Shown here piece by piece: positions 1-64,000 of a DNA stretch of 64,000 nucleotides. Location of the stretch: positions 1 to 64,000 of the IMG/VR virus record IMGVR_UViG_3300032304_000900; one strand, written 5' to 3'. The first letter of the stretch is position 1, and each line of letters starts with the position of its first letter. The notes below the pieces were generated by a model that was given only the letters and a program-made list of their open reading frames with translations, ran no database searches and was not told where the DNA came from. Source of the DNA: a virus. The position numbers were made by a program, and so were the translations under genes.

Positions 1-2
1 TT

Positions 3-251
3 TCAAAGCAGGTCGACCTGAATGTCATGCGTTCCTGCCTTCATAGCATTGTCGTAATAGGTTATCCGTTTGGCCATTCCTTTGAGACCACTCATAGCCA
101 TTTGCTCTAGCACCTGCCATACACTGGCACGCTGGCTTACGATAGGCATTTCTGACATTCCATACACATCAGTCACGAAACCTACACCATCGATGATCAC
201 ACGGATCTTCTGTGTATTGTTAAGACCAGCAACAATTCGCTTCATTCTCAT
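3..251 (-). CDS. Hypothetical protein, 82 aa
   Basis: I do not recognise this protein. It is an 82-residue, mildly basic, soluble-looking sequence without a signal peptide or membrane segment. The start is supported by an AGGA element about nine bases upstream of the first ATG, and a second ATG lies two codons later. It begins 12 bases after the stop of the preceding minus-strand gene, so the two are probably co-transcribed from the sigma-70 promoter at 627-655. The stop codon is at the window edge, so the gene is complete, but its downstream context is not visible. It is probably an accessory early gene of a T4-like phage; function unknown. Confidence 0.6.
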   Translation of the reverse strand: MRMKRIVAGLNNTQKIRVIIDGVGFVTDVYGMSEMPIVSQRASVWQVLEQMAMSGLKGMAKRITYYDNAMKAGTHDIQVDLL

Positions 252-263
252 ATTATAATCCTG

Positions 264-596
264 TTAAACTTGTTTGAAACCGCAGAAGTCAACAACGAAA
301 GTTTTGTTGTTAAACAACAATTTGTCACCAACAGAAGTAGAACGATGACCGAAAACTTTGCCATTTATCTCAGGCAGTTCAGCGAGAACTTCCGTATCGG
401 CAGAGTAGTCAAAATTTTCTATTTCTTTTCCGTCAGCGAAAATTGTAGATTCACGACTCCAGCTACCATCGATGTTTTGTGTACGAAAGTAAGCATAATT
501 CAGAGCAGCATTTTCATTGCGACTACCGACATTGATTTTTGCTACTTTGATATTGTCATCGCCGAAGGCAGAGTGTATAACAGTTACATAGTTCAT
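264..596 (-). CDS. Hypothetical protein, 110 aa, first gene after an exact sigma-70 promoter
   Basis: I do not recognise the function. The 110-residue protein starts MNYVTVIHS and has no membrane segment. The frame stays open upstream to an ATG at 659, but I chose the ATG at 596. It has an AAGGAAAC ribosome site about seven bases upstream, and the longer version would run back through the promoter at 627-655 and past its likely transcription start near 620. A 143-codon frame on the opposite strand covers the same bases but has no comparable start signals. Position directly behind a host-type promoter suggests early expression. Only the gene call is supported, not a role. Confidence 0.7.
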   Translation of the reverse strand: MNYVTVIHSAFGDDNIKVAKINVGSRNENAALNYAYFRTQNIDGSWSRESTIFADGKEIENFDYSADTEVLAELPEINGKVFGHRSTSVGDKLLFNNKTFVVDFCGFKQV

Positions 597-626
597 TTCA
601 GTTTCCTTTTTCATCATCATAGAATG

Positions 627-655
627 ATTATACAGGAAAACCGAATAAATGTCAA
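627..655 (-). promoter_or_regulatory. Exact-consensus sigma-70 promoter (host-type, early)
   Basis: Read on the minus strand, TTGACA (650-655) is followed by exactly 17 bases and then TATAAT (627-632). Both hexamers and the spacing are the sigma-70 optimum. Transcription would start near base 620, about 24 bases before the ATG at 596. The promoter should be read by unmodified host polymerase immediately after infection and would express the two small genes to its left. Confidence 0.85.
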
Positions 656-668
656 GCAATTTGTTGGG

Positions 669-693
669 ATAACCCTACAGGCTGTAGGGTTAT
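669..693 (-). terminator. Perfect 11-bp hairpin between operon end and promoter
   Basis: Arms ATAACCCTACA (669-679) and TGTAGGGTTAT (683-693) are perfect inverted repeats around a three-base loop. The hairpin lies five bases past the stop of the 46-aa peptide gene and 13 bases before the -35 box of the next promoter, which is where a terminator would be expected. It lacks a following U-run on either strand, so it may be a weak terminator, an RNA 3-prime-end stabiliser or a protein-binding site. Confidence 0.4.
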
Positions 694-697
694 TAAG

Positions 698-838
698 TTA
701 GTGGATACTAACTAAGCAGATGAGGAATACAGCGATGGCAAAGGTCGCCAGCCACCCATAAGGCATTTCTATTTCTTTTCGGTTTGGACAGTGTCTGCCC
801 TGCTGACATAGGTTATCACAACAGTATCGTTTCATCAT
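698..838 (-). CDS. Small cysteine-rich single-span membrane peptide, 46 aa
   Basis: This 46-residue frame starts ATG-ATG at 838 and overlaps the stop of the upstream gene in the ATGA arrangement, with AGAGGTGG as ribosome site just before it. The N-terminal half is polar and carries four cysteines at residues 6, 7, 11 and 17, in the pattern CC-x3-C-x5-C with basic residues. The C-terminal half (residues about 26-46) is a hydrophobic segment beginning MPYGWLATFAIAVFLIC, with a fifth cysteine at residue 41. This predicts a one-pass membrane peptide with a cysteine-containing head, possibly metal-binding or disulfide-linked. Coupling to the upstream gene and a good ribosome site argue that it is translated. 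Function unknown. Confidence 0.6.
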   Translation of the reverse strand: MMKRYCCDNLCQQGRHCPNRKEIEMPYGWLATFAIAVFLICLVSIH

Positions 839-1044
839 CCACCTCTCGCAGCATGTTTCATAACTTTCTGTTCAATTGCTCTGTCAGCCATTACTTTGTT
901 TGCTGCTTTCTTAACAAATTGTTTTGCTGCTTTCTTACCTACCTTTGGCTCAATTTCCTTGCGTACTTTTTTCTTTGCCTTGCGCAGTTCACGTTCTTGT
1001 TTCCAGCGTGTTAATGGATCAATGTATACAGGTGTGTCGCTCAT
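835..1044 (-). CDS. Small highly basic protein, 69 aa
   Basis: This 69-residue protein is unrecognised. After a short N-terminus (MSDTPVYIDP) it is dominated by lysine, arginine and alanine, with stretches such as KAKKKVRKEIEPKVGKKAAK, and is predicted helical and strongly positive. That suggests nucleic-acid contact, but no family motif is visible. Its start overlaps the stop of the oxygenase gene by four bases (ATGA), and its own stop overlaps the start of the 46-aa membrane peptide in the same way. The three are therefore translationally coupled members of one operon. Confidence 0.65.
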   Translation of the reverse strand: MSDTPVYIDPLTRWKQERELRKAKKKVRKEIEPKVGKKAAKQFVKKAANKVMADRAIEQKVMKHAARGG

Positions 1045-1664
1045 AGTTTCAGCTCCGTTAGTGATTTATTAGCACCGAGTGTGCCACGAACAAATGTGTT
1101 AAATGCCAAACTGACTCTTGTATTATTATGTGAATCGCCTTTTATCTCAACCATGTGTGTTAGCCATGATGGAAACAAAACTAGCATCCCAGGACGAGAT
1201 GTAAAATTCCATGTCTCTGTGTTAAAATGATTTGTTTCTTTGTGTGCAAATTTGATTGTTCTGTAAACATCGTTGATAAACACTATCTTATCAATCTTCT
1301 CGTCTGCATTTATGTATACAACACCAGACAAATAACTGTTACTATGCGTATGTCTATGGTGATATTCACCTTTCCTAGTCCAGTTCATCCATGATTGTGT
1401 AACATATATTTCCACATCATCAGATTCTGGAATAATAATATTATCAACATACTGTTTTAGCACAACATCAATTTCTGCCTTCAAGCCAGCCATCTCTGGT
1501 TCATTCAAAACATAATTGTTCTTGCTCATGCTGTTGCCAATGTTACGCATTTGTTTGCTGTTTTGTTTAGCAAAAAATTGTTTTTCTTCTGCAGTCCAGT
1601 CTCTTTCAAGTTGAGATAAAACAACTGGTACAGGAAAAATTGGTTGTATTACTGGTTCAATCAT
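1041..1664 (-). CDS. 2-oxoglutarate/Fe(II)-dependent oxygenase
   Basis: This 207-residue protein has the core of the putative 2OG-Fe(II) oxygenase family (PF13759 type) found in many aquatic T4-like phages. The metal motif lies at residues 102-118 (HHRHTHSNSYLSGVVYI). His105/His107 are candidate iron ligands, and NS-x-LSGV is the family signature. The distal histidine is His170 in FPSWLTHMVEIKGD, and Arg183 in RVSLAFN is the likely 2-oxoglutarate ligand. The family hydroxylates or oxidises a substrate using O2 and 2-oxoglutarate; the phage substrate is not known. The gene overlaps the neighbouring small gene by four bases. The family assignment is good; biological role is inference only. Confidence 0.85.
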   Translation of the reverse strand: MIEPVIQPIFPVPVVLSQLERDWTAEEKQFFAKQNSKQMRNIGNSMSKNNYVLNEPEMAGLKAEIDVVLKQYVDNIIIPESDDVEIYVTQSWMNWTRKGEYHHRHTHSNSYLSGVVYINADEKIDKIVFINDVYRTIKFAHKETNHFNTETWNFTSRPGMLVLFPSWLTHMVEIKGDSHNNTRVSLAFNTFVRGTLGANKSLTELKL

Positions 1665-1798
1665 AACATACCTCTGTAGTATTTGTATAGTTTTACCTGA
1701 TGGGCAAATATGCGTGGATAATGTTCAAAATTTGCCAGCGCATCACCATAGTATTCTTCAAGTTGTTTATAAAAATCTAAGATCTCTTGTTCTGTCAT
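1661..1798 (-). CDS. Hypothetical protein, 45 aa
   Basis: This is a 45-residue protein (MTEQEILDFYKQLEEYYGDA...) rich in tyrosine and acidic residues, predicted helical, with no recognised domain. The frame is open to an ATG at 1876, but I chose the ATG at 1798. The longer form would overlap the C-terminus of the upstream membrane protein gene by 68 bases, whereas the short form leaves a 10-base gap. The stop overlaps the oxygenase start. It is probably a small soluble protein of the same operon. Function unknown. Confidence 0.6.
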   Translation of the reverse strand: MTEQEILDFYKQLEEYYGDALANFEHYPRIFAHQVKLYKYYRGML

Positions 1799-1808
1799 AC
1801 TATCAGAT

Positions 1809-2147
1809 CTATCTTTTGTTCGGTTTTGGTAGTTGTGGTAGTGATTTCCAATGTTCAATCCAATGAGAATGCTCATCGATACGCTTTTCGTTCTCCATCT
1901 CTCTCATACGAATCTCATTTAGATCTCGACGATAATCACCGAGCTTTTCGTTCATCTTATCGATCTTTTGCTCAATATAAAGAGTTCGCTGATCCATTAA
2001 ATCAATACGACTCTTGAAGTATTCGATGTCGTTTCCACGACTGACAAGAAATGCGATCAGTATCAATACGAGAAAGACAAGCGCAAGTAGAGTCGTAAGA
2101 ATTACCTGACTTTTTTCAGAGGGATTTAGATCTTTCCAGAGATTCAT
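1809..2147 (-). CDS. Single-span membrane protein with coiled-coil tail, 112 aa
   Basis: The 112-residue protein has a short polar N-terminus, one hydrophobic helix at about residues 14-36 (VILTTLLALVFLVLILIAFLV), and a long charged helical tail with heptad character from about residue 45 to 95. This topology suits a membrane-anchored protein with an oligomeric coiled-coil domain, as seen in some lysis accessory and immunity proteins. No specific motif allows naming it, and it lacks the lipobox or signal sequence expected of spanins. It sits between gene 46 and the small 45-aa gene, in the early/middle operon. The membrane segment is clear; the role is unknown. Confidence 0.65.
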   Translation of the reverse strand: MNLWKDLNPSEKSQVILTTLLALVFLVLILIAFLVSRGNDIEYFKSRIDLMDQRTLYIEQKIDKMNEKLGDYRRDLNEIRMREMENEKRIDEHSHWIEHWKSLPQLPKPNKR

Positions 2148-2163
2148 AATTCTGCTTGTTCTG

Positions 2164-3876
2164 TCATACTATTACTGAGAAATCATTTTGTTTTTCAAAT
2201 TTAATTACATTACGGAATTTATCAAAAAGTTGATCGCCTTTGTGTGAGATAACAAATACATTAGTTTTGTCATCAAATGTGTTCATCAAAGTCAAGAAAT
2301 AATCTGTGCCTGCTACGTCAAGAGAACTATCAAAGATCTCATCAAGAATCAACAGATTAGTATTAACAGAGTTCTTCATCTTAGCAATTTGTCGCCATGT
2401 GAATAGAATAGCCAAATCAATACGCATCTTCTCACCCTCAGAGAACGATTCATACGTAAACTCATCACGATATCTTGCTTTTATTTTTTCAGTAAATGTC
2501 TCGTCAAGTTCAAAATGGACATAAAAATCCATAGCAGAAAGATACTTGTTGATTAGTTTGTTCATCACTGGTAGATATTCACGGATAATGGTTGTTTTAA
2601 TTCCCGTGTCACGCAGCAGACTAGATGCTAGTTCTTGATACTGTCTTTGTTCAGACAATTCAGTCTTTCTATTCACATATGAAACTGCTTCTTCAGCCAT
2701 AGTTTTGAGTTTGGCTTTCTCCTCATCCACATTGGTTGTATCACTTTTAGTTTTATCAATTTCTTCCTGTAGTTCTCTATTGAGTTTGTTCAACATGGTA
2801 ACAGTTTGATTGGCTGTAGAAACTTCGATATTTTTATCAGTAATTAAATTCTGTATTTCATTGATCTTTTCTAGTCTTTCCTCTAGTTTCCCTAGTGCTG
2901 CTGTAAGATCGTCAATATGTCTCTGATTTTCCTCAAAATCTCTCTGAATTTGATCAATTATTCGCGATTTATGCTCATGTGGGATCCCTTGTTCACACTG
3001 AGGGCAAGTCTCGTTGTCTTTAAAAAAATCTATTGTGGTGGTGAGATCTGCAATCTTACTGCTTTTCTTATTGGTAAGGGTTTTCGCTTTCTCGATCTGC
3101 GATAATACATCCGTCCTGTCTTCGATGCTCTGTTTAAGTTGACCAATGTCTGTAACGAGAACATCAATAGTCTGGTTCGTGGTTTGGATAGATAAATCAT
3201 TATCCTCAATCTTTTTCTGGACTGCTGCCACAGCATCTTTTCTGTTATCGAGCAAGATCTTAATGGTCTTTTGTTGATTATCAACCCTCTCACGTGCCAT
3301 TGTGAGCGCAGATTCAGTTGCGGTAATTTCATCTTTTGTCTCCTGCATTCTTTCTTTTAATACATTGTTCATCACACTAAACACACGTATGTCTAGAATA
3401 TCTTCAATCACTTCTCTACGTTGAGCAGATGGCAACTGCATGAATGGAACAAAAGATGCGCTGCCAAGAATGACAACCTGCGTAAATGTTTTATAGTTAA
3501 TCTTAAGGATTTGTTGTTCTAAAATTTTCTGATAGTCACGTGATGCTGCTTCCTGATTAAGCAGTGTTCCATCACACCAAATTTCAAATACATTTGGTTT
3601 AATGCCACGAACAATTTTATACTCTTTACCTGATACTGAAAACTCAACAGTTGTTACACAGTTCTTTTGATTGATGCTGTTGATCAACTGTGGTTTGTTA
3701 ATATTTCTAAATGGTTTACCAAACAATGAAAAGCACAATGCATCTAAGATTGTGCTTTTACCTTCACCATTTTTACCAACAATAAGAGTTGTTGGAGATT
3801 TGTTTAGTAGTACTTTGTTCGGTGAGTTTCCTGTGGATAAAAAGTTTTTCCACTCAACTGACTTAAATTTTATCAA
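2164..3876 (-). CDS. 46: Recombination endonuclease large subunit gp46 (SbcC/Rad50-like)
   Basis: This is the ATPase subunit of the gp46/gp47 (Rad50/Mre11-like) complex, which resects DNA ends for recombination-dependent replication and host DNA turnover. Its 570 residues match T4 gp46 in size. The Walker A motif GKNGEGKST is at residues 34-42, long coiled-coil arms flank a zinc-hook CPQC at residues 291-294, and the signature motif SFSEGEKMRIDLA and Walker B LLILDEIFD are near the C-terminus. The start overlaps the end of gene 47 by four bases, as expected for subunits made together. The assignment is secure. Confidence 0.97.
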   Translation of the reverse strand: MIKFKSVEWKNFLSTGNSPNKVLLNKSPTTLIVGKNGEGKSTILDALCFSLFGKPFRNINKPQLINSINQKNCVTTVEFSVSGKEYKIVRGIKPNVFEIWCDGTLLNQEAASRDYQKILEQQILKINYKTFTQVVILGSASFVPFMQLPSAQRREVIEDILDIRVFSVMNNVLKERMQETKDEITATESALTMARERVDNQQKTIKILLDNRKDAVAAVQKKIEDNDLSIQTTNQTIDVLVTDIGQLKQSIEDRTDVLSQIEKAKTLTNKKSSKIADLTTTIDFFKDNETCPQCEQGIPHEHKSRIIDQIQRDFEENQRHIDDLTAALGKLEERLEKINEIQNLITDKNIEVSTANQTVTMLNKLNRELQEEIDKTKSDTTNVDEEKAKLKTMAEEAVSYVNRKTELSEQRQYQELASSLLRDTGIKTTIIREYLPVMNKLINKYLSAMDFYVHFELDETFTEKIKARYRDEFTYESFSEGEKMRIDLAILFTWRQIAKMKNSVNTNLLILDEIFDSSLDVAGTDYFLTLMNTFDDKTNVFVISHKGDQLFDKFRNVIKFEKQNDFSVIV

Positions 3877-4946
3877 GCAACCTCCATGTTTACTGCTTCA
3901 GTATACAGTGCTTTCATATATTGTTTAATGCGTTCTTTGTCAGCATCTGTTTGTATTGAATCAATATAATTATCCAAAACAGACATAGTGTCTTCCAGAT
4001 TAATGTCGCCATCGATTGTTCCTTCTTCATATTCCGAAAAGTTTTCAATGATTTTAATTTCAGCGCACCCTTTAGTATATAATTTGGCAGTAAATTTGTC
4101 AAATTTATATAAGTCTGTTTTGTTGACTACCACAAGTTTAACAAAACAATCTTTTAAATCCATTGAATCTAGATCAATTGTTTTCCCTGTCTCGGAATTG
4201 TCATCATATTCGATTCTAACAAACATACTATAAGGATTGACGATAAATTCGAGTTGTCTGTCGTGTACGCTAAACAAATGAAATCCTCTGGGATCTCTGT
4301 AATCCTGCCAAGTGAGTTCATATGGGTTTCCGAGGTAGTAAATCTGCCCATCATTACTGCGGTGATGATAATGCCCACTAAAAACCAAATCAAACTTTTC
4401 GAATGTTTTCTTATCCATTCCTTCATGACTTTCCATTCCCTTATACATGGCAAATCCAGATATTTCTAAATGACCCATACAAAGAGTAGCTGATGTGTTT
4501 GTTATTTCTTGAATAGTTTGCGCATAGTTTTCAGCACAAATCCAAGGCAACATCAAAACATCACAAGATGGATTCTCGTAATCTAGATGAATTGTTTGTG
4601 GATTGCTAATTATTGTTATGTTATCATATTCTTGAAGTAACAATTCTGGTGAGTTTACATCGTTGGTGTTTTTATAATATGTGTCATGATTACCAGCGAT
4701 CATAATAACATTGATATTTCGTTCTGCTAGTCTATCAAAAAACATTTCTTTAGCACGTTTCAATGCATAAAAATTTACATACTTTCTTCTATCAAATGTG
4801 TCGCCAAGAATTAGAACAGTTTTAATCTTATGATCATCAATCGTTGGGAAAAAAACATTATCATAAAATTTTTGAAAAAAATCTAAAAAAACTATGCTGT
4901 CGTTTCTTGCGCCAAAATGTTGGTCAGTAATAATAGCTACTTTCAT
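3873..4946 (-). CDS. 47: Recombination endonuclease small subunit gp47 (SbcD/Mre11-like)
   Basis: This is the metallophosphoesterase nuclease subunit that pairs with gp46. All family motifs are present in order: TDQHFGARND at the N-terminus (metal ligands Asp8, His10), LILGDTFDRRK, MIAGNHDTYY, GHLEISG and FSGHYHHRS. The 357-residue length is close to T4 gp47. It overlaps gene 46 downstream and is followed closely upstream by a small unknown gene behind gene 55. A sigma-70-like element lies inside the coding sequence at 4074-4102 and could give extra expression of gene 46. Confidence 0.97.
   Translation of the reverse strand: MKVAIITDQHFGARNDSIVFLDFFQKFYDNVFFPTIDDHKIKTVLILGDTFDRRKYVNFYALKRAKEMFFDRLAERNINVIMIAGNHDTYYKNTNDVNSPELLLQEYDNITIISNPQTIHLDYENPSCDVLMLPWICAENYAQTIQEITNTSATLCMGHLEISGFAMYKGMESHEGMDKKTFEKFDLVFSGHYHHRSNDGQIYYLGNPYELTWQDYRDPRGFHLFSVHDRQLEFIVNPYSMFVRIEYDDNSETGKTIDLDSMDLKDCFVKLVVVNKTDLYKFDKFTAKLYTKGCAEIKIIENFSEYEEGTIDGDINLEDTMSVLDNYIDSIQTDADKERIKQYMKALYTEAVNMEVA
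4074..4102 (-). promoter_or_regulatory. Possible intragenic sigma-70 promoter within gene 47
   Basis: On the minus strand, TTGACA (4097-4102), a 17-base spacer and TATACT (4074-4079) match the consensus at 11 of 12 positions. It lies inside gene 47 about 200 bases before gene 46. The bases also encode ordinary protein sequence, so coincidence is possible. Confidence 0.3.
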
Positions 4947-5140
4947 AACAAATCTAACTCCGCATCAGGATATCCTTTTGGTTTTTTTATCTCAGTCATC
5001 TCAACAAACCTATCTCCTAATTTTGACATAAAGTCATAAGCATCTTTTTGTTCTTCAAACATCTTATATAACATGCTCTGTTCAGAAGTGGAAATTGTGC
5101 TGTAATATTTTACCATCCATTTTTGTTTTTCAATTTCCAT
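4943..5140 (-). CDS. Hypothetical protein, 65 aa
   Basis: This is an unrecognised 65-residue, charged protein starting MEIEKQKWMVKYYST. The frame is open further upstream to 5227, but that extension (very basic, LICRKRNQQRKKQK) lies entirely inside gene 55. The ATG at 5140 gives only an 11-base overlap with the gene 55 stop. Its own end overlaps the gene 47 start by four bases. Small genes at this position, between the late sigma factor and gp47, are common in T4-like phages. Function unknown. Confidence 0.6.
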   Translation of the reverse strand: MEIEKQKWMVKYYSTISTSEQSMLYKMFEEQKDAYDFMSKLGDRFVEMTEIKKPKGYPDAELDLL

Positions 5141-5693
5141 TGTTCTCGTCTTCCATAAAACTCTCAAGATTATTTTTTGTTTTTTTCTTTGCTGGTTTCT
5201 TTTTCGGCATATTAAATTCAGAATCATTGTTGCTGCGCAAATATTCCATCATTTGATTTGTCCACTCACCATCTTCATCTTGTTCTTGCAAATCAAACAA
5301 CTCAAATGGCATCTCAAGAATCATTTTGTTTTTAACATATGTTTGTTTCTTTTCTTTTTGGATTTTTCGTATGAAAGCATAATAAATGATTTGTGTAAAA
5401 TATGCAAAAGGATTACTAGATTTCGTTGGATCAAAATTGTCAATGTACTGAAGACAGTTCTCAACTCCGTCAAGAATCATGTCTTCTCTGTAAGTATAAT
5501 TGATAAAATTGGATTTATAAGACAGATGTGTTGCTATCTTCATCAAGCATTCCCCAATATATTCAGGAACACGAGGTTTATCATCACCAGATGCTTCAGC
5601 ATCCAGTACACTCTGTTTATATTTTTTGATTGCTGCTAAGAAATCAGCATTATTGACATAATGTGCTTTTTCTTTTGTTGTTGTATCGTTCAT
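5130..5693 (-). CDS. 55: Late-transcription sigma factor gp55
   Basis: gp55 is the T4-type sigma factor that replaces host sigma on RNA polymerase and recognises the extended -10 box TATAAATA of late promoters. The 187-residue protein matches T4 gp55 in size (185). It carries the family-typical central segment: YREDMILDGVENCLQYIDNF, followed by NPFAYFTQIIYYAFIRKIQKEKK, which resembles sigma region 2 (core binding and -10 recognition). The C-terminus is lysine-rich. It lies directly behind an exact sigma-70 promoter and upstream of gp47/gp46. Its targets are visible in this window as late boxes. Confidence 0.93.
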   Translation of the reverse strand: MNDTTTKEKAHYVNNADFLAAIKKYKQSVLDAEASGDDKPRVPEYIGECLMKIATHLSYKSNFINYTYREDMILDGVENCLQYIDNFDPTKSSNPFAYFTQIIYYAFIRKIQKEKKQTYVKNKMILEMPFELFDLQEQDEDGEWTNQMMEYLRSNNDSEFNMPKKKPAKKKTKNNLESFMEDENNGN

Positions 5694-5723
5694 TGTCGCC
5701 CCACTTAATATAATACTAAAAAC

Positions 5724-5752
5724 ATTATACTACATAATCAATAATTTGTCAA
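5724..5752 (-). promoter_or_regulatory. Exact-consensus sigma-70 promoter upstream of gene 55
   Basis: On the minus strand, TTGACA (5747-5752), 17 bases and TATAAT (5724-5729) give a perfect match in both hexamers and spacing. It fills the 65-base gap between the 150-aa gene and gene 55, with transcription starting about 25 bases before the gene 55 start codon. It would make the late sigma factor and the gp47/gp46 genes expressible by host polymerase. Confidence 0.85.
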
Positions 5753-5758
5753 ATATAT

Positions 5759-6211
5759 TTAATGTAATGTCTTGTTTGAATCAACCTTTACTTGACCTTC
5801 TGTTTCTTCTTGTATTTCTTCCATCTTTTTCATCAATTGTTCCATCTTTTCATCTACAATGTCACTTATTTCTAAGAAATTTTCTGGTTTAACTAATTCT
5901 TCAAGATCATAACTTTTTAATGCTTCTGGTTCCTCTTGTTTATTCAGCATGTCAACATAGTAAGGAACAGCATCCTTGTTCATTGGTTTGATGAATGTTA
6001 GATCTTTCTTCAAAAAGGTAAATTGTTTGTCATCAGTAAATGGACAAAATGAGGAAGTCGAGTGAACTTCTCTCATAACATTTTTTGCTACTTGAAATGT
6101 TTGTTTAGATATGAGTAATGGAAACAAAACTGTGATGTCTTTTTCAGTTTCTTGTTTAACAATGCATAAGAAACTTTCTCCTGTTGTCATACGCATAACT
6201 CTAAAATCCAT
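5759..6211 (-). CDS. Hypothetical protein with Sm-like N-terminal region, 150 aa
   Basis: This 150-residue protein has a beta-rich N-terminal region (MDFRVMRMTTGESFLCIV...) that resembles the LSM/Sm-like small proteins often found next to uvsW in T4-like phages. An acidic helical tail with coiled-coil character (EKMEQLMKKMEEIQEETEG) follows. The start ATG overlaps the uvsW stop by one base (TAATG), so it is translationally coupled to the helicase. The gene ends seven bases before the -35 box of the gene 55 promoter. RNA binding would fit the fold but is an inference; conserved family, unknown role. Confidence 0.6.
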   Translation of the reverse strand: MDFRVMRMTTGESFLCIVKQETEKDITVLFPLLISKQTFQVAKNVMREVHSTSSFCPFTDDKQFTFLKKDLTFIKPMNKDAVPYYVDMLNKQEEPEALKSYDLEELVKPENFLEISDIVDEKMEQLMKKMEEIQEETEGQVKVDSNKTLH

Positions 6212-7701
6212 TATAGTTCTACTTCGTTTATTTTAACTGAAAACTGTTCTTCAGCATACAATTTTACTCTCTCCATAAAATGATTTAGTGTATGATTTTT
6301 CCAAGATTTGTAAGATAAATCATCAGCAATATCATAGAGATTGCAAGTATCTTTACCTTCTTTCAATCGCAGTCCACGACCAATTGATTGAAGATTTCTA
6401 ATTCTTGATTTGCTTGGTGATGCAAAAACGATGTTCTCAATTGAGGGTATATTGATGCCTGTTGAGAATGTTCCGTATGATGCGAGAATCAACATGTCAT
6501 CACGTTGTTCTGCCATATGTCTGATGCGTTCTCTTTCAGCAACATCGATATCTCCGTGAACAATGGCCACGTTCTTTTCTGTGATATTACCAAACAAATC
6601 ATGTAATACTTTTCCATGTTTCTCAACATATTGAAACAGGATTAGAGTATTTCCAGTTAAAGTTTGGGCAAGATTCTTAATGAAGCGATTACGCTTCTGG
6701 TAAGAGACTAGAAAATCCATCTCTTCTTGGTATAAATTATTCTTGCGCTTCTTTCTGGTTTCCTCATCGTATTTCAGTAGAACACATTTTATATTTAGTT
6801 TTGCTACTCTTTGTGTTTCCATCAACTTTTTGGTGGTAGTAACTTTATAGACTGGACCAAATAATCCCTCAAGAACAAGACGATGCACTTGTTTGTTATC
6901 AAGAGTGCCTGTTGTTCCTATACGATATGGAATGCCAGTCATTTTTTCCATAACTGTTGCTAGAGATTTTGCTTTGAATTGATGTGCCTCATCACCAAAC
7001 ACAACCTGAAATTTGTCAAACCATCCCTTTGGTTGTTTGTAAATAGATTGCCATGTTGTAATCAACACATCTGAGGAAATATCTTTAGTGAAACCACTGT
7101 ATAATTTTTGACAGTGTCTGTCAACACGCCAACCATTCACATGCGAATAGTCAACAAAGTCAGTGTACATCTGTTCAACTAAAGATGTTGTTGGTACGAT
7201 AAGAATGCATTTCTTACCTTCAGTAACATAATGACGCATCAGTGTGTATATAATTAGTGACTTACCTGATGCAGTAGGAGAGAGTAGTAGTTGCCTATTA
7301 TTATTTAAACAGTTGCGAATAGCATCTATTTGATAATCTCGAATTTCAATCGGTTCCCCTCTAGCAGTGAGATTGAGAGCATGGGCATATTCTGATACTT
7401 GTTCATATGTATATTCGACAGTAGGCACAGGTCGATAATGTTCTGCTGCCAACTCGTGATATTTGTATCCATTTCTGTCCGCAAACTCTTTAACATAGTA
7501 TTTGAGTCCAGCATACAGTGTTTTTCTTTGTAAATCGTAGAGTCTAATTTTACCATCCCACATCCTCGCTTTATATGCTGGCATGAATTTAGCACCAGGA
7601 ACCTCAAATGTAAAAAAATTACTCAGTTCATGCTCAATGTTTATATCCGAAAACACACGGATATTCACATTATCAAAATTTTCAACTACTATTTTATCCA
7701 T
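6211..7701 (-). CDS. uvsW: DNA/RNA helicase UvsW
   Basis: UvsW is the T4 superfamily 2 helicase that processes R-loops, recombination intermediates and stalled forks, and shuts off origin-dependent replication late in infection. Motif I is SPTASGKS (residues about 141-148), motif II is GDEAHQF, motif III is GTTGT and motif VI is QSIGRGLRL. The N-terminal region before the helicase core matches the UvsW substrate-binding domain in placement. A GTG start 27 bases upstream is possible, but I prefer the ATG at 7701. It has GGA seven bases upstream and overlaps the uvsY stop by one base (TAATG), giving 496 residues. Confidence 0.95.
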   Translation of the reverse strand: MDKIVVENFDNVNIRVFSDINIEHELSNFFTFEVPGAKFMPAYKARMWDGKIRLYDLQRKTLYAGLKYYVKEFADRNGYKYHELAAEHYRPVPTVEYTYEQVSEYAHALNLTARGEPIEIRDYQIDAIRNCLNNNRQLLLSPTASGKSLIIYTLMRHYVTEGKKCILIVPTTSLVEQMYTDFVDYSHVNGWRVDRHCQKLYSGFTKDISSDVLITTWQSIYKQPKGWFDKFQVVFGDEAHQFKAKSLATVMEKMTGIPYRIGTTGTLDNKQVHRLVLEGLFGPVYKVTTTKKLMETQRVAKLNIKCVLLKYDEETRKKRKNNLYQEEMDFLVSYQKRNRFIKNLAQTLTGNTLILFQYVEKHGKVLHDLFGNITEKNVAIVHGDIDVAERERIRHMAEQRDDMLILASYGTFSTGINIPSIENIVFASPSKSRIRNLQSIGRGLRLKEGKDTCNLYDIADDLSYKSWKNHTLNHFMERVKLYAEEQFSVKINEVEL

Positions 7702-8138
7702 TACATTCCGACTAGAAATTGTTTCCACTGAATTCCATTTTTAATTTGAAAGTCACGTGAACGAATCTGACTCAAAACAGATTCTAAGAAGTATACGATT
7801 GTGTTTAGATATTCAACTTTTTGTTCCATTTGAACTAAGTTTGTATCACCTTGTAGAAATTCATCCATCTCATTTTTAAGTGGCTTGACACCCTGCCATT
7901 GTATCCATCCAAGATCTTCTAATTCTTGACGTGTTAGTTCGCCACGATAGTATCTAAATTTGTTTTTTCGTAGGAGATTATATTCGCCTTTGATTTTGGC
8001 AAGTTTTAGTTTATAAGATACCAAATGATTGATATATTTTGAGTGTAGATTGGGTGTATCTGTTGATGCTTCACCCAAATGATTGTCATCAATTTTACAA
8101 TCGTTCTCCCACATTAACATTAACTGCTCAAGATTCAT
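7701..8138 (-). CDS. uvsY: Recombination mediator UvsY
   Basis: UvsY loads the UvsX recombinase onto ssDNA covered by gp32. The 145-residue protein has the family pattern: an N-terminal MNLEQLMLMWENDCKID, a conserved histidine-containing segment (LHSKYINHL), a basic central part (KNKFRYYRGELT), and a C-terminal helix for oligomerisation (VYFLESVLSQIRSRDFQIKN). T4 UvsY is 137 residues. It is immediately upstream of and coupled to uvsW, matching their association in T4. No uvsX is in this window. Confidence 0.9.
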   Translation of the reverse strand: MNLEQLMLMWENDCKIDDNHLGEASTDTPNLHSKYINHLVSYKLKLAKIKGEYNLLRKNKFRYYRGELTRQELEDLGWIQWQGVKPLKNEMDEFLQGDTNLVQMEQKVEYLNTIVYFLESVLSQIRSRDFQIKNGIQWKQFLVGM

Positions 8139-8158
8139 AACAACTCCAAAAATAAAAT

Positions 8159-8710
8159 TTAATTTTCGAATATGTAGTAATTATACCTGAAAGTTGCATT
8201 TCCTATCAAATAATTCACATCTGAATCAACAGCTGTGAATGTCAAACTTTCTAAAGATGTTGGAAACATATTCTTGAATGTAACTATTTTACTCTCAGTA
8301 TTATTATTTGTCAAGATAAAAAGAGAGGCATCCGAAGTATTCTTAACGTATTCGGATCCACTTGATGCAGCTACCTGATCTTGTGCCAAAAAATTGGTAT
8401 ACTGTTGATTATCAACAGGAAACCCCAAACCAACCAACCATCCATTTATTGCTTTATAATTTTCTAATGTCTCATCGACCAAAAATTGAATACTCAAATC
8501 TCCATACGCAAGTTTATCTCCTGGAATTGGGATCGTTGAGTATGGTGTACTAAACTCTGGTTCACCTAATGTAATGCTAGGAAGATTAACAGTTTGACAA
8601 TAGAATTGCATTTTTGGCAATTTAGTAATGATGAATCTAAACCCTGTTGGAGCAAGAGGGTTCATATTTGTTGGTATTTTAGTTGCCCATTGTGCTGGTA
8701 TGTTTGCCAT
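8159..8710 (-). CDS. Tail-tube-fold structural protein (gp19/gp54-like paralogue)
   Basis: This 183-residue protein looks like a small member of the tail tube family. It contains TGFRFIITKLPKMQFYCQ, then a PGDKLAYGDLSIQFLVDE segment and an NYKAINGWLVGLG helix, in the same order as gp19 and gp54. Proteins of this kind lie next to uvsY in many aquatic T4-like phages and are annotated only as structural. It overlaps the 71-aa gene upstream by one base and has an AGAGAG ribosome site. A role at the tube end or sheath terminus is a reasonable inference. It is distinct from the main tube gene at 15021-15623 and from gp54 at 62566-63234. Confidence 0.6.
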   Translation of the reverse strand: MANIPAQWATKIPTNMNPLAPTGFRFIITKLPKMQFYCQTVNLPSITLGEPEFSTPYSTIPIPGDKLAYGDLSIQFLVDETLENYKAINGWLVGLGFPVDNQQYTNFLAQDQVAASSGSEYVKNTSDASLFILTNNNTESKIVTFKNMFPTSLESLTFTAVDSDVNYLIGNATFRYNYYIFEN

Positions 8711-8925
8711 TATTTCTCTCTTAAATATTTTTCCATGTCAAAAAGTTTTTCCTTTTCAATCATGTCTATAATTCTAGTTGTTAAATTTATTTCTGCCTGT
8801 ATCCAGTTCATTCTTACTTGTAACTCTTTGAGTTGTTCGCAGTAATACTGTAGCTCCTTCTCTTTTCTAGCACGAGATTCGAGAAGTTCTGAGAGGACAA
8901 TAACTTTAACATTCTTATCTTGCAT
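8710..8925 (-). CDS. Small coiled-coil protein, 71 aa
   Basis: This is a 71-residue, strongly helical protein with heptad-like charged and hydrophobic residues (RARKEKELQYYCEQLKELQ and following). Similar small proteins occur between gene 23 and uvsY in aquatic T4-like phages, without a known role. The start ATG at 8925 has no clear ribosome site. A late-type box (AATAAATA at 8931-8938) sits only five bases upstream and the gene 23 terminator lies just before that. This spacing would place the transcript start at or next to the start codon. Confidence 0.65.
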   Translation of the reverse strand: MQDKNVKVIVLSELLESRARKEKELQYYCEQLKELQVRMNWIQAEINLTTRIIDMIEKEKLFDMEKYLREK

Positions 8926-8930
8926 GCATA

Positions 8931-8938
8931 TATTTATT
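8931..8938 (-). promoter_or_regulatory. Possible late -10 box (AATAAATA) directly at the start of the 71-aa gene
   Basis: AATAAATA on the minus strand differs from the T4 late consensus TATAAATA at one position. A strong terminator ends transcription just upstream, so the downstream genes (the 71-aa gene, the tube-fold gene, uvsY, uvsW) need a promoter here or must rely on read-through. The box is only five bases before the ATG, implying a leaderless transcript if used. Confidence 0.35.
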
Positions 8939-8942
8939 CAAC

Positions 8943-8968
8943 AAAAAAGGGGAGCCGAAGCTCCCCTT
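8943..8968 (-). terminator. Rho-independent terminator after gene 23
   Basis: On the minus strand, AAGGGGAGC, a UUCG tetraloop and GCTCCCCTT form a perfect 9-bp stem (8947-8968), closed by C-G around UUCG, the most stable tetraloop type. The U-tract of six (8943-8948) overlaps the stem base. It lies about 30 bases past the gene 23 stop codon. This is the clearest terminator in the window and would protect the abundant capsid mRNA. Confidence 0.95.
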
Positions 8969-9000
8969 GTCAAACACTGATCTTACGTCAGCTTCATCAA

Positions 9001-10356
9001 TTACATAATGTTCTGTACACGAACTCTACGATAGTAGACGTTTTCGTTTGAACCGATTGATGTTGCTAATGTAGTACCACGAGCGAATGGGTTAGCAAGC
9101 ATGCCGTAGCGTGTCTTGAAGCCAATCTTTGGTTGGAATGTATTTGGATCTACAGCACGAACCATTTGTAGAGGAACGTATGGGCAGTAGAAGATACCAG
9201 CGTCAAATGCGCTAGAACCCTTATAACCAACTACATAGAATTGGTCATTAGCACCACCATTCGATGCATATGGATCAATATAGACACGATAGCGACCATT
9301 TAGAACACCAGCGAATGTGTTACCTGCGTCATCAACTGTTAAGTTTGTTGAAAGAGCAGGAGCGTAGTCAAGAACACCAGCCATTGCTAATGCAGATGCA
9401 ACATCTGAAGAGCAAAGGATGAAGTTACCTTTACCACGACGTGTTTCTTGTGCAATTACGTTCGCATCACGTTCGATTTGGAACAATAGACCTTTGAATT
9501 TCTCAACTGACCAACGTCCGTTAGCGTCTGTATCCAAATCGAATACACCAGCTGTTGTTACTGTACCAGATGCTGCACCAGACTTAGCTGTGTAATAAAT
9601 TGTACGAATAACTTCGCGATTGATTTCAGCAAGAATTTCTGTTGAAAGGATGTTGCTCAACTCGCTCTCAGCATCAAGACCATGAATTGCTTTCATATCT
9701 TGTGCGAGTTCAATTGAGTACTCAGCTTTCAAAGCACGTGACTTAGCAGTTACGCTTGTCTTCTCAATTGAGAAAGCCATTTCATTGAAAGTTGTTGAAC
9801 CAGGACCTGGATCAGATGCTGGAGCTGCACCAGTTGAAGACGAAGTGTGACCACCCTCAGCCTGTTGAGTTGTCATACCACCTGGAGCATTAACTGATGA
9901 GAACCAGTTAGAACCAGAGATTGTTGACTGATTTGTGTTAGAACCAAGGTCACCACCTGCACGCTCTGCGTCAGCTTCGTTATAAAGTGCCTCAGTACCA
10001 CCTTGTGTACCATAACGGCTCTTCATTGCGAATACCAAGCCTGTTGGACCTGTCATTGGCTGAACACCGCAAAGATCATAAGCGATCATTTGTGGAGCAG
10101 CACGACGTACTAAGTTGATCAAAATTGGATCGTACTTAGCGACACCACCTGTGTCTGGGTTTGTTGATGAACCATTGTAGTTCGCATTAGTTGGAACTGC
10201 TTCGAAAAGAGCAGCACGCTCTTCTTGCAATGAACGCTCTTGGTTCTCTAAAAGAACAGCAGTAACTTCTTTACGATACTGGTCTTTGATTTCTGGCAAA
10301 TTCTCGTTCTCGAGAATTGGCGACCATTTTTTAACTAGATCTTCTCTTAACATCAT
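9001..10356 (-). CDS. 23: Major capsid protein gp23
   Basis: This is the T4-type major head protein that forms the hexameric capsid shell. It has 451 residues (T4 521) with the family's N-terminal helical region, then the conserved segment YDPILINLVRRAAPQMIAYD, GVQPMTGPTGLVFAMKSRYG and a conserved C-terminus (FKTRYGMLANPFARG). A likely gp21 protease site is LFE/A after residue 52, the usual small-x-Glu pattern; mature protein would begin AVPTNANY. A strong AGGAGAAA ribosome site precedes tandem ATGs. It is followed by the UUCG terminator and probably co-transcribed with gene 22. Confidence 0.98.
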   Translation of the reverse strand: MMLREDLVKKWSPILENENLPEIKDQYRKEVTAVLLENQERSLQEERAALFEAVPTNANYNGSSTNPDTGGVAKYDPILINLVRRAAPQMIAYDLCGVQPMTGPTGLVFAMKSRYGTQGGTEALYNEADAERAGGDLGSNTNQSTISGSNWFSSVNAPGGMTTQQAEGGHTSSSTGAAPASDPGPGSTTFNEMAFSIEKTSVTAKSRALKAEYSIELAQDMKAIHGLDAESELSNILSTEILAEINREVIRTIYYTAKSGAASGTVTTAGVFDLDTDANGRWSVEKFKGLLFQIERDANVIAQETRRGKGNFILCSSDVASALAMAGVLDYAPALSTNLTVDDAGNTFAGVLNGRYRVYIDPYASNGGANDQFYVVGYKGSSAFDAGIFYCPYVPLQMVRAVDPNTFQPKIGFKTRYGMLANPFARGTTLATSIGSNENVYYRRVRVQNIM

Positions 10357-10380
10357 AGTTGTTTCTCCTGAAAGGTTGGA

Positions 10381-11379
10381 TTATTTTTTGTTTAGTTTAG
10401 CAATTGCTTGAGCATATTGGGCAACTGATTCTGCAATCACTTGCTCTTTTGCTGTTCCAGACTCGACGCTGTCTTTAGCAACTGGCTTTGTTTCTTTAAA
10501 ATATGACTCACGAATTGTTTGTAATTTCTTAGTATAAGAATCTACATCTTCGCAAGCAATCTCAGAAGCCAATGTAGCAAATTTTTCTGCCTCTGTGTCT
10601 GTTAGACCATCTGACAATTCTGCTACGATACCAGCACGTTCCATTTGTGCAATTTGCTTTGTCATTTCAATATTTGCATTTACGGTCTCATTTAACTTAC
10701 CTTCTAATTCTTGCACTTTAGACTCTAAGTCACCGAGAATGTCATATTTCTCAGCAGGTACATCTACGTAATGCTCTTCGAACACACGCTTCATACCATC
10801 AATGAAAGATTCAGCAAGTTCTGCTTTGATTCCGCTTTCGAGGGCAAGTTCATTTTGTTTAATCCACTGCTCAGCAACGTAGCCGAGATATCCATCTACC
10901 TTTTCAACGAGTTCCTCTTTAATCTTCACAAACTCTTCTACGAGTTGTGCGTCATACTGCTCTTGAATCTTAGAAATTTCTTCTTTGACTCTTGTTACAA
11001 CTGCTGCTTCAAAAATTGTTGCAGCCTTTGTTTTGAATTCTTCTGATAGTTCTTCGCCTTCTACTAAAGCAGCAACGTCTTCTGAAGAATCATACTTGAT
11101 TTCTTCTTTCTTCATTCCTGCAATTTCAGATGCTTGAGCAGCTGCTCCACCTGAACCAGCTTTAGAACTGTCTTTACTTGTTTTTACTTCTGGCTTATCT
11201 GTGCCTTGGTTGCGCTTGTTATCAGCGTTGTCGCCTTCGCCACCTGCGCTACCTTTTGCTTTGATAGTTTCAGCAGCACCTTCCTCTAGCTCTTCAGACT
11301 CTTCAACGATAGTCTCGTCTTGTTCCTGAAGTTTTTTAGATTCAGCCAATAATTCCGCAATTTTCTTTTCAACTGACAT
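10381..11379 (-). CDS. 22: Prohead core scaffold protein gp22
   Basis: gp22 forms the internal core on which gp23 assembles and is later cut to peptides by gp21. The 332-residue protein (T4 269) is highly charged and helical with long Glu/Lys runs, a low-complexity Gly/Ala/Ser/Asp stretch around residues 40-85, and a helical C-terminal half. Many Glu positions could be protease sites. Placement between 21 and 23 matches T4. A TATAAATA late box lies about 50 bases upstream, with the ribosome site CAGGAGAC just before the ATG. Confidence 0.93.
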   Translation of the reverse strand: MSVEKKIAELLAESKKLQEQDETIVEESEELEEGAAETIKAKGSAGGEGDNADNKRNQGTDKPEVKTSKDSSKAGSGGAAAQASEIAGMKKEEIKYDSSEDVAALVEGEELSEEFKTKAATIFEAAVVTRVKEEISKIQEQYDAQLVEEFVKIKEELVEKVDGYLGYVAEQWIKQNELALESGIKAELAESFIDGMKRVFEEHYVDVPAEKYDILGDLESKVQELEGKLNETVNANIEMTKQIAQMERAGIVAELSDGLTDTEAEKFATLASEIACEDVDSYTKKLQTIRESYFKETKPVAKDSVESGTAKEQVIAESVAQYAQAIAKLNKK

Positions 11380-11429
11380 TATAGTCTCCTGTTTTTAGTA
11401 GGTTATGTCCGATTAGTTTCGATAAATTC

Positions 11430-11437
11430 TATTTATA
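11430..11437 (-). promoter_or_regulatory. Late promoter box TATAAATA upstream of genes 22-23
   Basis: This is an exact T4 late -10 sequence on the minus strand, in the 62-base gap between genes 21 and 22. The leader from the predicted start (near 11423) to the gene 22 ATG is about 45 bases and contains an AGGAG ribosome site. It would direct gp55-polymerase to express scaffold and capsid, ending at the terminator after gene 23. Confidence 0.75.
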
Positions 11438-11441
11438 AAAC

Positions 11442-12092
11442 TTAGAGTTTCTTCAAAAAACGAGCAAATTCAATGAGTGATTGCTCTGATATTTTTTTAG
11501 AGGAAGTTGCTCTAATGTTTTTTCTTGCTTCTTCGATGTCTCTTTGCACGTATTTTCCATCAACATATACCCACTCTACACCTTCCATAATGCCACGAAC
11601 GAAAGCATCTGGAGCCGATGGGTCGGCGACGATGTCAGCTGCAGTTGACAGCATAAAGTCGTCCTGTACAATCTGAACACCATCTTTGTTCTCTTTTAGA
11701 GAACCTAGTGCTCGACTTGAAACTCCAAGGTTTGCTCCACCGTCCAATAGACCACGTGCAATATTACCCATAGGTGTTTCTAGAATCTTTGCTTTACCAA
11801 TATAGTTTTTGCCTTCTTTACGAAGGTCAACGATCAAATGCGACACACGATCTAAATTGATAGTAGGTGTGTCTGGATGACCCAACTCACCGTAAGCACG
11901 ATTGTTCTTTACGTATTGCTCCATGTAGCGACCGACTTCTTTGTCCATCACACCCTCTGGATACATACGACCATTGCGGTTTTTTAATTCTGATTGAAGG
12001 AACACTCCCTCAATAAAATATTGTTTGCCCTTACCAAGTTTTTCTTCAACAAAAAATTTGGTTTCTGTTACTTGTTCTCTAATAAGTTTCAT
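11442..12092 (-). CDS. 21: Prohead core protease gp21
   Basis: This is the serine protease (S77/U9 family) that matures the prohead by cutting gp23, gp22 and other core proteins. It has 216 residues (T4 212). Family features are the segment ELKNRNGRMYPEGVM, the catalytic histidine at residue 72 (YGELGHPDTP), and the catalytic serine at 125 or 126 in LGVSSRALGS. FMLSTAADIVADPSAPDAF is the usual conserved motif after it. The gene lies between 67/20 and 22, as in T4, with an unknown 138-aa gene inserted upstream. Confidence 0.97.
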   Translation of the reverse strand: MKLIREQVTETKFFVEEKLGKGKQYFIEGVFLQSELKNRNGRMYPEGVMDKEVGRYMEQYVKNNRAYGELGHPDTPTINLDRVSHLIVDLRKEGKNYIGKAKILETPMGNIARGLLDGGANLGVSSRALGSLKENKDGVQIVQDDFMLSTAADIVADPSAPDAFVRGIMEGVEWVYVDGKYVQRDIEEARKNIRATSSKKISEQSLIEFARFLKKL

Positions 12093-12095
12093 GGA

Positions 12096-12512
12096 TTATG
12101 ACCCCACTGCGTTAATGTTGTCACCACCACCAAACTGTGCGGATTCAAATTCTGGTGAGAAGCCACTTACTTTTGTAAGTTCTAGAAGAACCATTCCTGG
12201 TCCACCAACAAATGTGACTACAATGTTAGATGTATTTTCGTCTGTTAGAACCCAATCAGATTCATCGATAATGTCAGATCCATAAAATGCACCAACAGTT
12301 ACACTATTGCGTACGAGAGTAATGCTGTTTGCGGTGCTTGCCTTAACCTTTGCGATGTTAACTCTTACTGTTCCACCTCCTGTTAATGCTTCAAAATCAC
12401 CAAGACAATCTGTATTGAGAGTCACTGTTGCGGTGTCGCTACTTGTCGTTCCAACAAGACGGATTAGACACTTATTAATGTTGTTTCGAACAACTGTTTT
12501 TGTGACTGCCAT
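12096..12512 (-). CDS. Hypothetical beta-rich protein in the head gene cluster, 138 aa
   Basis: I do not recognise this 138-residue protein. It is rich in Thr, Ser, Val and Asn with alternating hydrophobic residues (DTATVTLNTDCLGDFEALTG), predicting a beta-sandwich-like structure. There is no signal sequence or membrane helix. It is wedged between gene 21 (3-base gap) and a 183-aa unknown gene (10-base gap), with the ribosome site AAGGAAAC. Co-transcription with head genes suggests a virion component, for example a decoration protein, but this is an inference from position and composition only. Confidence 0.65.
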   Translation of the reverse strand: MAVTKTVVRNNINKCLIRLVGTTSSDTATVTLNTDCLGDFEALTGGGTVRVNIAKVKASTANSITLVRNSVTVGAFYGSDIIDESDWVLTDENTSNIVVTFVGGPGMVLLELTKVSGFSPEFESAQFGGGDNINAVGS

Positions 12513-12522
12513 TTTAGTTTCC

Positions 12523-13074
12523 TTATAATTTTCTTACTACATAAAGGAAGTTTTCAACGCATTCCTTCATATAGTTTAGAATTTCTTCTTTATGTTTACT
12601 ATTATTTAGTAAATTCGCAATTTTCTCTACAGTTTCTTCGCTAATTGCTACAGTTTTACCATCATTTAATATAAAATCCAACTTATTTTGCATCAAATTT
12701 TGACCCCTGTAGGTTGTTCTCATTTCAATAAGAACTGGGTCAATATCAAATGCCTTAGAGGAAGCACGATTTGTATATGATTCTATTAATGTTGTTGTAA
12801 TTTTTGTATTTTCGTTATATTTCTTAATTATGTTTGCAATTTTAATATCTGAAATATCTTCATATAAACTTACTTTTGCTAATTCTTCTAATTCAATATG
12901 TCTTTTGACTTCCTCTAAGTCGCTATAATCTGCCTCTAACAATACACCATCAACAAAATATTTACCATTATCGTTTTCAATAATTTGATGGGTATAATGT
13001 GTTGAGACGGAAACTACATTTCCATAGTTTCCTTTTCTAGTGTATAAATTTTTGACAAAATCATTCAGTGTCAT
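12523..13074 (-). CDS. Hypothetical protein in head cluster, 183 aa
   Basis: This unrecognised 183-residue protein is mostly helical and charged, with a basic N-terminus (MTLNDFVKNLYTRKGNYGN) and an acidic middle. Proteins of similar size occur between genes 20/67 and 21 in other T4-like phages. By position it could be a prohead core component (T4 has gp68 here), but I see no sequence match that would prove it. The start overlaps the stop of the gp67-like gene by four bases (ATGA), showing translational coupling. Confidence 0.6.
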   Translation of the reverse strand: MTLNDFVKNLYTRKGNYGNVVSVSTHYTHQIIENDNGKYFVDGVLLEADYSDLEEVKRHIELEELAKVSLYEDISDIKIANIIKKYNENTKITTTLIESYTNRASSKAFDIDPVLIEMRTTYRGQNLMQNKLDFILNDGKTVAISEETVEKIANLLNNSKHKEEILNYMKECVENFLYVVRKL

Positions 13075-13406
13075 TCAGGTGTTTCTTCAGCAGGTGGATC
13101 TTCGGCAGGTGTTTCTTCGGCAGGTGGATCTTCGGCAGGTGTTTCTTCGGCAGAATTTTGATCATCCCATTGATTCATTTGACCAGATGGAAACTGTCCA
13201 TCACCATGTTCTCCTTCACCTGTGTCTTGAGTATAATTTTCTTCAGAAACAGGTTCAGGATTGAAAAAACTATTGGCGATTGCTTTACGATAATCGTCAA
13301 TTTTATCAGCGATTTTGTCGCTCATGATATCTGTAAAAGTTTTTTCTGCTTGAACTGGATTCTCATCAACAATAGAATCAATTAAGTCACGAATTTGGTC
13401 TGTCAT
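13071..13406 (-). CDS. 67: Prohead core protein gp67-like
   Basis: This 111-residue acidic protein resembles T4 gp67 in its N-terminal 48 residues. MTDQIRDLIDSIVDENPVQA and DKIDDYRKAIANSFF align with gp67 segments LIEAIKSNDLVAARKLF and LIKEEKIAIARNFL, and an acidic tail follows in both. Here the tail is a proline/glutamate repeat (AEETPAEDPP) encoded by a 30-bp tandem repeat. I chose the ATG at 13406 over the frame start at 13466 because AGGAGAG lies just upstream, overlapping the end of gene 20. The T4 order 20-67 is kept. gp67 helps form the prohead core and is cut by gp21. Confidence 0.75.
   Translation of the reverse strand: MTDQIRDLIDSIVDENPVQAEKTFTDIMSDKIADKIDDYRKAIANSFFNPEPVSEENYTQDTGEGEHGDGQFPSGQMNQWDDQNSAEETPAEDPPAEETPAEDPPAEETPE
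13081..13153. repeat. 30-bp tandem repeat (about 2.4 copies) encoding the gp67 tail
   Basis: Copies at 13081-13110 and 13111-13140 plus a partial copy to 13153 differ by a single base (cag versus cgg). The unit encodes the ten-residue acidic repeat AEETPAEDPP, so copy-number changes would stay in frame. Confidence 0.9.
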
Positions 13407-13410
13407 GTTA

Positions 13411-14994
13411 TTACTCTCCTTGTGTTTTGTTACTTGTAGGTGCCTCCTGCGTTTCCGCTGGAGCAAATTGCTGCAAGTAATTCTGTTGTGCTGTTTGTGT
13501 TACGCCAGAAACAGTTCCTTTATGGTCAGCATCCAAGTAGTCCTGATCTTTTTCAGTTTCTATTTGACTTTGCATGTTTGCTACTTGTTCATCAGTTAAA
13601 CGAAGTATTTGTTCTTGAACATATGACTTAGAATAATACTTACCAACAAATGGATCTAACTGTTGTAACATTGCAACACGACCTGCTATTACTTCATTCT
13701 CTTTTAGTTCTGCGTAATAATTATCTTTATTGTAATTGAATTTAACAAACTGACTAATGCTATCCCACTCATCAGCACGGATAACACCTTTTAAAATTAA
13801 CTGTACACGTAAAATTTCTAAAAATAACATAGAAAATCGAGTACGTAGTCTACTAATAAATTTAGAAAATTTTACCTCATCACGTGAAATTTCAGCAGAT
13901 TTACCTACATTAAACACACCACCATCTTGTGTCAATCTCGATAATGGAACATTTAAAGATTGATACAGTTTTTGTTTAAAATATTCAACATCTTCTAACT
14001 GACCAAGATTACCACCACCCTGTAGGGTTGTAATTTCTGTTCCTTTTCCACCTTCACGACGTGGCATCCAAAAATCTTCAAGCATTGACATGTGCTTGCG
14101 ATCGTCTTTAATTTCGCCTGTTGAAGCATCATAAACAAGTTTATTACGATACTTGTTCATGATGTCACGAATATATTGTTCTGCTTTAATCTTTGGTAAG
14201 TTACCTACATCGATGTAGAAAATGCGACGCTCTGGCGCACGACTTACACGGTAAATGACCAAAGAATCTTCAATCATTTTTAATTGATTTACTGGTTTAA
14301 TTGCTTTATGAAGATGACTAAGAACCATGTTCTTGCCTTGATCAATTAATCCAGAGTTACATGACACAACACTATCAACCCCAAGTTTTACACCCTGTGT
14401 TGCATTGTTGTTGATGCCTTTTTCATTATAGATGTAATATTCTTGTACATCTGTAATTACTTCAACACCAGTTTTCTTGTTTCGTTCTTTCTTAACTTCT
14501 TTTACTTTGCGAATTTTCATCGCATCAACATATCGAAGTTCTTGAATCCCTTGTTTAGCATTTGCCTCATCAATTAAAACTTGATAATGTATTCTTCCGT
14601 CAACATACCAAGATCTAAATATGTCATGTCCTTTTACATTAAATCCTAACAATGAAAGAACACTATCAAACTCATCATTAAATTTCTTTTTAATGGAGTC
14701 AGATAATTTCAAATCGTCTAAGTTTAATGTAACAGTTTTTTCAACATCATCTGATACAATTGCTTCATTTACAATATCTTCAATTGCAGCATCGACTTCA
14801 GTATAACTAGAAATATCTCTATATTTTTTAAGAAGATCATTTTCAGTTGTAATCTGAGTATCTGTATTCAGCGTTTGCGCATAATACCCAGCTTGACTTG
14901 CTACAAGTGTCGATCCGTCATCGATTGGTGGTGGAACCACAGAATCGATGACATCATCTTTTTTACGCTTTATCTCAAAACCAAAAAAATCCAT
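13411..14994 (-). CDS. 20: Portal vertex protein gp20
   Basis: This is the dodecameric portal through which DNA enters and leaves the head, and which nucleates prohead assembly. The 527 residues match T4 gp20 (524). Diagnostic stretches include ISSYTEVDAAIEDIVNEAIV, the clip/stem region LVIYRVSRAPERRIFYIDVG, YIRDIMNKYRNKLVYDASTG, DFWMPRREGGKGTEITTLQG and the tunnel-loop region with LNVPLSRL. The C-terminus is glutamine-rich. The gene 67 ribosome site is built into the last codons. The assignment is secure. Confidence 0.98.
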   Translation of the reverse strand: MDFFGFEIKRKKDDVIDSVVPPPIDDGSTLVASQAGYYAQTLNTDTQITTENDLLKKYRDISSYTEVDAAIEDIVNEAIVSDDVEKTVTLNLDDLKLSDSIKKKFNDEFDSVLSLLGFNVKGHDIFRSWYVDGRIHYQVLIDEANAKQGIQELRYVDAMKIRKVKEVKKERNKKTGVEVITDVQEYYIYNEKGINNNATQGVKLGVDSVVSCNSGLIDQGKNMVLSHLHKAIKPVNQLKMIEDSLVIYRVSRAPERRIFYIDVGNLPKIKAEQYIRDIMNKYRNKLVYDASTGEIKDDRKHMSMLEDFWMPRREGGKGTEITTLQGGGNLGQLEDVEYFKQKLYQSLNVPLSRLTQDGGVFNVGKSAEISRDEVKFSKFISRLRTRFSMLFLEILRVQLILKGVIRADEWDSISQFVKFNYNKDNYYAELKENEVIAGRVAMLQQLDPFVGKYYSKSYVQEQILRLTDEQVANMQSQIETEKDQDYLDADHKGTVSGVTQTAQQNYLQQFAPAETQEAPTSNKTQGE

Positions 14995-15020
14995 ACTATC
15001 TCCACGGAAACATTAAAAAA

Positions 15021-15623
15021 TTAAATCGAAATACCTGGAAGCTGGAACCCACCTATGTTAACATTAACGCCACCAGAAATTAACGAACCAGTTGAAGTTG
15101 AAGAAGTAGATGTCCAGTAGTTGTATTGGAATGTTACTGTAAATTCTTCTATCTGATTATTTGTATCAAAATTCAATTCAATTGAACTAACTTCAGTTGG
15201 GTATGCATCTATAAATTTATATGCTTTAATTGGGTTTCCATTTCTATCAAGTTGGAACACTTCCATGTCAACTTGATATTGCGCAGGGTTAATTAAACCA
15301 GTGTTATTTACATTACTGTTAATTCCATTCATCCATGCTTCCATCGCATTACGAATTAGGAAGTCATTGTCGTTAAGAATAGTAACAGTCCATGGTGCAA
15401 AAGTGCGCTCGCCAGCAAAATTTACTTGACGACCACGATAATTCACTGGTGTATTATCGATTGTAGATGCTGGTAATTGAGCACCCTTACAAACGAATTG
15501 ACCCTTCGCTGATGCTAGTGTTCCAGCTGATACGTATGACGGAAATGTCAAACTTACGTAGAACTGGTTGGCACGAGCACCACCACCAATCATATTGGCT
15601 TTAAATGAGTCGATATTTGCCAT
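15021..15623 (-). CDS. 19: Tail tube protein gp19
   Basis: gp19 forms the inner tube of the contractile tail. The protein has 200 residues (T4 163). It starts MANIDSFKANMIGGGARANQF, has the family segment CKGAQLPASTIDNTPVNYRG, the motif FAPWTVTILNDNDFLIRNAMEAW and the usual C-terminal strands (IELNFDTNNQIEEFTVTFQY). A serine/threonine/glycine extension follows at the C-terminus. It lies between sheath (18) and portal (20), as in T4, behind a late box at 15648-15655 and an AGGAGAAA ribosome site. Confidence 0.95.
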   Translation of the reverse strand: MANIDSFKANMIGGGARANQFYVSLTFPSYVSAGTLASAKGQFVCKGAQLPASTIDNTPVNYRGRQVNFAGERTFAPWTVTILNDNDFLIRNAMEAWMNGINSNVNNTGLINPAQYQVDMEVFQLDRNGNPIKAYKFIDAYPTEVSSIELNFDTNNQIEEFTVTFQYNYWTSTSSTSTGSLISGGVNVNIGGFQLPGISI

Positions 15624-15647
15624 TGTTATTTCTCCTGTCTTTTTCTT

Positions 15648-15655
15648 TATTTAGT
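15648..15655 (-). promoter_or_regulatory. Late promoter box ACTAAATA upstream of gene 19
   Basis: ACTAAATAAAG on the minus strand is a variant of the T4 late box and recurs before gene 18 and the 1025-aa structural gene. It lies 24 bases before the gene 19 ATG, giving a short leader with the ribosome site AGGAGAAA. It probably drives 19, 20, 67 and the genes down to 21. Confidence 0.6.
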
Positions 15656-15656
15656 A

Positions 15657-17735
15657 TTAAGCACCAATCTCTTCAAAGTTCACATTTGTTCTAGCAGCAA
15701 CAAAGTTAAGAGTAATGAAGTTGATAGAGCGAGCAGGTTTAACAAAAATATCAGCCACGAATTGGTTGGTATCAATAATTTGGGCAGTATTATTTGTCTC
15801 ATCGCAAACCACACGGAAATCAAAAATACCACGACGACCTTGAACATCACGTAGATATGGCTCAACTAAATTACGGAACTGAGCACGAGTAAAACCATCG
15901 TTGAATTCAAACAACTGGAACTTAGCAGCTGTAGAAATTGATTTTTCTAGAATAATAAACAAGCGACGCACGTTGATGCGATCGAATGCGCTTGGCTTGG
16001 ATAACATTGTTTTGTCTCCAAACAAAACAGTTCCTTGTCCTGGGAATGTGACAACTGGATTAATACCATTTTTGTATAATGTGTCACGTTCTGTTTGTGT
16101 TGGATTGTATGCTAATTTAACAACATTCTTAATTACGCCACGACTATAACCACCTGGAGAGAACCATGGATCTGCTGTATAATCTGTTCTTGCGCACAAT
16201 CCAGCGATGTCACCATTTAATGGAACATAAATGTATTTGTCATTGTATTTGTCATACTGATATTTGTAACCAGAATCCATTGATGCGTAAGATGTTGATG
16301 TATTAACAGAGTTGCTTGCTGCAGTTCTGTAAGAAACAAGACTAGTAAAATCGCTTGTTTTTGTAACTGGTGTTAATGATGATCCGTCATCTTTAGCTGC
16401 AGATACGAACACAAGGCAATCTTTACGTGATTCAGCAATTGCAATAACATACTTAGCAACAACTGATTCAACTTCACCAAGAGCAATTAAACCAACATCA
16501 ACTTCTTCAGTATTATTGAACTTGTCAAATGCAACTTGTAGTCCTGATTTGATTGCAGCATCATGTGCCTTTGAAGAAACAGTATATCCGTCAACACCCT
16601 TTCCGTTAGTCATAATCGCAATTGCACCAGAACCCTCTGTTACATTATAACCCATTAGTGCTGTATATGGACGTTTTAAAGTAATAAACACAGTATTTGC
16701 GCCCATACCACCTGTTGCCAGATTTACTGCAAAAGCAGCAGCAGATGATGTATTTTGATATGTTACTGAAACAATGTCATCAATGTCACGTAGATTCCAA
16801 ATATAATCAGAACTACGATTGATTACAGTTTTGTAGTAATTATTTGTGCCATCTGTAAGAACGGCATCTGCTGCTTTTGACACATTTTCAAATTTTTCTA
16901 AAACAGTTCCTTGCACTCCAGTAAATTGACCAAGACGATCAATAACAATAATGTGCATTTCATCTTTAGCAGCAGAGAAACCTTGACCAGCAGCATAAGT
17001 AGATGTTCCTGGAGCAGATACAAACTGATCTGCATATTCCCACTCGAACACAATAGAAACAATACCAGAGGTAATTACTGGGTTTGATGTTAGTGTTGCA
17101 GCTGTTGCGCTTGTAATAGAAGCGATTGCTGATGTGCCTAATAAGGTACCAGTTCCAGATGCTCCAGAGTAAAACTTAACAACAGAACCAACTGTTGCTT
17201 GTGTAGTGATTGCGCCACCACTTATAGATAACGCTGTAGAGTTTTGTGTAGCAGCGATTGTTCCTGTAGCAACATTGCGGAATGAATCCGCATCAGCAAC
17301 AGAAACTCTTAGTGTATTACCAAGAGATCCTGGATATTTCGCAACCCATGTTGAGTTTGGCGAAGATGCGCTTGAATAGTTATCTACGTAGTCTTGTGCG
17401 CTCTTAATTACGATCGCTGTAACATCTTCAGATTGAGCATTTTTAGCGTCAGAAGTGGTTGATGTAGTTGGAACAGCACGAACAACGACCATATTATTTG
17501 AATATGACAGGAAGTTCGCAGCTGTAAAAAACGAGCGAGCGATAAAATCGTTTACGCCAACTGGCTTACCGAATGTGCTTGCTAGTTCTGCTTCGCTTGC
17601 GATTGTAATTGGCTGTTCAACTGGACCCCAGCGGAAAAATCCAGCTGTGGCTCCAACAGAAGCAGCGATTTGAGGAATAACAAGAGAGAGGTCTTTCTCT
17701 ACTACTGCTACTCCTGGAGAAACTTGAAATGGCAT
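15657..17735 (-). CDS. 18: Tail sheath protein gp18
   Basis: This is the contractile sheath protein. It has 692 residues (T4 659), with the family N-terminus (MPFQVSPGVAVVEKDLSL), central surface-exposed variable domains, and the conserved C-terminal core that packs around the tube: ARTDYTADPWFSPGGYSRGV, NGINPVVTFPGQGTVLFGDK, RINVRRLFIILEKSIS and GRRGIFDFRVVCDETNNT. A late box (17799-17806) and an AGGAGACA ribosome site precede it. Confidence 0.97.
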   Translation of the reverse strand: MPFQVSPGVAVVEKDLSLVIPQIAASVGATAGFFRWGPVEQPITIASEAELASTFGKPVGVNDFIARSFFTAANFLSYSNNMVVVRAVPTTSTTSDAKNAQSEDVTAIVIKSAQDYVDNYSSASSPNSTWVAKYPGSLGNTLRVSVADADSFRNVATGTIAATQNSTALSISGGAITTQATVGSVVKFYSGASGTGTLLGTSAIASITSATAATLTSNPVITSGIVSIVFEWEYADQFVSAPGTSTYAAGQGFSAAKDEMHIIVIDRLGQFTGVQGTVLEKFENVSKAADAVLTDGTNNYYKTVINRSSDYIWNLRDIDDIVSVTYQNTSSAAAFAVNLATGGMGANTVFITLKRPYTALMGYNVTEGSGAIAIMTNGKGVDGYTVSSKAHDAAIKSGLQVAFDKFNNTEEVDVGLIALGEVESVVAKYVIAIAESRKDCLVFVSAAKDDGSSLTPVTKTSDFTSLVSYRTAASNSVNTSTSYASMDSGYKYQYDKYNDKYIYVPLNGDIAGLCARTDYTADPWFSPGGYSRGVIKNVVKLAYNPTQTERDTLYKNGINPVVTFPGQGTVLFGDKTMLSKPSAFDRINVRRLFIILEKSISTAAKFQLFEFNDGFTRAQFRNLVEPYLRDVQGRRGIFDFRVVCDETNNTAQIIDTNQFVADIFVKPARSINFITLNFVAARTNVNFEEIGA

Positions 17736-17798
17736 GGCTATGTCTCCTTGATACGATTATTTGTCGTTGTTGTAACAACCCTTTGTTTCATCTCTTTT

Positions 17799-17806
17799 TA
17801 TTTAGT
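17799..17806 (-). promoter_or_regulatory. Late promoter box ACTAAATA upstream of gene 18
   Basis: ACTAAATAAAAA on the minus strand lies in the 83-base gap between genes 17 and 18, about 63 bases before the gene 18 ATG. Transcription would begin near 17792. It shares the ACTAAATAAA core with the boxes at 15648 and 29501. Confidence 0.6.
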
Positions 17807-17818
17807 ATTTCGATAATT

Positions 17819-19408
17819 TCAGAAGTTTTGGTGGTCGTTTTCGACCTGAATGCCATCATCGATGAATCCAAAGGGTGTTAATTCTTCTTCGATGGCAAGC
17901 ATTTGTTTTTCATACATGGCTTTTCTTAAGTTAATATCTTTTTGGCTTAAATCTTTAAAATATGAATTTGTTGTTAACCAACCAAAAAGAACTAATGGCA
18001 TAACCAAATCATCATGGTAACCCTCATCTGCAGCATATGAACCTCTGGTTTCAATAAAAGTAGAAATTTCCGAGATAGTATCTACATCATTAATTATGAG
18101 TTTTTTCTCTTCCAACATGGCTTTAAAATTATGACATCCAACACGTTTAACACGTTTGTCTGTATTCACTCCAAATTGAACTTTACCACCACCAAAACCA
18201 CCAGAAACAACTTGTCCATTTGTTGTTCTGTTTACAAAAATAATATTTTCATACATCAATTCATCATGTAAAATATAGGCTACTTGTTCGCTTATGTTTA
18301 TTTCTATCAATACGTAAGCATCATTATAATCTTTTGCAACTTTATGTATAATATTTGGGTATAGAACAGGATTTATCTTATTACTTCTATATTTTCCAAC
18401 CATACGGTAAGGAACATCTGTCATATCAATAATTGTAAATGCTGAGTAATCTCCACCGACACCTTTCGCTACGTCAGCAACAATCACATACTGATGCCCT
18501 TTCTGTGGATAAGCAGTCAAATCTAATCCATCTTTACTATGAATAACTTTGTCAGCAGAAAGTTGTGATATTGTGTTTGCATCAATTAGAGTCAATGCTG
18601 AACCTAAGAATTTACACAGAACTTCTTGATTATATTTAAGGTCACCAAGTTGTCTGCGCTGCTCTTCAGCCCATGCATCGTCACGTCCAGGAATTTTCCA
18701 ATATGGAATAAACAATGGAACGAAATCGTTCCTATCATTTTCTGCATCATTCCAAAATTTCCAAAAATGATTATATCCAAGAGGTGTTGATGTAATTAAA
18801 ATTTTTGTAGTTGTACCAGCAGAAATTGTTGGATAAACTGAAGTAAAAAACGCATCGGCAATATTATTAGGAATAATGGATGCTTCGTCAATGTACAAGA
18901 AATTTACTGATTTAGAACGAATACCAGATGCTGTCGTAGCAGCAGTAAACACCTTTGATCCATTTTCAAGTTCAATATCGCCTTTGTTCCAAGTTTTTAC
19001 TCCTTGCTGCATCCATAATGGTAGATTTTCATACATCAATTGATAACGTGATAAAATTTCACGTGATGTGGATGCTTTATTTGCTAGAATAGCAACTTGT
19101 TTGTTTGCTTGAAATATTGTATACCAAAGAATGTATGCTGCAGCAGTTGTTGTTTTGCCCTGCTGACGACCCTCCATAATAATAACTTTACGATTGTCAT
19201 GAATAGTTTGAATTTTTTCTTTTTGACATTCATACAATTTAAATTTTTGGATACCATGATCCAAAGTAACAATGTAACAATAATTATCAATAAAATACAC
19301 TGGGTCTTGAGAACATTTAATGTACTCTTTTATGTCCTCTTGTGTGAATGGAATGTCAACCCCAATCGCCTTTAAATTGGGATTCGAATTGTAGTTTTTA
19401 GTTGTCAT
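17819..19408 (-). CDS. 17: Terminase large subunit gp17
   Basis: This is the DNA packaging motor and headful nuclease. In the 529-residue protein (T4 610), the ATPase has Walker A EGRQQGKTT (residues 79-87) and Walker B FLYIDEA (about 170-176), followed by the coupling motif ITSTP (205-209). The RNase H-like nuclease domain has Asp312 and Asp320 in VADVAKGVGGDYSAF and the acidic pair in YHDDLVMPLVLFGW. The start overlaps the gene 15 stop. Unlike T4, no gene 16 precedes it; the small subunit is on the opposite strand at 63674. Confidence 0.98.
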   Translation of the reverse strand: MTTKNYNSNPNLKAIGVDIPFTQEDIKEYIKCSQDPVYFIDNYCYIVTLDHGIQKFKLYECQKEKIQTIHDNRKVIIMEGRQQGKTTTAAAYILWYTIFQANKQVAILANKASTSREILSRYQLMYENLPLWMQQGVKTWNKGDIELENGSKVFTAATTASGIRSKSVNFLYIDEASIIPNNIADAFFTSVYPTISAGTTTKILITSTPLGYNHFWKFWNDAENDRNDFVPLFIPYWKIPGRDDAWAEEQRRQLGDLKYNQEVLCKFLGSALTLIDANTISQLSADKVIHSKDGLDLTAYPQKGHQYVIVADVAKGVGGDYSAFTIIDMTDVPYRMVGKYRSNKINPVLYPNIIHKVAKDYNDAYVLIEINISEQVAYILHDELMYENIIFVNRTTNGQVVSGGFGGGKVQFGVNTDKRVKRVGCHNFKAMLEEKKLIINDVDTISEISTFIETRGSYAADEGYHDDLVMPLVLFGWLTTNSYFKDLSQKDINLRKAMYEKQMLAIEEELTPFGFIDDGIQVENDHQNF

Positions 19409-20187
19409 TAAAAATCAAAATTCCATTCTTCAGAAGTAGGAATTGGCGAAGTTCCAACAGATGTGGTAATTGGATCAACAGAAGCAGTAAACTCTCTGCG
19501 TCTTGCAACAACATCATTTCCAAGTTCATCTTGTTTAACTTCTTTAATATTTGCTTGAACAGTTCTAATAACTTCAGACTCAGTTATCGGTCCAAACATC
19601 TGTGTTTTCATTGTAAAAGTTAATGTATACAAAACAACACGTCTTTGTTCAAATAGCCCATCATAATCATCTTGAAGTGTAACATTATTCAATACAGTTG
19701 GAACATCAAATTTGTACCCCATCTGCGTGTTTAAATTTACTGTAAGATTGTAGTGTGGCGTAAAAAATGGAAGTATTTGTTCTACAACTTGTAATGCATC
19801 TTCTTGTGTCTTTGAAATTATATACATTGTAATTCCAAGATTATATGGCACAGGAACATATTGTGTTCTTCTTTTCTCACCATCAATATTGTCTTCAATA
19901 ATTAGTTGATTAAGAGAACTTACTTTTCTAGAAGGATCATACGAGAAATCTGTAATTTCAAATGTCATTCTTGGTAAAACAATTTCTACTGGACGATCTA
20001 AATCTGGATCATTCTGAGAACGTACTAACCACTTTTCTTTTGGACCATAAGTAATTGGAACTTTTACTAATTGATTTGGTGAACCATTAGAGTTGTCTCT
20101 TTTAATAAAAACACTGTTAAATAATTTACCGAAAACAATAATACTATTTCTTACTGTTGCGTGGTAAAAATGACTGTGATTAAGCAT
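19408..20187 (-). CDS. 15: Tail terminator / proximal sheath stabiliser gp15
   Basis: gp15 caps the completed tail and joins it to the neck. The 259 residues (T4 272) show the family pattern SIIVFGKLFNSVFIKR, RVPITYG-type segment (VKVPITYGPKEKWL), VEIVLPRMTFEITDFSYD, and VVEQILPFFTPHYNLTV, which correspond block by block to T4 gp15. It overlaps gene 14 by eight bases and gene 17 by one. The order 17-15-14-13 on one strand supports the call. Confidence 0.92.
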   Translation of the reverse strand: MLNHSHFYHATVRNSIIVFGKLFNSVFIKRDNSNGSPNQLVKVPITYGPKEKWLVRSQNDPDLDRPVEIVLPRMTFEITDFSYDPSRKVSSLNQLIIEDNIDGEKRRTQYVPVPYNLGITMYIISKTQEDALQVVEQILPFFTPHYNLTVNLNTQMGYKFDVPTVLNNVTLQDDYDGLFEQRRVVLYTLTFTMKTQMFGPITESEVIRTVQANIKEVKQDELGNDVVARRREFTASVDPITTSVGTSPIPTSEEWNFDF

Positions 20188-20905
20188 TTCTTACCTCACC
20201 GAATGGGTTTGATTCATTAAAGTCAACAAGACCAGATCCTTCTGTGTCATATTTTGAATTATCGCCAATGTCTTTTGTTGGATCTGATTCTGTCTCGAGC
20301 GCATATTCCTCATCATTTTGTTCACCTTCAATAAATTCTCCATCTTCTGCACGAATCATATCTTGATCATAAGAATATGTGTCTTCGATTGTATCAATCT
20401 CTGATATTCCAGTATCAATGCGTTCACTAGCATACTGGAATGTTTCAATTTTTAATTTAAATACATACAGTTTGCCGATTTGATAGAATGGATCTTCATG
20501 TTCAACAAATCTAACTTCAAAAAGTTTTTTTGTTAGGGGGAAATATATTAAATCTCCTTCTGCTGGACGAGAAGGTATTCTTGTTACGCCATGACGACCG
20601 ATTAATTGTTCCCAACGTCTGCGAGCTACAACAAGAGTAGCTGATTTCTCAATTTCAATTCCAAATTTTTGTAAAAATGTACCTTGTCCTTGAAAGTCAT
20701 CGACATCTTCAAAGTACATCTCGATGTCATATGCTGCTTCAAATTTAGAGAGAACATCTTCTCCCAACACTAAGTCTTGATTGACAAGTGTTCTGGGAAT
20801 ATAATATACATCTTGACCATATATCTTAAGCGACTCAACAATTAAGTCTTCTAAAAGATATTGTTCGCTTTTTGTTCCCTGTGTAAAGTAAACATTTTTT
20901 GGCAT
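20180..20905 (-). CDS. 14: Neck protein gp14
   Basis: gp14 is a head-completion/neck protein that connects the portal region to the tail. In 241 residues (T4 256), it begins MPKNVYFTQGTKSEQYLLED and has the family segment LKIYGQDVYYIPRTLV and RPAEGDLIYFPLTKKLFEVRFVEHE-type core. The C-terminus is an acidic, probably disordered region. Two bases separate it from gene 13 upstream and it overlaps gene 15 downstream. Confidence 0.93.
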   Translation of the reverse strand: MPKNVYFTQGTKSEQYLLEDLIVESLKIYGQDVYYIPRTLVNQDLVLGEDVLSKFEAAYDIEMYFEDVDDFQGQGTFLQKFGIEIEKSATLVVARRRWEQLIGRHGVTRIPSRPAEGDLIYFPLTKKLFEVRFVEHEDPFYQIGKLYVFKLKIETFQYASERIDTGISEIDTIEDTYSYDQDMIRAEDGEFIEGEQNDEEYALETESDPTKDIGDNSKYDTEGSGLVDFNESNPFGEVRNA

Positions 20906-20906
20906 C

Positions 20907-21659
20907 TTAACCCATCATAAAATCTGGTGGCAGAGAGAATGTATCTTGTGCTTGTTTTTCTAATTCTTCTATCTCAGAGCTTGCTTCTTCGTATAGTTTG
21001 TCGCCATCTAAAGTAACACCACCTGGAAGTTGAAGACCTGAGAACTTCTTAATGTTGGTTGCCCATTGTTTTTTGATTAAAGCAGTAGCATATCTTTTTA
21101 ACCACATGTCATTCCAAACATCAGCCCATGTAGCTGGATCCATAGCACGATAACAGTCAACGATAATCCATTTACCTTGAATATCTTCATCAGCCCACTT
21201 CATATCAATGTATAAACGATTTTGGTGTTTATTAAAGCGTAATGGTTTTGCTCCATTTAATAACAAATCTAACATTGCAATATAATCACGAACAGTATTA
21301 TAGTAAACTAAAGATGTGTTTGTTAAATCATATAAGTCATTTAGGCGCAACTGATATTGAAGATTAAACAATCCATCGGCTGTACCACTGGTTGTTGTTC
21401 CAGAAAAAGGAAAAATATTTCGAACACCAATAATTAAATCTGTAAGAGGTATGTAACCATTGCTTATGTCTGAGGAAGTAACTTGATGTTTTAGATATAT
21501 TCTTTCAACACCATCGTAGTGAAACTCTTGATAAAATTGCAATGCTTCATCAATACGATCGGAAACTTGGTCATCGTCTACGTTAATTTCGACAACTGGA
21601 TGACCAAGTTTTCTCAGACAGTAGTCTGTAAATGTATCTCTTGTTGTTGGAGCAGCCAT
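20907..21659 (-). CDS. 13: Neck protein gp13
   Basis: gp13 is the partner of gp14 in the neck. In 250 residues (T4 309), the N-terminal motif FTDYCLRKLGHPVVEINVDD and DRIDEALQFYQEFHYDGVER is typical of the family, and the aromatic segment ATWADVWNDMWLKRYATALI is the conserved C-terminal portion. It follows the 1225-aa structural gene by three bases and precedes gene 14. Confidence 0.95.
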   Translation of the reverse strand: MAAPTTRDTFTDYCLRKLGHPVVEINVDDDQVSDRIDEALQFYQEFHYDGVERIYLKHQVTSSDISNGYIPLTDLIIGVRNIFPFSGTTTSGTADGLFNLQYQLRLNDLYDLTNTSLVYYNTVRDYIAMLDLLLNGAKPLRFNKHQNRLYIDMKWADEDIQGKWIIVDCYRAMDPATWADVWNDMWLKRYATALIKKQWATNIKKFSGLQLPGGVTLDGDKLYEEASSEIEELEKQAQDTFSLPPDFMMG

Positions 21660-21662
21660 ATT

Positions 21663-24600
21663 TTATGCCTGTGCTTCTGTCCATGAAATACGAGCAGCAA
21701 GATTTCCTGGAGGAGATAAAACAACAGTACCATTTGTACCAGAGGTAGCATTTTTTGAGAATGCCACGTCATATCCACCACCAGCTTTAGCAGTAATAGA
21801 TTTGACAACACCACCAGCAGCAGTACCACCTGAAGATGAAGAAACAACCCAACCAACTTCAAAACCAGTTACATCATTAATAACCACAATTGGTGAACCA
21901 GCAGTAGTTGTTGTTGGAGAAACAGTAATCGGTTGTAATACGTTTGAGCAGCAAATCGTAATAATATCTGGACCATCAGGATAAATGTTTACGTTTGAGT
22001 TTAGTGTTAATGAATTTACCAATCCACCACCAAGAACTGAGTTACCAAGATCACGAACTTTATCTAGTTCATCTGTTGTAACTGTGTAGTTTAATCCACC
22101 ACCACCTTGGTCTGTATAAAAAGCGAAAATTGTTTCACCACCAGTAATCTGCGTTCCGCTTGGGTGATATACAACTTGAGATAATGAAGAACCACCTACG
22201 TTTTGGAATGTTGGTGCATTTGTAATAAATCTTGGATTTAGAATAATACGAATAAAGAAAGCACCATTTGATGTAACACCAATAGATCGTAAAGTTAACT
22301 GCATACGATTTATAATTTCTTTCAATCCAAGAACACCAGAAGCACCATTATCAACTGATGGCGCAACACGCAAACTTAATACTGCGTTAATTGTTGTTGT
22401 ATAGTTTGTAACATAAGATGGGTTACCAGCAGTAAACACCAGAGATTTATCGTCATCGTAACGACCATCCATAATAACAGATGTACCCCAGTGATTTGCA
22501 GTTGGGGCAAATTGATTAGTATGTAGAAATACTGGAATAACTGGACCATCAGTATCATATGTATGTGTAGTGCCAGAGTTGTTTGCTCCGTTTGCGTTTG
22601 AAGATGCTGCGTATACGTTAAAATTAGTAATATTACCAGTACCAGTACATGCTTGGCTCAATTCAATAGTCGAGGCTGAAGAATTAAAACCAGTAATAAA
22701 TGTGTTTTCTGGAATGTTTGTACCAGTTACGAATGCTCCAATCGGAGCCATGTTTAGCGAATTGCCGATTGAATTTTGTGCAAATCCTTTTGAAGTCGTA
22801 ACAGTATTACTTCCGTTAACAGTTGCAACAGTTCCACCACCAGTATTAAAATAATCAGAACGATAACCAGCGATAGTTGCGCCATTCATACCAAGACCAG
22901 CACCACGTTGTGTTACTGTAAATGTTGTTGCTGTTTTACTACTGTATTGAACATATTCATAATAATCAGCACCACCTGGAGATCCACCTGTTAAAGCAGC
23001 ATCTGCTGATGTTCTTCCTGGATCTGCAATTAACAATACACCAGAATTTGGAAATCCTTCTGTACTATTAACAGTTAATGTTGATGTTCCAGAAGTAAAT
23101 GTTTGAGTGATGTAAGTATACGGTGTGAATGTATGAGTTTCGTAGCGAGCTGGCAAGTTACCAGAACGCATATATGCTTCAGTATTTATGTTAGAGTTGA
23201 CGATCCTGTGACAGTAGATAATTCTACCTTCTTGATCTTTAAAACCAAAACGAATTGCGCCAGCACCGTACCAAGCGTAGTCACAATAAATCATCTGCAT
23301 TTTGTTTAGATCTAGTGTAAAACCAGATGGACCGTAACCATCGCAACGATCAATGTTCCATTGAGATTGCGGAATACGAACTTCATTAATTTTATTTACA
23401 ACACCACCAGAAATTGTAGCACCACGATATTCTGGATTGATACGTATTCTTAAATCGTTAATAACTTCCATAACACGATAAGACATACCCTTAACAGAAA
23501 TCCAATCTCCTGGATTCAACTGTTTCAGAAACTTAGTTTGTTTGCCTGTTCCTAAAGATGTTACTGAGTTCACTTCATCTGAACCATTAGTTACTGCCAC
23601 CAAACCAGATAACTGAGTTGTTGAGTTTCTTCTAACTGCTGTTAAATTTTGTCCGTCATATTCAAAATAAAATCCGTTGTTTTGATCAAACATACCAACA
23701 CGAATACCAGCACCATACCAACCTGTTGCTCCAACGATTGGGAAACCGAAAGCAGTTGTTACTGATGGTGTGCTTGCCATTTGATATGTAAAATCAAATT
23801 CATTATTAACGTCTAAAACAGTAAAGTTACCATTATAAGCACTTGTTGACAGTCCTGGCTCTGTTGCTCCAGAAATGTTGATAGAGATTCCTGGTTGTAA
23901 GTTGTGTGGTTCTTTTGATGTTGCTGTCGCAATATTACCAACAGAAGAAATAGTATCTAATGTGAAATTTGGACGGAGAACAGAACCTGTTGAAAATTGA
24001 ATACCTTTACCAGATTGATAGCGGAAGTAACGTCTTGTTTGACGCAACGCTTGATAGTTATGACTTTGTGTGTTGGTTGAGAAACGAACACCACCATCGA
24101 ATGGTCTATGAGCAAATGTTGACTCATTACGAACATAACAACTTAATGAACCAACAGCAGTAATAGTTGGCACGTTTGATCCAGCTGCCATCAACACACC
24201 AAACTTACGTGGGCTGTATACAGCCATAACTGTGTAAGAGGTTCCTCCTGGATTTGTTCCAGTTGAAATTGTTGCAGCACCTGTTAGATAAACAAGATTA
24301 CCAAGTGTCAAACCATGGTCACGTGTTGTTGTGATAACGACAACAATGTCATTAGCTGGCGATCCAGCTGCAGTAGCAGAGAATGCTGCTGCGCTACTAA
24401 TTACGATTTGTGAATTAGTATAGAAAGAGCCAGCATATGTTGTTGTAATACCTGTGTTAAAAATAGATCCTGTTGTTCCTGGGAAGTTAGCAGAGGAACG
24501 ATAACGAATTTCCCAACGTGAAGATGCGATTACTGGAGTTGTTAACTCAATTAGATAACCACCATTGGCTGCAGTAAATAATGACTCTTGAACTTGAATA

Positions 24601-25340
24601 GGAGAACCAACATCAGGAATTCTTTGCGGAGCAAAACGGAAAGCTGAAGTAACTTGATTGACTGCTGCGTTCGATTGCAATGTTAAAGAAGTATCTGTTT
24701 CAACTGTTGAAACAATACCAATTAATGTATCAGAAGAGTTATAAAGCGCATATCCTGGAAAAATTGTAGATAAGAAATTGGTTCCTGCTCCAGTAACAAT
24801 TGTAGAAGTTGTACTTGTTGTTGCGTTACCAGTTCCAGAGTTATAATTAGCATATACAATAATATTTTTAGAACCATTTGTTGCTTGAATATCTGAAACA
24901 GCAATTGGTGACTGTAAGTCAACATAGAACGAAGGACGTCCATTCAATAGAGAAATATTTTCCCATTTGGTTGGTTGTGTTCCGTATTCAAAGTCAGTAT
25001 CAATCAACGACTGTGGTGTTGACATGCGCATTTTCTGCACAGGATCTTGATATGTTTCTGCAGGAATAATTTCTTGAACACTATCGTCATAAACGAATTG
25101 TAACGAGTCTGATGAAGACATCGTTGTTGTGTTATAATTTAACGTAATTATTGTTACACCATTATTAACTGTATATGCAGTTGCAGTTAAGTTTGGATCA
25201 CTAAAGTTGTAGATAACTTTATTCTGTGTTACGTTTGTAATAAGAACAAGATTTTCTCTTTGAATCGCTTTCGGAATTGAAACTATGCGAGACGCAGGAG
25301 TAAATGTATAATACTGTTCAGTTAGGACTTTTTTGGCCAT
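21663..25340 (-). CDS. Large virion structural/adhesin protein, 1225 aa (paralogue A)
   Basis: This is a very large, Thr/Ser/Asn/Gly-rich beta protein of the type seen in aquatic T4-like phages. Its N-terminal ~90 residues (EQYYTFTPASRIVSIPKAI, VIYNFSDPNLTATAYT) match those of the 1025-aa protein at 26388-29465, and shared blocks recur throughout. These include TPQSLIDTDFEYG and PTKW, HRPFDGGVRFSTNTQSH, YMRSGNLPARYETHTF, HWGTSVIMDGRYDDDKS, and a common C-terminus WTEAQA. Variable inserts containing short beta modules lie between these blocks. It is probably part of the peripheral tail or fibre apparatus; exact T4 counterpart unclear. A TATAAATA late box lies upstream. Confidence 0.7.
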   Translation of the reverse strand: MAKKVLTEQYYTFTPASRIVSIPKAIQRENLVLITNVTQNKVIYNFSDPNLTATAYTVNNGVTIITLNYNTTTMSSSDSLQFVYDDSVQEIIPAETYQDPVQKMRMSTPQSLIDTDFEYGTQPTKWENISLLNGRPSFYVDLQSPIAVSDIQATNGSKNIIVYANYNSGTGNATTSTTSTIVTGAGTNFLSTIFPGYALYNSSDTLIGIVSTVETDTSLTLQSNAAVNQVTSAFRFAPQRIPDVGSPIQVQESLFTAANGGYLIELTTPVIASSRWEIRYRSSANFPGTTGSIFNTGITTTYAGSFYTNSQIVISSAAAFSATAAGSPANDIVVVITTTRDHGLTLGNLVYLTGAATISTGTNPGGTSYTVMAVYSPRKFGVLMAAGSNVPTITAVGSLSCYVRNESTFAHRPFDGGVRFSTNTQSHNYQALRQTRRYFRYQSGKGIQFSTGSVLRPNFTLDTISSVGNIATATSKEPHNLQPGISINISGATEPGLSTSAYNGNFTVLDVNNEFDFTYQMASTPSVTTAFGFPIVGATGWYGAGIRVGMFDQNNGFYFEYDGQNLTAVRRNSTTQLSGLVAVTNGSDEVNSVTSLGTGKQTKFLKQLNPGDWISVKGMSYRVMEVINDLRIRINPEYRGATISGGVVNKINEVRIPQSQWNIDRCDGYGPSGFTLDLNKMQMIYCDYAWYGAGAIRFGFKDQEGRIIYCHRIVNSNINTEAYMRSGNLPARYETHTFTPYTYITQTFTSGTSTLTVNSTEGFPNSGVLLIADPGRTSADAALTGGSPGGADYYEYVQYSSKTATTFTVTQRGAGLGMNGATIAGYRSDYFNTGGGTVATVNGSNTVTTSKGFAQNSIGNSLNMAPIGAFVTGTNIPENTFITGFNSSASTIELSQACTGTGNITNFNVYAASSNANGANNSGTTHTYDTDGPVIPVFLHTNQFAPTANHWGTSVIMDGRYDDDKSLVFTAGNPSYVTNYTTTINAVLSLRVAPSVDNGASGVLGLKEIINRMQLTLRSIGVTSNGAFFIRIILNPRFITNAPTFQNVGGSSLSQVVYHPSGTQITGGETIFAFYTDQGGGGLNYTVTTDELDKVRDLGNSVLGGGLVNSLTLNSNVNIYPDGPDIITICCSNVLQPITVSPTTTTAGSPIVVINDVTGFEVGWVVSSSSGGTAAGGVVKSITAKAGGGYDVAFSKNATSGTNGTVVLSPPGNLAARISWTEAQA

Positions 25341-25370
25341 TTAAGACGCTCCGTATTTAATCTTCTATGT

Positions 25371-25378
25371 TATTTATA
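25371..25378 (-). promoter_or_regulatory. Late promoter box TATAAATA upstream of the 1225-aa gene
   Basis: This is an exact T4 late box in the 38-base gap between the 332-aa and 1225-aa genes, about 31 bases before the ATG. It probably drives the structural gene and genes 13, 14, 15 and 17 behind it. Confidence 0.65.
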
Positions 25379-26377
25379 TTATGGTTGTGATATCTCTCGT
25401 AAAACCCAACCATACTCCATATATTGATGCACAAGATAGTTTGTTCCTGACCCTGCGTGATTGAAATATTGGAGTTTGTAAGTTACTGGCAAAACAGTAT
25501 TTGGTGTATCGAAATATCTTAATGTTGCCTCGTCCCATCCACCCTCTTTATAGAACCAACCATATGCATATCTACTTGCGCCACCACTTCTTGGAGTTAA
25601 TGTGGTGTATCCACCACCATTGATATCACGCAACAAGATTGCGCCAAGTTGAGATGAAGCAGCAGCACCATATGCCATGGTTGAAAAGAAAACAACTTCT
25701 ATTCTGCTATTTGCGAACTTTGGTGTTATGGTAGCTGTCAGAGGAGCATCAGCAGGTGTTGTTGTGGCTGTTGATATATGCGAAGTTGGCATTGTTGTAA
25801 AGAATCTCTCCTGAACAACAGTTGGTGCATTCATAGCAGTAGTCAAATACTGTATTGAAGGCACATCCAAATATGTTACTGGATTGTCGAGATAACCAAT
25901 CCAAGAAGTTCCACCATCAAATGTCACAAATTTAAATACATCAATTCTGTTTGGTATTGTTTGTAATGTTGGATAAATTGGATTACCAGCTGAAAGACCA
26001 GTATTTGGCCAACGAATATTTGTTGCTGTGTTCCATAAGATTGCTCTACCACCTACCGTATCTTGATTAAAATATACGGTAATGATAAGAGATCCGTCAG
26101 TAGAAGGTGGGACGTTGTTAAATGTAATTCCTGTTGCATTTGCTCGAAGAATAACATTATGCGTTTGATAATTACAATCTATAACAACATTTTGACTATT
26201 GATGTCATGATATGTCGTCACAAATGGTGAGGCAACACGCTTCGTATAAAGGGTGTTGCCAACACGGAGATCGTTTCTAACGCCAACATTATTACCAAGG
26301 GAGACATTATCTCCCTCAGCAACAATTTGATCACCTACTCTTAGACCATTTTGAGGTAAAGATAGTTCTGTTGACAT
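25379..26377 (-). CDS. Fibre/receptor-binding-like protein, 332 aa
   Basis: The 332-residue beta-rich protein begins with repeated short strands (LRVGDQIVAEGDNVSLGNNVGVRNDLRVGNTLY), a pattern of stacked trimeric fibre or collar segments. It ends with a domain typical of phage fibre tips: TATITPKFANSRIEVVF, then a Gly/Ala/Tyr-rich stretch and YMEYGWVLREISQP. This suggests a tip domain that touches the host surface. It lies between two paralogous large structural proteins, in a region likely to vary between strains. Specific receptor unknown. Confidence 0.6.
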   Translation of the reverse strand: MSTELSLPQNGLRVGDQIVAEGDNVSLGNNVGVRNDLRVGNTLYTKRVASPFVTTYHDINSQNVVIDCNYQTHNVILRANATGITFNNVPPSTDGSLIITVYFNQDTVGGRAILWNTATNIRWPNTGLSAGNPIYPTLQTIPNRIDVFKFVTFDGGTSWIGYLDNPVTYLDVPSIQYLTTAMNAPTVVQERFFTTMPTSHISTATTTPADAPLTATITPKFANSRIEVVFFSTMAYGAAASSQLGAILLRDINGGGYTTLTPRSGGASRYAYGWFYKEGGWDEATLRYFDTPNTVLPVTYKLQYFNHAGSGTNYLVHQYMEYGWVLREISQP

Positions 26378-26387
26378 TTACACATCA

Positions 26388-29300
26388 TTATGCTTGTGCT
26401 TCAGTCCAAGCCACACGACAAGCAATATCCTGAGCAGTACCAGTAATATTTGTTACAACAACGTGAATAGTATCTGGACCATCTGGATAAATGTTTGCGT
26501 TACCAGCAGTACCACCACCACCAAGGATAGAGTTACCTAGATCACGGACAAGATTCAAATCTTGTGCAGTGGTTGTAAAACCAGTACCAGATCCTGGGTT
26601 TGTATAGAAACCACCGATAATTTCACCACCAGACATTGTTGTACCAGCTGTGTAGATGATATACTGAGCCAGTGACGAACCACCCTGTGATAACCATGTA
26701 CCAGCAGTTGACGGAGTTGAGTTCAAGAACAACTGAACTAGGAAACGTCCATTAGATAGAACACCAATTTGACGTAGAACCATTTGCATGCGGTTTACGA
26801 TATCACGAGAACCAATTGCAGAAGCAGCGGATCCGTTCGATACGTGAGGTGCGATACGTAGAGCCAACACTGCGTTTGTTGCGCCAATACCAATGTTAAT
26901 TGGTGCTGTCATACCACGCAAGAACACGAATGATTTATCGTCATCGAAACGACCATCCATCATTACGGAAGTACCCCAGTGATTAATTTGTGAACCAACT
27001 AGTGGCGCATGTAATTGAATAACTGTTGGTGCTGTTGCTGAGAATGTAAATGTCTGAGCAGTTTGTCCCATTGGAGCGTATACCAATGTTGTAGTTGCTG
27101 AAGACTGAGCAGCACGACTTAGTGTAATTGATGTATTAGCAATAAAACTCACAACATATGTGCCGTGTGGGAAAATGCCCAAAGAAGGAGCCACGACATA
27201 CTGACCAATTTGAACACCTGTTGTTGAAGAAACAGTTACTGTATTAGAACCACTAGTATGTGTGCTGCTTATAGAACCACCTGCTTGACCACGAGTAATA
27301 CCACCAAATGTAGTAGCTGATTTGGTTGTGTAGTTAATATATTCTGTTTGAGTGCCGTTGCGGACCATCAATGTGCCAGAACTTGGAAATTCGGTAGTTG
27401 ATGTTACGTTGATTGTTGTATCAGAAGAACCGAAAGTAGCAGTAGAGAATGTATACTTAGAAATAGTATTTGTCTCATAGCGAGCTGGTAAGTTACCAGA
27501 ACGCATATATGCTTCAGAATTCAAGTTGTTATTCATTTGTCTGTGACAGTAAATAATGTTACCATCAGCAGCACGGAAACCCCAACGAATGTAACCAGCA
27601 CCGTACCATGAGTAGTCCATGTAGTACATTTGCATCTTAGATGTATCTAAAACAAAGCCACTTGGACCTGTACCATCGCAACGATCCATGTTCCAAGCAG
27701 ATTGTGCAATTCTGGTATCGACTGTTTTAGAAATAATACCTTTTGTCAAGTTAGAAGTACCACGATATGCTGGGTAAATTGTCATGCTTGTGTCAGAAGC
27801 GATGTTTAGAACACGATAAGTATGACCACGCAATACGATAAAATCGTTTGGTTGTAATTGTTTAGCGAACTGAGTTGTTACACCATTTGTTGTTAAACCA
27901 GTAACTGTGTTATCAGCAGCGTTGATGGAAACGAAACCACCGATTTGATATGTTGAAGAGCGACGAACAGCAAACAGTCCTTGTCCATCGTGTTCAAAGA
28001 AGATACCATTCTGACTGTCAAATATACCAGTGCGGTTTGTACCACCATACCATGAGTCAACACTGATTTGGAAGTTACCAGAAGCTGTTGCTGCTGATGG
28101 TGTACCAGAAGCAGTATATTCAAAACGATAACGATCAATTACACGTGTTACAGCGTATGTTCCGTTATATGCAGATTCGGTTGTGCCAAACACTTTAATA
28201 CTAACTGTTGGCTGTAAGTTGTGTGGGAACTTGGTGTAAACAGTTACAGTAGAGCCTGATGATGTCATCGCATCAACAGCTATCTGTGACTTTAGTGCTG
28301 TACCAGTCGATACTTGAACACCTTTACCAGACTGGTAACGGAAGTAACGACGTGTCTGACGAATCATTTGTTGATTGTGAGAAGGTGTATTTGTAGAGAA
28401 TGATACACCACCATCAAATGGACGATGATTTGATGTTCCAGGAGGGCGCACGTAAATGGTGTTAGCAGAACCTGTTGGAGCACCAGCGTTAGCAGTAGTA
28501 TCTGTGTAGAAGCAGAATACAGTTGGTGATAGAATAGAGTAAACAAAGTGATTACCATATTGAGAATCTGTTGCACCACCTGTTTTGCTGTTAATCAAAG
28601 CAATTTCGTTACCAATCTCAAGACCATGTGGTAATGTGCAAGTAACTTGTTGTAACTGACCAGATGGAGCAGCGTAAGTTGGTGTACCACCTAAACCTGC
28701 ACCAGTAAAGAACTGTGCGTCATAAATTGTTGTTGGGATATTAGCATCATTGATATCTGTTGATGGTGTACTACCAGTAATCCATGCTTCGTTTGCTTTA
28801 TAAGTGAAAGAGGTACCACCTGGAACTGTTTCGATTATGAATAAACCATTAGCAGGTGCCCAAGCTGAATCTTGAATCATTACCATTTGACCAACTACGA
28901 AACCAGTTGAAGAACCTACAGTTACAGTAACAAGACGAGATCCGTTTGATACTGTTAAGTTTGTAATTGTTGTAGCAGATGCTTGGCTGCGACCAAAGTT
29001 TGGACGATCCAAGTTAATGAAAGCGGATGGACGATTATTGATTAATGATAATTGTTCCCATTTAGTTGGCTGTAAACCATATTCAAAGTCAGTATCAATT
29101 AAAGATTGTGGCTGAGAAGTACGGAATTTACCAACTGGATCCATTAATGTTTCGCCAGGAGTAAACTTACTTTCGTATTCGTCAACGATAACTTGTAGTT
29201 TATCGTTCGCTCCCATTGATGTTGTATTATATTGCAATACGATTGTTGTAATCGCATCACTTTGGTATCCTAACGCTGCACCACCTGTAGTGTGCGTGTA

Positions 29301-29465
29301 AGATGTTGCCTTCAGGTTTGGATCACTGAAGTTGTAAATCACTGTATTTGTTGTTACATTGGTAATCAACAGGAGCGATTCACGTTTGACAGCACGTCTT
29401 AGTGTAATTGTTCTTGTTGATGGGTCAAATGTATAATATTGATCAGGTAGGACATTTCTTGCCAT
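26388..29465 (-). CDS. Large virion structural/adhesin protein, 1025 aa (paralogue B)
   Basis: This is a paralogue of the 1225-aa protein at 21663-25340, with the same N-terminus (DQYYTFDPSTRTITLRRAV) and conserved blocks SLIDTDFEYGLQPTKWEQLS, RQTRRYFRYQSGKGVQVSTG, YMRSGNLPARYETNTIS, HWGTSVMMDGRFDDDKSFVF and the same C-terminal WTEAQA. DNA of some blocks is still nearly identical, for example around 27478-27522 versus 23138-23181. It is predicted to be a beta-rich virion surface protein. A late box (29501-29508) lies 35 bases upstream. Confidence 0.7.
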   Translation of the reverse strand: MARNVLPDQYYTFDPSTRTITLRRAVKRESLLLITNVTTNTVIYNFSDPNLKATSYTHTTGGAALGYQSDAITTIVLQYNTTSMGANDKLQVIVDEYESKFTPGETLMDPVGKFRTSQPQSLIDTDFEYGLQPTKWEQLSLINNRPSAFINLDRPNFGRSQASATTITNLTVSNGSRLVTVTVGSSTGFVVGQMVMIQDSAWAPANGLFIIETVPGGTSFTYKANEAWITGSTPSTDINDANIPTTIYDAQFFTGAGLGGTPTYAAPSGQLQQVTCTLPHGLEIGNEIALINSKTGGATDSQYGNHFVYSILSPTVFCFYTDTTANAGAPTGSANTIYVRPPGTSNHRPFDGGVSFSTNTPSHNQQMIRQTRRYFRYQSGKGVQVSTGTALKSQIAVDAMTSSGSTVTVYTKFPHNLQPTVSIKVFGTTESAYNGTYAVTRVIDRYRFEYTASGTPSAATASGNFQISVDSWYGGTNRTGIFDSQNGIFFEHDGQGLFAVRRSSTYQIGGFVSINAADNTVTGLTTNGVTTQFAKQLQPNDFIVLRGHTYRVLNIASDTSMTIYPAYRGTSNLTKGIISKTVDTRIAQSAWNMDRCDGTGPSGFVLDTSKMQMYYMDYSWYGAGYIRWGFRAADGNIIYCHRQMNNNLNSEAYMRSGNLPARYETNTISKYTFSTATFGSSDTTINVTSTTEFPSSGTLMVRNGTQTEYINYTTKSATTFGGITRGQAGGSISSTHTSGSNTVTVSSTTGVQIGQYVVAPSLGIFPHGTYVVSFIANTSITLSRAAQSSATTTLVYAPMGQTAQTFTFSATAPTVIQLHAPLVGSQINHWGTSVMMDGRFDDDKSFVFLRGMTAPINIGIGATNAVLALRIAPHVSNGSAASAIGSRDIVNRMQMVLRQIGVLSNGRFLVQLFLNSTPSTAGTWLSQGGSSLAQYIIYTAGTTMSGGEIIGGFYTNPGSGTGFTTTAQDLNLVRDLGNSILGGGGTAGNANIYPDGPDTIHVVVTNITGTAQDIACRVAWTEAQA

Positions 29466-29500
29466 TTTTAGTCTCCGTTGATTATTAGTCCAATTTTCTT

Positions 29501-29508
29501 TATTTAGT
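29501..29508 (-). promoter_or_regulatory. Late promoter box ACTAAATA upstream of the 1025-aa gene
   Basis: ACTAAATAAAG on the minus strand lies in the 47-base intergenic gap, with an ACGGAGAC ribosome site between it and the ATG at 29465. It is the same variant core as before genes 18 and 19. Confidence 0.6.
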
Positions 29509-29512
29509 TTAC

Positions 29513-29980
29513 TTAAGAAAGCACAATTGGGATTGCTCTGAAAATATTCCTTGTTGCAGTGTTAACACTATTAACATATGTTCCCAACAATCTTCCATAA
29601 AATTTTTGTCCTCTGTTGGGTGCGTTTACGAAAGTAATATTACTTCCAGAAACAGTATAGTCACCCTCAAGAACAACATCTACTTCTTGTTGAAATACAT
29701 ACTCTTCGTATGTATTAACACTATATGGTGTCAGCAACAAATTGCCAAGAGATACTAACAGCGCATGTGGACTGCTAACACTAACAGGAACTGTATTATA
29801 GGTCAACGAAAATGATTTTGTTGATCCATCAAAGTTGTTTGTTAATTCATCCAACAATGTAACAGTCGCTGCATCTCTCAGATTGATGAAATTTTGATCA
29901 ATCTCAGAAGCAGTAAGAGGAGATCCTTTTGTGGTATCTCCTGCATTACTTAATGTTCTTAGCGTTAAATTGCCAGCCAC
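29513..29980 (-). CDS. Small virion/fibre-associated protein, 155 aa
   Basis: The 155-residue protein has a start pattern common in aquatic T4-like tail fibre genes: NLTLRTLSNAGDTTKGSPLT followed by ASEIDQNFINLRDA. A beta-rich C-terminal region ends in hydrophobic residues. The N-terminal segment is usually a fibre attachment or trimerisation motif. No catalytic features. It sits 14 bases behind the next upstream gene and probably contributes to the fibre or baseplate periphery. Family resemblance only; role inferred. Confidence 0.6.
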   Translation of the reverse strand: MAGNLTLRTLSNAGDTTKGSPLTASEIDQNFINLRDAATVTLLDELTNNFDGSTKSFSLTYNTVPVSVSSPHALLVSLGNLLLTPYSVNTYEEYVFQQEVDVVLEGDYTVSGSNITFVNAPNRGQKFYGRLLGTYVNSVNTATRNIFRAIPIVLS

Positions 29981-29994
29981 ATCAAACCCCTATA

Positions 29995-30462
29995 TTAAGG
30001 TGCGTTGATTGTGATTGTCCAAGTAATTGCTAATGTATCTGCTGGGTCTTTATTAACAACAGCAAAAGTGGTACGACACAACATTGTTCCACCAGAACTA
30101 TTGTTGAAAATACCTGCTTCTTGAATACCTTGCGAAGTAGCTGGATTGTTTGGTAAGAATGTACCAACATAAGTAACTACGTTCGCAGCATTAGAAGCTG
30201 CTGGCGAAAATGTGACACGTGTTCCAACCTCACCACCAAGAGCAGTATCACCTGCAGCTGCAGCAGTAGCGTTAGTACCAATAGCCATATGTGTCATAGC
30301 AGCTGGTGAGTTTGTTGTTGTCTTGAGCATAGAAGCTGCGATAAATGTTTTACCAGTATCAACAACTAAGTTCTTAATTTCTCTCTCATCTTTAACTTTG
30401 CCATCTGGACTGATAACCTGAATTTTCAGGCGTCCAACTGCAGCTAAATCTTCGTAAATCAT
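29995..30462 (-). CDS. Virion protein, fibre/collar-like, 155 aa
   Basis: This 155-residue protein belongs to a widespread phage family of small fibre-associated proteins. The diagnostic C-terminal stretch is TMLCRTTFAVVNKDPADTLA followed by ITWTITI. Residues 1-60 carry RLKIQVISPDGKVKDEREIK and VDTGKTFIAASML. The fold is predicted beta-sandwich. A TATAAATA late box at 30511-30518 and a strong AAGGAGAA ribosome site indicate high late expression. Function is likely structural; the partner is unknown. Confidence 0.65.
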   Translation of the reverse strand: MIYEDLAAVGRLKIQVISPDGKVKDEREIKNLVVDTGKTFIAASMLKTTTNSPAAMTHMAIGTNATAAAAGDTALGGEVGTRVTFSPAASNAANVVTYVGTFLPNNPATSQGIQEAGIFNNSSGGTMLCRTTFAVVNKDPADTLAITWTITINAP

Positions 30463-30510
30463 TGTTTTTTTCTCCTTAGATCTATGGTAGGAATCAAATT
30501 TCTACTGTTT

Positions 30511-30518
30511 TATTTATA
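30511..30518 (-). promoter_or_regulatory. Late promoter box TATAAATA upstream of the 155-aa virion gene
   Basis: This is an exact T4 late -10 sequence in the 60-base gap after the long fibre gene, about 49 bases before the ATG at 30462. It is accompanied by an AAGGAGAA ribosome site. Confidence 0.7.
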
Positions 30519-30522
30519 AACT

Positions 30523-33500
30523 TCAAAATGTTGAGGTTACGATACTTTGCTCATAATCGTCCGCAAAATAGATGATTGGAGTATTAGTTGCGTAGCCATT
30601 TGGTGGATATAATCTTGCTGCACCTGACGTGTTCGCTTCGAATGTATCCGAAACTCTTTTTGTTACACTGAATATCGTTTCATCTGCTGGCAACATCAGT
30701 TCAGTTACATAATCTGGCCAATATTGTGTTAACTCGTTAAAATTCTCGAGTTCCATATAATCGTTCCAGATATGTGCCCTATATGAGCCACCCTGTTTAT
30801 TATATTGTATAGTATCAGAATCTACTGTTCTTACTTTGTCTCTCTTAAATTCTGTATATGCTCCAAATGTCAATAATCTTGGATCAAAACTTAATATTTC
30901 ATATGAATCAATCCAGAAGAAGTCAGATTGATCGCCAAGGATTTTGCTATATCCTTTTTGTGGCAAATCAGTTGCTCTTGACAAATCGCTTGAGTTTTTG
31001 CCTTTAGCAAATATAACAGAATCAGTCGCTCTTGGAACATCGCTTAAACCTTTTGTTGGTCTCTTTACAATTACATCAACTGAAGTTAGATACTCAACTC
31101 TGTAATCTGGATAATTTTGAGCAAGTTCATTAAATGGATGAAATTCATTATAATCATTCCAAACTTGCCATACATTAGAACCAGCAGTTTTTCCGAATTG
31201 TCTGTTGCTATTAAATCCAGCATTTATGATCTCTGCTTTTGCACCTGGAGAGAACTGAATACTTGGTTGAGAAACAGCTGTTGGTGTTTCTGCACAAACT
31301 CTGTTGAAATTTACAGTTTTAGATAACGCATCAGCAGCCACCATAAATTCTGTTCTAAATGGTGTTCTGATTAGTTCATATAATTCCTCATAAACAAACT
31401 CTTCAGTATACTTATTGAATATTGTATAAGGGAATGCATTGTTTGATGGACCATAATAACCATAAGTCAACAATGTCAAATCATAAACAGATCTTGCTGT
31501 TTCTAAGTAATCATTCCATGTGTTTACTGGATCTTGACCACCAACTTTTGTGTAGTTAATTACATCAGCGTCTGGTAATGTAACTCTATCAATTTTGTAA
31601 TCTGGATAATTGCCAAAACGAATATCTTCCTCATAGTTACTTACATATGCGATGTAAAGAGGATTCCATATATTTCTATCAACAGAAACAGTGGTATCAC
31701 CAATATATGGTTTTGTTATAACCCTTGGCATTGTTTCTGTTAAACCAACAAATTCTACTGAAATTTTTCCATAGTCGAGTCTAATAACTTCAACTGGTCT
31801 AATTATTTCTGTTACATAATCCTGAGCAAATTGTAAACGCAAATCTCTATCATAGAATATTTCCTCATTGAAGAAATAGTCCATGATACTTTGTGTTCTA
31901 CCACCCTGTTTTGTAAACAGGTTTGCCTTTTGATCAGTAATTTTACCAATATCAACTGTAGAATCTGTTCCACGATAGTAATATTGTGCTAATTCTAAAG
32001 ATACCTCAAGTTCTGGATAATCCTGCCAAGTGCTATAATATGAAGAAACATTACCTGCAGCCAAACCAACATACCTAGCAAGAGATTCAGATGCTCTTGA
32101 AATGTCATTAGTACCATAAAGTAATGTAAATAGTGGTCCACCATTTTTAGACAACAGCATCGAATCAGTTATGGTAACTGTGTCATTGAATGTTTTAGAT
32201 GCTGTCCATATTTTTGTAAATAGATCAGCAGTTTTAATAGTCTCTGGTCTTGTTGTTGGTTGATACTGAACCAACTCTTGGTCATATTCTGTTGCCAATG
32301 TCAATTCAGCAAAGTCGCTCCAATATGGCGACACTCTAATAATTGGTGATTTCGTAAATGTTTTTGGAGCAGAATCTGTTGTTCTAACAAAATCTGTTTT
32401 GCTACCTGGAACAAATGTTAATGTTAACTCCTCATCCATAATTGGTTCGCCTGTTGGACTATGTTCTCCAATAGGATTAATACCAAGCCAATCACGGAAA
32501 TATGATGCTAAACGACCATCACCACCATTAATAGAAACTTCTTTACCAATTCCTTCTGCTAGGTTGATTTGTTCTGATTTATTTGGTCTAATAGATCTTC
32601 TAGCATCATCAGCAACTCTAGTTATTTCTGTGTATTCTCTAGATCCCCACGTAAATGTAGAGAATTGATCTGTTGCTGTTGCGAATGTTAAATCATTATA
32701 ATCTCTCCAAACATACGAATCGAAATATAGTGTTTTTGTAAATCCTTTTGCTGCCAAATCGGGAACAAGAATAGCATCATATTTTGTTCCATAATCAATA
32801 CCCATTATACCAGAGAAAATAAATTCTTGTAAATCTGTCCAAGTATTTACTTGAATTTCTCCAGCAGTTTTGTTTACAACTTTTGTTAATGTTTCATTAC
32901 CAGCAGCTGCAGTATCAGCACTTGGTTTACGAAGTGTAAGAGTTCTTACTTCAAGTAAGTTAATAATTTCAGAATTAGTTTTGGTTAAACCAAGTGTGGC
33001 TTTTGAACAAACATCAAGAATAGTAACACTTGTTGGTTTGGATTTAATAAATGTTTGTGTTAATTCTTGATCCAAATATGATGGACCACCAAAAGACAAT
33101 TCATTATAGTCGTTCCAGAAACCTTGTGGATATGGGTCAACAGCAATTTTAGTAAATGTTCTTGCTGTTGAATCTGTATAAGAAACTTTATCTCCATCAG
33201 ATCTATCACGAAGTGTAAATAATAATTCTTGTCCTAAAACATTATGACGACTTAATGATGTTGGACCAATATTAGAAACAAATGGACCTGTCTCGGTAAA
33301 TGTAATAGTGAAGTTGTTAATGCTTTCACTGTCGTCAATAATTGGATAAGTGAAATCCAAGAAATCACTAAGAACTGAAGATCTTACTGTAGAAAAGTTA
33401 ACTGTTAGACCAGAGATGGTTAAAATACCACCAGTTCCATCTACTGTCGCAACGGTAAACGAACATGATTTACCATTTCCCAAATCAACAGTAAAGAAAT

Positions 33501-35847
33501 TTCCTGCAGTATACCCTGTTCCAGGAGTTGTTATTGTTGCAGTATAAGAACTATCTACACGTGATACAGAAATTACTGCTCCATATCCACGAATGTTTGT
33601 ATATGTTTCTTGTGTATAGAATAGATCAGCAAAATCATTAAATACTCGACTTTTTACATCACCAACTGTTGTAGATAAAAATCTTCCAGTAGTATCAGAT
33701 CCTGCTGCAGTGTCTGAGTAACTTCTAACATAAGAAACAGTTTTTCTAAATGTTTCTGTAAAAGTTACAAGATCGTGATCTAATGAATACGCTTGTCTCC
33801 AAAACTCTTGAGCAATTTCTTGATCAATATCTGCGCCAAGCGACAGTTCATTAAAATCAGTCCAAGTAGCATCATAGTAATATGTAAATGGACCAATTCG
33901 CTTAGAATAATTCTTAGCAAAAGTTTCGTTTAGTTTTAGGTATTCAACTCTGTAATCTGGATAGTATTGACAGAGTTCATATGTTCCCTGAAGTTCATTA
34001 AAGTCTGACCATACATTAAATACATTTTCTCCAGCAATTTTATTATATGTAATAACATCTGTATCTTGTGCCTTTGCTGTGTCAGCGTAAGTTTTAACAT
34101 ATGATACAATTTTTCTAACACTATCAGTGATTCGTTGCGTATCTGCTGGTGGGAAAGCTGCAGGTTCAATAATAGAACTGAAGTACATGCTGTCACTAAC
34201 ACGAATAACATCAGCAAGAACTTTACTAAACACTCTTGCTGTAATTTGGTCAGCTGATCTAGAAACATCAGCGAGTGATCTTGGATACAAAGCAACACGA
34301 GAAAATGTTTCGGATGCGCCAGCAGTGTCGCTAAACGATCTTACATAAGAAACTATTTTGCTAAAATTATCTACTGTTGATGATGAATCGGAATGTGAAC
34401 GAACGAAAGAAACAACTTTGGAGAAATTGTCTGTTAGATAAGAGGTATCTGACTTGCCTCTGATGTAAGAAACAACTTTGGAGAAATTATCACTAACATT
34501 TTGTAATTCAGAGAAAGCACGATTGAATTGTTTTATCGTTGCAATAATGTCAGCAGTATCAACTGTGTTTGCGCCAGAGTTAAAGCTGCGAGAGAACTGA
34601 ACAATTTTATTAAAACTATCTCCAGCTGCAATTAAATTTTGTTTTGGTTTAAAATATTGTATTGTTGAATCATCTGCTGTTGCTTCAGTATCACTAAATG
34701 GTGCTTTGCTTAATGATTTTGCTGCTAATTCTGGTATTGTTAGTGTGTCACTATATGCTCTTACGAAATTAACAATTCTAGAAAATACATCAACTGCAGT
34801 GTCCGTGTCATTAAAAACACGATTAAACGAAACAACTCTTGTTAATTGTTGATTAACTGTAAGTCTGTCTGTTCTTGGTTTGTTTACAACTCTAGAAAGA
34901 TTTTCTTGTGGTCTTGCAACATCTTGGAAAAAACGAACAAACGAAACAATTCTTGCAAGCGAATCTGAGATAGCAGAAAGATCAACTTCTGAATCACTTA
35001 CGACAAGAACACCTGACTCACCAAGAAACTGATCAGCGACCAATAAGAAATCAGAAACTCTTTTAGTAAATACTAATGTTCTCGAATCATTGCCTCTAAG
35101 TATTTCGCTAACATTTTTACCAAAGTTAATTATATCAGAATCACTTAATCCAAATGTATCAGATCTTGGTTTACTAATCAGTTTGGGGAAAGTATCAGCA
35201 AGAGAAACAACATCAGTTTTTGGTTTAGTTATTGCAAATGTTTTCGCATCAGCAGTTTGAATGATGTCTTGTTTACTGCGTAAGAATGTAACAACTTTAC
35301 TGAAGTTATCAGATGATTGTAAAACCTCAGTAAAGTTTTTACCTACAGTGAATACACGTGCATCAGTATAAGACGCAGTATCTGCGAATGGTGCTTTGGA
35401 TATTGTCTTGGCTGGTTGGTCTTGAGATATTGTTGTATCGTTATACGATCTATAGAAAGAAACAACTCGAGTAAGAACATCATTAAGCGTGACGATTTGA
35501 GCATGGAATTTACCAAGATTGACAATAGAAACATCATCGGTAATTCCAACAGCATCAATTGCTGCTTTTGTTAATTGTAAAGTTTTGGCATCGATAACAA
35601 CACCAGACTCAACAAGAGTAAGAAGTCTACTAAGAACATCGTAAGCAACTCGAACAGCTGCAGCACCTGTACGTGCGCTTGCCATTGCTGCTCGAACAGC
35701 TGCAGCTGGCATCGCTACTGCTTTTTGTACTGTTTGTCTTAGATTTTCTGTCGAAATGCTTTTTGTTTCTGAACGAGATGATGCCGTAACCTTGTTCGGT
35801 GTACTGCTTATCTTGTTGTTTTTGTCAGAACCTTTAGCATTTGACAT
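30523..35847 (-). CDS. Long repeat-built tail fibre-like protein, 1774 aa
   Basis: The 1774-residue protein is built almost entirely of two repeat types. Residues about 90-610 hold more than 15 degenerate units of 20-30 residues with the core D-x-F-S-K-V-V-[ST]-[YF]-x-R-S-x-[SN]-D-T. From about residue 610 to the end, these alternate with an aromatic/acidic unit, W-x-D-[YF]-x-E-[LF], often followed by Q-[YF] and PDY (for example NVWSDFNEL, TWNDYLE, VWNDYNEF, IWNDYMEL). No enzyme domain is visible. Such periodicity suggests an elongated trimeric fibre shaft. It lies between fibre-associated genes and the DUF4815 baseplate gene. The start has no obvious ribosome site and no late box in its 56-base leader. 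Confidence 0.65.
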   Translation of the reverse strand: MSNAKGSDKNNKISSTPNKVTASSRSETKSISTENLRQTVQKAVAMPAAAVRAAMASARTGAAAVRVAYDVLSRLLTLVESGVVIDAKTLQLTKAAIDAVGITDDVSIVNLGKFHAQIVTLNDVLTRVVSFYRSYNDTTISQDQPAKTISKAPFADTASYTDARVFTVGKNFTEVLQSSDNFSKVVTFLRSKQDIIQTADAKTFAITKPKTDVVSLADTFPKLISKPRSDTFGLSDSDIINFGKNVSEILRGNDSRTLVFTKRVSDFLLVADQFLGESGVLVVSDSEVDLSAISDSLARIVSFVRFFQDVARPQENLSRVVNKPRTDRLTVNQQLTRVVSFNRVFNDTDTAVDVFSRIVNFVRAYSDTLTIPELAAKSLSKAPFSDTEATADDSTIQYFKPKQNLIAAGDSFNKIVQFSRSFNSGANTVDTADIIATIKQFNRAFSELQNVSDNFSKVVSYIRGKSDTSYLTDNFSKVVSFVRSHSDSSSTVDNFSKIVSYVRSFSDTAGASETFSRVALYPRSLADVSRSADQITARVFSKVLADVIRVSDSMYFSSIIEPAAFPPADTQRITDSVRKIVSYVKTYADTAKAQDTDVITYNKIAGENVFNVWSDFNELQGTYELCQYYPDYRVEYLKLNETFAKNYSKRIGPFTYYYDATWTDFNELSLGADIDQEIAQEFWRQAYSLDHDLVTFTETFRKTVSYVRSYSDTAAGSDTTGRFLSTTVGDVKSRVFNDFADLFYTQETYTNIRGYGAVISVSRVDSSYTATITTPGTGYTAGNFFTVDLGNGKSCSFTVATVDGTGGILTISGLTVNFSTVRSSVLSDFLDFTYPIIDDSESINNFTITFTETGPFVSNIGPTSLSRHNVLGQELLFTLRDRSDGDKVSYTDSTARTFTKIAVDPYPQGFWNDYNELSFGGPSYLDQELTQTFIKSKPTSVTILDVCSKATLGLTKTNSEIINLLEVRTLTLRKPSADTAAAGNETLTKVVNKTAGEIQVNTWTDLQEFIFSGIMGIDYGTKYDAILVPDLAAKGFTKTLYFDSYVWRDYNDLTFATATDQFSTFTWGSREYTEITRVADDARRSIRPNKSEQINLAEGIGKEVSINGGDGRLASYFRDWLGINPIGEHSPTGEPIMDEELTLTFVPGSKTDFVRTTDSAPKTFTKSPIIRVSPYWSDFAELTLATEYDQELVQYQPTTRPETIKTADLFTKIWTASKTFNDTVTITDSMLLSKNGGPLFTLLYGTNDISRASESLARYVGLAAGNVSSYYSTWQDYPELEVSLELAQYYYRGTDSTVDIGKITDQKANLFTKQGGRTQSIMDYFFNEEIFYDRDLRLQFAQDYVTEIIRPVEVIRLDYGKISVEFVGLTETMPRVITKPYIGDTTVSVDRNIWNPLYIAYVSNYEEDIRFGNYPDYKIDRVTLPDADVINYTKVGGQDPVNTWNDYLETARSVYDLTLLTYGYYGPSNNAFPYTIFNKYTEEFVYEELYELIRTPFRTEFMVAADALSKTVNFNRVCAETPTAVSQPSIQFSPGAKAEIINAGFNSNRQFGKTAGSNVWQVWNDYNEFHPFNELAQNYPDYRVEYLTSVDVIVKRPTKGLSDVPRATDSVIFAKGKNSSDLSRATDLPQKGYSKILGDQSDFFWIDSYEILSFDPRLLTFGAYTEFKRDKVRTVDSDTIQYNKQGGSYRAHIWNDYMELENFNELTQYWPDYVTELMLPADETIFSVTKRVSDTFEANTSGAARLYPPNGYATNTPIIYFADDYEQSIVTSTF

Positions 35848-35853
35848 TTTTAT

Positions 35854-35882
35854 TTGACATTAATTTGAGCGAACTGTATAAT
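35854..35882 (+). promoter_or_regulatory. Exact-consensus sigma-70 promoter pointing antisense into structural genes
   Basis: On the plus strand, TTGACA (35854-35859), exactly 17 bases and TATAAT (35877-35882) form a perfect host-type promoter. It lies in the 56-base gap before the fibre gene, opposite to all neighbouring genes. Transcription would start near 35889 and run antisense through the 112-aa gene and onward. No meaningful plus-strand reading frame follows. ACTGT (35873-35877) and ACAGT (35884-35888) form a short inverted repeat around the -10 region. Confidence 0.65.
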
Positions 35883-35903
35883 AACAGTGTTGGGTTTCTA
35901 TGT

Positions 35904-36242
35904 TTAAACCTGCGTAATCTGTGGTGACACAATAATTATTCCTTCAACTGGTCTTGTTCTATAAGTAGAAGTATCAACCATTTCTATATCATAAAGATAT
36001 CTTCCTGGTTTTAATGCGCCTGTTTGAGTAGCAGTTAATGAAAGAATAACTTGTCCTGTTGCGGGAGAGGGAACTGTGCATGTAAAAGTAGTCGCAGTTG
36101 ATGACGCATAAGATTTTCTCATTTGCGAAGTAAATGAGTAACCAGTTAAATTTAATGGCGTAATTCCATTATCAGCATATAATGTAATGCCAGTGGAAAA
36201 ATCTGCTCCTTGATCGATATAAAGTGCTTGTACTAATGCCAT
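35904..36242 (-). CDS. Ig-fold baseplate/fibre accessory protein, 112 aa
   Basis: This small virion protein type is common in T4-like phages of aquatic bacteria. It starts MALVQALYIDQGADFSTGIT, has LNLTGYSFTSQMRKSYASST and ALKPGRYLYDIEM, and ends with a strand V-E-G-I-I-I-V-S-P. The pattern of alternating hydrophobic residues suits a single Ig-like beta-sandwich, similar to the N-terminal domain of baseplate upper proteins. Its start overlaps the stop of the 75-aa gene. The region is the target of the antisense promoter at 35854-35882. Confidence 0.7.
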   Translation of the reverse strand: MALVQALYIDQGADFSTGITLYADNGITPLNLTGYSFTSQMRKSYASSTATTFTCTVPSPATGQVILSLTATQTGALKPGRYLYDIEMVDTSTYRTRPVEGIIIVSPQITQV

Positions 36243-36469
36243 TAAAGTTTCTCTACTAAAAATTTTAAAATTTGTTTTATTTCAGCAATATCTTCTTTCA
36301 TATTATCAACTTCTTGCCTAATATCATTCATTTGCTCACGTTTGGCTTTATTAACAGCGCATTGAGCCAAATATGCTTCATATCCTGCTTTATCATTATT
36401 TAGAACAACACCTGTATTTGCATCTTTATACAGGTGTCTTTCTCCTTCAACTTTAACCAGATTTTCCAT
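36242..36469 (-). CDS. Small protein with C-terminal coiled coil, 75 aa
   Basis: The 75-residue protein starts MENLVKVEGERHLYKDANTG, a motif shared by small proteins next to baseplate genes in many aquatic T4-like phages. A helical C-terminus with heptad pattern (MNDIRQEVDNMKEDIAEIKQ) follows. It is likely to be an oligomeric virion or assembly protein. Size and coiled coil are reminiscent of fibre-assembly chaperones such as gp57A, but I see no sequence support for that. It overlaps its neighbours by one base on each side. Confidence 0.6.
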   Translation of the reverse strand: MENLVKVEGERHLYKDANTGVVLNNDKAGYEAYLAQCAVNKAKREQMNDIRQEVDNMKEDIAEIKQILKFLVEKL

Positions 36470-39400
36470 TATGCAGTAGCGATAATTCTTAGATCTTTAA
36501 TCCTTGGCACAAATGCTGGGTTTCTAGATCTCATAACAATCTTAATAATTGCTGTATTAAATGAAGATAAATTATCAACAGTAAATGAATGGTCAATAAA
36601 TTCTTCAATATTATCTGTAGTAGTTAACTGTCCTCTACTTGTCAATGTTGGATTGTTTCCACCATAATTAGATTGATCACCACTTACAACAATATCAGGA
36701 AGAATTCTAAAGAATAAGTCATCTTCAATTGATGCTTGATCTTTTTGGTTTACATCAGTAAACGAATGCGATTCTTGAACAGCTGTTGCTGTAATATTTA
36801 TCGGAGTAAATCCAGGAGTTGCTCTTCCTATCTCAATAGCATTTTGATATGTGGTTGCTAATTTAATTGAGGTCGTAGTAACTACAACTGCATAATAAAC
36901 AGTCCCTGTTCTTAAATTAGTAATAGTATTAGAACCAGCATTATAAAGTACAGCAGAGCCAGTATTCAAATTATGTGCAATTGGAAAATATATAATTTCA
37001 TTTGTACTGTCAACACCATATGGATTTGTAACCGCATTGTATTCATTTGAACTAAAAGACAATGCTGCTGATGATGTAGCATTTCCAGCATTTGATGTTT
37101 TAGCGTAAACTTCAACTTCTGCATTTGGTGGTGAGGTAAATGTCAACAAATTAGTTGGCGTTCTTGTACTTAATGTTGGTTCTACAAGACCAGTTACTGC
37201 TTGATTTAATTTTATTACAGGATTGAAGAATGTAATAATATTATTGTTTTGGTTAAAGTAGAATGAGCTACTGAAACCAATAGATGACCATTCATCAGCT
37301 GCGCTCAATTTTTCAAGAACAATAGACTTAGCATCAAGATTTATTCTCAACACACGACGAATAGTTGCAGGAGACCAACCGAATGTGCCATCATTCGAGT
37401 TGTAGAACTTAATATAGCAGTACATACCCAACTTAATGTCAGAAAGATTATCAACAAAAACTGTCATATTGTTAGTTGTTGGGTCAATACCACCAGTAGT
37501 TGTGTTTGTTAATGTTATTGGATTATCCGCTGATGCTTGAACGAAAGAACCTGTAGCATACGAACCAACTTTCTTAGTAAAGTATGTATTTTTTGGAGCA
37601 GATGTTACATATGTTCCAGATGGTATTGGCGATCCTGCTCCACTATATGTAACATAATCACCAACATCAATTTGTTTAGTTTTATTTGACTGTGTAATAT
37701 CAAACGCAGTAAAGAAATAAACAGAACCAGATGTTGATGATGGGATTGTTGCCTTTAATGATTTGTCTATTGTTACAATTAAACCAGCGATACCATTAAC
37801 ACGTGTTCCTTCTTGAATTCCTGGTCCATAAACATACATACCATCGACGATATTGGTTACTGCTACAAATTCGATAGCAGTTGTACCGATTGGGTATGAT
37901 GTGGAAATTTTACTTCTTTGAACTATAATCGCTGGATGCTCAGAAGTTCTTGAGCCAGACTGGAATTTAATTGGTAATGTTACAGTTGGTGTGCTCTTAT
38001 CAACACGGCAGTTAGAAGGAATAGAAGCAGCAAATTGAACCTTCAGTAACTTAGATGTATTTTTAAATTGAAGTTTGCGTGTAATATAACCCATCTGTAC
38101 GCCACCTTCTTTATTGTCGTATTCAGAGTTATAAATTTCTGCACCATCAAAACCACCAGTAGCTGAAAAATAGTTACTGTTGATGCTCTTAGTTGTTAGT
38201 GGATCATCAATACGGTTTTGTGTAACGATTGCCATTGCGCGATCTAAGTCGATTACTGGAGATAAAAACTTAGTTGACGATTGCAATTGAACACGCATTT
38301 CAAACGAAGAAGCACGATCTAATAAATCTGCTTCATTTTGTTTATTTAAAATAACACGTTGCGAATTAAAATAATTATTATCATTTAAAACAATATTTGT
38401 CCAATTATCATCTTTCTGATATGGTGTTTCAGATCCAGTTGGGCTGCGACCAGATGTTGTTTTAACTTGCGCATTTACAGCAGTTGATTGGAAATTTAAT
38501 ACTTCAAGCACTGGATGCAATGTAGTAAATTGCGCATTTCTTGTAGCAAAAATTTGATCGCCACCAAATTGACCTGATGATGTAGCAAGTTTTGCAACAG
38601 GTCCATCGTAAATGCGAATACTGTATAAGTCATGACTATACACTTTGTAAACTTCATGTTTAACTAAGTTACCAGTTGACACAAATGTAGATGTTCTAAT
38701 ATCAAATTGATTTCTAGTAAATGTTTCACTATTAAAATCAGTATTATTAAATCCAAATTGATCTGAACCAGTTACATTTCTATAAGAAACAAATGAACCA
38801 GTAGACATACCATGATTTGGGTGACGCACAATAATTTCGCTTGTTCCTAATTTTGCACGGAATGGGTTTAATGCGAGTGATGTAAATCTTGTAGCTCTTC
38901 CAGCATTAGATGCTGGTAATACATCACCAGCTGTGAATGTTAAATAATTACCAGTTGTGGTAGTTCCTCCAAGATCTGTAGAACCTGATGTTGTATTAAA
39001 TACAGCACGGAAAATGTTACACTTTAAATCTTGTGTTGGTGATTCTGTCCAAGTTGATGCATTTTGAGATTTAAATAAAGAACCAAGAGAAGGACTTTTT
39101 AAAACTCTTCCTAATCTTGCTGGCGAAACATCAGTTCTATCTAATGTCGCACACCACAATCTGTGTTGTGTAGACGCAGCTATTACAATAAGAGCGTATA
39201 ATGTATCATTCTTAACATGAACAGGTGCAGGGAATCTAACTACTGTTCCAACACTTGCATCTCTAGACGTCAATATATCTGCTGGATAAACAACTTTTTG
39301 TCCAAATGGAAGAACAGTAGTTGTTGGAAATCCAGATTGTGTTGTGCGAATTTCAACTACGACTGGGGTAGTGGTATCTTTTGATTCAAAGAACAACTCT

Positions 39401-42400
39401 ACTTCTGTTAAGAAACACCCCTCAGGATTTGAACTGTCTTGCGCAGTAACCATAAATGTTTGCGCCAATGGATCATTACCACCACCTCCACCATCTCCAG
39501 CTGGTGCTGGGGGAGGATCAGGTTCGAAAGTGAAAGTTGTTGTTGACGATAGTTGTTGTATAAATGATCTATTTCTTTGTACGGGACCAGAACCAATAGA
39601 TGCATTACGAACGCCAATTATACCACCTTGAGTAGCATCTATAATACCAACAGCAGCATATACGCCTTCTGCATATGTCGTTCTTGCTGTTGGAGAATTG
39701 GTTGTTGAGTCTGATAACATAAACACACGACGACCAGTCAAAAATCTTGGTGACGCACGATTGTTAATAACCTGACCAGATGTTAAGTGCCAAACACCAG
39801 CACAGCGACCAGTTCCTGTTGTTACTAAAACACCAGGAGCAGCTGCTTCAATATGATTTGAACCACGCAATTGCAATGTTAATACACCACCATTTAATTT
39901 AGTGCTTCTGATTGTACCAAGAATTGTTTCACCAGCTCTGAATGATCCACGAACATTAATTACATGTAGTGTATCTAAAACACCATCTGGTTGACCAGTT
40001 GATGCGTTTGTGGATTGTTCATGTAAAATAACAATAGCAGTAGCACCTGATGTTTGGCCACGAATAATTTCTCCTTTAGTAAACGCAGTAACTTCTGAGT
40101 TTGGTGCAATAAGCGCACGAGCAGTATCGTTTAATGATTGAGAAATTGTTAAAGATGTTGGTTGTGTTTGAGTGCCACTAAAAATGGTAGTAAAGATACT
40201 TGTAAAAGATGCAAGTTCGTTTGCTAACGAACCCATAAATGTTCTTTCATAATTTGATGCACTACCTGCTTCAATAGCATCAGTATTATATGTTAAAAAC
40301 ACTTGTCTTTCTGTGTTTGTTGCACCAAATTGATATGGCACCTCTGCATAGTTAAATCTTCTGGTAGCAAGAAATAGTCTTGTTGCTTGTGTGCAGTAAT
40401 CTGTTACATTAGTCTCATCACAAAAACCATAAACACGTGTTCCTGCTCTCATCGCAGAACCAACAAATACAACAGGACGTGAGCGAATGTAAGAAATAGA
40501 TTGTCTTGCTGTCAATCTTCCTTTAACTTCAGTTAGACCAACACTTTCATTGAGTGAAGTTTGTGTTCCTCTTCCAGTCTCATTAACTTGTTGTGTAACA
40601 ACTGAAGTTGTTGATGTCCATGTTCCTCCAGCATCTCTCCAACTAGCACTAGAAACAGTTGTTATTGGACGACCGAGTGATGATACTTGCCAATTATTCC
40701 AAATTGTTCCGAAATCAATACCAAGCGCATCAGCCTGCGCAGCGACGCTATCATATGTTCCACCTTCATTGATTACAAGTTCTTGTGGGATGTTTGTCTC
40801 AACCCAAGAATCTGTAGATGGATATAATGCTACAACACCAGTTCCTGCAGGTTGAGTGAGAGAAGTGATCGTGGTAAATTCTGTAGCATATGGTTGCTCC
40901 ATAATTATTAAATCATTGTTTTCACGAATTAACGCTTCTTTTCTAGATCTTTCTGCAGCAGTAGCATTATTACCTTTATTAGTAATAGATTGAATTTCGT
41001 TTTTATTTTTGTAATAAAACTCCACACCAGTAAAATATGGTAGAGTTACAATGTTTCCCTCATGTATACGATACCCAGCAGCGTTACGTTCTTGAGCTGT
41101 TCTTGCTACTTCATATAAATCAACACCAGTTGTATTAAACGCTGGTCGTAAAACACGTTCAATAATATCAATGGAGCACTCATAATCTGGATCTAATACG
41201 TTACCTACTCTATGTCCTGTGAAATTATCTACAATAAATCCATTTTTAAATCTATCTAAACCATCTTGATCTTTAATAGAAAATTGTGCTGTTTCTTTCT
41301 CGAGAGCATTTAATGTTACTGTTTGTTCAAGATTGCTAATTCGTTTTTCTAACTTAGCAATATCTTTCATTGTAAATCTGCGATTATCAATTGGCTTAAT
41401 AATAATATTACTAGAGTTTGCTCTGTAAGTATATGGTTTGTATTCAATGTCGAACAGATGCATTGTATCATCTGGAGTTTGTGGTAACTGTGGATTATCA
41501 GAAGAAACACCTTGAATTAAATTAAAACCACCAGTTTTACTTAAAACAATTTTATCTTTTCTTGGTAGATAATACGCGAAGTCACATTGAAGACCATAAA
41601 GACGTTGTGGTAAAGATGTTAATGACGCTGTTCCACCATCGAATGTTCCACCATCATTAACACGTGGACGGAAATCCAGAACATCACGCAAACCTGTAGT
41701 TCTTCCTGTAATTTTACTAAAGAAATTTGGAATTTCTTCGTATAACAAATCAGGATATGAGTCAGCAGAAAAATAATCGCCAGAAGAGTGTTCAAAATAC
41801 TCAAATGTTACACGAATTGGACCTGTTGGGAAAGGTACTGATTTACCTTTAATCAAACGACCTAAGTCATAGTGCGTATCACGCTGACCATTATCGAACT
41901 CATAATTACTTGTAATGTCAATACCAGAACCAGTAAGCAATCCAGAGATATCATTACCAAAAATTACATTTGGAAACATTTCTACTCTTAATACACGATA
42001 GATGTCAGCTTTATTAATGTTAATAATATCAAGTTCTACTGTTGTTTGTAGTGTTAAATCTAAAGTAGCAGACACAAGAGATTTAACTTTTTCTTTTGCA
42101 TTAATCAGACGTTTTAAAACTGGAGCATATATTGTATATGAATCGTTTTGTAAATTAGCAATTGCGCCAGCACGACTTGAAGATGCAACTAATCTAATAA
42201 TTGCTGTATTTGATGTTGTTAATGTTACATCAAATACAGTCATTGCTTCACCAGTTGTATTGTTGATAACAATAAATGCATTTGGTGTTGTAATTTGTAG
42301 TTGATCTGGATCTGGAACTGATAAATTAATACTTACAAATGTTGTTCCAGCATCACCAGAAGCAGTATACTTCTCTAGTGTTGTATATGTTGTATTGTTA

Positions 42401-44673
42401 TCTTGTAAAGTTTCACCACCACGAATTGTGTAAATATCCCTTTTTGGCATTGCAAACAAAGAATCAAAATCTTCTGGAAGTTGATATACGCAATCTGCTC
42501 TGTTTAATGGACCAGACAATGTAAAGTTTGACCAAGTAGTAACTTTAGCAGCACGATCTGAACCTTGTAAATCGCGAACAAAGAAAAATTGTGTTGGGGA
42601 ATTTGGAAACCAAACCATGTCACCAGCTGTTAGGGTTGATCCAGAAATCCATTTAGTTCCAAGACCAGCTAAATCAACATTGTTATTTCCTGTTGTGGCA
42701 ACTGTAGACTGACCAACGATTGTTGAATTATAAGTTGTTGGTAACACTAATGCACGGAAACACTGTGCATCTCCACCAGCTGATGTTGAACCAACACTTA
42801 ATGGTGATCCGATAACACGAACTTTACGGAAATCTTCTCCTGGATTCATCTGAACATCCATTAGAGAAATTTTAGCAGTAGCACGTCCATTTAAAGTTTG
42901 TCCACCTTCCATATAACGAATACGAGCAGTACCAACTCTTGATGTTGTTAAATATGTGCCATAGCTGTTAGCAGCACCACCAGAAGATGCAAAAGAATTT
43001 AATGCAACTGGAAATGTAGTTGTTGTAACATTGGATGCTAATAATTTTGCAACTTGATATTCAGTGATTGAAGTAGCTGATGCTTGTGTATGAACAACTG
43101 CATAAGTTAATTTTGCTACTGCATTGTTTGGTGTGGCAGTACCAGATCCATCTGCTGCAGCAGTCATCGTTCCAAGTGTTTGTGATGTTGTTGGTGGGGT
43201 ATCGACTTTAAATAAATCAACAATTTGATAACCATCAATATCAGGAACACCAAATGGAATAACATCAATTAAATTCCCTAAACCAATTGGAATTCCCGTA
43301 TTTGTTATTCTAGCAAAATCTCTTGCCTTTGGTGCTTCAATATAACGAACACCACTAGTTTCGTATTCAAATCCTTTAACGAATGCTTTACCATCTTTTA
43401 CACCAAATGCGATTTTATCTGTATCACCACCCTCGGAATCGCTGTAAAGTCCATAATCATATTTGGCTTCTGGGGTATATCTCCAGCGAACGCCACCATC
43501 ACTAACTGCTCCTGATGAGTGTGTTGGTGCGCTTGTACCAGAAACACCATTGTCCAAACATACATAATAGTTAATTGCGTTTGTTGTTGGATTTGTATAA
43601 AAAACCACATCACCAACTTGATAATTTGTAATACCTGTCCATGACCCTTGGTCTGAATCTCTATGTTCTTTAACTTCAATTTCAAATGGTCGAACAGTAT
43701 AGTCGCCCGATTCATCATATGTTCTACGAGCAAGTAATGTTTCTAAATATGAAAGATTTGTGCCTTTTGCTGAATATTCTAAAATACCACGACGAAGTGT
43801 CAATAATAAAATAAAATTTTCTGATTCAAACCCGATTTCTTTTTTATTTAATACGAGTTCAACTTTATAACGATGGGCACCTGGAGCTGTATAATTTGGT
43901 GCGCCAGTCGCATTATCTAATAAAGAGCTATCTTCTTCTGGCGTAACAATTGTTTCTACAATATCTAATCCAACCATGCAAGTTGGTTCATTACTGTATT
44001 TCGCCAACGAAATTTTTTGCGCATTAACTTTAACAAATGCCCCATCGACATAAAAAATACCAGTTTCAAGAACAGCAATAGTTGCTTTTTCTTGATAGTC
44101 AGAAGAATTTTGAATACGAACACGATAAGAACCAACAGAAGCAGTTGTTACTTCACCACTAATTGGATTTGTGTATGTTGGATTTGATTCTACTTCCACA
44201 TTTTGGTCGTTGACAGTTTTAACTGGAACAACTGTAAATGTTAAAATTTCATTCTGAGCAAATTCACGTTCGCCATTGAATCCTTCAGAAAGATAATTGA
44301 TGTAAAGTAATGCTGGGTCACCAACTGATGTAGATGGTTCACAAAGAATAATAACAGCACGAACACCTGTTGTTTCTCCGACTACTGTAACTCCATCAAC
44401 TGCTCTAATAAAAGTATCTAAGTTTACACCACTATCGACTTCTAATGGTTCAAGTTTAATAGAAGCACAGCCAGCAAAAGTGGTAGCTCCAGGAATGACT
44501 CTAGACTTATTTTGAAAAATATAGTCGCCGATTCTCTGAACTTGTTTTTGTAAAATTGTTTGGGCTTGTGTTAATTCACGTGCTTGTAGTGAATATCCAG
44601 GACGAAACAAAATACGAAGGAATTTTTTATCCTCAGCATAATCATCGTAGTATGGAGCTACATTAAAATTCAT
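36469..44673 (-). CDS. Giant baseplate/virion structural protein with DUF4815-type N-terminus, 2734 aa
   Basis: At 8.2 kb this is the largest gene in the window. The N-terminus (FNVAPYYDDYAEDKKFLRIL, FRPGYSLQARELTQAQTILQ) is the DUF4815 signature found in large virion proteins of T4-like phages. The C-terminus ends with a pattern usual for baseplate-peripheral proteins (IKIVMRSRNPAFVPRIKDLR). In between are many beta modules, a Pro/Gly-rich linker (PDPPPAPAGDGGGGGNDPLA), and near the end a copy of the module shared with gp8 and gp7. It is adjacent to gp8 and likely part of the outer baseplate or fibre anchoring; no T4 counterpart assigned. A GATAAATA late-like box precedes it. Confidence 0.75.
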   Translation of the reverse strand: MNFNVAPYYDDYAEDKKFLRILFRPGYSLQARELTQAQTILQKQVQRIGDYIFQNKSRVIPGATTFAGCASIKLEPLEVDSGVNLDTFIRAVDGVTVVGETTGVRAVIILCEPSTSVGDPALLYINYLSEGFNGEREFAQNEILTFTVVPVKTVNDQNVEVESNPTYTNPISGEVTTASVGSYRVRIQNSSDYQEKATIAVLETGIFYVDGAFVKVNAQKISLAKYSNEPTCMVGLDIVETIVTPEEDSSLLDNATGAPNYTAPGAHRYKVELVLNKKEIGFESENFILLLTLRRGILEYSAKGTNLSYLETLLARRTYDESGDYTVRPFEIEVKEHRDSDQGSWTGITNYQVGDVVFYTNPTTNAINYYVCLDNGVSGTSAPTHSSGAVSDGGVRWRYTPEAKYDYGLYSDSEGGDTDKIAFGVKDGKAFVKGFEYETSGVRYIEAPKARDFARITNTGIPIGLGNLIDVIPFGVPDIDGYQIVDLFKVDTPPTTSQTLGTMTAAADGSGTATPNNAVAKLTYAVVHTQASATSITEYQVAKLLASNVTTTTFPVALNSFASSGGAANSYGTYLTTSRVGTARIRYMEGGQTLNGRATAKISLMDVQMNPGEDFRKVRVIGSPLSVGSTSAGGDAQCFRALVLPTTYNSTIVGQSTVATTGNNNVDLAGLGTKWISGSTLTAGDMVWFPNSPTQFFFVRDLQGSDRAAKVTTWSNFTLSGPLNRADCVYQLPEDFDSLFAMPKRDIYTIRGGETLQDNNTTYTTLEKYTASGDAGTTFVSINLSVPDPDQLQITTPNAFIVINNTTGEAMTVFDVTLTTSNTAIIRLVASSSRAGAIANLQNDSYTIYAPVLKRLINAKEKVKSLVSATLDLTLQTTVELDIININKADIYRVLRVEMFPNVIFGNDISGLLTGSGIDITSNYEFDNGQRDTHYDLGRLIKGKSVPFPTGPIRVTFEYFEHSSGDYFSADSYPDLLYEEIPNFFSKITGRTTGLRDVLDFRPRVNDGGTFDGGTASLTSLPQRLYGLQCDFAYYLPRKDKIVLSKTGGFNLIQGVSSDNPQLPQTPDDTMHLFDIEYKPYTYRANSSNIIIKPIDNRRFTMKDIAKLEKRISNLEQTVTLNALEKETAQFSIKDQDGLDRFKNGFIVDNFTGHRVGNVLDPDYECSIDIIERVLRPAFNTTGVDLYEVARTAQERNAAGYRIHEGNIVTLPYFTGVEFYYKNKNEIQSITNKGNNATAAERSRKEALIRENNDLIIMEQPYATEFTTITSLTQPAGTGVVALYPSTDSWVETNIPQELVINEGGTYDSVAAQADALGIDFGTIWNNWQVSSLGRPITTVSSASWRDAGGTWTSTTSVVTQQVNETGRGTQTSLNESVGLTEVKGRLTARQSISYIRSRPVVFVGSAMRAGTRVYGFCDETNVTDYCTQATRLFLATRRFNYAEVPYQFGATNTERQVFLTYNTDAIEAGSASNYERTFMGSLANELASFTSIFTTIFSGTQTQPTSLTISQSLNDTARALIAPNSEVTAFTKGEIIRGQTSGATAIVILHEQSTNASTGQPDGVLDTLHVINVRGSFRAGETILGTIRSTKLNGGVLTLQLRGSNHIEAAAPGVLVTTGTGRCAGVWHLTSGQVINNRASPRFLTGRRVFMLSDSTTNSPTARTTYAEGVYAAVGIIDATQGGIIGVRNASIGSGPVQRNRSFIQQLSSTTTFTFEPDPPPAPAGDGGGGGNDPLAQTFMVTAQDSSNPEGCFLTEVELFFESKDTTTPVVVEIRTTQSGFPTTTVLPFGQKVVYPADILTSRDASVGTVVRFPAPVHVKNDTLYALIVIAASTQHRLWCATLDRTDVSPARLGRVLKSPSLGSLFKSQNASTWTESPTQDLKCNIFRAVFNTTSGSTDLGGTTTTGNYLTFTAGDVLPASNAGRATRFTSLALNPFRAKLGTSEIIVRHPNHGMSTGSFVSYRNVTGSDQFGFNNTDFNSETFTRNQFDIRTSTFVSTGNLVKHEVYKVYSHDLYSIRIYDGPVAKLATSSGQFGGDQIFATRNAQFTTLHPVLEVLNFQSTAVNAQVKTTSGRSPTGSETPYQKDDNWTNIVLNDNNYFNSQRVILNKQNEADLLDRASSFEMRVQLQSSTKFLSPVIDLDRAMAIVTQNRIDDPLTTKSINSNYFSATGGFDGAEIYNSEYDNKEGGVQMGYITRKLQFKNTSKLLKVQFAASIPSNCRVDKSTPTVTLPIKFQSGSRTSEHPAIIVQRSKISTSYPIGTTAIEFVAVTNIVDGMYVYGPGIQEGTRVNGIAGLIVTIDKSLKATIPSSTSGSVYFFTAFDITQSNKTKQIDVGDYVTYSGAGSPIPSGTYVTSAPKNTYFTKKVGSYATGSFVQASADNPITLTNTTTGGIDPTTNNMTVFVDNLSDIKLGMYCYIKFYNSNDGTFGWSPATIRRVLRINLDAKSIVLEKLSAADEWSSIGFSSSFYFNQNNNIITFFNPVIKLNQAVTGLVEPTLSTRTPTNLLTFTSPPNAEVEVYAKTSNAGNATSSAALSFSSNEYNAVTNPYGVDSTNEIIYFPIAHNLNTGSAVLYNAGSNTITNLRTGTVYYAVVVTTTSIKLATTYQNAIEIGRATPGFTPINITATAVQESHSFTDVNQKDQASIEDDLFFRILPDIVVSGDQSNYGGNNPTLTSRGQLTTTDNIEEFIDHSFTVDNLSSFNTAIIKIVMRSRNPAFVPRIKDLRIIATA

Positions 44674-44701
44674 TTATTTTTCTCCGAATGGTAATCTTTT
44701 A

Positions 44702-44709
44702 TATTTATC
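44702..44709 (-). promoter_or_regulatory. Possible late promoter box GATAAATA upstream of the DUF4815 gene
   Basis: GATAAATA on the minus strand differs at one position from the T4 late box. It lies about 29 bases before the ATG at 44673 and is followed by a CGGAGAAA ribosome site. The box overlaps the first bases past the gp8 coding end, the usual place for late boxes in this genome. Confidence 0.45.
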
Positions 44710-46735
44710 AAAACTCTAGAACAAATCTAAACTTTTCTCTTACTGTGCTTCTAGTCACAGCATTTCTGTATTCTGTAAAAATTATATTTCCACTGTATTT
44801 TTGAACAGTTGGATTATATACACTATCGCTTCCACTGTATGTTAGTGTATGTGTTGTTCCAGTTCCAGCACCAGTTATATCGATAGCAACCCCAGTGTTA
44901 GCAAGTGTTAAAGATGTTGCTAATTTAATTTCATTTGTAGAAATTCTAATTACATAATATGTATTTCCTGAAACTAAGACGGAACCTGTTGTACTTATAG
45001 CAGTTCCCGCACCAGAACTGTAAACAACTGAATCTCCAGTTTTAAATGGATGTCCTGGAATGGTTAAAATATCAGTTCCAACACCAACAATTCCTAAGGA
45101 ACTTCCATTAAACGATACGTATGGTCCAACATATAATGACGCTGCATTATCTGTTCTTGTTAATAAATTGCCCGAAGTAATTGGATTATTTTCTATCAAT
45201 TGTTCTGTCGTTTGCAGCATTCCAACATATTTCTGAACTACAGTTTGCGTCAATGTATGACCAAGACCAATTCCAGGTGTAATTGATATAGCACTTCCTA
45301 GTGTTGCATTAGCATAACTTGTTGCTAATTTAATTATATCAACACTAATTTTAATTGCATAGTAAGTTTGACCATTAGTTAAACCAACAACAGATGTTCC
45401 ACCATTATTATTATATAACAAGGAATCGCCAGTAATCAGATTATGTCCAACAGAAGTCAATTCATTAGTTGTTCCATTCACAGCAGTTGCTGCGTTAAAT
45501 GATAATGTGTTTACAATAGAAGATGTATTATCTCTAACAGAAACCACAGTAGCAACTGGATTACTCAATCCACTTGTCGCTGTTGTAAGTCTATTAGCAT
45601 AAGAGATAGAACCTGACATAATATTAGTTTTGTATTCTTTAAAGTTTGTTAACAAACTAGATGTTGAAACAGTTGTAGTTCCATAATTGTATGGATTTTC
45701 CAATAATCCAACAACACGATATGTTAGACCAGTGACATCAGAGGTTCCATACTGTGTGGGCGCATTTCCTCTTGTTGTAAAATAATCATCAGTCTCTTCG
45801 TTAGATGCACAAATAAGCAGAAAATTTGGTTCAAATTCTTGTTCTATATTACTAGCGAAACCACCAGTAGGTGCTACAATAATTTTAGCAGTCGCTGCTG
45901 TTGTTGGAGAACCACCAGAAAATGTTACTGTTGCATAAGTATAACCTGTTCCTACACTAGTAATTGGAATATAAACTACACGTCCAGATACAACAACAGG
46001 TGTTCCTAATGTTAGACCAGTGCCATCTCCTTTTACAGTAAGTGATGGGGCTGAAGTATAACCTTCACCACGACTAGTCAAAACAACAGCAGTAGCATTA
46101 CCAGATGCGCCAGCAGTAGCAGCAACACTTGGTAATGGGCAATGACTTGTTGTTAAAAAATTAGATATATCTGTAGAACTTAATTCGCCCATAAACTTCC
46201 ACTTATAACCATCAGCAAGAGTTTGAATATTTGCTGTTGTAAATGTTGGCTTAGTAGTCGATGCTATTGGGTTTCCTGTTGTAGTGCTTCTATTATCAAT
46301 ACAACGATATAATTTAAAAACACCAGCATCATCCACTAAAACTAAGCTGTTTGAACGAGCCAATGATAATGGTTTAGTGTTAGTATATTCACCAGCAAGA
46401 CTTACACCAGTAACTGTTGATCCATCATAATCATCTCTATACATATCATAATATTGCCCATTTACCCAATTTACTCTTCTAAAACCACGCTTTAAGTCAG
46501 CCGATGTTATTTTCTTTAAACCAATAATTCCATCCCAAATTTGTTTTTCAACAATTACTGTATCTTTTGGTGCTGGGGGATTTGTATCATTATTAGAACC
46601 ACCAGGAACTGTTGCCCAAGATACTGGATTTCCAAAATAAAAATATAAAGATGTATCACCATCAGCTATTTGTGCTGCGTAGTTTCCAGCATTTCTTGCT
46701 TTAGTTTTTTGTTTAATAATTGCGTACTGTGGCAT
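44708..46735 (-). CDS. 8: Baseplate wedge protein gp8-like
   Basis: This is a baseplate wedge component between gp7 and the outer baseplate. In 675 residues (T4 gp8 334), the N-terminal half looks like gp8 of aquatic T4-like phages: SLYFYFGNPVSW, LYRCIDN, NIQTLADGYKWKFMGELSST and FEPNFLLICASNEETDDYF. The C-terminal half contains two copies of a ~75-residue module (residues about 420-496 and 551-632) which is also found in gp7 and the DUF4815 protein. The end TRSTVREKFRFVLEF is typical. Position 8-7-6-25 supports the call. Confidence 0.65.
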   Translation of the reverse strand: MPQYAIIKQKTKARNAGNYAAQIADGDTSLYFYFGNPVSWATVPGGSNNDTNPPAPKDTVIVEKQIWDGIIGLKKITSADLKRGFRRVNWVNGQYYDMYRDDYDGSTVTGVSLAGEYTNTKPLSLARSNSLVLVDDAGVFKLYRCIDNRSTTTGNPIASTTKPTFTTANIQTLADGYKWKFMGELSSTDISNFLTTSHCPLPSVAATAGASGNATAVVLTSRGEGYTSAPSLTVKGDGTGLTLGTPVVVSGRVVYIPITSVGTGYTYATVTFSGGSPTTAATAKIIVAPTGGFASNIEQEFEPNFLLICASNEETDDYFTTRGNAPTQYGTSDVTGLTYRVVGLLENPYNYGTTTVSTSSLLTNFKEYKTNIMSGSISYANRLTTATSGLSNPVATVVSVRDNTSSIVNTLSFNAATAVNGTTNELTSVGHNLITGDSLLYNNNGGTSVVGLTNGQTYYAIKISVDIIKLATSYANATLGSAISITPGIGLGHTLTQTVVQKYVGMLQTTEQLIENNPITSGNLLTRTDNAASLYVGPYVSFNGSSLGIVGVGTDILTIPGHPFKTGDSVVYSSGAGTAISTTGSVLVSGNTYYVIRISTNEIKLATSLTLANTGVAIDITGAGTGTTHTLTYSGSDSVYNPTVQKYSGNIIFTEYRNAVTRSTVREKFRFVLEF

Positions 46736-46736
46736 T

Positions 46737-49700
46737 TTATGTAGTCATTTCTGTTATAATTGCAGTGCTTGTATTATTTATTGAACTTCCAACAACCTCT
46801 GTGTTTCCTAGTTTTTCATTTCCATTGTTTACCACAAAATAGTCGACTTCGCCGAACACAGCCATTCCAGCTGGATGAACTAATCTATTAAAGTATGGTT
46901 TCCAATTCTCAAATGTATTAGAACCTCTTACGACATAAGAATAATCTTGATAATAATAAGAATCTTGTAATTTCATTGTCGTGTTTATTAACTGTTTATC
47001 GCCTTCATAGTTAACTGTAGATCCATTTGCTGTTGATGTAGTTATAGATCCAGGAGAGGCTGTAGCCTCTGCGATATAAAGACCAATTTCAATAGTACCA
47101 CCACTTACATATGCTGCGCCAGAGGTAGTAACAAAAGTTGTAAGTCCAGAGTTTGTAAATAATCTAAATGTTGTATCTGTTATTGGTGACGCATAATATA
47201 AACCATTGGCAACTCCTTGTGCAGCTAAACCAGAAATTTTAACTTTGTCGCCTCTGGAAATATAATGTTTTGTGCTGGTTGTAAATACAGGAGTTGATGA
47301 TATTGTAACTGAAGTAATAGAATATGTTCTTCCAACTACAACTGTAGCACCAGATGTAACACCTATCAATGTATTGCCAAAAGCAACGATCGTTGCGCCA
47401 CCATTTGGTTTTATTTTATAGTATCTTCCAATTTTAGAAACAAATGTTCCAATCTCTGTTGAACCAATTTTAACTGTTTCTCCATCAATAAATGTTCCTG
47501 TTGCATTTGTTCCTAAAAATGTTGCAGGCAATAATAATGTTCTACTTACAGAATGTAAACCACCATTTAATATTTCTAATGTTCTTAATCTTCCAATGTC
47601 TTTAATAATTGGATAAACTACTGCACCAGAACCATTTCTTGGTCCAACATTAATAGACATTTCTGGAAGTCTTTTATAGGATCCTGGAGATGTTAACACT
47701 ATTTGATCAATTACACCTGTTTCTGTTTGTAAAGAATCAGAGAACATAATCGTAAATTCTTCATATCCAGTTCCAGTTGTTGATGGATTCGCAGCCATTC
47801 CTGCATTTGGTTTTGTCGAAAGAGGAATTACTTCAGCAATCTCAGAAGCAGTTGTAATATTTGTTCTATAGAAATAATGTGTTCCAGTTCCTGCTCCAGT
47901 AATATCGATTGCAATTGAACTTAATGCGTTTTCCAAACTTGTTGCAAGTTTAAATGTTGTTGAATTGACACGAATTACATAAACAGTAGATGGTATATTT
48001 CCAACAGATCTTTGAATTGATGTTCCAGTAGTAGAATATGTTAACTCTTCGCCAGTATAAAACCCATGATTAGATGCAGTAATTATATCAGTAGATACAT
48101 TTACTCCTGCTGCATTCGTAGAGACAGTTCCAAAATTTATTGTTGAACCATTAGAGTTTGATGTCAATGTGAAATGTTCTTGTGTTCCTGTACTTATTGA
48201 ATCTTTTACATACATTGTTTGACCAGAAACAATTCCTGGACTTAAAACTCTTTGTTGCCTAAACTCAACTTCATCACCATTTTTAAAATAATTTTTATAA
48301 TTTGGCGTATAGAAAAACTGCTCTTTGTTTGATGAATCGGCGAGCATGTTGCCGTTCGATCCATCAATTTCGATTGTGTGTACACCAGAACCAGAAGAAG
48401 TTATTTGAACATAAATTCCAGCAAGAGCATCATTTTTGTTTGCTGCTATTCTTAACTGATTCTCTGTTACAAAAATAGCATAATAAACTATTCCAGCAAG
48501 CAATCCACCAATAGGATTTCCTGTTGTATTGTATGTCATTGTATTAAGAGTTCTTAACGTATGTTCTGATGCTGTTGTTAAGATACCAGAAACTGTATTT
48601 ATTCCTGTTATTTGAACATTATCAATATATTTTCTAGTGTCAAACGAATTTTCTTTTACCGAGTTGTAGGTAAATGACTGTGGAATAGTTTGTAGTGAGC
48701 ATGTTTTTCCAGAAGTTCCAAACGCAGTAATATTTACAAAAGTAGATGAGTTGTAATTATCTTTTGATGTTGCTAATCTAATTGTGTTTGCGTTTACTAC
48801 TTTAACATAATACGTAGTATCATCATTCAATCCTGTTGGTTTTGTGCCATTAAAATCTGATCTAAATCTTACCCAAGACCCATCAGCAAAACCATGATTT
48901 GCTATACTAATACTTCCAGGTGTTCCTGTTGTTACATCTGATGATGGATCAAAATATCTAGAAATAGAGATATTATCATCTGTGATCATGCCCATAAAAG
49001 ATGCATTTACTGGATTGTTTATTGCAGAATTAACAGTTGTCCCAGAAACAATAGGATTATAAAATAATTCATTACCATCATTATTAGAGCCAAAATCATT
49101 TCCTAGTGAAAATGGAACAAGAGAATTTGTGTCAGCAACAGCATCAGCTTGAGTTGAATACAATTTAACATATTTACCATAATCATTTTCGCCCTTTCTA
49201 ATGTATAAATCTCTAACAAAAGGCGAAACATATGCATTATCAACAACTGATAGTGTGGGATTGATTGTTAACATTCCACTATCAGAGATTTTTTCAACTA
49301 TTGTATCTGATTTATGTAATGCTCTAATCGAAACAGTGTAATCTCTTATTGTTGTATCTGGAACAACAATTGAGTTTGGCGACCAACAATTATAGAATTG
49401 ATAAACTGTTCTTTGAACATCACTTGAAACTTTTGTATACTCTGCCTTATTAGCATAAAACACAACATGTTTCTTTGGATCTGCTGATGGCAAAGATGGA
49501 GAATAAAATTCTATCATTACTGTTGATTCTAGTATAGATAAATTGCCTTCGGCTAGTGAGTTAAATCCAAAATCATTTATTTCGTATGCTAAATACTCAC
49601 CATCTTCAGCAAGATAAACCGACTCACCAGAGAATATAGAATCCTGCATTGTGATATATTCTCTAGTATCACGTTTAGATACTGATGTAGTATGTGATAA

Positions 49701-52700
49701 ACTGTCAATAATGTTTCTTAAATTGACCTCAAATGGAATATCAAAATAAACATTTAATTCTTCTGGCAAAGAAAATCCAATTGTAAAATATCTTTTTGCG
49801 TTACTCTTATATGCACCAAAACTAGAAGAAGTAATTCCCAATGGACCATTTTCTGCAGTAGGTATTAGAGATGTATTATCATAATATTCTTGTTCAATAA
49901 TACTAATTCTTCTTTGTTCATCAAATTCTGCTGCAAATTTAAAAGATCCAGCACCAGTACCATCTGTAAAATAAACTGAATTGTTCTTTGAAGATGCAAC
50001 CATAACAGTTGAACTTATATTGGAAAATTCTGATGGACCTGAAACATAATCTGATGTGTTCGTTGGATATGCTACTGTTAAATATGGAGTTTCACTGTAT
50101 TCATCATTATAGGTTGGTTGAGCGACTTCAAACAATTCTTGAGCTGGACTTATTTCTGCGTAATCATCCCAAGATTTAAATAATCTTCGTTCACCACGAT
50201 TAATATCATCTACAGATTGCAAAGATTTTCTTTCAATCATAACACGAACAGAACTGAAATCTGGAATTTCAATTTCATTATTGTGTTGAATAACTCTTGT
50301 AGAAGAAGTTTCTGATGCAAGATATGGATAAGCAACATATCCTTCTGATTCGTTTTCGCTGCGTTTGTCTATTTCAAATTCAATATTTACTTGATCGCTT
50401 GTATTAAAATCAGCACGTTCCATAATAATATAATCTACACTTTCATTAATTGATTGAAATAGATATACTTTGTTATCAACAGTATATGGGTATGTTGTTT
50501 TTAAATTTGTATCAGAATCTGTTGGAATGTTTGGGTCTAAATTATATTTTAAATCCAAATCACGTGAACCACATGAACGCTTTCTTGCATAAATAGAAAT
50601 TGCTGATTCCTCAACACTACTGGATGTATAATCAACACCATTAGTTACATGGTTGCCAACAAAAGAACACAATGTGTTTGTTCCAGAGGAACCTGCTGCG
50701 GTAATTGTTCTAAACAATTGATAGTGTAAATTTTCTCTTCCATAAGGAATCAGTTTAATGTTATTACTATCAACCACATATGCGTAAAATAATTCTCCAT
50801 CAGTTGCGCCACCCATAACACTAGAACCCTCAGTAGTGTTAAAACGAACGATCTCACCTTGCTTAAATGGATGATTTGGTAAAAGAATTTGGTTTGAGGA
50901 AACAGCTGCAAAAGGATCAAATCCTGTTACATTAATTGTTTGTTCCCAGTTTTCTAAAATAAAAATATCATTAGAATTTGTTTCAGAAATATAATCGCTA
51001 CCGTCTTCGTCTAAAATTAATGTTGCTCTTATGTCATACTGTACTGGCATTACAAAAATTTTACAATTTACTTTAGCATTTTTTTTAAAAATAAACTTAT
51101 ATTCCCATGGTCTTGTAGTATTTAAGTCATGACCATAAAGTGTATTTCTTTCTCTAATGTAAACAATTGGTCTTTCAACACTATGATCTGCTTCGGAAAA
51201 TGGATATAATGACGAAAGTGTCTCTTGACCAAATTTATAAACACCTATTTGTTTTGTTTCAGATATTTCGCCAATTTTTTGATCTAATATTTTTGTTTCA
51301 GTATATTTTCCCATAAGGGTAGAAACAATTGGAGCATTTACTGTAGATCTGTTGGTTGCTTCAATTCTTTCTAATGCATTATAATCTGTTTGTGTATCAA
51401 ACTCAATAATTACAGTTCCTGGGCATGATGGTGTTCCTGTTGTGCATTGTGATGTTCCAATCCACAATTCTTCATCAACAAGTTCAATCGCAATTCCTTC
51501 ATTTCTTGCCCAATTAATTGAATAGTTTGATGTAGCTCCAATTCTAGGAATAATTGCTCTAAACAATCCTTGATTGTATGTGTACGATGATCTTGTATAA
51601 GTCACAATCTCATCGCCTTGCTGCTCTAATAAAAATCCAAATTCTGCTGAAGATATTGAACCTGTGTTAATATTTGTAGATGTCTCATCAGAAATTTTTA
51701 AGTTAGATGTAGAAATTTCAGAACCAAAATTTCCCATTTCTTGACGCAGTTCAAAATCATTTTCAAAAAGGATTTTGTCCTCTGCGTCGATCCAGTTTAC
51801 ACCACCAATTTCAGAAACAAGATCTTTGTTAATTGTTCTTGCAATTTTTGCTGTAGCAGCACGATCTCCTTCGTTCAATGTTCCAAAAGAAACTGTATCA
51901 AAAATAGAATAATTATCTCCAGCATTCTCTAGAACAATATCTTGAACGAAACCAGCAGTAATTCCTTCAACTTTAATATCTTCGGTGTTTGATACTGATG
52001 TAGCTAAAATTGCATCATCGCCTGGAATATAACCAAGACCAGAATAAGATACTGTTGTTTCCGCTAATTGAGTTCTTAAGTTAAATGTAACAGAAGTGCC
52101 ATCAGAATTTACTGCATAAACTATTGATATAGATGAAAAATTTAAAATAACATTATCTGCGGTTAAATACAATACATCATCAGTTGGATCATAATCAACT
52201 ACTCTTGCTCTTACAGTTACATTACCATTTACTGCATCAACTTGATAAATTTCAGAATTTACAAGTTTATCAATAGTTCCAGAAGAAAGATTGTATATTT
52301 TTATTTTAAATACTTTTGTCCAAACACCAGCATTTAATTTCAAAACATCTACTTTTGGTAAATATACCTCAACTTCTTCACCATATAAAATTCTAAAAAA
52401 ACATTTAACAGAGTCAATAGAACCTTTTGAATTATAAAACTCAACGATGTTTTTAAGAATAAATTTCTTATCTGCTTTTAATACTTGAGGGAAGTCTGGA
52501 AGAAACAATGTGTAAAAAGTGGTAACAATATCATCATCGTTTTGTTCATCGATATCATTGTATGTTTCTAAGTTTCTTATTACACCAAGTGCTTTTTCCG
52601 ATTGCTCAAGATATTGATAATACTTTTGCAAAAATGTAATGAATTTAGCATAATCTGAGCGAATAAACTCAGGTGCTTGATAATCAACAACTGTTGACGG

Positions 52701-52721
52701 ATTTGCTTTAGCGATAGTCAT
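46737..52721 (-). CDS. 7: Baseplate wedge protein gp7-like, 1994 aa
   Basis: This is the central baseplate wedge protein by position between gp6 and gp8 and by its N-terminus (PEFIRSDYAKFITFLQKYYQ; FYTLFLPDFPQVLKADKKFI; FYNSKGSIDSVKCFFRILYG), which is characteristic of gp7 in aquatic T4-like phages. At 1994 residues it is about twice T4 gp7 (1032). The extra length comprises beta modules, including at least four copies of the H-[GP]-F-x-x-G-E ... Y-Y-x-x-V ... I-[KR]-L-A-T-S module. The C-terminal FNRLVHPAGMAVFGEVDYFV is conserved in the family. It ends one base before gp8. Confidence 0.7.
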   Translation of the reverse strand: MTIAKANPSTVVDYQAPEFIRSDYAKFITFLQKYYQYLEQSEKALGVIRNLETYNDIDEQNDDDIVTTFYTLFLPDFPQVLKADKKFILKNIVEFYNSKGSIDSVKCFFRILYGEEVEVYLPKVDVLKLNAGVWTKVFKIKIYNLSSGTIDKLVNSEIYQVDAVNGNVTVRARVVDYDPTDDVLYLTADNVILNFSSISIVYAVNSDGTSVTFNLRTQLAETTVSYSGLGYIPGDDAILATSVSNTEDIKVEGITAGFVQDIVLENAGDNYSIFDTVSFGTLNEGDRAATAKIARTINKDLVSEIGGVNWIDAEDKILFENDFELRQEMGNFGSEISTSNLKISDETSTNINTGSISSAEFGFLLEQQGDEIVTYTRSSYTYNQGLFRAIIPRIGATSNYSINWARNEGIAIELVDEELWIGTSQCTTGTPSCPGTVIIEFDTQTDYNALERIEATNRSTVNAPIVSTLMGKYTETKILDQKIGEISETKQIGVYKFGQETLSSLYPFSEADHSVERPIVYIRERNTLYGHDLNTTRPWEYKFIFKKNAKVNCKIFVMPVQYDIRATLILDEDGSDYISETNSNDIFILENWEQTINVTGFDPFAAVSSNQILLPNHPFKQGEIVRFNTTEGSSVMGGATDGELFYAYVVDSNNIKLIPYGRENLHYQLFRTITAAGSSGTNTLCSFVGNHVTNGVDYTSSSVEESAISIYARKRSCGSRDLDLKYNLDPNIPTDSDTNLKTTYPYTVDNKVYLFQSINESVDYIIMERADFNTSDQVNIEFEIDKRSENESEGYVAYPYLASETSSTRVIQHNNEIEIPDFSSVRVMIERKSLQSVDDINRGERRLFKSWDDYAEISPAQELFEVAQPTYNDEYSETPYLTVAYPTNTSDYVSGPSEFSNISSTVMVASSKNNSVYFTDGTGAGSFKFAAEFDEQRRISIIEQEYYDNTSLIPTAENGPLGITSSSFGAYKSNAKRYFTIGFSLPEELNVYFDIPFEVNLRNIIDSLSHTTSVSKRDTREYITMQDSIFSGESVYLAEDGEYLAYEINDFGFNSLAEGNLSILESTVMIEFYSPSLPSADPKKHVVFYANKAEYTKVSSDVQRTVYQFYNCWSPNSIVVPDTTIRDYTVSIRALHKSDTIVEKISDSGMLTINPTLSVVDNAYVSPFVRDLYIRKGENDYGKYVKLYSTQADAVADTNSLVPFSLGNDFGSNNDGNELFYNPIVSGTTVNSAINNPVNASFMGMITDDNISISRYFDPSSDVTTGTPGSISIANHGFADGSWVRFRSDFNGTKPTGLNDDTTYYVKVVNANTIRLATSKDNYNSSTFVNITAFGTSGKTCSLQTIPQSFTYNSVKENSFDTRKYIDNVQITGINTVSGILTTASEHTLRTLNTMTYNTTGNPIGGLLAGIVYYAIFVTENQLRIAANKNDALAGIYVQITSSGSGVHTIEIDGSNGNMLADSSNKEQFFYTPNYKNYFKNGDEVEFRQQRVLSPGIVSGQTMYVKDSISTGTQEHFTLTSNSNGSTINFGTVSTNAAGVNVSTDIITASNHGFYTGEELTYSTTGTSIQRSVGNIPSTVYVIRVNSTTFKLATSLENALSSIAIDITGAGTGTHYFYRTNITTASEIAEVIPLSTKPNAGMAANPSTTGTGYEEFTIMFSDSLQTETGVIDQIVLTSPGSYKRLPEMSINVGPRNGSGAVVYPIIKDIGRLRTLEILNGGLHSVSRTLLLPATFLGTNATGTFIDGETVKIGSTEIGTFVSKIGRYYKIKPNGGATIVAFGNTLIGVTSGATVVVGRTYSITSVTISSTPVFTTSTKHYISRGDKVKISGLAAQGVANGLYYASPITDTTFRLFTNSGLTTFVTTSGAAYVSGGTIEIGLYIAEATASPGSITTSTANGSTVNYEGDKQLINTTMKLQDSYYYQDYSYVVRGSNTFENWKPYFNRLVHPAGMAVFGEVDYFVVNNGNEKLGNTEVVGSSINNTSTAIITEMTT

Positions 52722-54488
52722 TTATCGTACCAATGGTTTTCTTGTGTCAGCGTTACCTTCGACAGTAATGTCAGAATCTAAAATAGTTAAAATTTGATTT
52801 CTTAGTGCATTAATGTCTTGTAGTTTTGGTTTTGCGAAAATTTTGCAATTATCTGTTAATAAAGAAATAGCAACTGTTGGAATTCTTATAATTCCTTTCT
52901 CATAATCAATTGTTCCAAATGTTAATGAATCAAAAATTTTTTGATTATTATTGTAGTGAAATCTTCTAATATTTCCAACACCATCATCTTCCATGTAATA
53001 TAATTCTGAATCATTATACAATCTAAATGCTGTGCTCGATATAGAGTTTACTGGATTAACAAAACTAACAGTATAGTTTACTGGATTCTCAGTATTAATT
53101 TTTAATATTTTGTAAATTTCTACATCTGTATTGCTATTTAATATTGCCTTGTTAGTATAATCAACAGACCTACTAAATTTACTTTTTCTAAAAATTGTAT
53201 CAAAATTATCAAGATATGCATCTCTAAATTGTTTAATGGCTGAGATTACATTCGCTTGAATAGTAGATGGTTGTTGTGTTGTTTTCGATGGATCAAAATA
53301 AAATTTTGTGTTGATTGTTAAATACAAAATTTCTGGATCAACAAACTCTGGTGTAATACCAACAACATTTTTCTTTTGTAAAACTCTTCCTAATTCTGTC
53401 TTCAACTCATTAGACAATGTTGTACCATTGGTAGGTTTAGCACTAATAAAAACTTTTCCATAAATTGGTGGTTCGTTTTCATCGCCACCCCAAGCAGATA
53501 TAGCATCGATATCAGAGTATTCCGCCAAAATAATATTTTTATAATCTTCCGCAGTAACAGCACGATTTTGTGTTGTAAAAAATCTAGAAGCATTGTAGCG
53601 AATAGATTCTACAGATTCTGATTCTTTACCACCAGCAGCTTTCTGTACTAATGTTATTGTAGCTGACGAAATTGTAAATCCAGCAGAACTACCTAATGTA
53701 AATGATGTCGCACCATTTGATTTAATACCATTAGATATTAGATATGTTACATTTACGATATTTCCATTCGCTAATGCTTTTCCAATTGTGTCATCACCAA
53801 AAACTATTTGATAAACACCATCACGTGTTTCCTCAAGAAAATAAACAGTATCAGTAGAAGAAACAGCAACAATATCTTCAGCTAAAGTATACGTTGTTCT
53901 TGTAGCATCTGACACACTATTTTGTATCTCGACTGTTAATGTTGATGTGTCAATATTAGAGTTTGGTAAAATAAAAATTTTTTGATTATTAGCAACAGTA
54001 TATCTGTATGATAATGGTGTTCCTTCAACAATTTCTACATTAGAAAATGTAAAATTATTTGTTGATGTTGGAGAAACAATAATATTACTGCGATTATAAA
54101 ATGTATAATCAAATCCATCGATAGTTGTTACGAATGGTGTATTAATTGGTAACAAAAGAGATTGTGGTGCGCCAGCTGTTACTACAGAAAGATTGATTTT
54201 TGCTTTTGGTGAGCGGATAGATCTTGGTGTATAACCAAAATGTTTTGCTAAAGAAACTACTGATGATCTTTTTACAGCAGTATCTAAAAAAACTTCGTTA
54301 GCTACAAAATTAGCATATATCGCATTGTAATGTGTGTTATATGCCAATAAATCTAAAAGATTTGATAGCGCAGATCCTTCAAAATCATAATCTGTAAACT
54401 CAGTTTGTGATTGTAAATAATCTTTTAGATTACTTTTTATTGTATCGAAATCTAATTCTGTTACTCTTAGTTTTGTTGAGTCAGCCAT
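52722..54488 (-). CDS. 6: Baseplate wedge protein gp6
   Basis: gp6 is the baseplate J-like wedge protein that forms the inner ring. In 588 residues (T4 660), the N-terminal segment DFDTIKSNLKDYLQSQTEFT, DYDFEGSALSNLLDLLAYNT and NFVANEVFLDTAVKRSSVVS is highly characteristic. LAKHFGYTPRSIRSPKAKIN follows, with a C-terminal domain including QPSTIQANVISAIKQFRDAY. It starts one base after gp25 ends, matching the T4-like order 25-6-7-8. Confidence 0.97.
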   Translation of the reverse strand: MADSTKLRVTELDFDTIKSNLKDYLQSQTEFTDYDFEGSALSNLLDLLAYNTHYNAIYANFVANEVFLDTAVKRSSVVSLAKHFGYTPRSIRSPKAKINLSVVTAGAPQSLLLPINTPFVTTIDGFDYTFYNRSNIIVSPTSTNNFTFSNVEIVEGTPLSYRYTVANNQKIFILPNSNIDTSTLTVEIQNSVSDATRTTYTLAEDIVAVSSTDTVYFLEETRDGVYQIVFGDDTIGKALANGNIVNVTYLISNGIKSNGATSFTLGSSAGFTISSATITLVQKAAGGKESESVESIRYNASRFFTTQNRAVTAEDYKNIILAEYSDIDAISAWGGDENEPPIYGKVFISAKPTNGTTLSNELKTELGRVLQKKNVVGITPEFVDPEILYLTINTKFYFDPSKTTQQPSTIQANVISAIKQFRDAYLDNFDTIFRKSKFSRSVDYTNKAILNSNTDVEIYKILKINTENPVNYTVSFVNPVNSISSTAFRLYNDSELYYMEDDGVGNIRRFHYNNNQKIFDSLTFGTIDYEKGIIRIPTVAISLLTDNCKIFAKPKLQDINALRNQILTILDSDITVEGNADTRKPLVR

Positions 54489-54489
54489 T

Positions 54490-54891
54490 TTATCTTGTTC
54501 TCTCTAATGTTAAGTCGAGTTGTTCTAAAGTTTGCAAACCAACAACTGAATATGTTATAGAAATATTGCACTCATTTGTTTCATCTTTTACAAAGACTTG
54601 AACATCTTCAAGACGAACTCTTGGTTCAAAGTTAGAAATTACATCAATAATTCCACGTCTAATTGCGTTGGTTGTTAATGGGGTTGCTAGTTCAAATAAT
54701 AATGCTCTAACAGGAGAACCAATTTCGCTGTGAAATGGTCTCTCAAAATACTGTGTTTGAATTAAATTCTTAAGAGATTGTTTGACTGCATCTTGATTGC
54801 GTTTTATTGCCAAATCTTTGGTGTTTGGATGTGATGCAAATGCGAGATCGAAATCTCTAAATATTTGAGTTGTTCTGTTAATTGTAGCCAT
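54490..54891 (-). CDS. 25: Baseplate wedge protein gp25
   Basis: gp25 is the small sheath-initiating wedge protein. The 133 residues match T4 gp25 (132). Signature segments are FRDFDLAFASHPNTKDLAIK, RNQDAVKQSLKNLIQTQYFE, RPFHSEIGSPVRALLFELAT and the glutamate/arginine-containing C-terminus. It lies between the 109-aa unknown gene and gene 6. The start has no strong ribosome site. Confidence 0.97.
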   Translation of the reverse strand: MATINRTTQIFRDFDLAFASHPNTKDLAIKRNQDAVKQSLKNLIQTQYFERPFHSEIGSPVRALLFELATPLTTNAIRRGIIDVISNFEPRVRLEDVQVFVKDETNECNISITYSVVGLQTLEQLDLTLERTR

Positions 54892-54908
54892 ATTTGTTAT
54901 TTATTCGT

Positions 54909-55238
54909 TTATCCACCACCACCACCTGAGTCACCACCAGAACTTGATGCTGATGCCTCTGCTGCTGCAGCAACAGCTTCTGCTTCTTCCTGAATAATTA
55001 CTGCTTCAATTTTAACTTCCTGAACAATTTCAAAAAAGTCTTCAACAACTTTGGGAGGAATACCAGTTGCATTTACCAACTGAGAAACTCTTTGTTTAGC
55101 CAAATTTTCTAAGTTTGGAATCTTAGCCAACTCGGATGGTGCATTTTTATAGTCTGTAAATACTAAGTCAAACAATTCCCTTGCGGTATATGTTTTAACA
55201 AAGTCTTTCTTTTGATCATCAAGTTCTTTAATTGACAT
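54909..55238 (-). CDS. Hypothetical protein with Gly/Ser-rich tail, 109 aa
   Basis: The 109-residue protein is unrecognised. Residues 1-75 are helical and charged (MSIKELDDQKKDFVKTYTAR...), followed by an alanine/glutamate helix (EEAEAVAAAAEASA) and a flexible tail ending in five glycines. It lies between the PAAR tip gene and gene 25 in the baseplate operon. A role as a tail-tip assembly or virion protein is possible from position. No motif supports a more precise call. Confidence 0.6.
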   Translation of the reverse strand: MSIKELDDQKKDFVKTYTARELFDLVFTDYKNAPSELAKIPNLENLAKQRVSQLVNATGIPPKVVEDFFEIVQEVKIEAVIIQEEAEAVAAAAEASASSSGGDSGGGGG

Positions 55239-55244
55239 TGCAGT

Positions 55245-55514
55245 TTATCCAACACTGACATTTGCTGATCCACCTGCTACTGGGTGGCCACAACTTGTTG
55301 CAGCACCCGCAAAAGAGAGACGAATATTTCCAACAAAAACATTAGGATGTCCTTGGGTTATTACTGGTGCGTTGTGTGGTGCTCGACCATGTGACGCAGC
55401 TCTTGTTCCAATGACTCCTGGTATTCTATCATTTACAAACACATCTGCGCTAATGTTCCCAAGTAGAACACCTCCACCAACTGTTGAAACTCCTTGTAAT
55501 GCTACGCTTGCCAT
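55245..55514 (-). CDS. PAAR-domain spike tip protein
   Basis: The 89-residue protein is a PAAR-type cone that caps the central spike below gp5. It shows the alternating short strands and His/Cys ligands expected of the metal-binding tip: VNDRIPGVIGTRAASHGR, NAPVITQGHPNVFVGNI and CGHPVAGGSANVSVG. The small PAAR gene directly behind gene 5 is the usual arrangement. It probably carries a bound iron or zinc at the vertex. Confidence 0.85.
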   Translation of the reverse strand: MASVALQGVSTVGGGVLLGNISADVFVNDRIPGVIGTRAASHGRAPHNAPVITQGHPNVFVGNIRLSFAGAATSCGHPVAGGSANVSVG

Positions 55515-55517
55515 ATA

Positions 55518-58436
55518 TTATACGATTAGTTTATGACCACCATTTGGATATGTTCCAGCATAGGTCTTGTGATTGTTCATAGTAAAATCTTGTTTCCTTT
55601 GATTACCCTGTCCATTGTATGATACATGAATCCACACTACATTTGGATCCTGATATTCTAAAATTAACTGATCGTGTGGAACTTTAGCAGCAATTTCTTG
55701 TATCAAATCATGATGTTTTTTACGATCAGTTGCTGATTTTCTTAATACAATATCGCAAGCCATACCTCTTGGATGCTGTGATGATGCGCTTTCAACACGA
55801 AGTAAACCAAGTTGTCGATAACCAGAAGTGATAATTATGTCTGATTTCGGGACAATTTTAATAATTGCTTCCATAGTATTTTGTGCCAATGCTTTTAAAT
55901 TACATATAATTTGCGCTTTAGTTAAACCTGCTTGGTCTTGTAATTTATGTGGTAAAGATGCGCCATTGATGTATCCTTTACCACCACCTGGAACGAAGTC
56001 GCCAAGATAGAAATTGTCTGACAATTTAGTATTCAGTGGGAATTCTGTCATATCTTTAAATGCTTCACAAGATACAGCTTTACCCTCTGGTGGTATTCCT
56101 TGTGGTTTTGGTGAACCCTCAACTTCTTTTGGATTTTGATCTGTTGGTGGCATATCGCCTCTCTGTCTTTTTCCTTCTACGAATGCAGTTGGATCGCCAT
56201 CTTCTGGAGCCTCGAATTGTGTTGCTGCAGAAGCACCTCTTGGTGGTAATGCTAAGTGCTCAAACTTAGAATTTACTGGAGTTTCTCTTGCTTCTGCTTC
56301 TTCTAAATCTGTAACATCTACTTCAGTAGCATCAGTTGCTTCAGAAGCAGTAGTAATACTCTGTGGTGGTAATGCACCAAGTCCACCAGAGTTTAAACCA
56401 ATTCTACCAGAACCAACAATGTTCACATTTGTACCAGAACTAATATCAAAACGCTGATTAGCACGTGTCGCAACAGCAGAACCACGAATATTTAAAATAG
56501 AGAAACAAGCAATGTTCATGTCGTCTTCTGAACGCATGTTTATATTTTTGTCTGCTGTTATGTTAAGAATACTTTTAACTTTAAAGTTTGTCGAAAGGTT
56601 ACTAGTCAAAAACAAGTTACCTTTGGCTTTGATATTTGTGTTTTGTGTAGTTGTTAAAAATAAATTTTGTTTAGATACGATATTCGTATCTTCTTTAGAC
56701 AATAAATTTAATGTTGTAGTAGTATTTACATTAGCAGATTCAACAGTTTCTAAATTGAAATTTTTACATCTGATGTTTAAATCTTCTAAAACGGACAAAT
56801 CCATTTTTCCAGAAACACGCATATCTACGTTGTTCTTAGCATAGATTTTAGCATCTCCTGTTACTTCAATGTTAGCATCACTTCTAAAGAAAACATTAGT
56901 AGATCCATCAACTGTTAAGTTATATGCACCTTTAATATACAAATATCCATTTCTATCAACAACATAATAACCATCTCCAACAATACGATTTACTTGTGTG
57001 CCATTGGCATCTACTTCAGTAAAAGTGCCTTTAGTGTGATAAGTGTGAATTCGCTCATTATTTGGTGTGTCGTCCCATTCTTGCACGTGTCCAGATTCTG
57101 ATTGATACACATGATTGTATGGATAAATTGCATTATATGGTGACTCTGGTTGATTCCAAGTTGCCTTAGTAATAGCTACTGGAACTTTCGTTGTTCTTGT
57201 TGAATCTTTTAATCCAACAATTGTTTTAGATACTTGTTCATGTCTAGCCAAACGATTTGTGTCTGGCTCATTTAGTAATTCTTTTATTGGATATTTACTG
57301 AATGGATCTTTAAAACCAAACTGTGGAACTCCTGGTCCACCATTAGAAACTGTACCATCAGGATTCTTTTCACCAATCGGCACAGTATTTGCATCAACAC
57401 CAGCTGGCACATTTTGAGGTAATGTTTTTGGCGGATCTCCTTCTAATGAAGCATATCCATTTTTGTATAATTCAGTTGTTGTATTACCATATCCATCTTG
57501 AACATCTTGTCCTGATTTCAATGCTCTAGAACGAGATACTCCATCTGGATGCGATGCATGTAAATAACCAAGAATTATTTTTTTATCAGTTTTATCATCA
57601 ATTAATGCGTAACGCTTTAATTCATTGTAATTAAAACGTGTCCATTCTTCCATAATTTTTTCTTGTATTTCTGCATTACCAAGAAATTCTGTAACAGATT
57701 TTAATCCACTTTTACCTTGCCAAATTGTATTATCAGCAAGTTTTTGATTAGATGGTGGTTCCGTTTCTCCGTTTGCGTTTAATGTTCTTCCAACATAACC
57801 AAGAGAGTTTAATGCTGGTCCAGTCATTTGATATTTACCAATACGTCCTTGTGCATTTACAGCACCATAATTTTGTGCACCAAGAACACCTTTAGTTCCA
57901 AACTCTAAAGAACCTCCAGGTTCAGAAGTTGTTTCTAATCTAGCAACAGCAATTTTATATTTTTCTATATCACCATCAGTTAAAACACCAATTGTTTGTT
58001 CAGCTACTTGTTGTTGATCTTCTTGTGTTGGCGTTGTGCTGTTTGATCCACCTTCGGTTTGTTGTTGTGGAGTACTAGAACCTGTTTCTACTTGTCCATC
58101 TGTTTTAATTAAATAATCATCACCATCATTTAAATAGTTTGTGCTAATTTCTGTATTTTGTGGAATGCCACCAATAGTTCCCATCATTATTGGTTGTTGT
58201 TTTTCCTCATCACGGAAAAACACAATAACCCATGTTCCCTCAACAGGACCAAGAGGTGTATAACCAATACCATTCATCGCAGCAGAAGTTACAGGTTGCA
58301 TTGGGTATGCCCAAGGCAATAACTCTGTTGGTAAATCTTTTTTATTTTCTGTGTGTAATCCTACTACTCGAACTTGACAGCGTCCTAATCGAGCAGGATC
58401 AATTCTATTTTCAACAACACCTGTATAAAGTATCAT
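55518..58436 (-). CDS. 5: Baseplate hub/spike gp5 with lytic transglycosylase-like and M15 peptidase-like domains
   Basis: This is the 972-residue central spike protein (T4 gp5 575). Residues 1-98 form the OB-fold (YTGVVENRIDPARLGRCQVR). Residues about 155-345 resemble a lysozyme/transglycosylase, with candidate catalytic Glu168 in VARLETT and the motif GRIGKYQM. Residues about 490-690 form the trimeric beta-helix spike (repeats such as NIEVTGDAKIYAKNNVDM). Residues about 800-972 resemble an M15 peptidase, with zinc ligands His888 and Asp895 in SSQHPRGMACD and His937 in WIHVSY. T4 gp5 has only a lysozyme. The start overlaps the gp27-like gene stop (ATGA). Confidence 0.9.
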   Translation of the reverse strand: MILYTGVVENRIDPARLGRCQVRVVGLHTENKKDLPTELLPWAYPMQPVTSAAMNGIGYTPLGPVEGTWVIVFFRDEEKQQPIMMGTIGGIPQNTEISTNYLNDGDDYLIKTDGQVETGSSTPQQQTEGGSNSTTPTQEDQQQVAEQTIGVLTDGDIEKYKIAVARLETTSEPGGSLEFGTKGVLGAQNYGAVNAQGRIGKYQMTGPALNSLGYVGRTLNANGETEPPSNQKLADNTIWQGKSGLKSVTEFLGNAEIQEKIMEEWTRFNYNELKRYALIDDKTDKKIILGYLHASHPDGVSRSRALKSGQDVQDGYGNTTTELYKNGYASLEGDPPKTLPQNVPAGVDANTVPIGEKNPDGTVSNGGPGVPQFGFKDPFSKYPIKELLNEPDTNRLARHEQVSKTIVGLKDSTRTTKVPVAITKATWNQPESPYNAIYPYNHVYQSESGHVQEWDDTPNNERIHTYHTKGTFTEVDANGTQVNRIVGDGYYVVDRNGYLYIKGAYNLTVDGSTNVFFRSDANIEVTGDAKIYAKNNVDMRVSGKMDLSVLEDLNIRCKNFNLETVESANVNTTTTLNLLSKEDTNIVSKQNLFLTTTQNTNIKAKGNLFLTSNLSTNFKVKSILNITADKNINMRSEDDMNIACFSILNIRGSAVATRANQRFDISSGTNVNIVGSGRIGLNSGGLGALPPQSITTASEATDATEVDVTDLEEAEARETPVNSKFEHLALPPRGASAATQFEAPEDGDPTAFVEGKRQRGDMPPTDQNPKEVEGSPKPQGIPPEGKAVSCEAFKDMTEFPLNTKLSDNFYLGDFVPGGGKGYINGASLPHKLQDQAGLTKAQIICNLKALAQNTMEAIIKIVPKSDIIITSGYRQLGLLRVESASSQHPRGMACDIVLRKSATDRKKHHDLIQEIAAKVPHDQLILEYQDPNVVWIHVSYNGQGNQRKQDFTMNNHKTYAGTYPNGGHKLIV

Positions 58437-59728
58437 TCCGAACCTTCTTTTGTTAAATCAACAATTAATGAGTCTTTAATTATGGACATGTGTATTTCAT
58501 GTTTTTCTCTATTTAAATTATGACATAAAGAAGCAATCATATACCTACCAGAAAATGTTTTATCAAGTAATTGTTCTTCCTGATCTTTTTGATTGAAAGG
58601 TGTTGGACGATACATATAAACATCAACAACATCGCCGACACACAAGTCGCTTCTTCCTGGAACAGTAATATCCATGTAATAAGCATTTATTTCGTTCATA
58701 TGCATAATATTTTTTAAATACCATGTTTTCATTTTATCAGTTTTGAAATTACTAAAATTTTCTAATGCTCTTGGTTTAACATCTAAAAATGCAAAAGTTT
58801 TTGATGGTAAATTTACAGTTGACAATGGATATTTGTTTAAATGGTTGTGATTTTTAAATTCATCTTCGTATGTTAATGTTTGTACATTATATGTTTTTGT
58901 TACAATCTCATGTGTAATTAATCTAGATTTATACATACCAGATTGAATTCTATTCATATAATCAAATGCTGTGTTAATTTTAACTGAATTGATTCTTGAT
59001 AATGTTTCTGCTATATCTCTAGAAGAACCACCACCATCTGCAGATGGATCTCTTGAATTGTTATCATAAATATATTTTGTTTTTGGATCTTGTGATAGCA
59101 AAGTGTCTATACTTGCATAATTAAATCCTCTATTATTTTCAAAAAATATAAAATTCGCAGATTCAGTTTCTTGAGATAAAGATCTTTTTGCTAAAAAATT
59201 TATATTTGTAAATGGCGTCCAAAAATTAGATACATACATTGTTGTATTTTTAGTCTTTTCAATGTTAATTTTTTTATCAGTTCTTAACTCTTGTTTTAAA
59301 ATTTGTTCAACTACTGTACTAATAGTCCCAGCAAATCCTTTACTTACTTTAGCATTTAAATCTCTCACTGTTTCGAAAGAAACAAAATGTAAAGTATATT
59401 CAACTGCTCTTTCAGCTGTATATTTTCTATCTGTCATTTTATAAATGTAAAACTCTTGTTCGTATAACCCATCTTTTTCATCAATAGAAGGTGTTTTAAA
59501 TGTAATCAAAAGTTTTTCTTCACCAATCATTGGCATTAAATTAACGAGATCTTGCGCATCATTTAATGTGATGTTACCAGACATTGTTGGTGAATACATG
59601 TCTTCGTAAATATTAATGTCGATTACAAAATTGAATACATCAAAAATTGTGCCTTTAACAGATCCAATTTTTACATCAATTAATTGAAAATCGCCAGCCG
59701 ATTTAATTTTTTCAACTTCAGAACTCAT
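58433..59728 (-). CDS. 27: Baseplate hub protein gp27-like
   Basis: The 431-residue protein (T4 gp27 391) has the features of the tail hub platform family: FVIDINIYEDMYSPTMSGNI, a ring-forming beta domain, and a C-terminal segment MYRPTPFNQKDQEEQLLDKT, FSGRYMIASLCHNLNREKHE. It is immediately upstream of and coupled to gene 5, its structural partner in T4 ((gp27)3-(gp5)3). I infer it is the gp27 counterpart; sequence similarity to T4 itself looks low. Confidence 0.75.
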   Translation of the reverse strand: MSSEVEKIKSAGDFQLIDVKIGSVKGTIFDVFNFVIDINIYEDMYSPTMSGNITLNDAQDLVNLMPMIGEEKLLITFKTPSIDEKDGLYEQEFYIYKMTDRKYTAERAVEYTLHFVSFETVRDLNAKVSKGFAGTISTVVEQILKQELRTDKKINIEKTKNTTMYVSNFWTPFTNINFLAKRSLSQETESANFIFFENNRGFNYASIDTLLSQDPKTKYIYDNNSRDPSADGGGSSRDIAETLSRINSVKINTAFDYMNRIQSGMYKSRLITHEIVTKTYNVQTLTYEDEFKNHNHLNKYPLSTVNLPSKTFAFLDVKPRALENFSNFKTDKMKTWYLKNIMHMNEINAYYMDITVPGRSDLCVGDVVDVYMYRPTPFNQKDQEEQLLDKTFSGRYMIASLCHNLNREKHEIHMSIIKDSLIVDLTKEGSE

Positions 59729-60246
59729 TATTTTAGAATCTCTCTAAACTGTCGTATAACTTCGCCAAGTATATCTGCAGGAATAATTTTAATTCTTCTT
59801 TTAGATTCGTTTTTATCAACCTCATATTCAAAGTTAGTTACTGGTGTCGCATCAGCAACACCAAGTTCATTAACATAATCTGACATTACAATATATCCTG
59901 CAGTTGAAATATAATGTCTTATATTATTTGCTGCTGCTCCATATTTTTCATCAATGAAAACTTCTAATTGTTTTTGAGGAAGAGGAAAATCATTTATGTA
60001 ATCATATCTTTCATTTGTTAACATAATAATCCAATGATAATATGGAGTTCCATAAAATTTTTCAGAAATTATTTCTGGATTTTCTCCATCCCTAATATCA
60101 TATTCTTCATAAAATGTAAGATTAGCAAATAGATTTGTTTTAACTCTAACATTAGTAATTATGTCAGAAATTAAATACTCCTTTGGTTCCTCTCCAAATT
60201 CAGAAAAATCTACAACTGCTACAGGAAAATTTTTAAAGTATGACAT
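59728..60246 (-). CDS. 53: Baseplate wedge protein gp53
   Basis: gp53 is a wedge component that binds at the outer hub surface. In 172 residues (T4 196), the hallmark is the tyrosine/tryptophan-rich stretch EKFYGTPYYHWIIMLTNERY with DYINDFPLPQ just after it, which is typical of gp53. The N-terminus starts MSYFKNFPVAVVDFSEFG and includes TFYEEYDIRDGENPEIISEK. It overlaps the gp27-like gene by one base and follows gp48 by one base, keeping 48-53 adjacent. Confidence 0.92.
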   Translation of the reverse strand: MSYFKNFPVAVVDFSEFGEEPKEYLISDIITNVRVKTNLFANLTFYEEYDIRDGENPEIISEKFYGTPYYHWIIMLTNERYDYINDFPLPQKQLEVFIDEKYGAAANNIRHYISTAGYIVMSDYVNELGVADATPVTNFEYEVDKNESKRRIKIIPADILGEVIRQFREILK

Positions 60247-60247
60247 A

Positions 60248-61474
60248 TTAGAATGACGCTAAGTTGGCATCTGCAAAATTTTGACTGCTGAAATTTGCTT
60301 TTCCATCTGGACCTTGACCTAAGAATCTTTCTTTGGTTAATGTTTCCAGTTCTAAAAATTGCATTTGCACATTTATTTGTGTTGGAAATCCATCTGGATG
60401 TGTCGCTAGTTGTCCATTTGGTGCGTAATTAACTTGTAAATCTGTAAGGACACAAGTTGAAATTCTATTCAAATGAGGATGTTCTCTATCTCCAAAATAA
60501 TACACAATATCAAACTCAGAAGGAAACAAATAAAGCATTTTGTTTACATTGTTTTGAAACTCTGGATGCATGTAAAATTTAAATGTGTTAATAATTCTTT
60601 TTACATTCGCTGCCTCTTCTGGTGATCTTGGAGCAAATTGATAATTAAATGAAAATCTACGAAATTCCATAGATTTAAATAGTTGTTCTTTTCTTGGATT
60701 CGGTGCTGCTTTATATAAAGCTGAAAGCATGCTTCTAGCAGGATTCATTTCAAATCCCTTTACAACAGCACCACCTGTTCCAGTTGCCATTGCGCCAGCA
60801 TTAGGATTCGTTCCTGCTTCTGCTGCTGCTCCAAAAATAGCACCAAGTTCTTCCTCACCATATGTAGCTCTATAACCTACATTTACTTCATTAGGGACAT
60901 GTAAAGCAATAGCATTTCTTAGACGTTTAATTTTTTGTGTTGCTTTAAGACCACTCATTCCTGGAGCATTTTCTAGAATTTTACCGTAAGCAACAGCTGC
61001 TCCAGTAGTAGCACCACCTGTAACTGCGCCAGCTCCAGCAGAACCAACAGTTCCTTTTAAAAACCTTGCTGTTCCACCACTTGTGCCAATTTGACTTGCT
61101 CCCTGCCCAGCACCAGCGAATGCTCCAGTAACACCACCAACTACAGCACCACCAGTTGCAGCAGCACCAGTAGCCTGTCCCATGCTTACTTGTTTTCCTT
61201 GAACAGTATTTTGTTCTGTTTTATCTACATCACCAACTACACCAATTTTTCCTTCTGAGAAAACACGAGATTGTTCAGAAACATTAATATAAAAAACAAC
61301 ATAATTTAAGTATGATTGATTAAAAAAGTTCTGACCTACTTTTCCAATTTCACCACCTTGACTACTAAAGAGATCTATTGGGTAGTGTAAATTTTCCACA
61401 TTGTATTTACTTCGATCTAATGCGGTCTCTCTTGTTATTTTTGGCGTTTGTGGAGGTGTTGTTCTTTCTGCCAT
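60248..61474 (-). CDS. 48: Baseplate tail-tube cap protein gp48
   Basis: gp48 is the tube-fold baseplate component on which the tail tube grows. In 408 residues (T4 364), the N-terminal LHYPIDLFSSQGGEIGK and the C-terminal tube-fold segment (HPEFQNNVNKMLYLFPSEFD, HLNRISTCVLTDLQVNYAPN) are recognisable. A long Gly/Ala/Thr-rich segment at about residues 98-170 (GAAATGGAVVGGVTGAFAGA and similar) is inserted and looks like glycine-zipper helices. An AATAAATA late box lies about 36 bases upstream and the ribosome site is TAGGAC. Confidence 0.8.
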   Translation of the reverse strand: MAERTTPPQTPKITRETALDRSKYNVENLHYPIDLFSSQGGEIGKVGQNFFNQSYLNYVVFYINVSEQSRVFSEGKIGVVGDVDKTEQNTVQGKQVSMGQATGAAATGGAVVGGVTGAFAGAGQGASQIGTSGGTARFLKGTVGSAGAGAVTGGATTGAAVAYGKILENAPGMSGLKATQKIKRLRNAIALHVPNEVNVGYRATYGEEELGAIFGAAAEAGTNPNAGAMATGTGGAVVKGFEMNPARSMLSALYKAAPNPRKEQLFKSMEFRRFSFNYQFAPRSPEEAANVKRIINTFKFYMHPEFQNNVNKMLYLFPSEFDIVYYFGDREHPHLNRISTCVLTDLQVNYAPNGQLATHPDGFPTQINVQMQFLELETLTKERFLGQGPDGKANFSSQNFADANLASF

Positions 61475-61480
61475 GATAGT

Positions 61481-61488
61481 CCTAAATA
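61481..61488 (+). promoter_or_regulatory. Possible late promoter box CCTAAATA for the plus-strand block
   Basis: CCTAAATA on the plus strand, within the 44-base divergent gap, is one of the CTAAATA-type variants. It would start transcription near 61495, giving a leader of about 24 bases before gene 4. It is one of the two boxes that fit into this small gap. Confidence 0.4.
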
Positions 61489-61509
61489 TAGGTGGTTGTT
61501 ATTTAATAT

Positions 61510-61517
61510 TATTTATT
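61510..61517 (-). promoter_or_regulatory. Possible late promoter box AATAAATA upstream of gene 48
   Basis: AATAAATA on the minus strand lies about 36 bases before the gene 48 ATG, in the divergent gap. With the plus-strand box at 61481-61488, predicted starts (about 61503 and 61495) would overlap by a few bases. Confidence 0.45.
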
Positions 61518-61518
61518 C

Positions 61519-61977
61519 ATGTTTCACAAAGGCAAATTCAGACCAAAACATCCCCAAAAATATGATGGCGATCCAACAAATATAATTTATAGAAGTAGTT
61601 GGGAATTGCGTTTTATGATTTGGGCAGACGAAAAACCGAATGTCACAAAATGGCGATCGGAGGAGACTGTTATTCCATATATTTCGCCGATTGACAATAA
61701 GCTGCACAGATACTTTGTTGATTTTCAAATTCAAATTAAAGATAAAACTGGGGTACTAAAAACTTATTTAATTGAAATAAAACCAGAAATCCAAACAAAA
61801 CCACCTGTAGTCCAGAGGCGAGTTACAAAAAGGTATCTTGAAGAAGTTGTAACGTGGGGTAAAAATGAAGCCAAATGGAAAGCAGCAAAAGAATACGCAA
61901 AAGACAGGGGTTGGGAATTTTTAATTATAACAGAAAAGAATCTTGGAATAACAAATAATTGGTATAAGACTAAATAA
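61519..61977 (+). CDS. 4: Head completion nuclease-like protein gp4
   Basis: gp4 (gp50/gp4) completes the filled head before tail joining. The 152 residues match T4 gp4 (150). It has a Vsr/TnsA-like nuclease core: Glu29 in IIYRSSWELRF, Asp68 in RYFVDFQI, and the Glu86-x-Lys88 pair in YLIEIKPE, i.e. the PD-(D/E)xK layout. C-terminal helices EEVVTWGKNEAKWKAAKEYA are typical. It is the first plus-strand gene. No clear ribosome site precedes the ATG. Confidence 0.92.
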   Translation: MFHKGKFRPKHPQKYDGDPTNIIYRSSWELRFMIWADEKPNVTKWRSEETVIPYISPIDNKLHRYFVDFQIQIKDKTGVLKTYLIEIKPEIQTKPPVVQRRVTKRYLEEVVTWGKNEAKWKAAKEYAKDRGWEFLIITEKNLGITNNWYKTK

Positions 61978-61981
61978 TTGA

Positions 61982-62566
61982 ATGAAAAAACAATCAACTG
62001 GTAAATTAGAATCTATCTTTAACGATAGCGCATATGATATATCTGCTGCTAAAAAGTCGCAACAGTGGTTCACAGCACAAATTAAAAAACTATCTACAGC
62101 AACTCCACAAAAAGTTTTACGTGATGGAACATTAACATCAACTATGATTCCTGGAGGAATGTATCTGTTTTACTATGACCCAAAACACAAAGATACATTA
62201 CCATATTATGACAGATTTCCATTAGTTTTGCCATTTAGAAAAGTAAAAGGTGGTTTCTACGGATTAAACTTTCATTACTTACCACCTTTGTTGCGTGTAA
62301 GATTACTGGATAGATTGTTACAATTTTCAACAACAGCTGGCTTAACAGAACAAACAAAATTAAGATTTAAATATCAACTTATTGCTGGAAGCGCAAAATT
62401 TGCAGCAGCACAACCTTGTGTAAAAATGTATTTGAATAATCATGTAATGAGTAGATTTGTTGAAATAAACCCAAACGATTGGGTAACTGCTATGCTACTT
62501 CCTGTAGAAAGGTTTGTTGGAGCAAATAAAGACAATGTTTGGAGAGATTCTAAAAGGGCAATCTAA
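61982..62566 (+). CDS. Conserved T4-like protein of unknown assignment, 194 aa
   Basis: This 194-residue protein is basic and shows a distinctive segment GGMYLFYYDPKHKDTLPYYD, then RFPLVLPFRKVKGGFYGLNF and HYLPPLLRVRLLDRLLQF. I have the impression that related proteins occur in other aquatic T4-like phages, but I cannot tie it to a T4 gene. By location next to gp4 it could be a head- or tail-completion factor, for example a functional counterpart of gp2 or gp3; this is conjecture. It starts four bases after gene 4 and its stop overlaps the gene 54 ATG (TAATG). Confidence 0.6.
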   Translation: MKKQSTGKLESIFNDSAYDISAAKKSQQWFTAQIKKLSTATPQKVLRDGTLTSTMIPGGMYLFYYDPKHKDTLPYYDRFPLVLPFRKVKGGFYGLNFHYLPPLLRVRLLDRLLQFSTTAGLTEQTKLRFKYQLIAGSAKFAAAQPCVKMYLNNHVMSRFVEINPNDWVTAMLLPVERFVGANKDNVWRDSKRAI

Positions 62567-63234
62567 TGGCATCAATTAACGAATTTATAGCACAAGTAAA
62601 AGAAGAAGGATTAGCAAGAGATAATCGATATCTTGTTACAATCACACCACCACAATTTTTGGTCGCTAACGCACCAGATGTAAAATTAAGATTGTTGTGC
62701 CAAAGTGTATCAATGCCAGGAATGAATTTTGTTTCAAACCCAGTACTAACATATGGCGAACAACGTGAAGTGATTTACAATCGTCAATTTGAACCAATTA
62801 ATATGGAGTGGATACTTGATAGTAGATTGGATATTAAAAAGTTTTGGGATGAGTGGCAACAACTAATGATTCATCCAGTTTCTAGAATGGTTAGTTACTA
62901 TGAAGATTATATTGGAACAATTGAAATCGATCAACTAGATGCAAGCAACGAAGAAAGACCAAGATATGCTGTAAGATTATATGAAGCATATCCTAAAACA
63001 GTAGCACCAATTTCTTTTAGTGCGGGATCAAAAGAAATTACTAAGTTGTCAGTAACAATTGAATACAAATATTGGCTACCATTAAATGTAGCAAGTAGCA
63101 GTAATGATTCACAATATATTCCAGATTTTAATATGGGGTCGCCATCATATCAAGATTTACTTGGTGGTGGAATTCAATCATTTAATGTATCAGGAAGTAC
63201 ATTAGATTGGCCATATCAAGAAATTGACATATAA
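62566..63234 (+). CDS. 54: Baseplate tail-tube initiator gp54-like
   Basis: gp54 is the tube-fold protein placed above gp48 that starts tube polymerisation. In 222 residues (T4 gp54 320), the N-terminus MASINEFIAQVKEEGLARDN resembles T4 gp54 (MYSLEEFNNQAINADFQRNN). The tube-fold core follows the same order: EPINMEWILDSRLDIKKFWD, HPVSRMV and ISFSAGSKEITKLSVTIEYK. It is shorter than T4 gp54 in the middle. Position in the plus-strand block with gp4 is unlike T4, where 54 follows 48. Confidence 0.7.
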   Translation: MASINEFIAQVKEEGLARDNRYLVTITPPQFLVANAPDVKLRLLCQSVSMPGMNFVSNPVLTYGEQREVIYNRQFEPINMEWILDSRLDIKKFWDEWQQLMIHPVSRMVSYYEDYIGTIEIDQLDASNEERPRYAVRLYEAYPKTVAPISFSAGSKEITKLSVTIEYKYWLPLNVASSSNDSQYIPDFNMGSPSYQDLLGGGIQSFNVSGSTLDWPYQEIDI

Positions 63235-63235
63235 T
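63207..63235 (+). promoter_or_regulatory. Possible sigma-70 promoter upstream of the holin-like gene
   Basis: TTGGCC (63207-63212), a 17-base spacer and TATAAT (63230-63235) match the consensus at 10 of 12 positions and lie just before the holin-like gene. The -10 overlaps the gene 54 stop codon. The weaker -35 makes this a candidate only. Confidence 0.35.
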
Positions 63236-63261
63236 AACAATAATAAAAAGAAAGGGTAATT

Positions 63262-63684
63262 ATGTCAGAAGAAAAAGCAAAAGAAGATTGGATGCAAAAG
63301 AAATGGCGTCCTGCTATGGGATGGATGTATATGGTTGTATGTTTCTGTGACATGGTTTTATTTCCAGTAGCTTGGTCAATTCTACAAGCAGTATTACATC
63401 AACCTGTTACACAATGGAATCCTCTAACACTACAGGGTGCAGGTTTATTTCACTTGGCTATGGGTGCTGTATTAGGTATTGCTGCTTGGGGTAGAACGCA
63501 AGAGAAAGTTGCTGGAGCATCAACTGTTCCAACATCAGTAGGTTTACCAACTCCATCTCCAATAAGTTCAAGTATGCCATCATTATCACCAACACCAACA
63601 GTAACACCATCACCAATGGCATCTGCTAAAATTCCTGATGATGCTCCTGTTGTTCCTAAAGGACGCATGAAAATTGAAGACTGA
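63262..63684 (+). CDS. Holin-like membrane protein (GTA-holin/3TM type)
   Basis: The 140-residue protein resembles the 3-TM holin family. The core EDWMQKKWRPAMGWMYMVVC leads into a first hydrophobic helix, a second segment around LQGAGLFHLAMGAVLGIAAW carries GRTQEK after it, and a Pro/Ser/Thr-rich tail (residues about 85-130) precedes a basic end. Two clear hydrophobic stretches are visible, at about residues 17-45 and 55-76. Holins permeabilise the membrane at lysis; here the wall hydrolases visible are in gp5. A good ribosome site (AAAGGG) lies upstream. Its stop overlaps the gene 16 start. Confidence 0.75.
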   Translation: MSEEKAKEDWMQKKWRPAMGWMYMVVCFCDMVLFPVAWSILQAVLHQPVTQWNPLTLQGAGLFHLAMGAVLGIAAWGRTQEKVAGASTVPTSVGLPTPSPISSSMPSLSPTPTVTPSPMASAKIPDDAPVVPKGRMKIED

Positions 63685-64000
63685 TAAAGAATTGAGTAAA
63701 GTTTTTGACATTGAAGTTGAAAATGAAAAGGTAGGTGTAACAACAAATCTTGTTATTCAAGATGATGTTGTAAAAACATCTACGGAAAAAGTTGAGTCTG
63801 ATTTTGATCAGACAAGAAAAAACTTGCATCTTCTCTTGTTACAGGGAGAAGATGCTTTGATGGGTGCTCTTGAAGTTGCAAAATCTTCAGAGCATCCACG
63901 TGCTTTTGAAGTTGTTGGAAATTTAATAAAACAACTTGCTGATGTAAACCAGCAACTTATGGATCTTCATAAACAGAAACAAAATTTAGAAGAAACGAAA
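63674..64000 (+). CDS. 16: Terminase small subunit gp16 (partial, runs off the window)
   Basis: The visible 109 residues match the small terminase family: an N-terminal region LSKVFDIEVENEKV, then the coiled-coil core DQTRKNLHLLLLQGEDALMG, SEHPRAFEVVGNLIKQLADV and NQQLMDLHKQKQNL, equivalent to T4 gp16 (serine-pro-arg-ala-phe-glu-val motif). gp16 binds DNA and regulates gp17. The frame has no ATG start. I chose the TTG at 63674, inside the end of the holin-like gene, which gives MKTDKELSKVF with GGA about ten bases upstream; a second TTG lies at 63692. The 3-prime end is beyond the window. Gene 17 is about 44 kb away on the other strand. Confidence 0.85.
   Translation, partial: MKTDKELSKVFDIEVENEKVGVTTNLVIQDDVVKTSTEKVESDFDQTRKNLHLLLLQGEDALMGALEVAKSSEHPRAFEVVGNLIKQLADVNQQLMDLHKQKQNLEETK

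Follow-up and report, generated by a model that had tools for sequence, protein, structure and literature searches.

Reports of antisense transcription across late genes concern few virulent phages and are mostly RNA-seq output without sequence rules. Functionally, the closest known case is that of the virulent Pseudomonas phage PAK_P3, a phage not described there as T4-like, in which RNA-seq revealed 20 antisense RNAs (15 of them in the structural region) that were stronger early than late and for which the authors proposed early shutdown of late genes (PMC4933390). The closest case in T4-like phages is CfrI of cyanophage S-PM2, an experimentally demonstrated antisense RNA of ~225 nt located at psbA and a homing endonuclease gene; in the text consulted no link to late genes or to the start-point box described below was found (reviewed in PMC2984593). 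Near-consensus host-type hexamers also occur in the early promoters of T4 and in the sigma70-like early promoters of cyanomyoviruses, with additional conserved positions beyond the hexamers in those of T4 (PMC2988021, PMC2984593).

The locus analysed here, for which the evidence comes from sequence only, has in common with PAK_P3 the antisense orientation inside the structural region, but differs from it in having a conserved promoter class and positions that are conserved across lineages. Compared to the early promoters of T4 and the cyanomyoviruses, the start-point box and the antisense members in late regions are particular to the class described here. T4-type late promoters (NATAAATA), which are used with gp55, are likewise found in this late region and close to some antisense copies, but have other hexamers and lie on the other strand. 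PeSL is a mobile early-promoter stem-loop cassette of T4-type phages in which the stem-loop adjoins the early promoter; a terminator-like hairpin was absent near 35854, unlike in PeSL. Among the papers searched, none described an antisense promoter before gp55 or the box AACAGTGTTGGGTTT.

The window, i.e. the whole stretch of 64,000 nucleotides that was analysed, belongs to a virus record of 77,913 bases from a T4-like phage. It encodes gp23 (9001-10356, PF07068), tail tube, tail sheath and gp55 (5130-5693), and the nearest cultured gp23 proteins were those of Methylophilales phages (Melnitz, 64%) and of cyanophages (62%). The original prediction had placed a host-type promoter on the plus strand in a 56-base gap, aimed antisense into the genes for the 112-aa, 75-aa and DUF4815 proteins, and its sequence, position and direction were all confirmed: TTGACA (35854-35859), a 17-nt spacer and TATAAT (35877-35882) form a 12/12 match to the sigma70-type consensus, standing alone in the gap 35848-35903 between the minus-strand late genes for the 1774-aa and 112-aa proteins (Table 1). 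The window contains three exact 12/12 sites with N17 spacing, at 655-627 (-), 5752-5724 (-) and 35854-35882 (+), where a first-order model leads one to expect 0.024 on the plus strand and ~0.05 on both strands, in line with the earlier claim that a chance origin is unlikely. The site at 655-627 is followed by the usual leader and an ATG, and the site at 5752-5724 drives gp55, as had been proposed. Matches with at most two mismatches were no more common than in shuffled sequence (26 versus 22.3), so only exact sites are informative. In three complete relatives we found 22, 26 and 22 exact sites against an expectation of ~0.11, 0.04 and 0.09 (an enrichment of at least 200-fold), the majority oriented along the gene direction; with counts so far above chance, exact sites in this clade can be taken as real promoters with high probability.

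Table 1. Features in and around the gap that holds the antisense promoter (positions in the window)
Feature	Coordinates	Strand	Remarks
1774-aa protein	30523..35847	-	gene 3' of the gap on the late strand; probably tail fibre, by position
Direct repeat ATGTCAAAT...ATGTCAAAT	35839..35860	-	sequence
sigma70-type promoter TTGACA-N17-TATAAT	35854..35882	+	12/12, spacing 17; conserved in five protein-found lineages
Start-point box AACAGTGTTGGGTTTCTA	35883..35900	+	predicted transcription start near 35889; 11/14 columns invariant
112-aa gene, L-shaped tail fibre assembly family	35904..36242	-	phrog_1084, phrog_3304; first gene entered antisense
75-aa virion structural protein	36242..36469	-	phrog_473; second gene entered antisense
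2734-aa DUF4815 protein	36469..44673	-	PF16075; third gene entered antisense
T4-type late promoter GATAAATA	44702..44709	-	the late unit 2734-75-112-1774 aa probably begins here

Relatives were gathered by the 112-aa protein and not by the motif. The same gap was present in eight loci (L001-L008), which together with the window represent five distinct lineages. The promoter was found at spacing 17 in all gap-bearing loci, and the -10 hexamer differed in only one of them (TAAAAT in L007). Across the five lineages the invariant columns amounted to 6/6 in the -35 hexamer, 4/6 at the start of the spacer, 0/8 in the spacer core, 5/6 in the -10 hexamer and 11/14 in the start region (-6 to +8). The 112-aa proteins of these relatives were 72-95% identical, their codons for identical residues only about 45-70%, and the last 14 codons of the gene (0.33-0.46 identical) were no better conserved than the rest. 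The original prediction had named loss of the hexamers in close relatives as the outcome that would count against it; -35 and -10 were kept, while the spacer core and the synonymous sites drifted. The operator that it had suspected in ACTGT/ACAGT fared less well, as the repeat is there in the window but its left arm reads ACTGT, CTTGT, CTTGT, ACTGT and CCTGT in the five lineages. More distant relatives of the 112-aa protein (those inspected from L009 onward) had another gene downstream and a small gap or none, and such a promoter was absent. Taken together, the comparison supports the promoter at 35854-35882 as real, conserved and, judged by its sequence, of the host type (sigma70).

The promoter part of the original prediction thus stood, but the element is longer than had been noted: the start-point box, the copies in related genomes and the recurring antisense arrangement had been overlooked. 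The box AACAGTGTTGGGTTT follows the -10 hexamer and extends across the start point. A search of viral contigs for -35, -10 and part of the box returned 20 stretches, four of which were dispersed in one relative of 173,880 bases. Complete scans yielded four copies of promoter plus box in G001, five in G002, four in G003 and one or two in G004, and the record of the window itself (G000) has two, i.e. the target site and a weaker copy at 77143-77182, beyond the window. The matches to the box with the fewest mismatches all lay directly 3' of a promoter, and the remaining exact promoters mostly followed a second pattern, lying just 5' of early genes and lacking the box. A looser-motif wide scan gave at least 119 stretches, many of them by chance, and served as a lead only. 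Some copies of promoter plus box stand before early genes, and box promoters were also found directly 5' of sense genes that have a ribosome-binding site and an ATG (L075, L083 and L086); because copies of the box occur directly before sense genes, the element is a promoter and not a peculiarity of this gap. Between the copies the sequence was not conserved beyond ~20 nt downstream. By sequence, promoter and box AACAGTGTTGGGTTT define a distinct promoter class of this T4-like clade. In all four genomes a MazG-like gene was preceded by a box promoter (G000 77143-77182, G001 6770-6809, G002 126809-126848 and G003 near 115681), then a short leader with a hairpin, and a second promoter.

On the late strand, matches to the T4-type late promoter precede several minus-strand late genes, GATAAATA at 44709 being located before the DUF4815 gene, and the window gap 35848-35903 contains no such promoter (with an TATAAATA-like -10). 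In the simplest reading, the genes for the 2734-, 75-, 112- and 1774-aa proteins form one late unit with the antisense promoter inside, and we counted the placement of the late promoter in favour of the antisense reading. Homologues of the 112-aa gene carry the name L-shaped tail fibre assembly in several cyanophage records; a Pfam match was not found for the 1774-aa protein. Four of the related loci (L002-L005) have a perfect T4-type late promoter in the gap, overlapping the end of the 112-aa gene, in that lineage only. The original prediction also stated that there is no plus-strand gene for the promoter, and we indeed found no conserved ORF after the predicted start. A short ORF from the ATG at 35900 was rejected (it has five codons only, and the ATG is missing in L008). 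A strong plus-strand terminator was not found downstream of the promoter.

Similar antisense copies occur at other boundaries. In gaps between co-directional genes their start lies only tens of nucleotides from the upstream gene's stop codon, for instance in the gap that separates gp23 from the tail tube gene (G003, L219 and G002, the latter with a small gene inserted), between a gene for a protein of 106-117 aa and a primase-like gene (G001, G002 and L067; the gp61-like primase label is based on a zinc-finger-like N-terminus) and before gp55 (L068, and also G004, but with degenerate hexamers). The automatic call of orientation flagged extra 'antisense' sites near small genes, most of which on inspection precede small sense genes. 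Manual reading left four exact sites that are truly antisense (G000 35889, G001 53635, G002 894 and G002 98644), all with the box and three of them orthologous. In the corresponding gap of the window between gp23 and the tail tube gene (8906-8950), there is a weak promoter-like site on the plus strand, which overlaps with a match to the late promoter (AATAAATA) and lies next to a strong hairpin (GGGGAGCCGAAGCTCCCC); G002, G003 and L219 carry a full box promoter there. The idea that the hairpin at the gp23 site always yields a short RNA was dropped, as only on the sense strand is the hairpin followed by a U-run, which makes a gp23 terminator more likely.

The looser scan first showed the same arrangement before gp55 in marine T4-like phages. 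To avoid motif bias, a gp55 alignment was used as query and the 180 bases upstream of gp55 were examined in 85 marine-type T4-like loci (L267-L346 and the five cultured cyanophage loci L347-L351). A promoter matching at least 10/12 positions was present on the antisense strand in 83 of the 85 loci and on the sense strand in 81, compared to 4 in shuffled sequence, and nearly all of the antisense promoters read TTGACA-N17-TANANT. Cultured examples include P-HM2 (near 120709, GU075905.1) and Syn9 (near 123698, NC_008296.2). The gp55 gene in these loci is accordingly preceded by a divergent pair of promoters, one antisense and one sense. In the gp55 gap of the window the sense promoter (5752-5724) is present and the antisense one absent; before gp55 the antisense site was likewise missing from G001 and G002, and in G003 it was unconvincing.

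The first 16 bases after the antisense -10 in the 85 gp55 loci contain two arms, one on either side of TGT, which in many cases are complementary though their letters vary (AACAG/CTGTT, AACCT/AGGTT, ATGAG/CTCAT). The mean covariation score of this dyad was 3.78, against 3.06 (sd 0.09) in column shuffles that ignore relatedness, and the cases mostly share one ancestor-like state. A hairpin formed by the dyad would begin one base past the -10, at odds with the expected RNA start.

As to the RNA itself, the fold of the leader was nothing unusual (z-scores of -0.74 to 0.96 in five lineages), and the loci scanned gave no Rfam family except for tRNAs in L212, a related phage contig with a dense array of 25 tRNA genes (3098-6681). 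A trans-acting RNA with a conserved body was rejected, since the synonymous sites under the proposed RNA are unconstrained. The unconstrained synonymous sites, the lack of a consistent leader fold and the lack of an Rfam family together favour action in cis.

Several other explanations could account for the site. That it is a chance match is hardly conceivable: the window is AT-rich and its imperfect matches are about as frequent as in shuffles, but the exact matches and their repetition in related genomes speak against chance, and the conservation in relatives anchored on a protein refutes it. Conservation might instead serve the late strand, i.e. the 5' untranslated or start region of the 1774-aa gene, with the promoter match as a by-product. 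The late-strand reading of the -35 hexamer is in fact a second copy of the start of that gene (ATGTCAAAT), out of frame with the gene, and TATAAATA is present in the gap of L002-L005. Nevertheless, the same -35, -10 and box are found at sites that have no such gene start, the upstream TGTCAA is retained in L002-L005, although the true start there is now ATGCCATCT, and also in L006, in which the upstream ATG has changed to TTG, and the late-promoter match varies across the lineages, which makes this explanation quite improbable.

We consider it unlikely that the promoter, though real, makes a distinct trans-acting regulatory RNA or a short leader RNA, its antisense position being incidental. 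Such a role would be in line with the start-point box being common to sense and antisense copies and with the arrangement at the MazG-like gene, where box promoter, short hairpin-bearing leader and second promoter occur together, but the sequence downstream is not conserved after ~20 nt between the copies, nor are the synonymous sites, and neither the leader fold nor the Rfam scan points to such an RNA. It is similarly doubtful that the promoter fires without regulatory consequence, for example as a strong start retained for the binding of a phage factor, or the titration of host polymerase, by the box. A promoter may be conserved although its transcript does little, exact sites are numerous (22-26 per genome) and the best matches to the box are always coupled to a promoter; against this, five lineages have retained the promoter at one position despite turnover of the spacer core, and the antisense arrangement is met again at boundaries unrelated to this one. 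As some members of the class are not antisense, the box need not exist for the sake of antisense action.

The reading that we favour, and hold to be fairly probable on the sequence patterns above, is that of an active sigma70 promoter of a distinct class, the antisense RNA of which would start at ~35889 and most likely act in cis on the late unit. From these patterns we infer that it fires, when it does so, how long the RNA is and how it affects the late genes. The host-type promoter at 35854-35882 would fire, and the RNA would cross the 112-aa and 75-aa genes and enter the DUF4815 gene. In cis, early polymerases or the antisense RNA itself would then oppose premature or read-through transcription of the late unit, through polymerases that run against each other or through base pairing of the RNA along the late mRNA, and the effect would stop once gp55-dependent transcription replaces that by sigma70. 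As host-type promoters should act before the gp55 switch, the natural role would be to hold down early leakage into the late genes. By analogy with the precedent in PAK_P3, an antisense RNA that delays late proteins is plausible.

A broader possibility, which we put forward tentatively, is that antisense promoters of the host type, which have a symmetric start-point element and lie at co-directional gene boundaries, form a conserved class throughout a wide clade of T4-like phages and could constitute a shared layer of early-to-late timing; the boundaries concerned would be those of the fibre operon, gp23, the primase and, above all, the one just upstream of the gene for the late sigma factor gp55. 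The recurrence of this backward signal, including that before gp55, suggests such a putative shared layer of timing control. The recognisable, conserved promoter element predicts antisense starts in uncultured phages as well as in cultured cyanophages and, if true at gp55, this would bear directly on the timing of the late switch in T4-like phages that lack MotA/AsiA.
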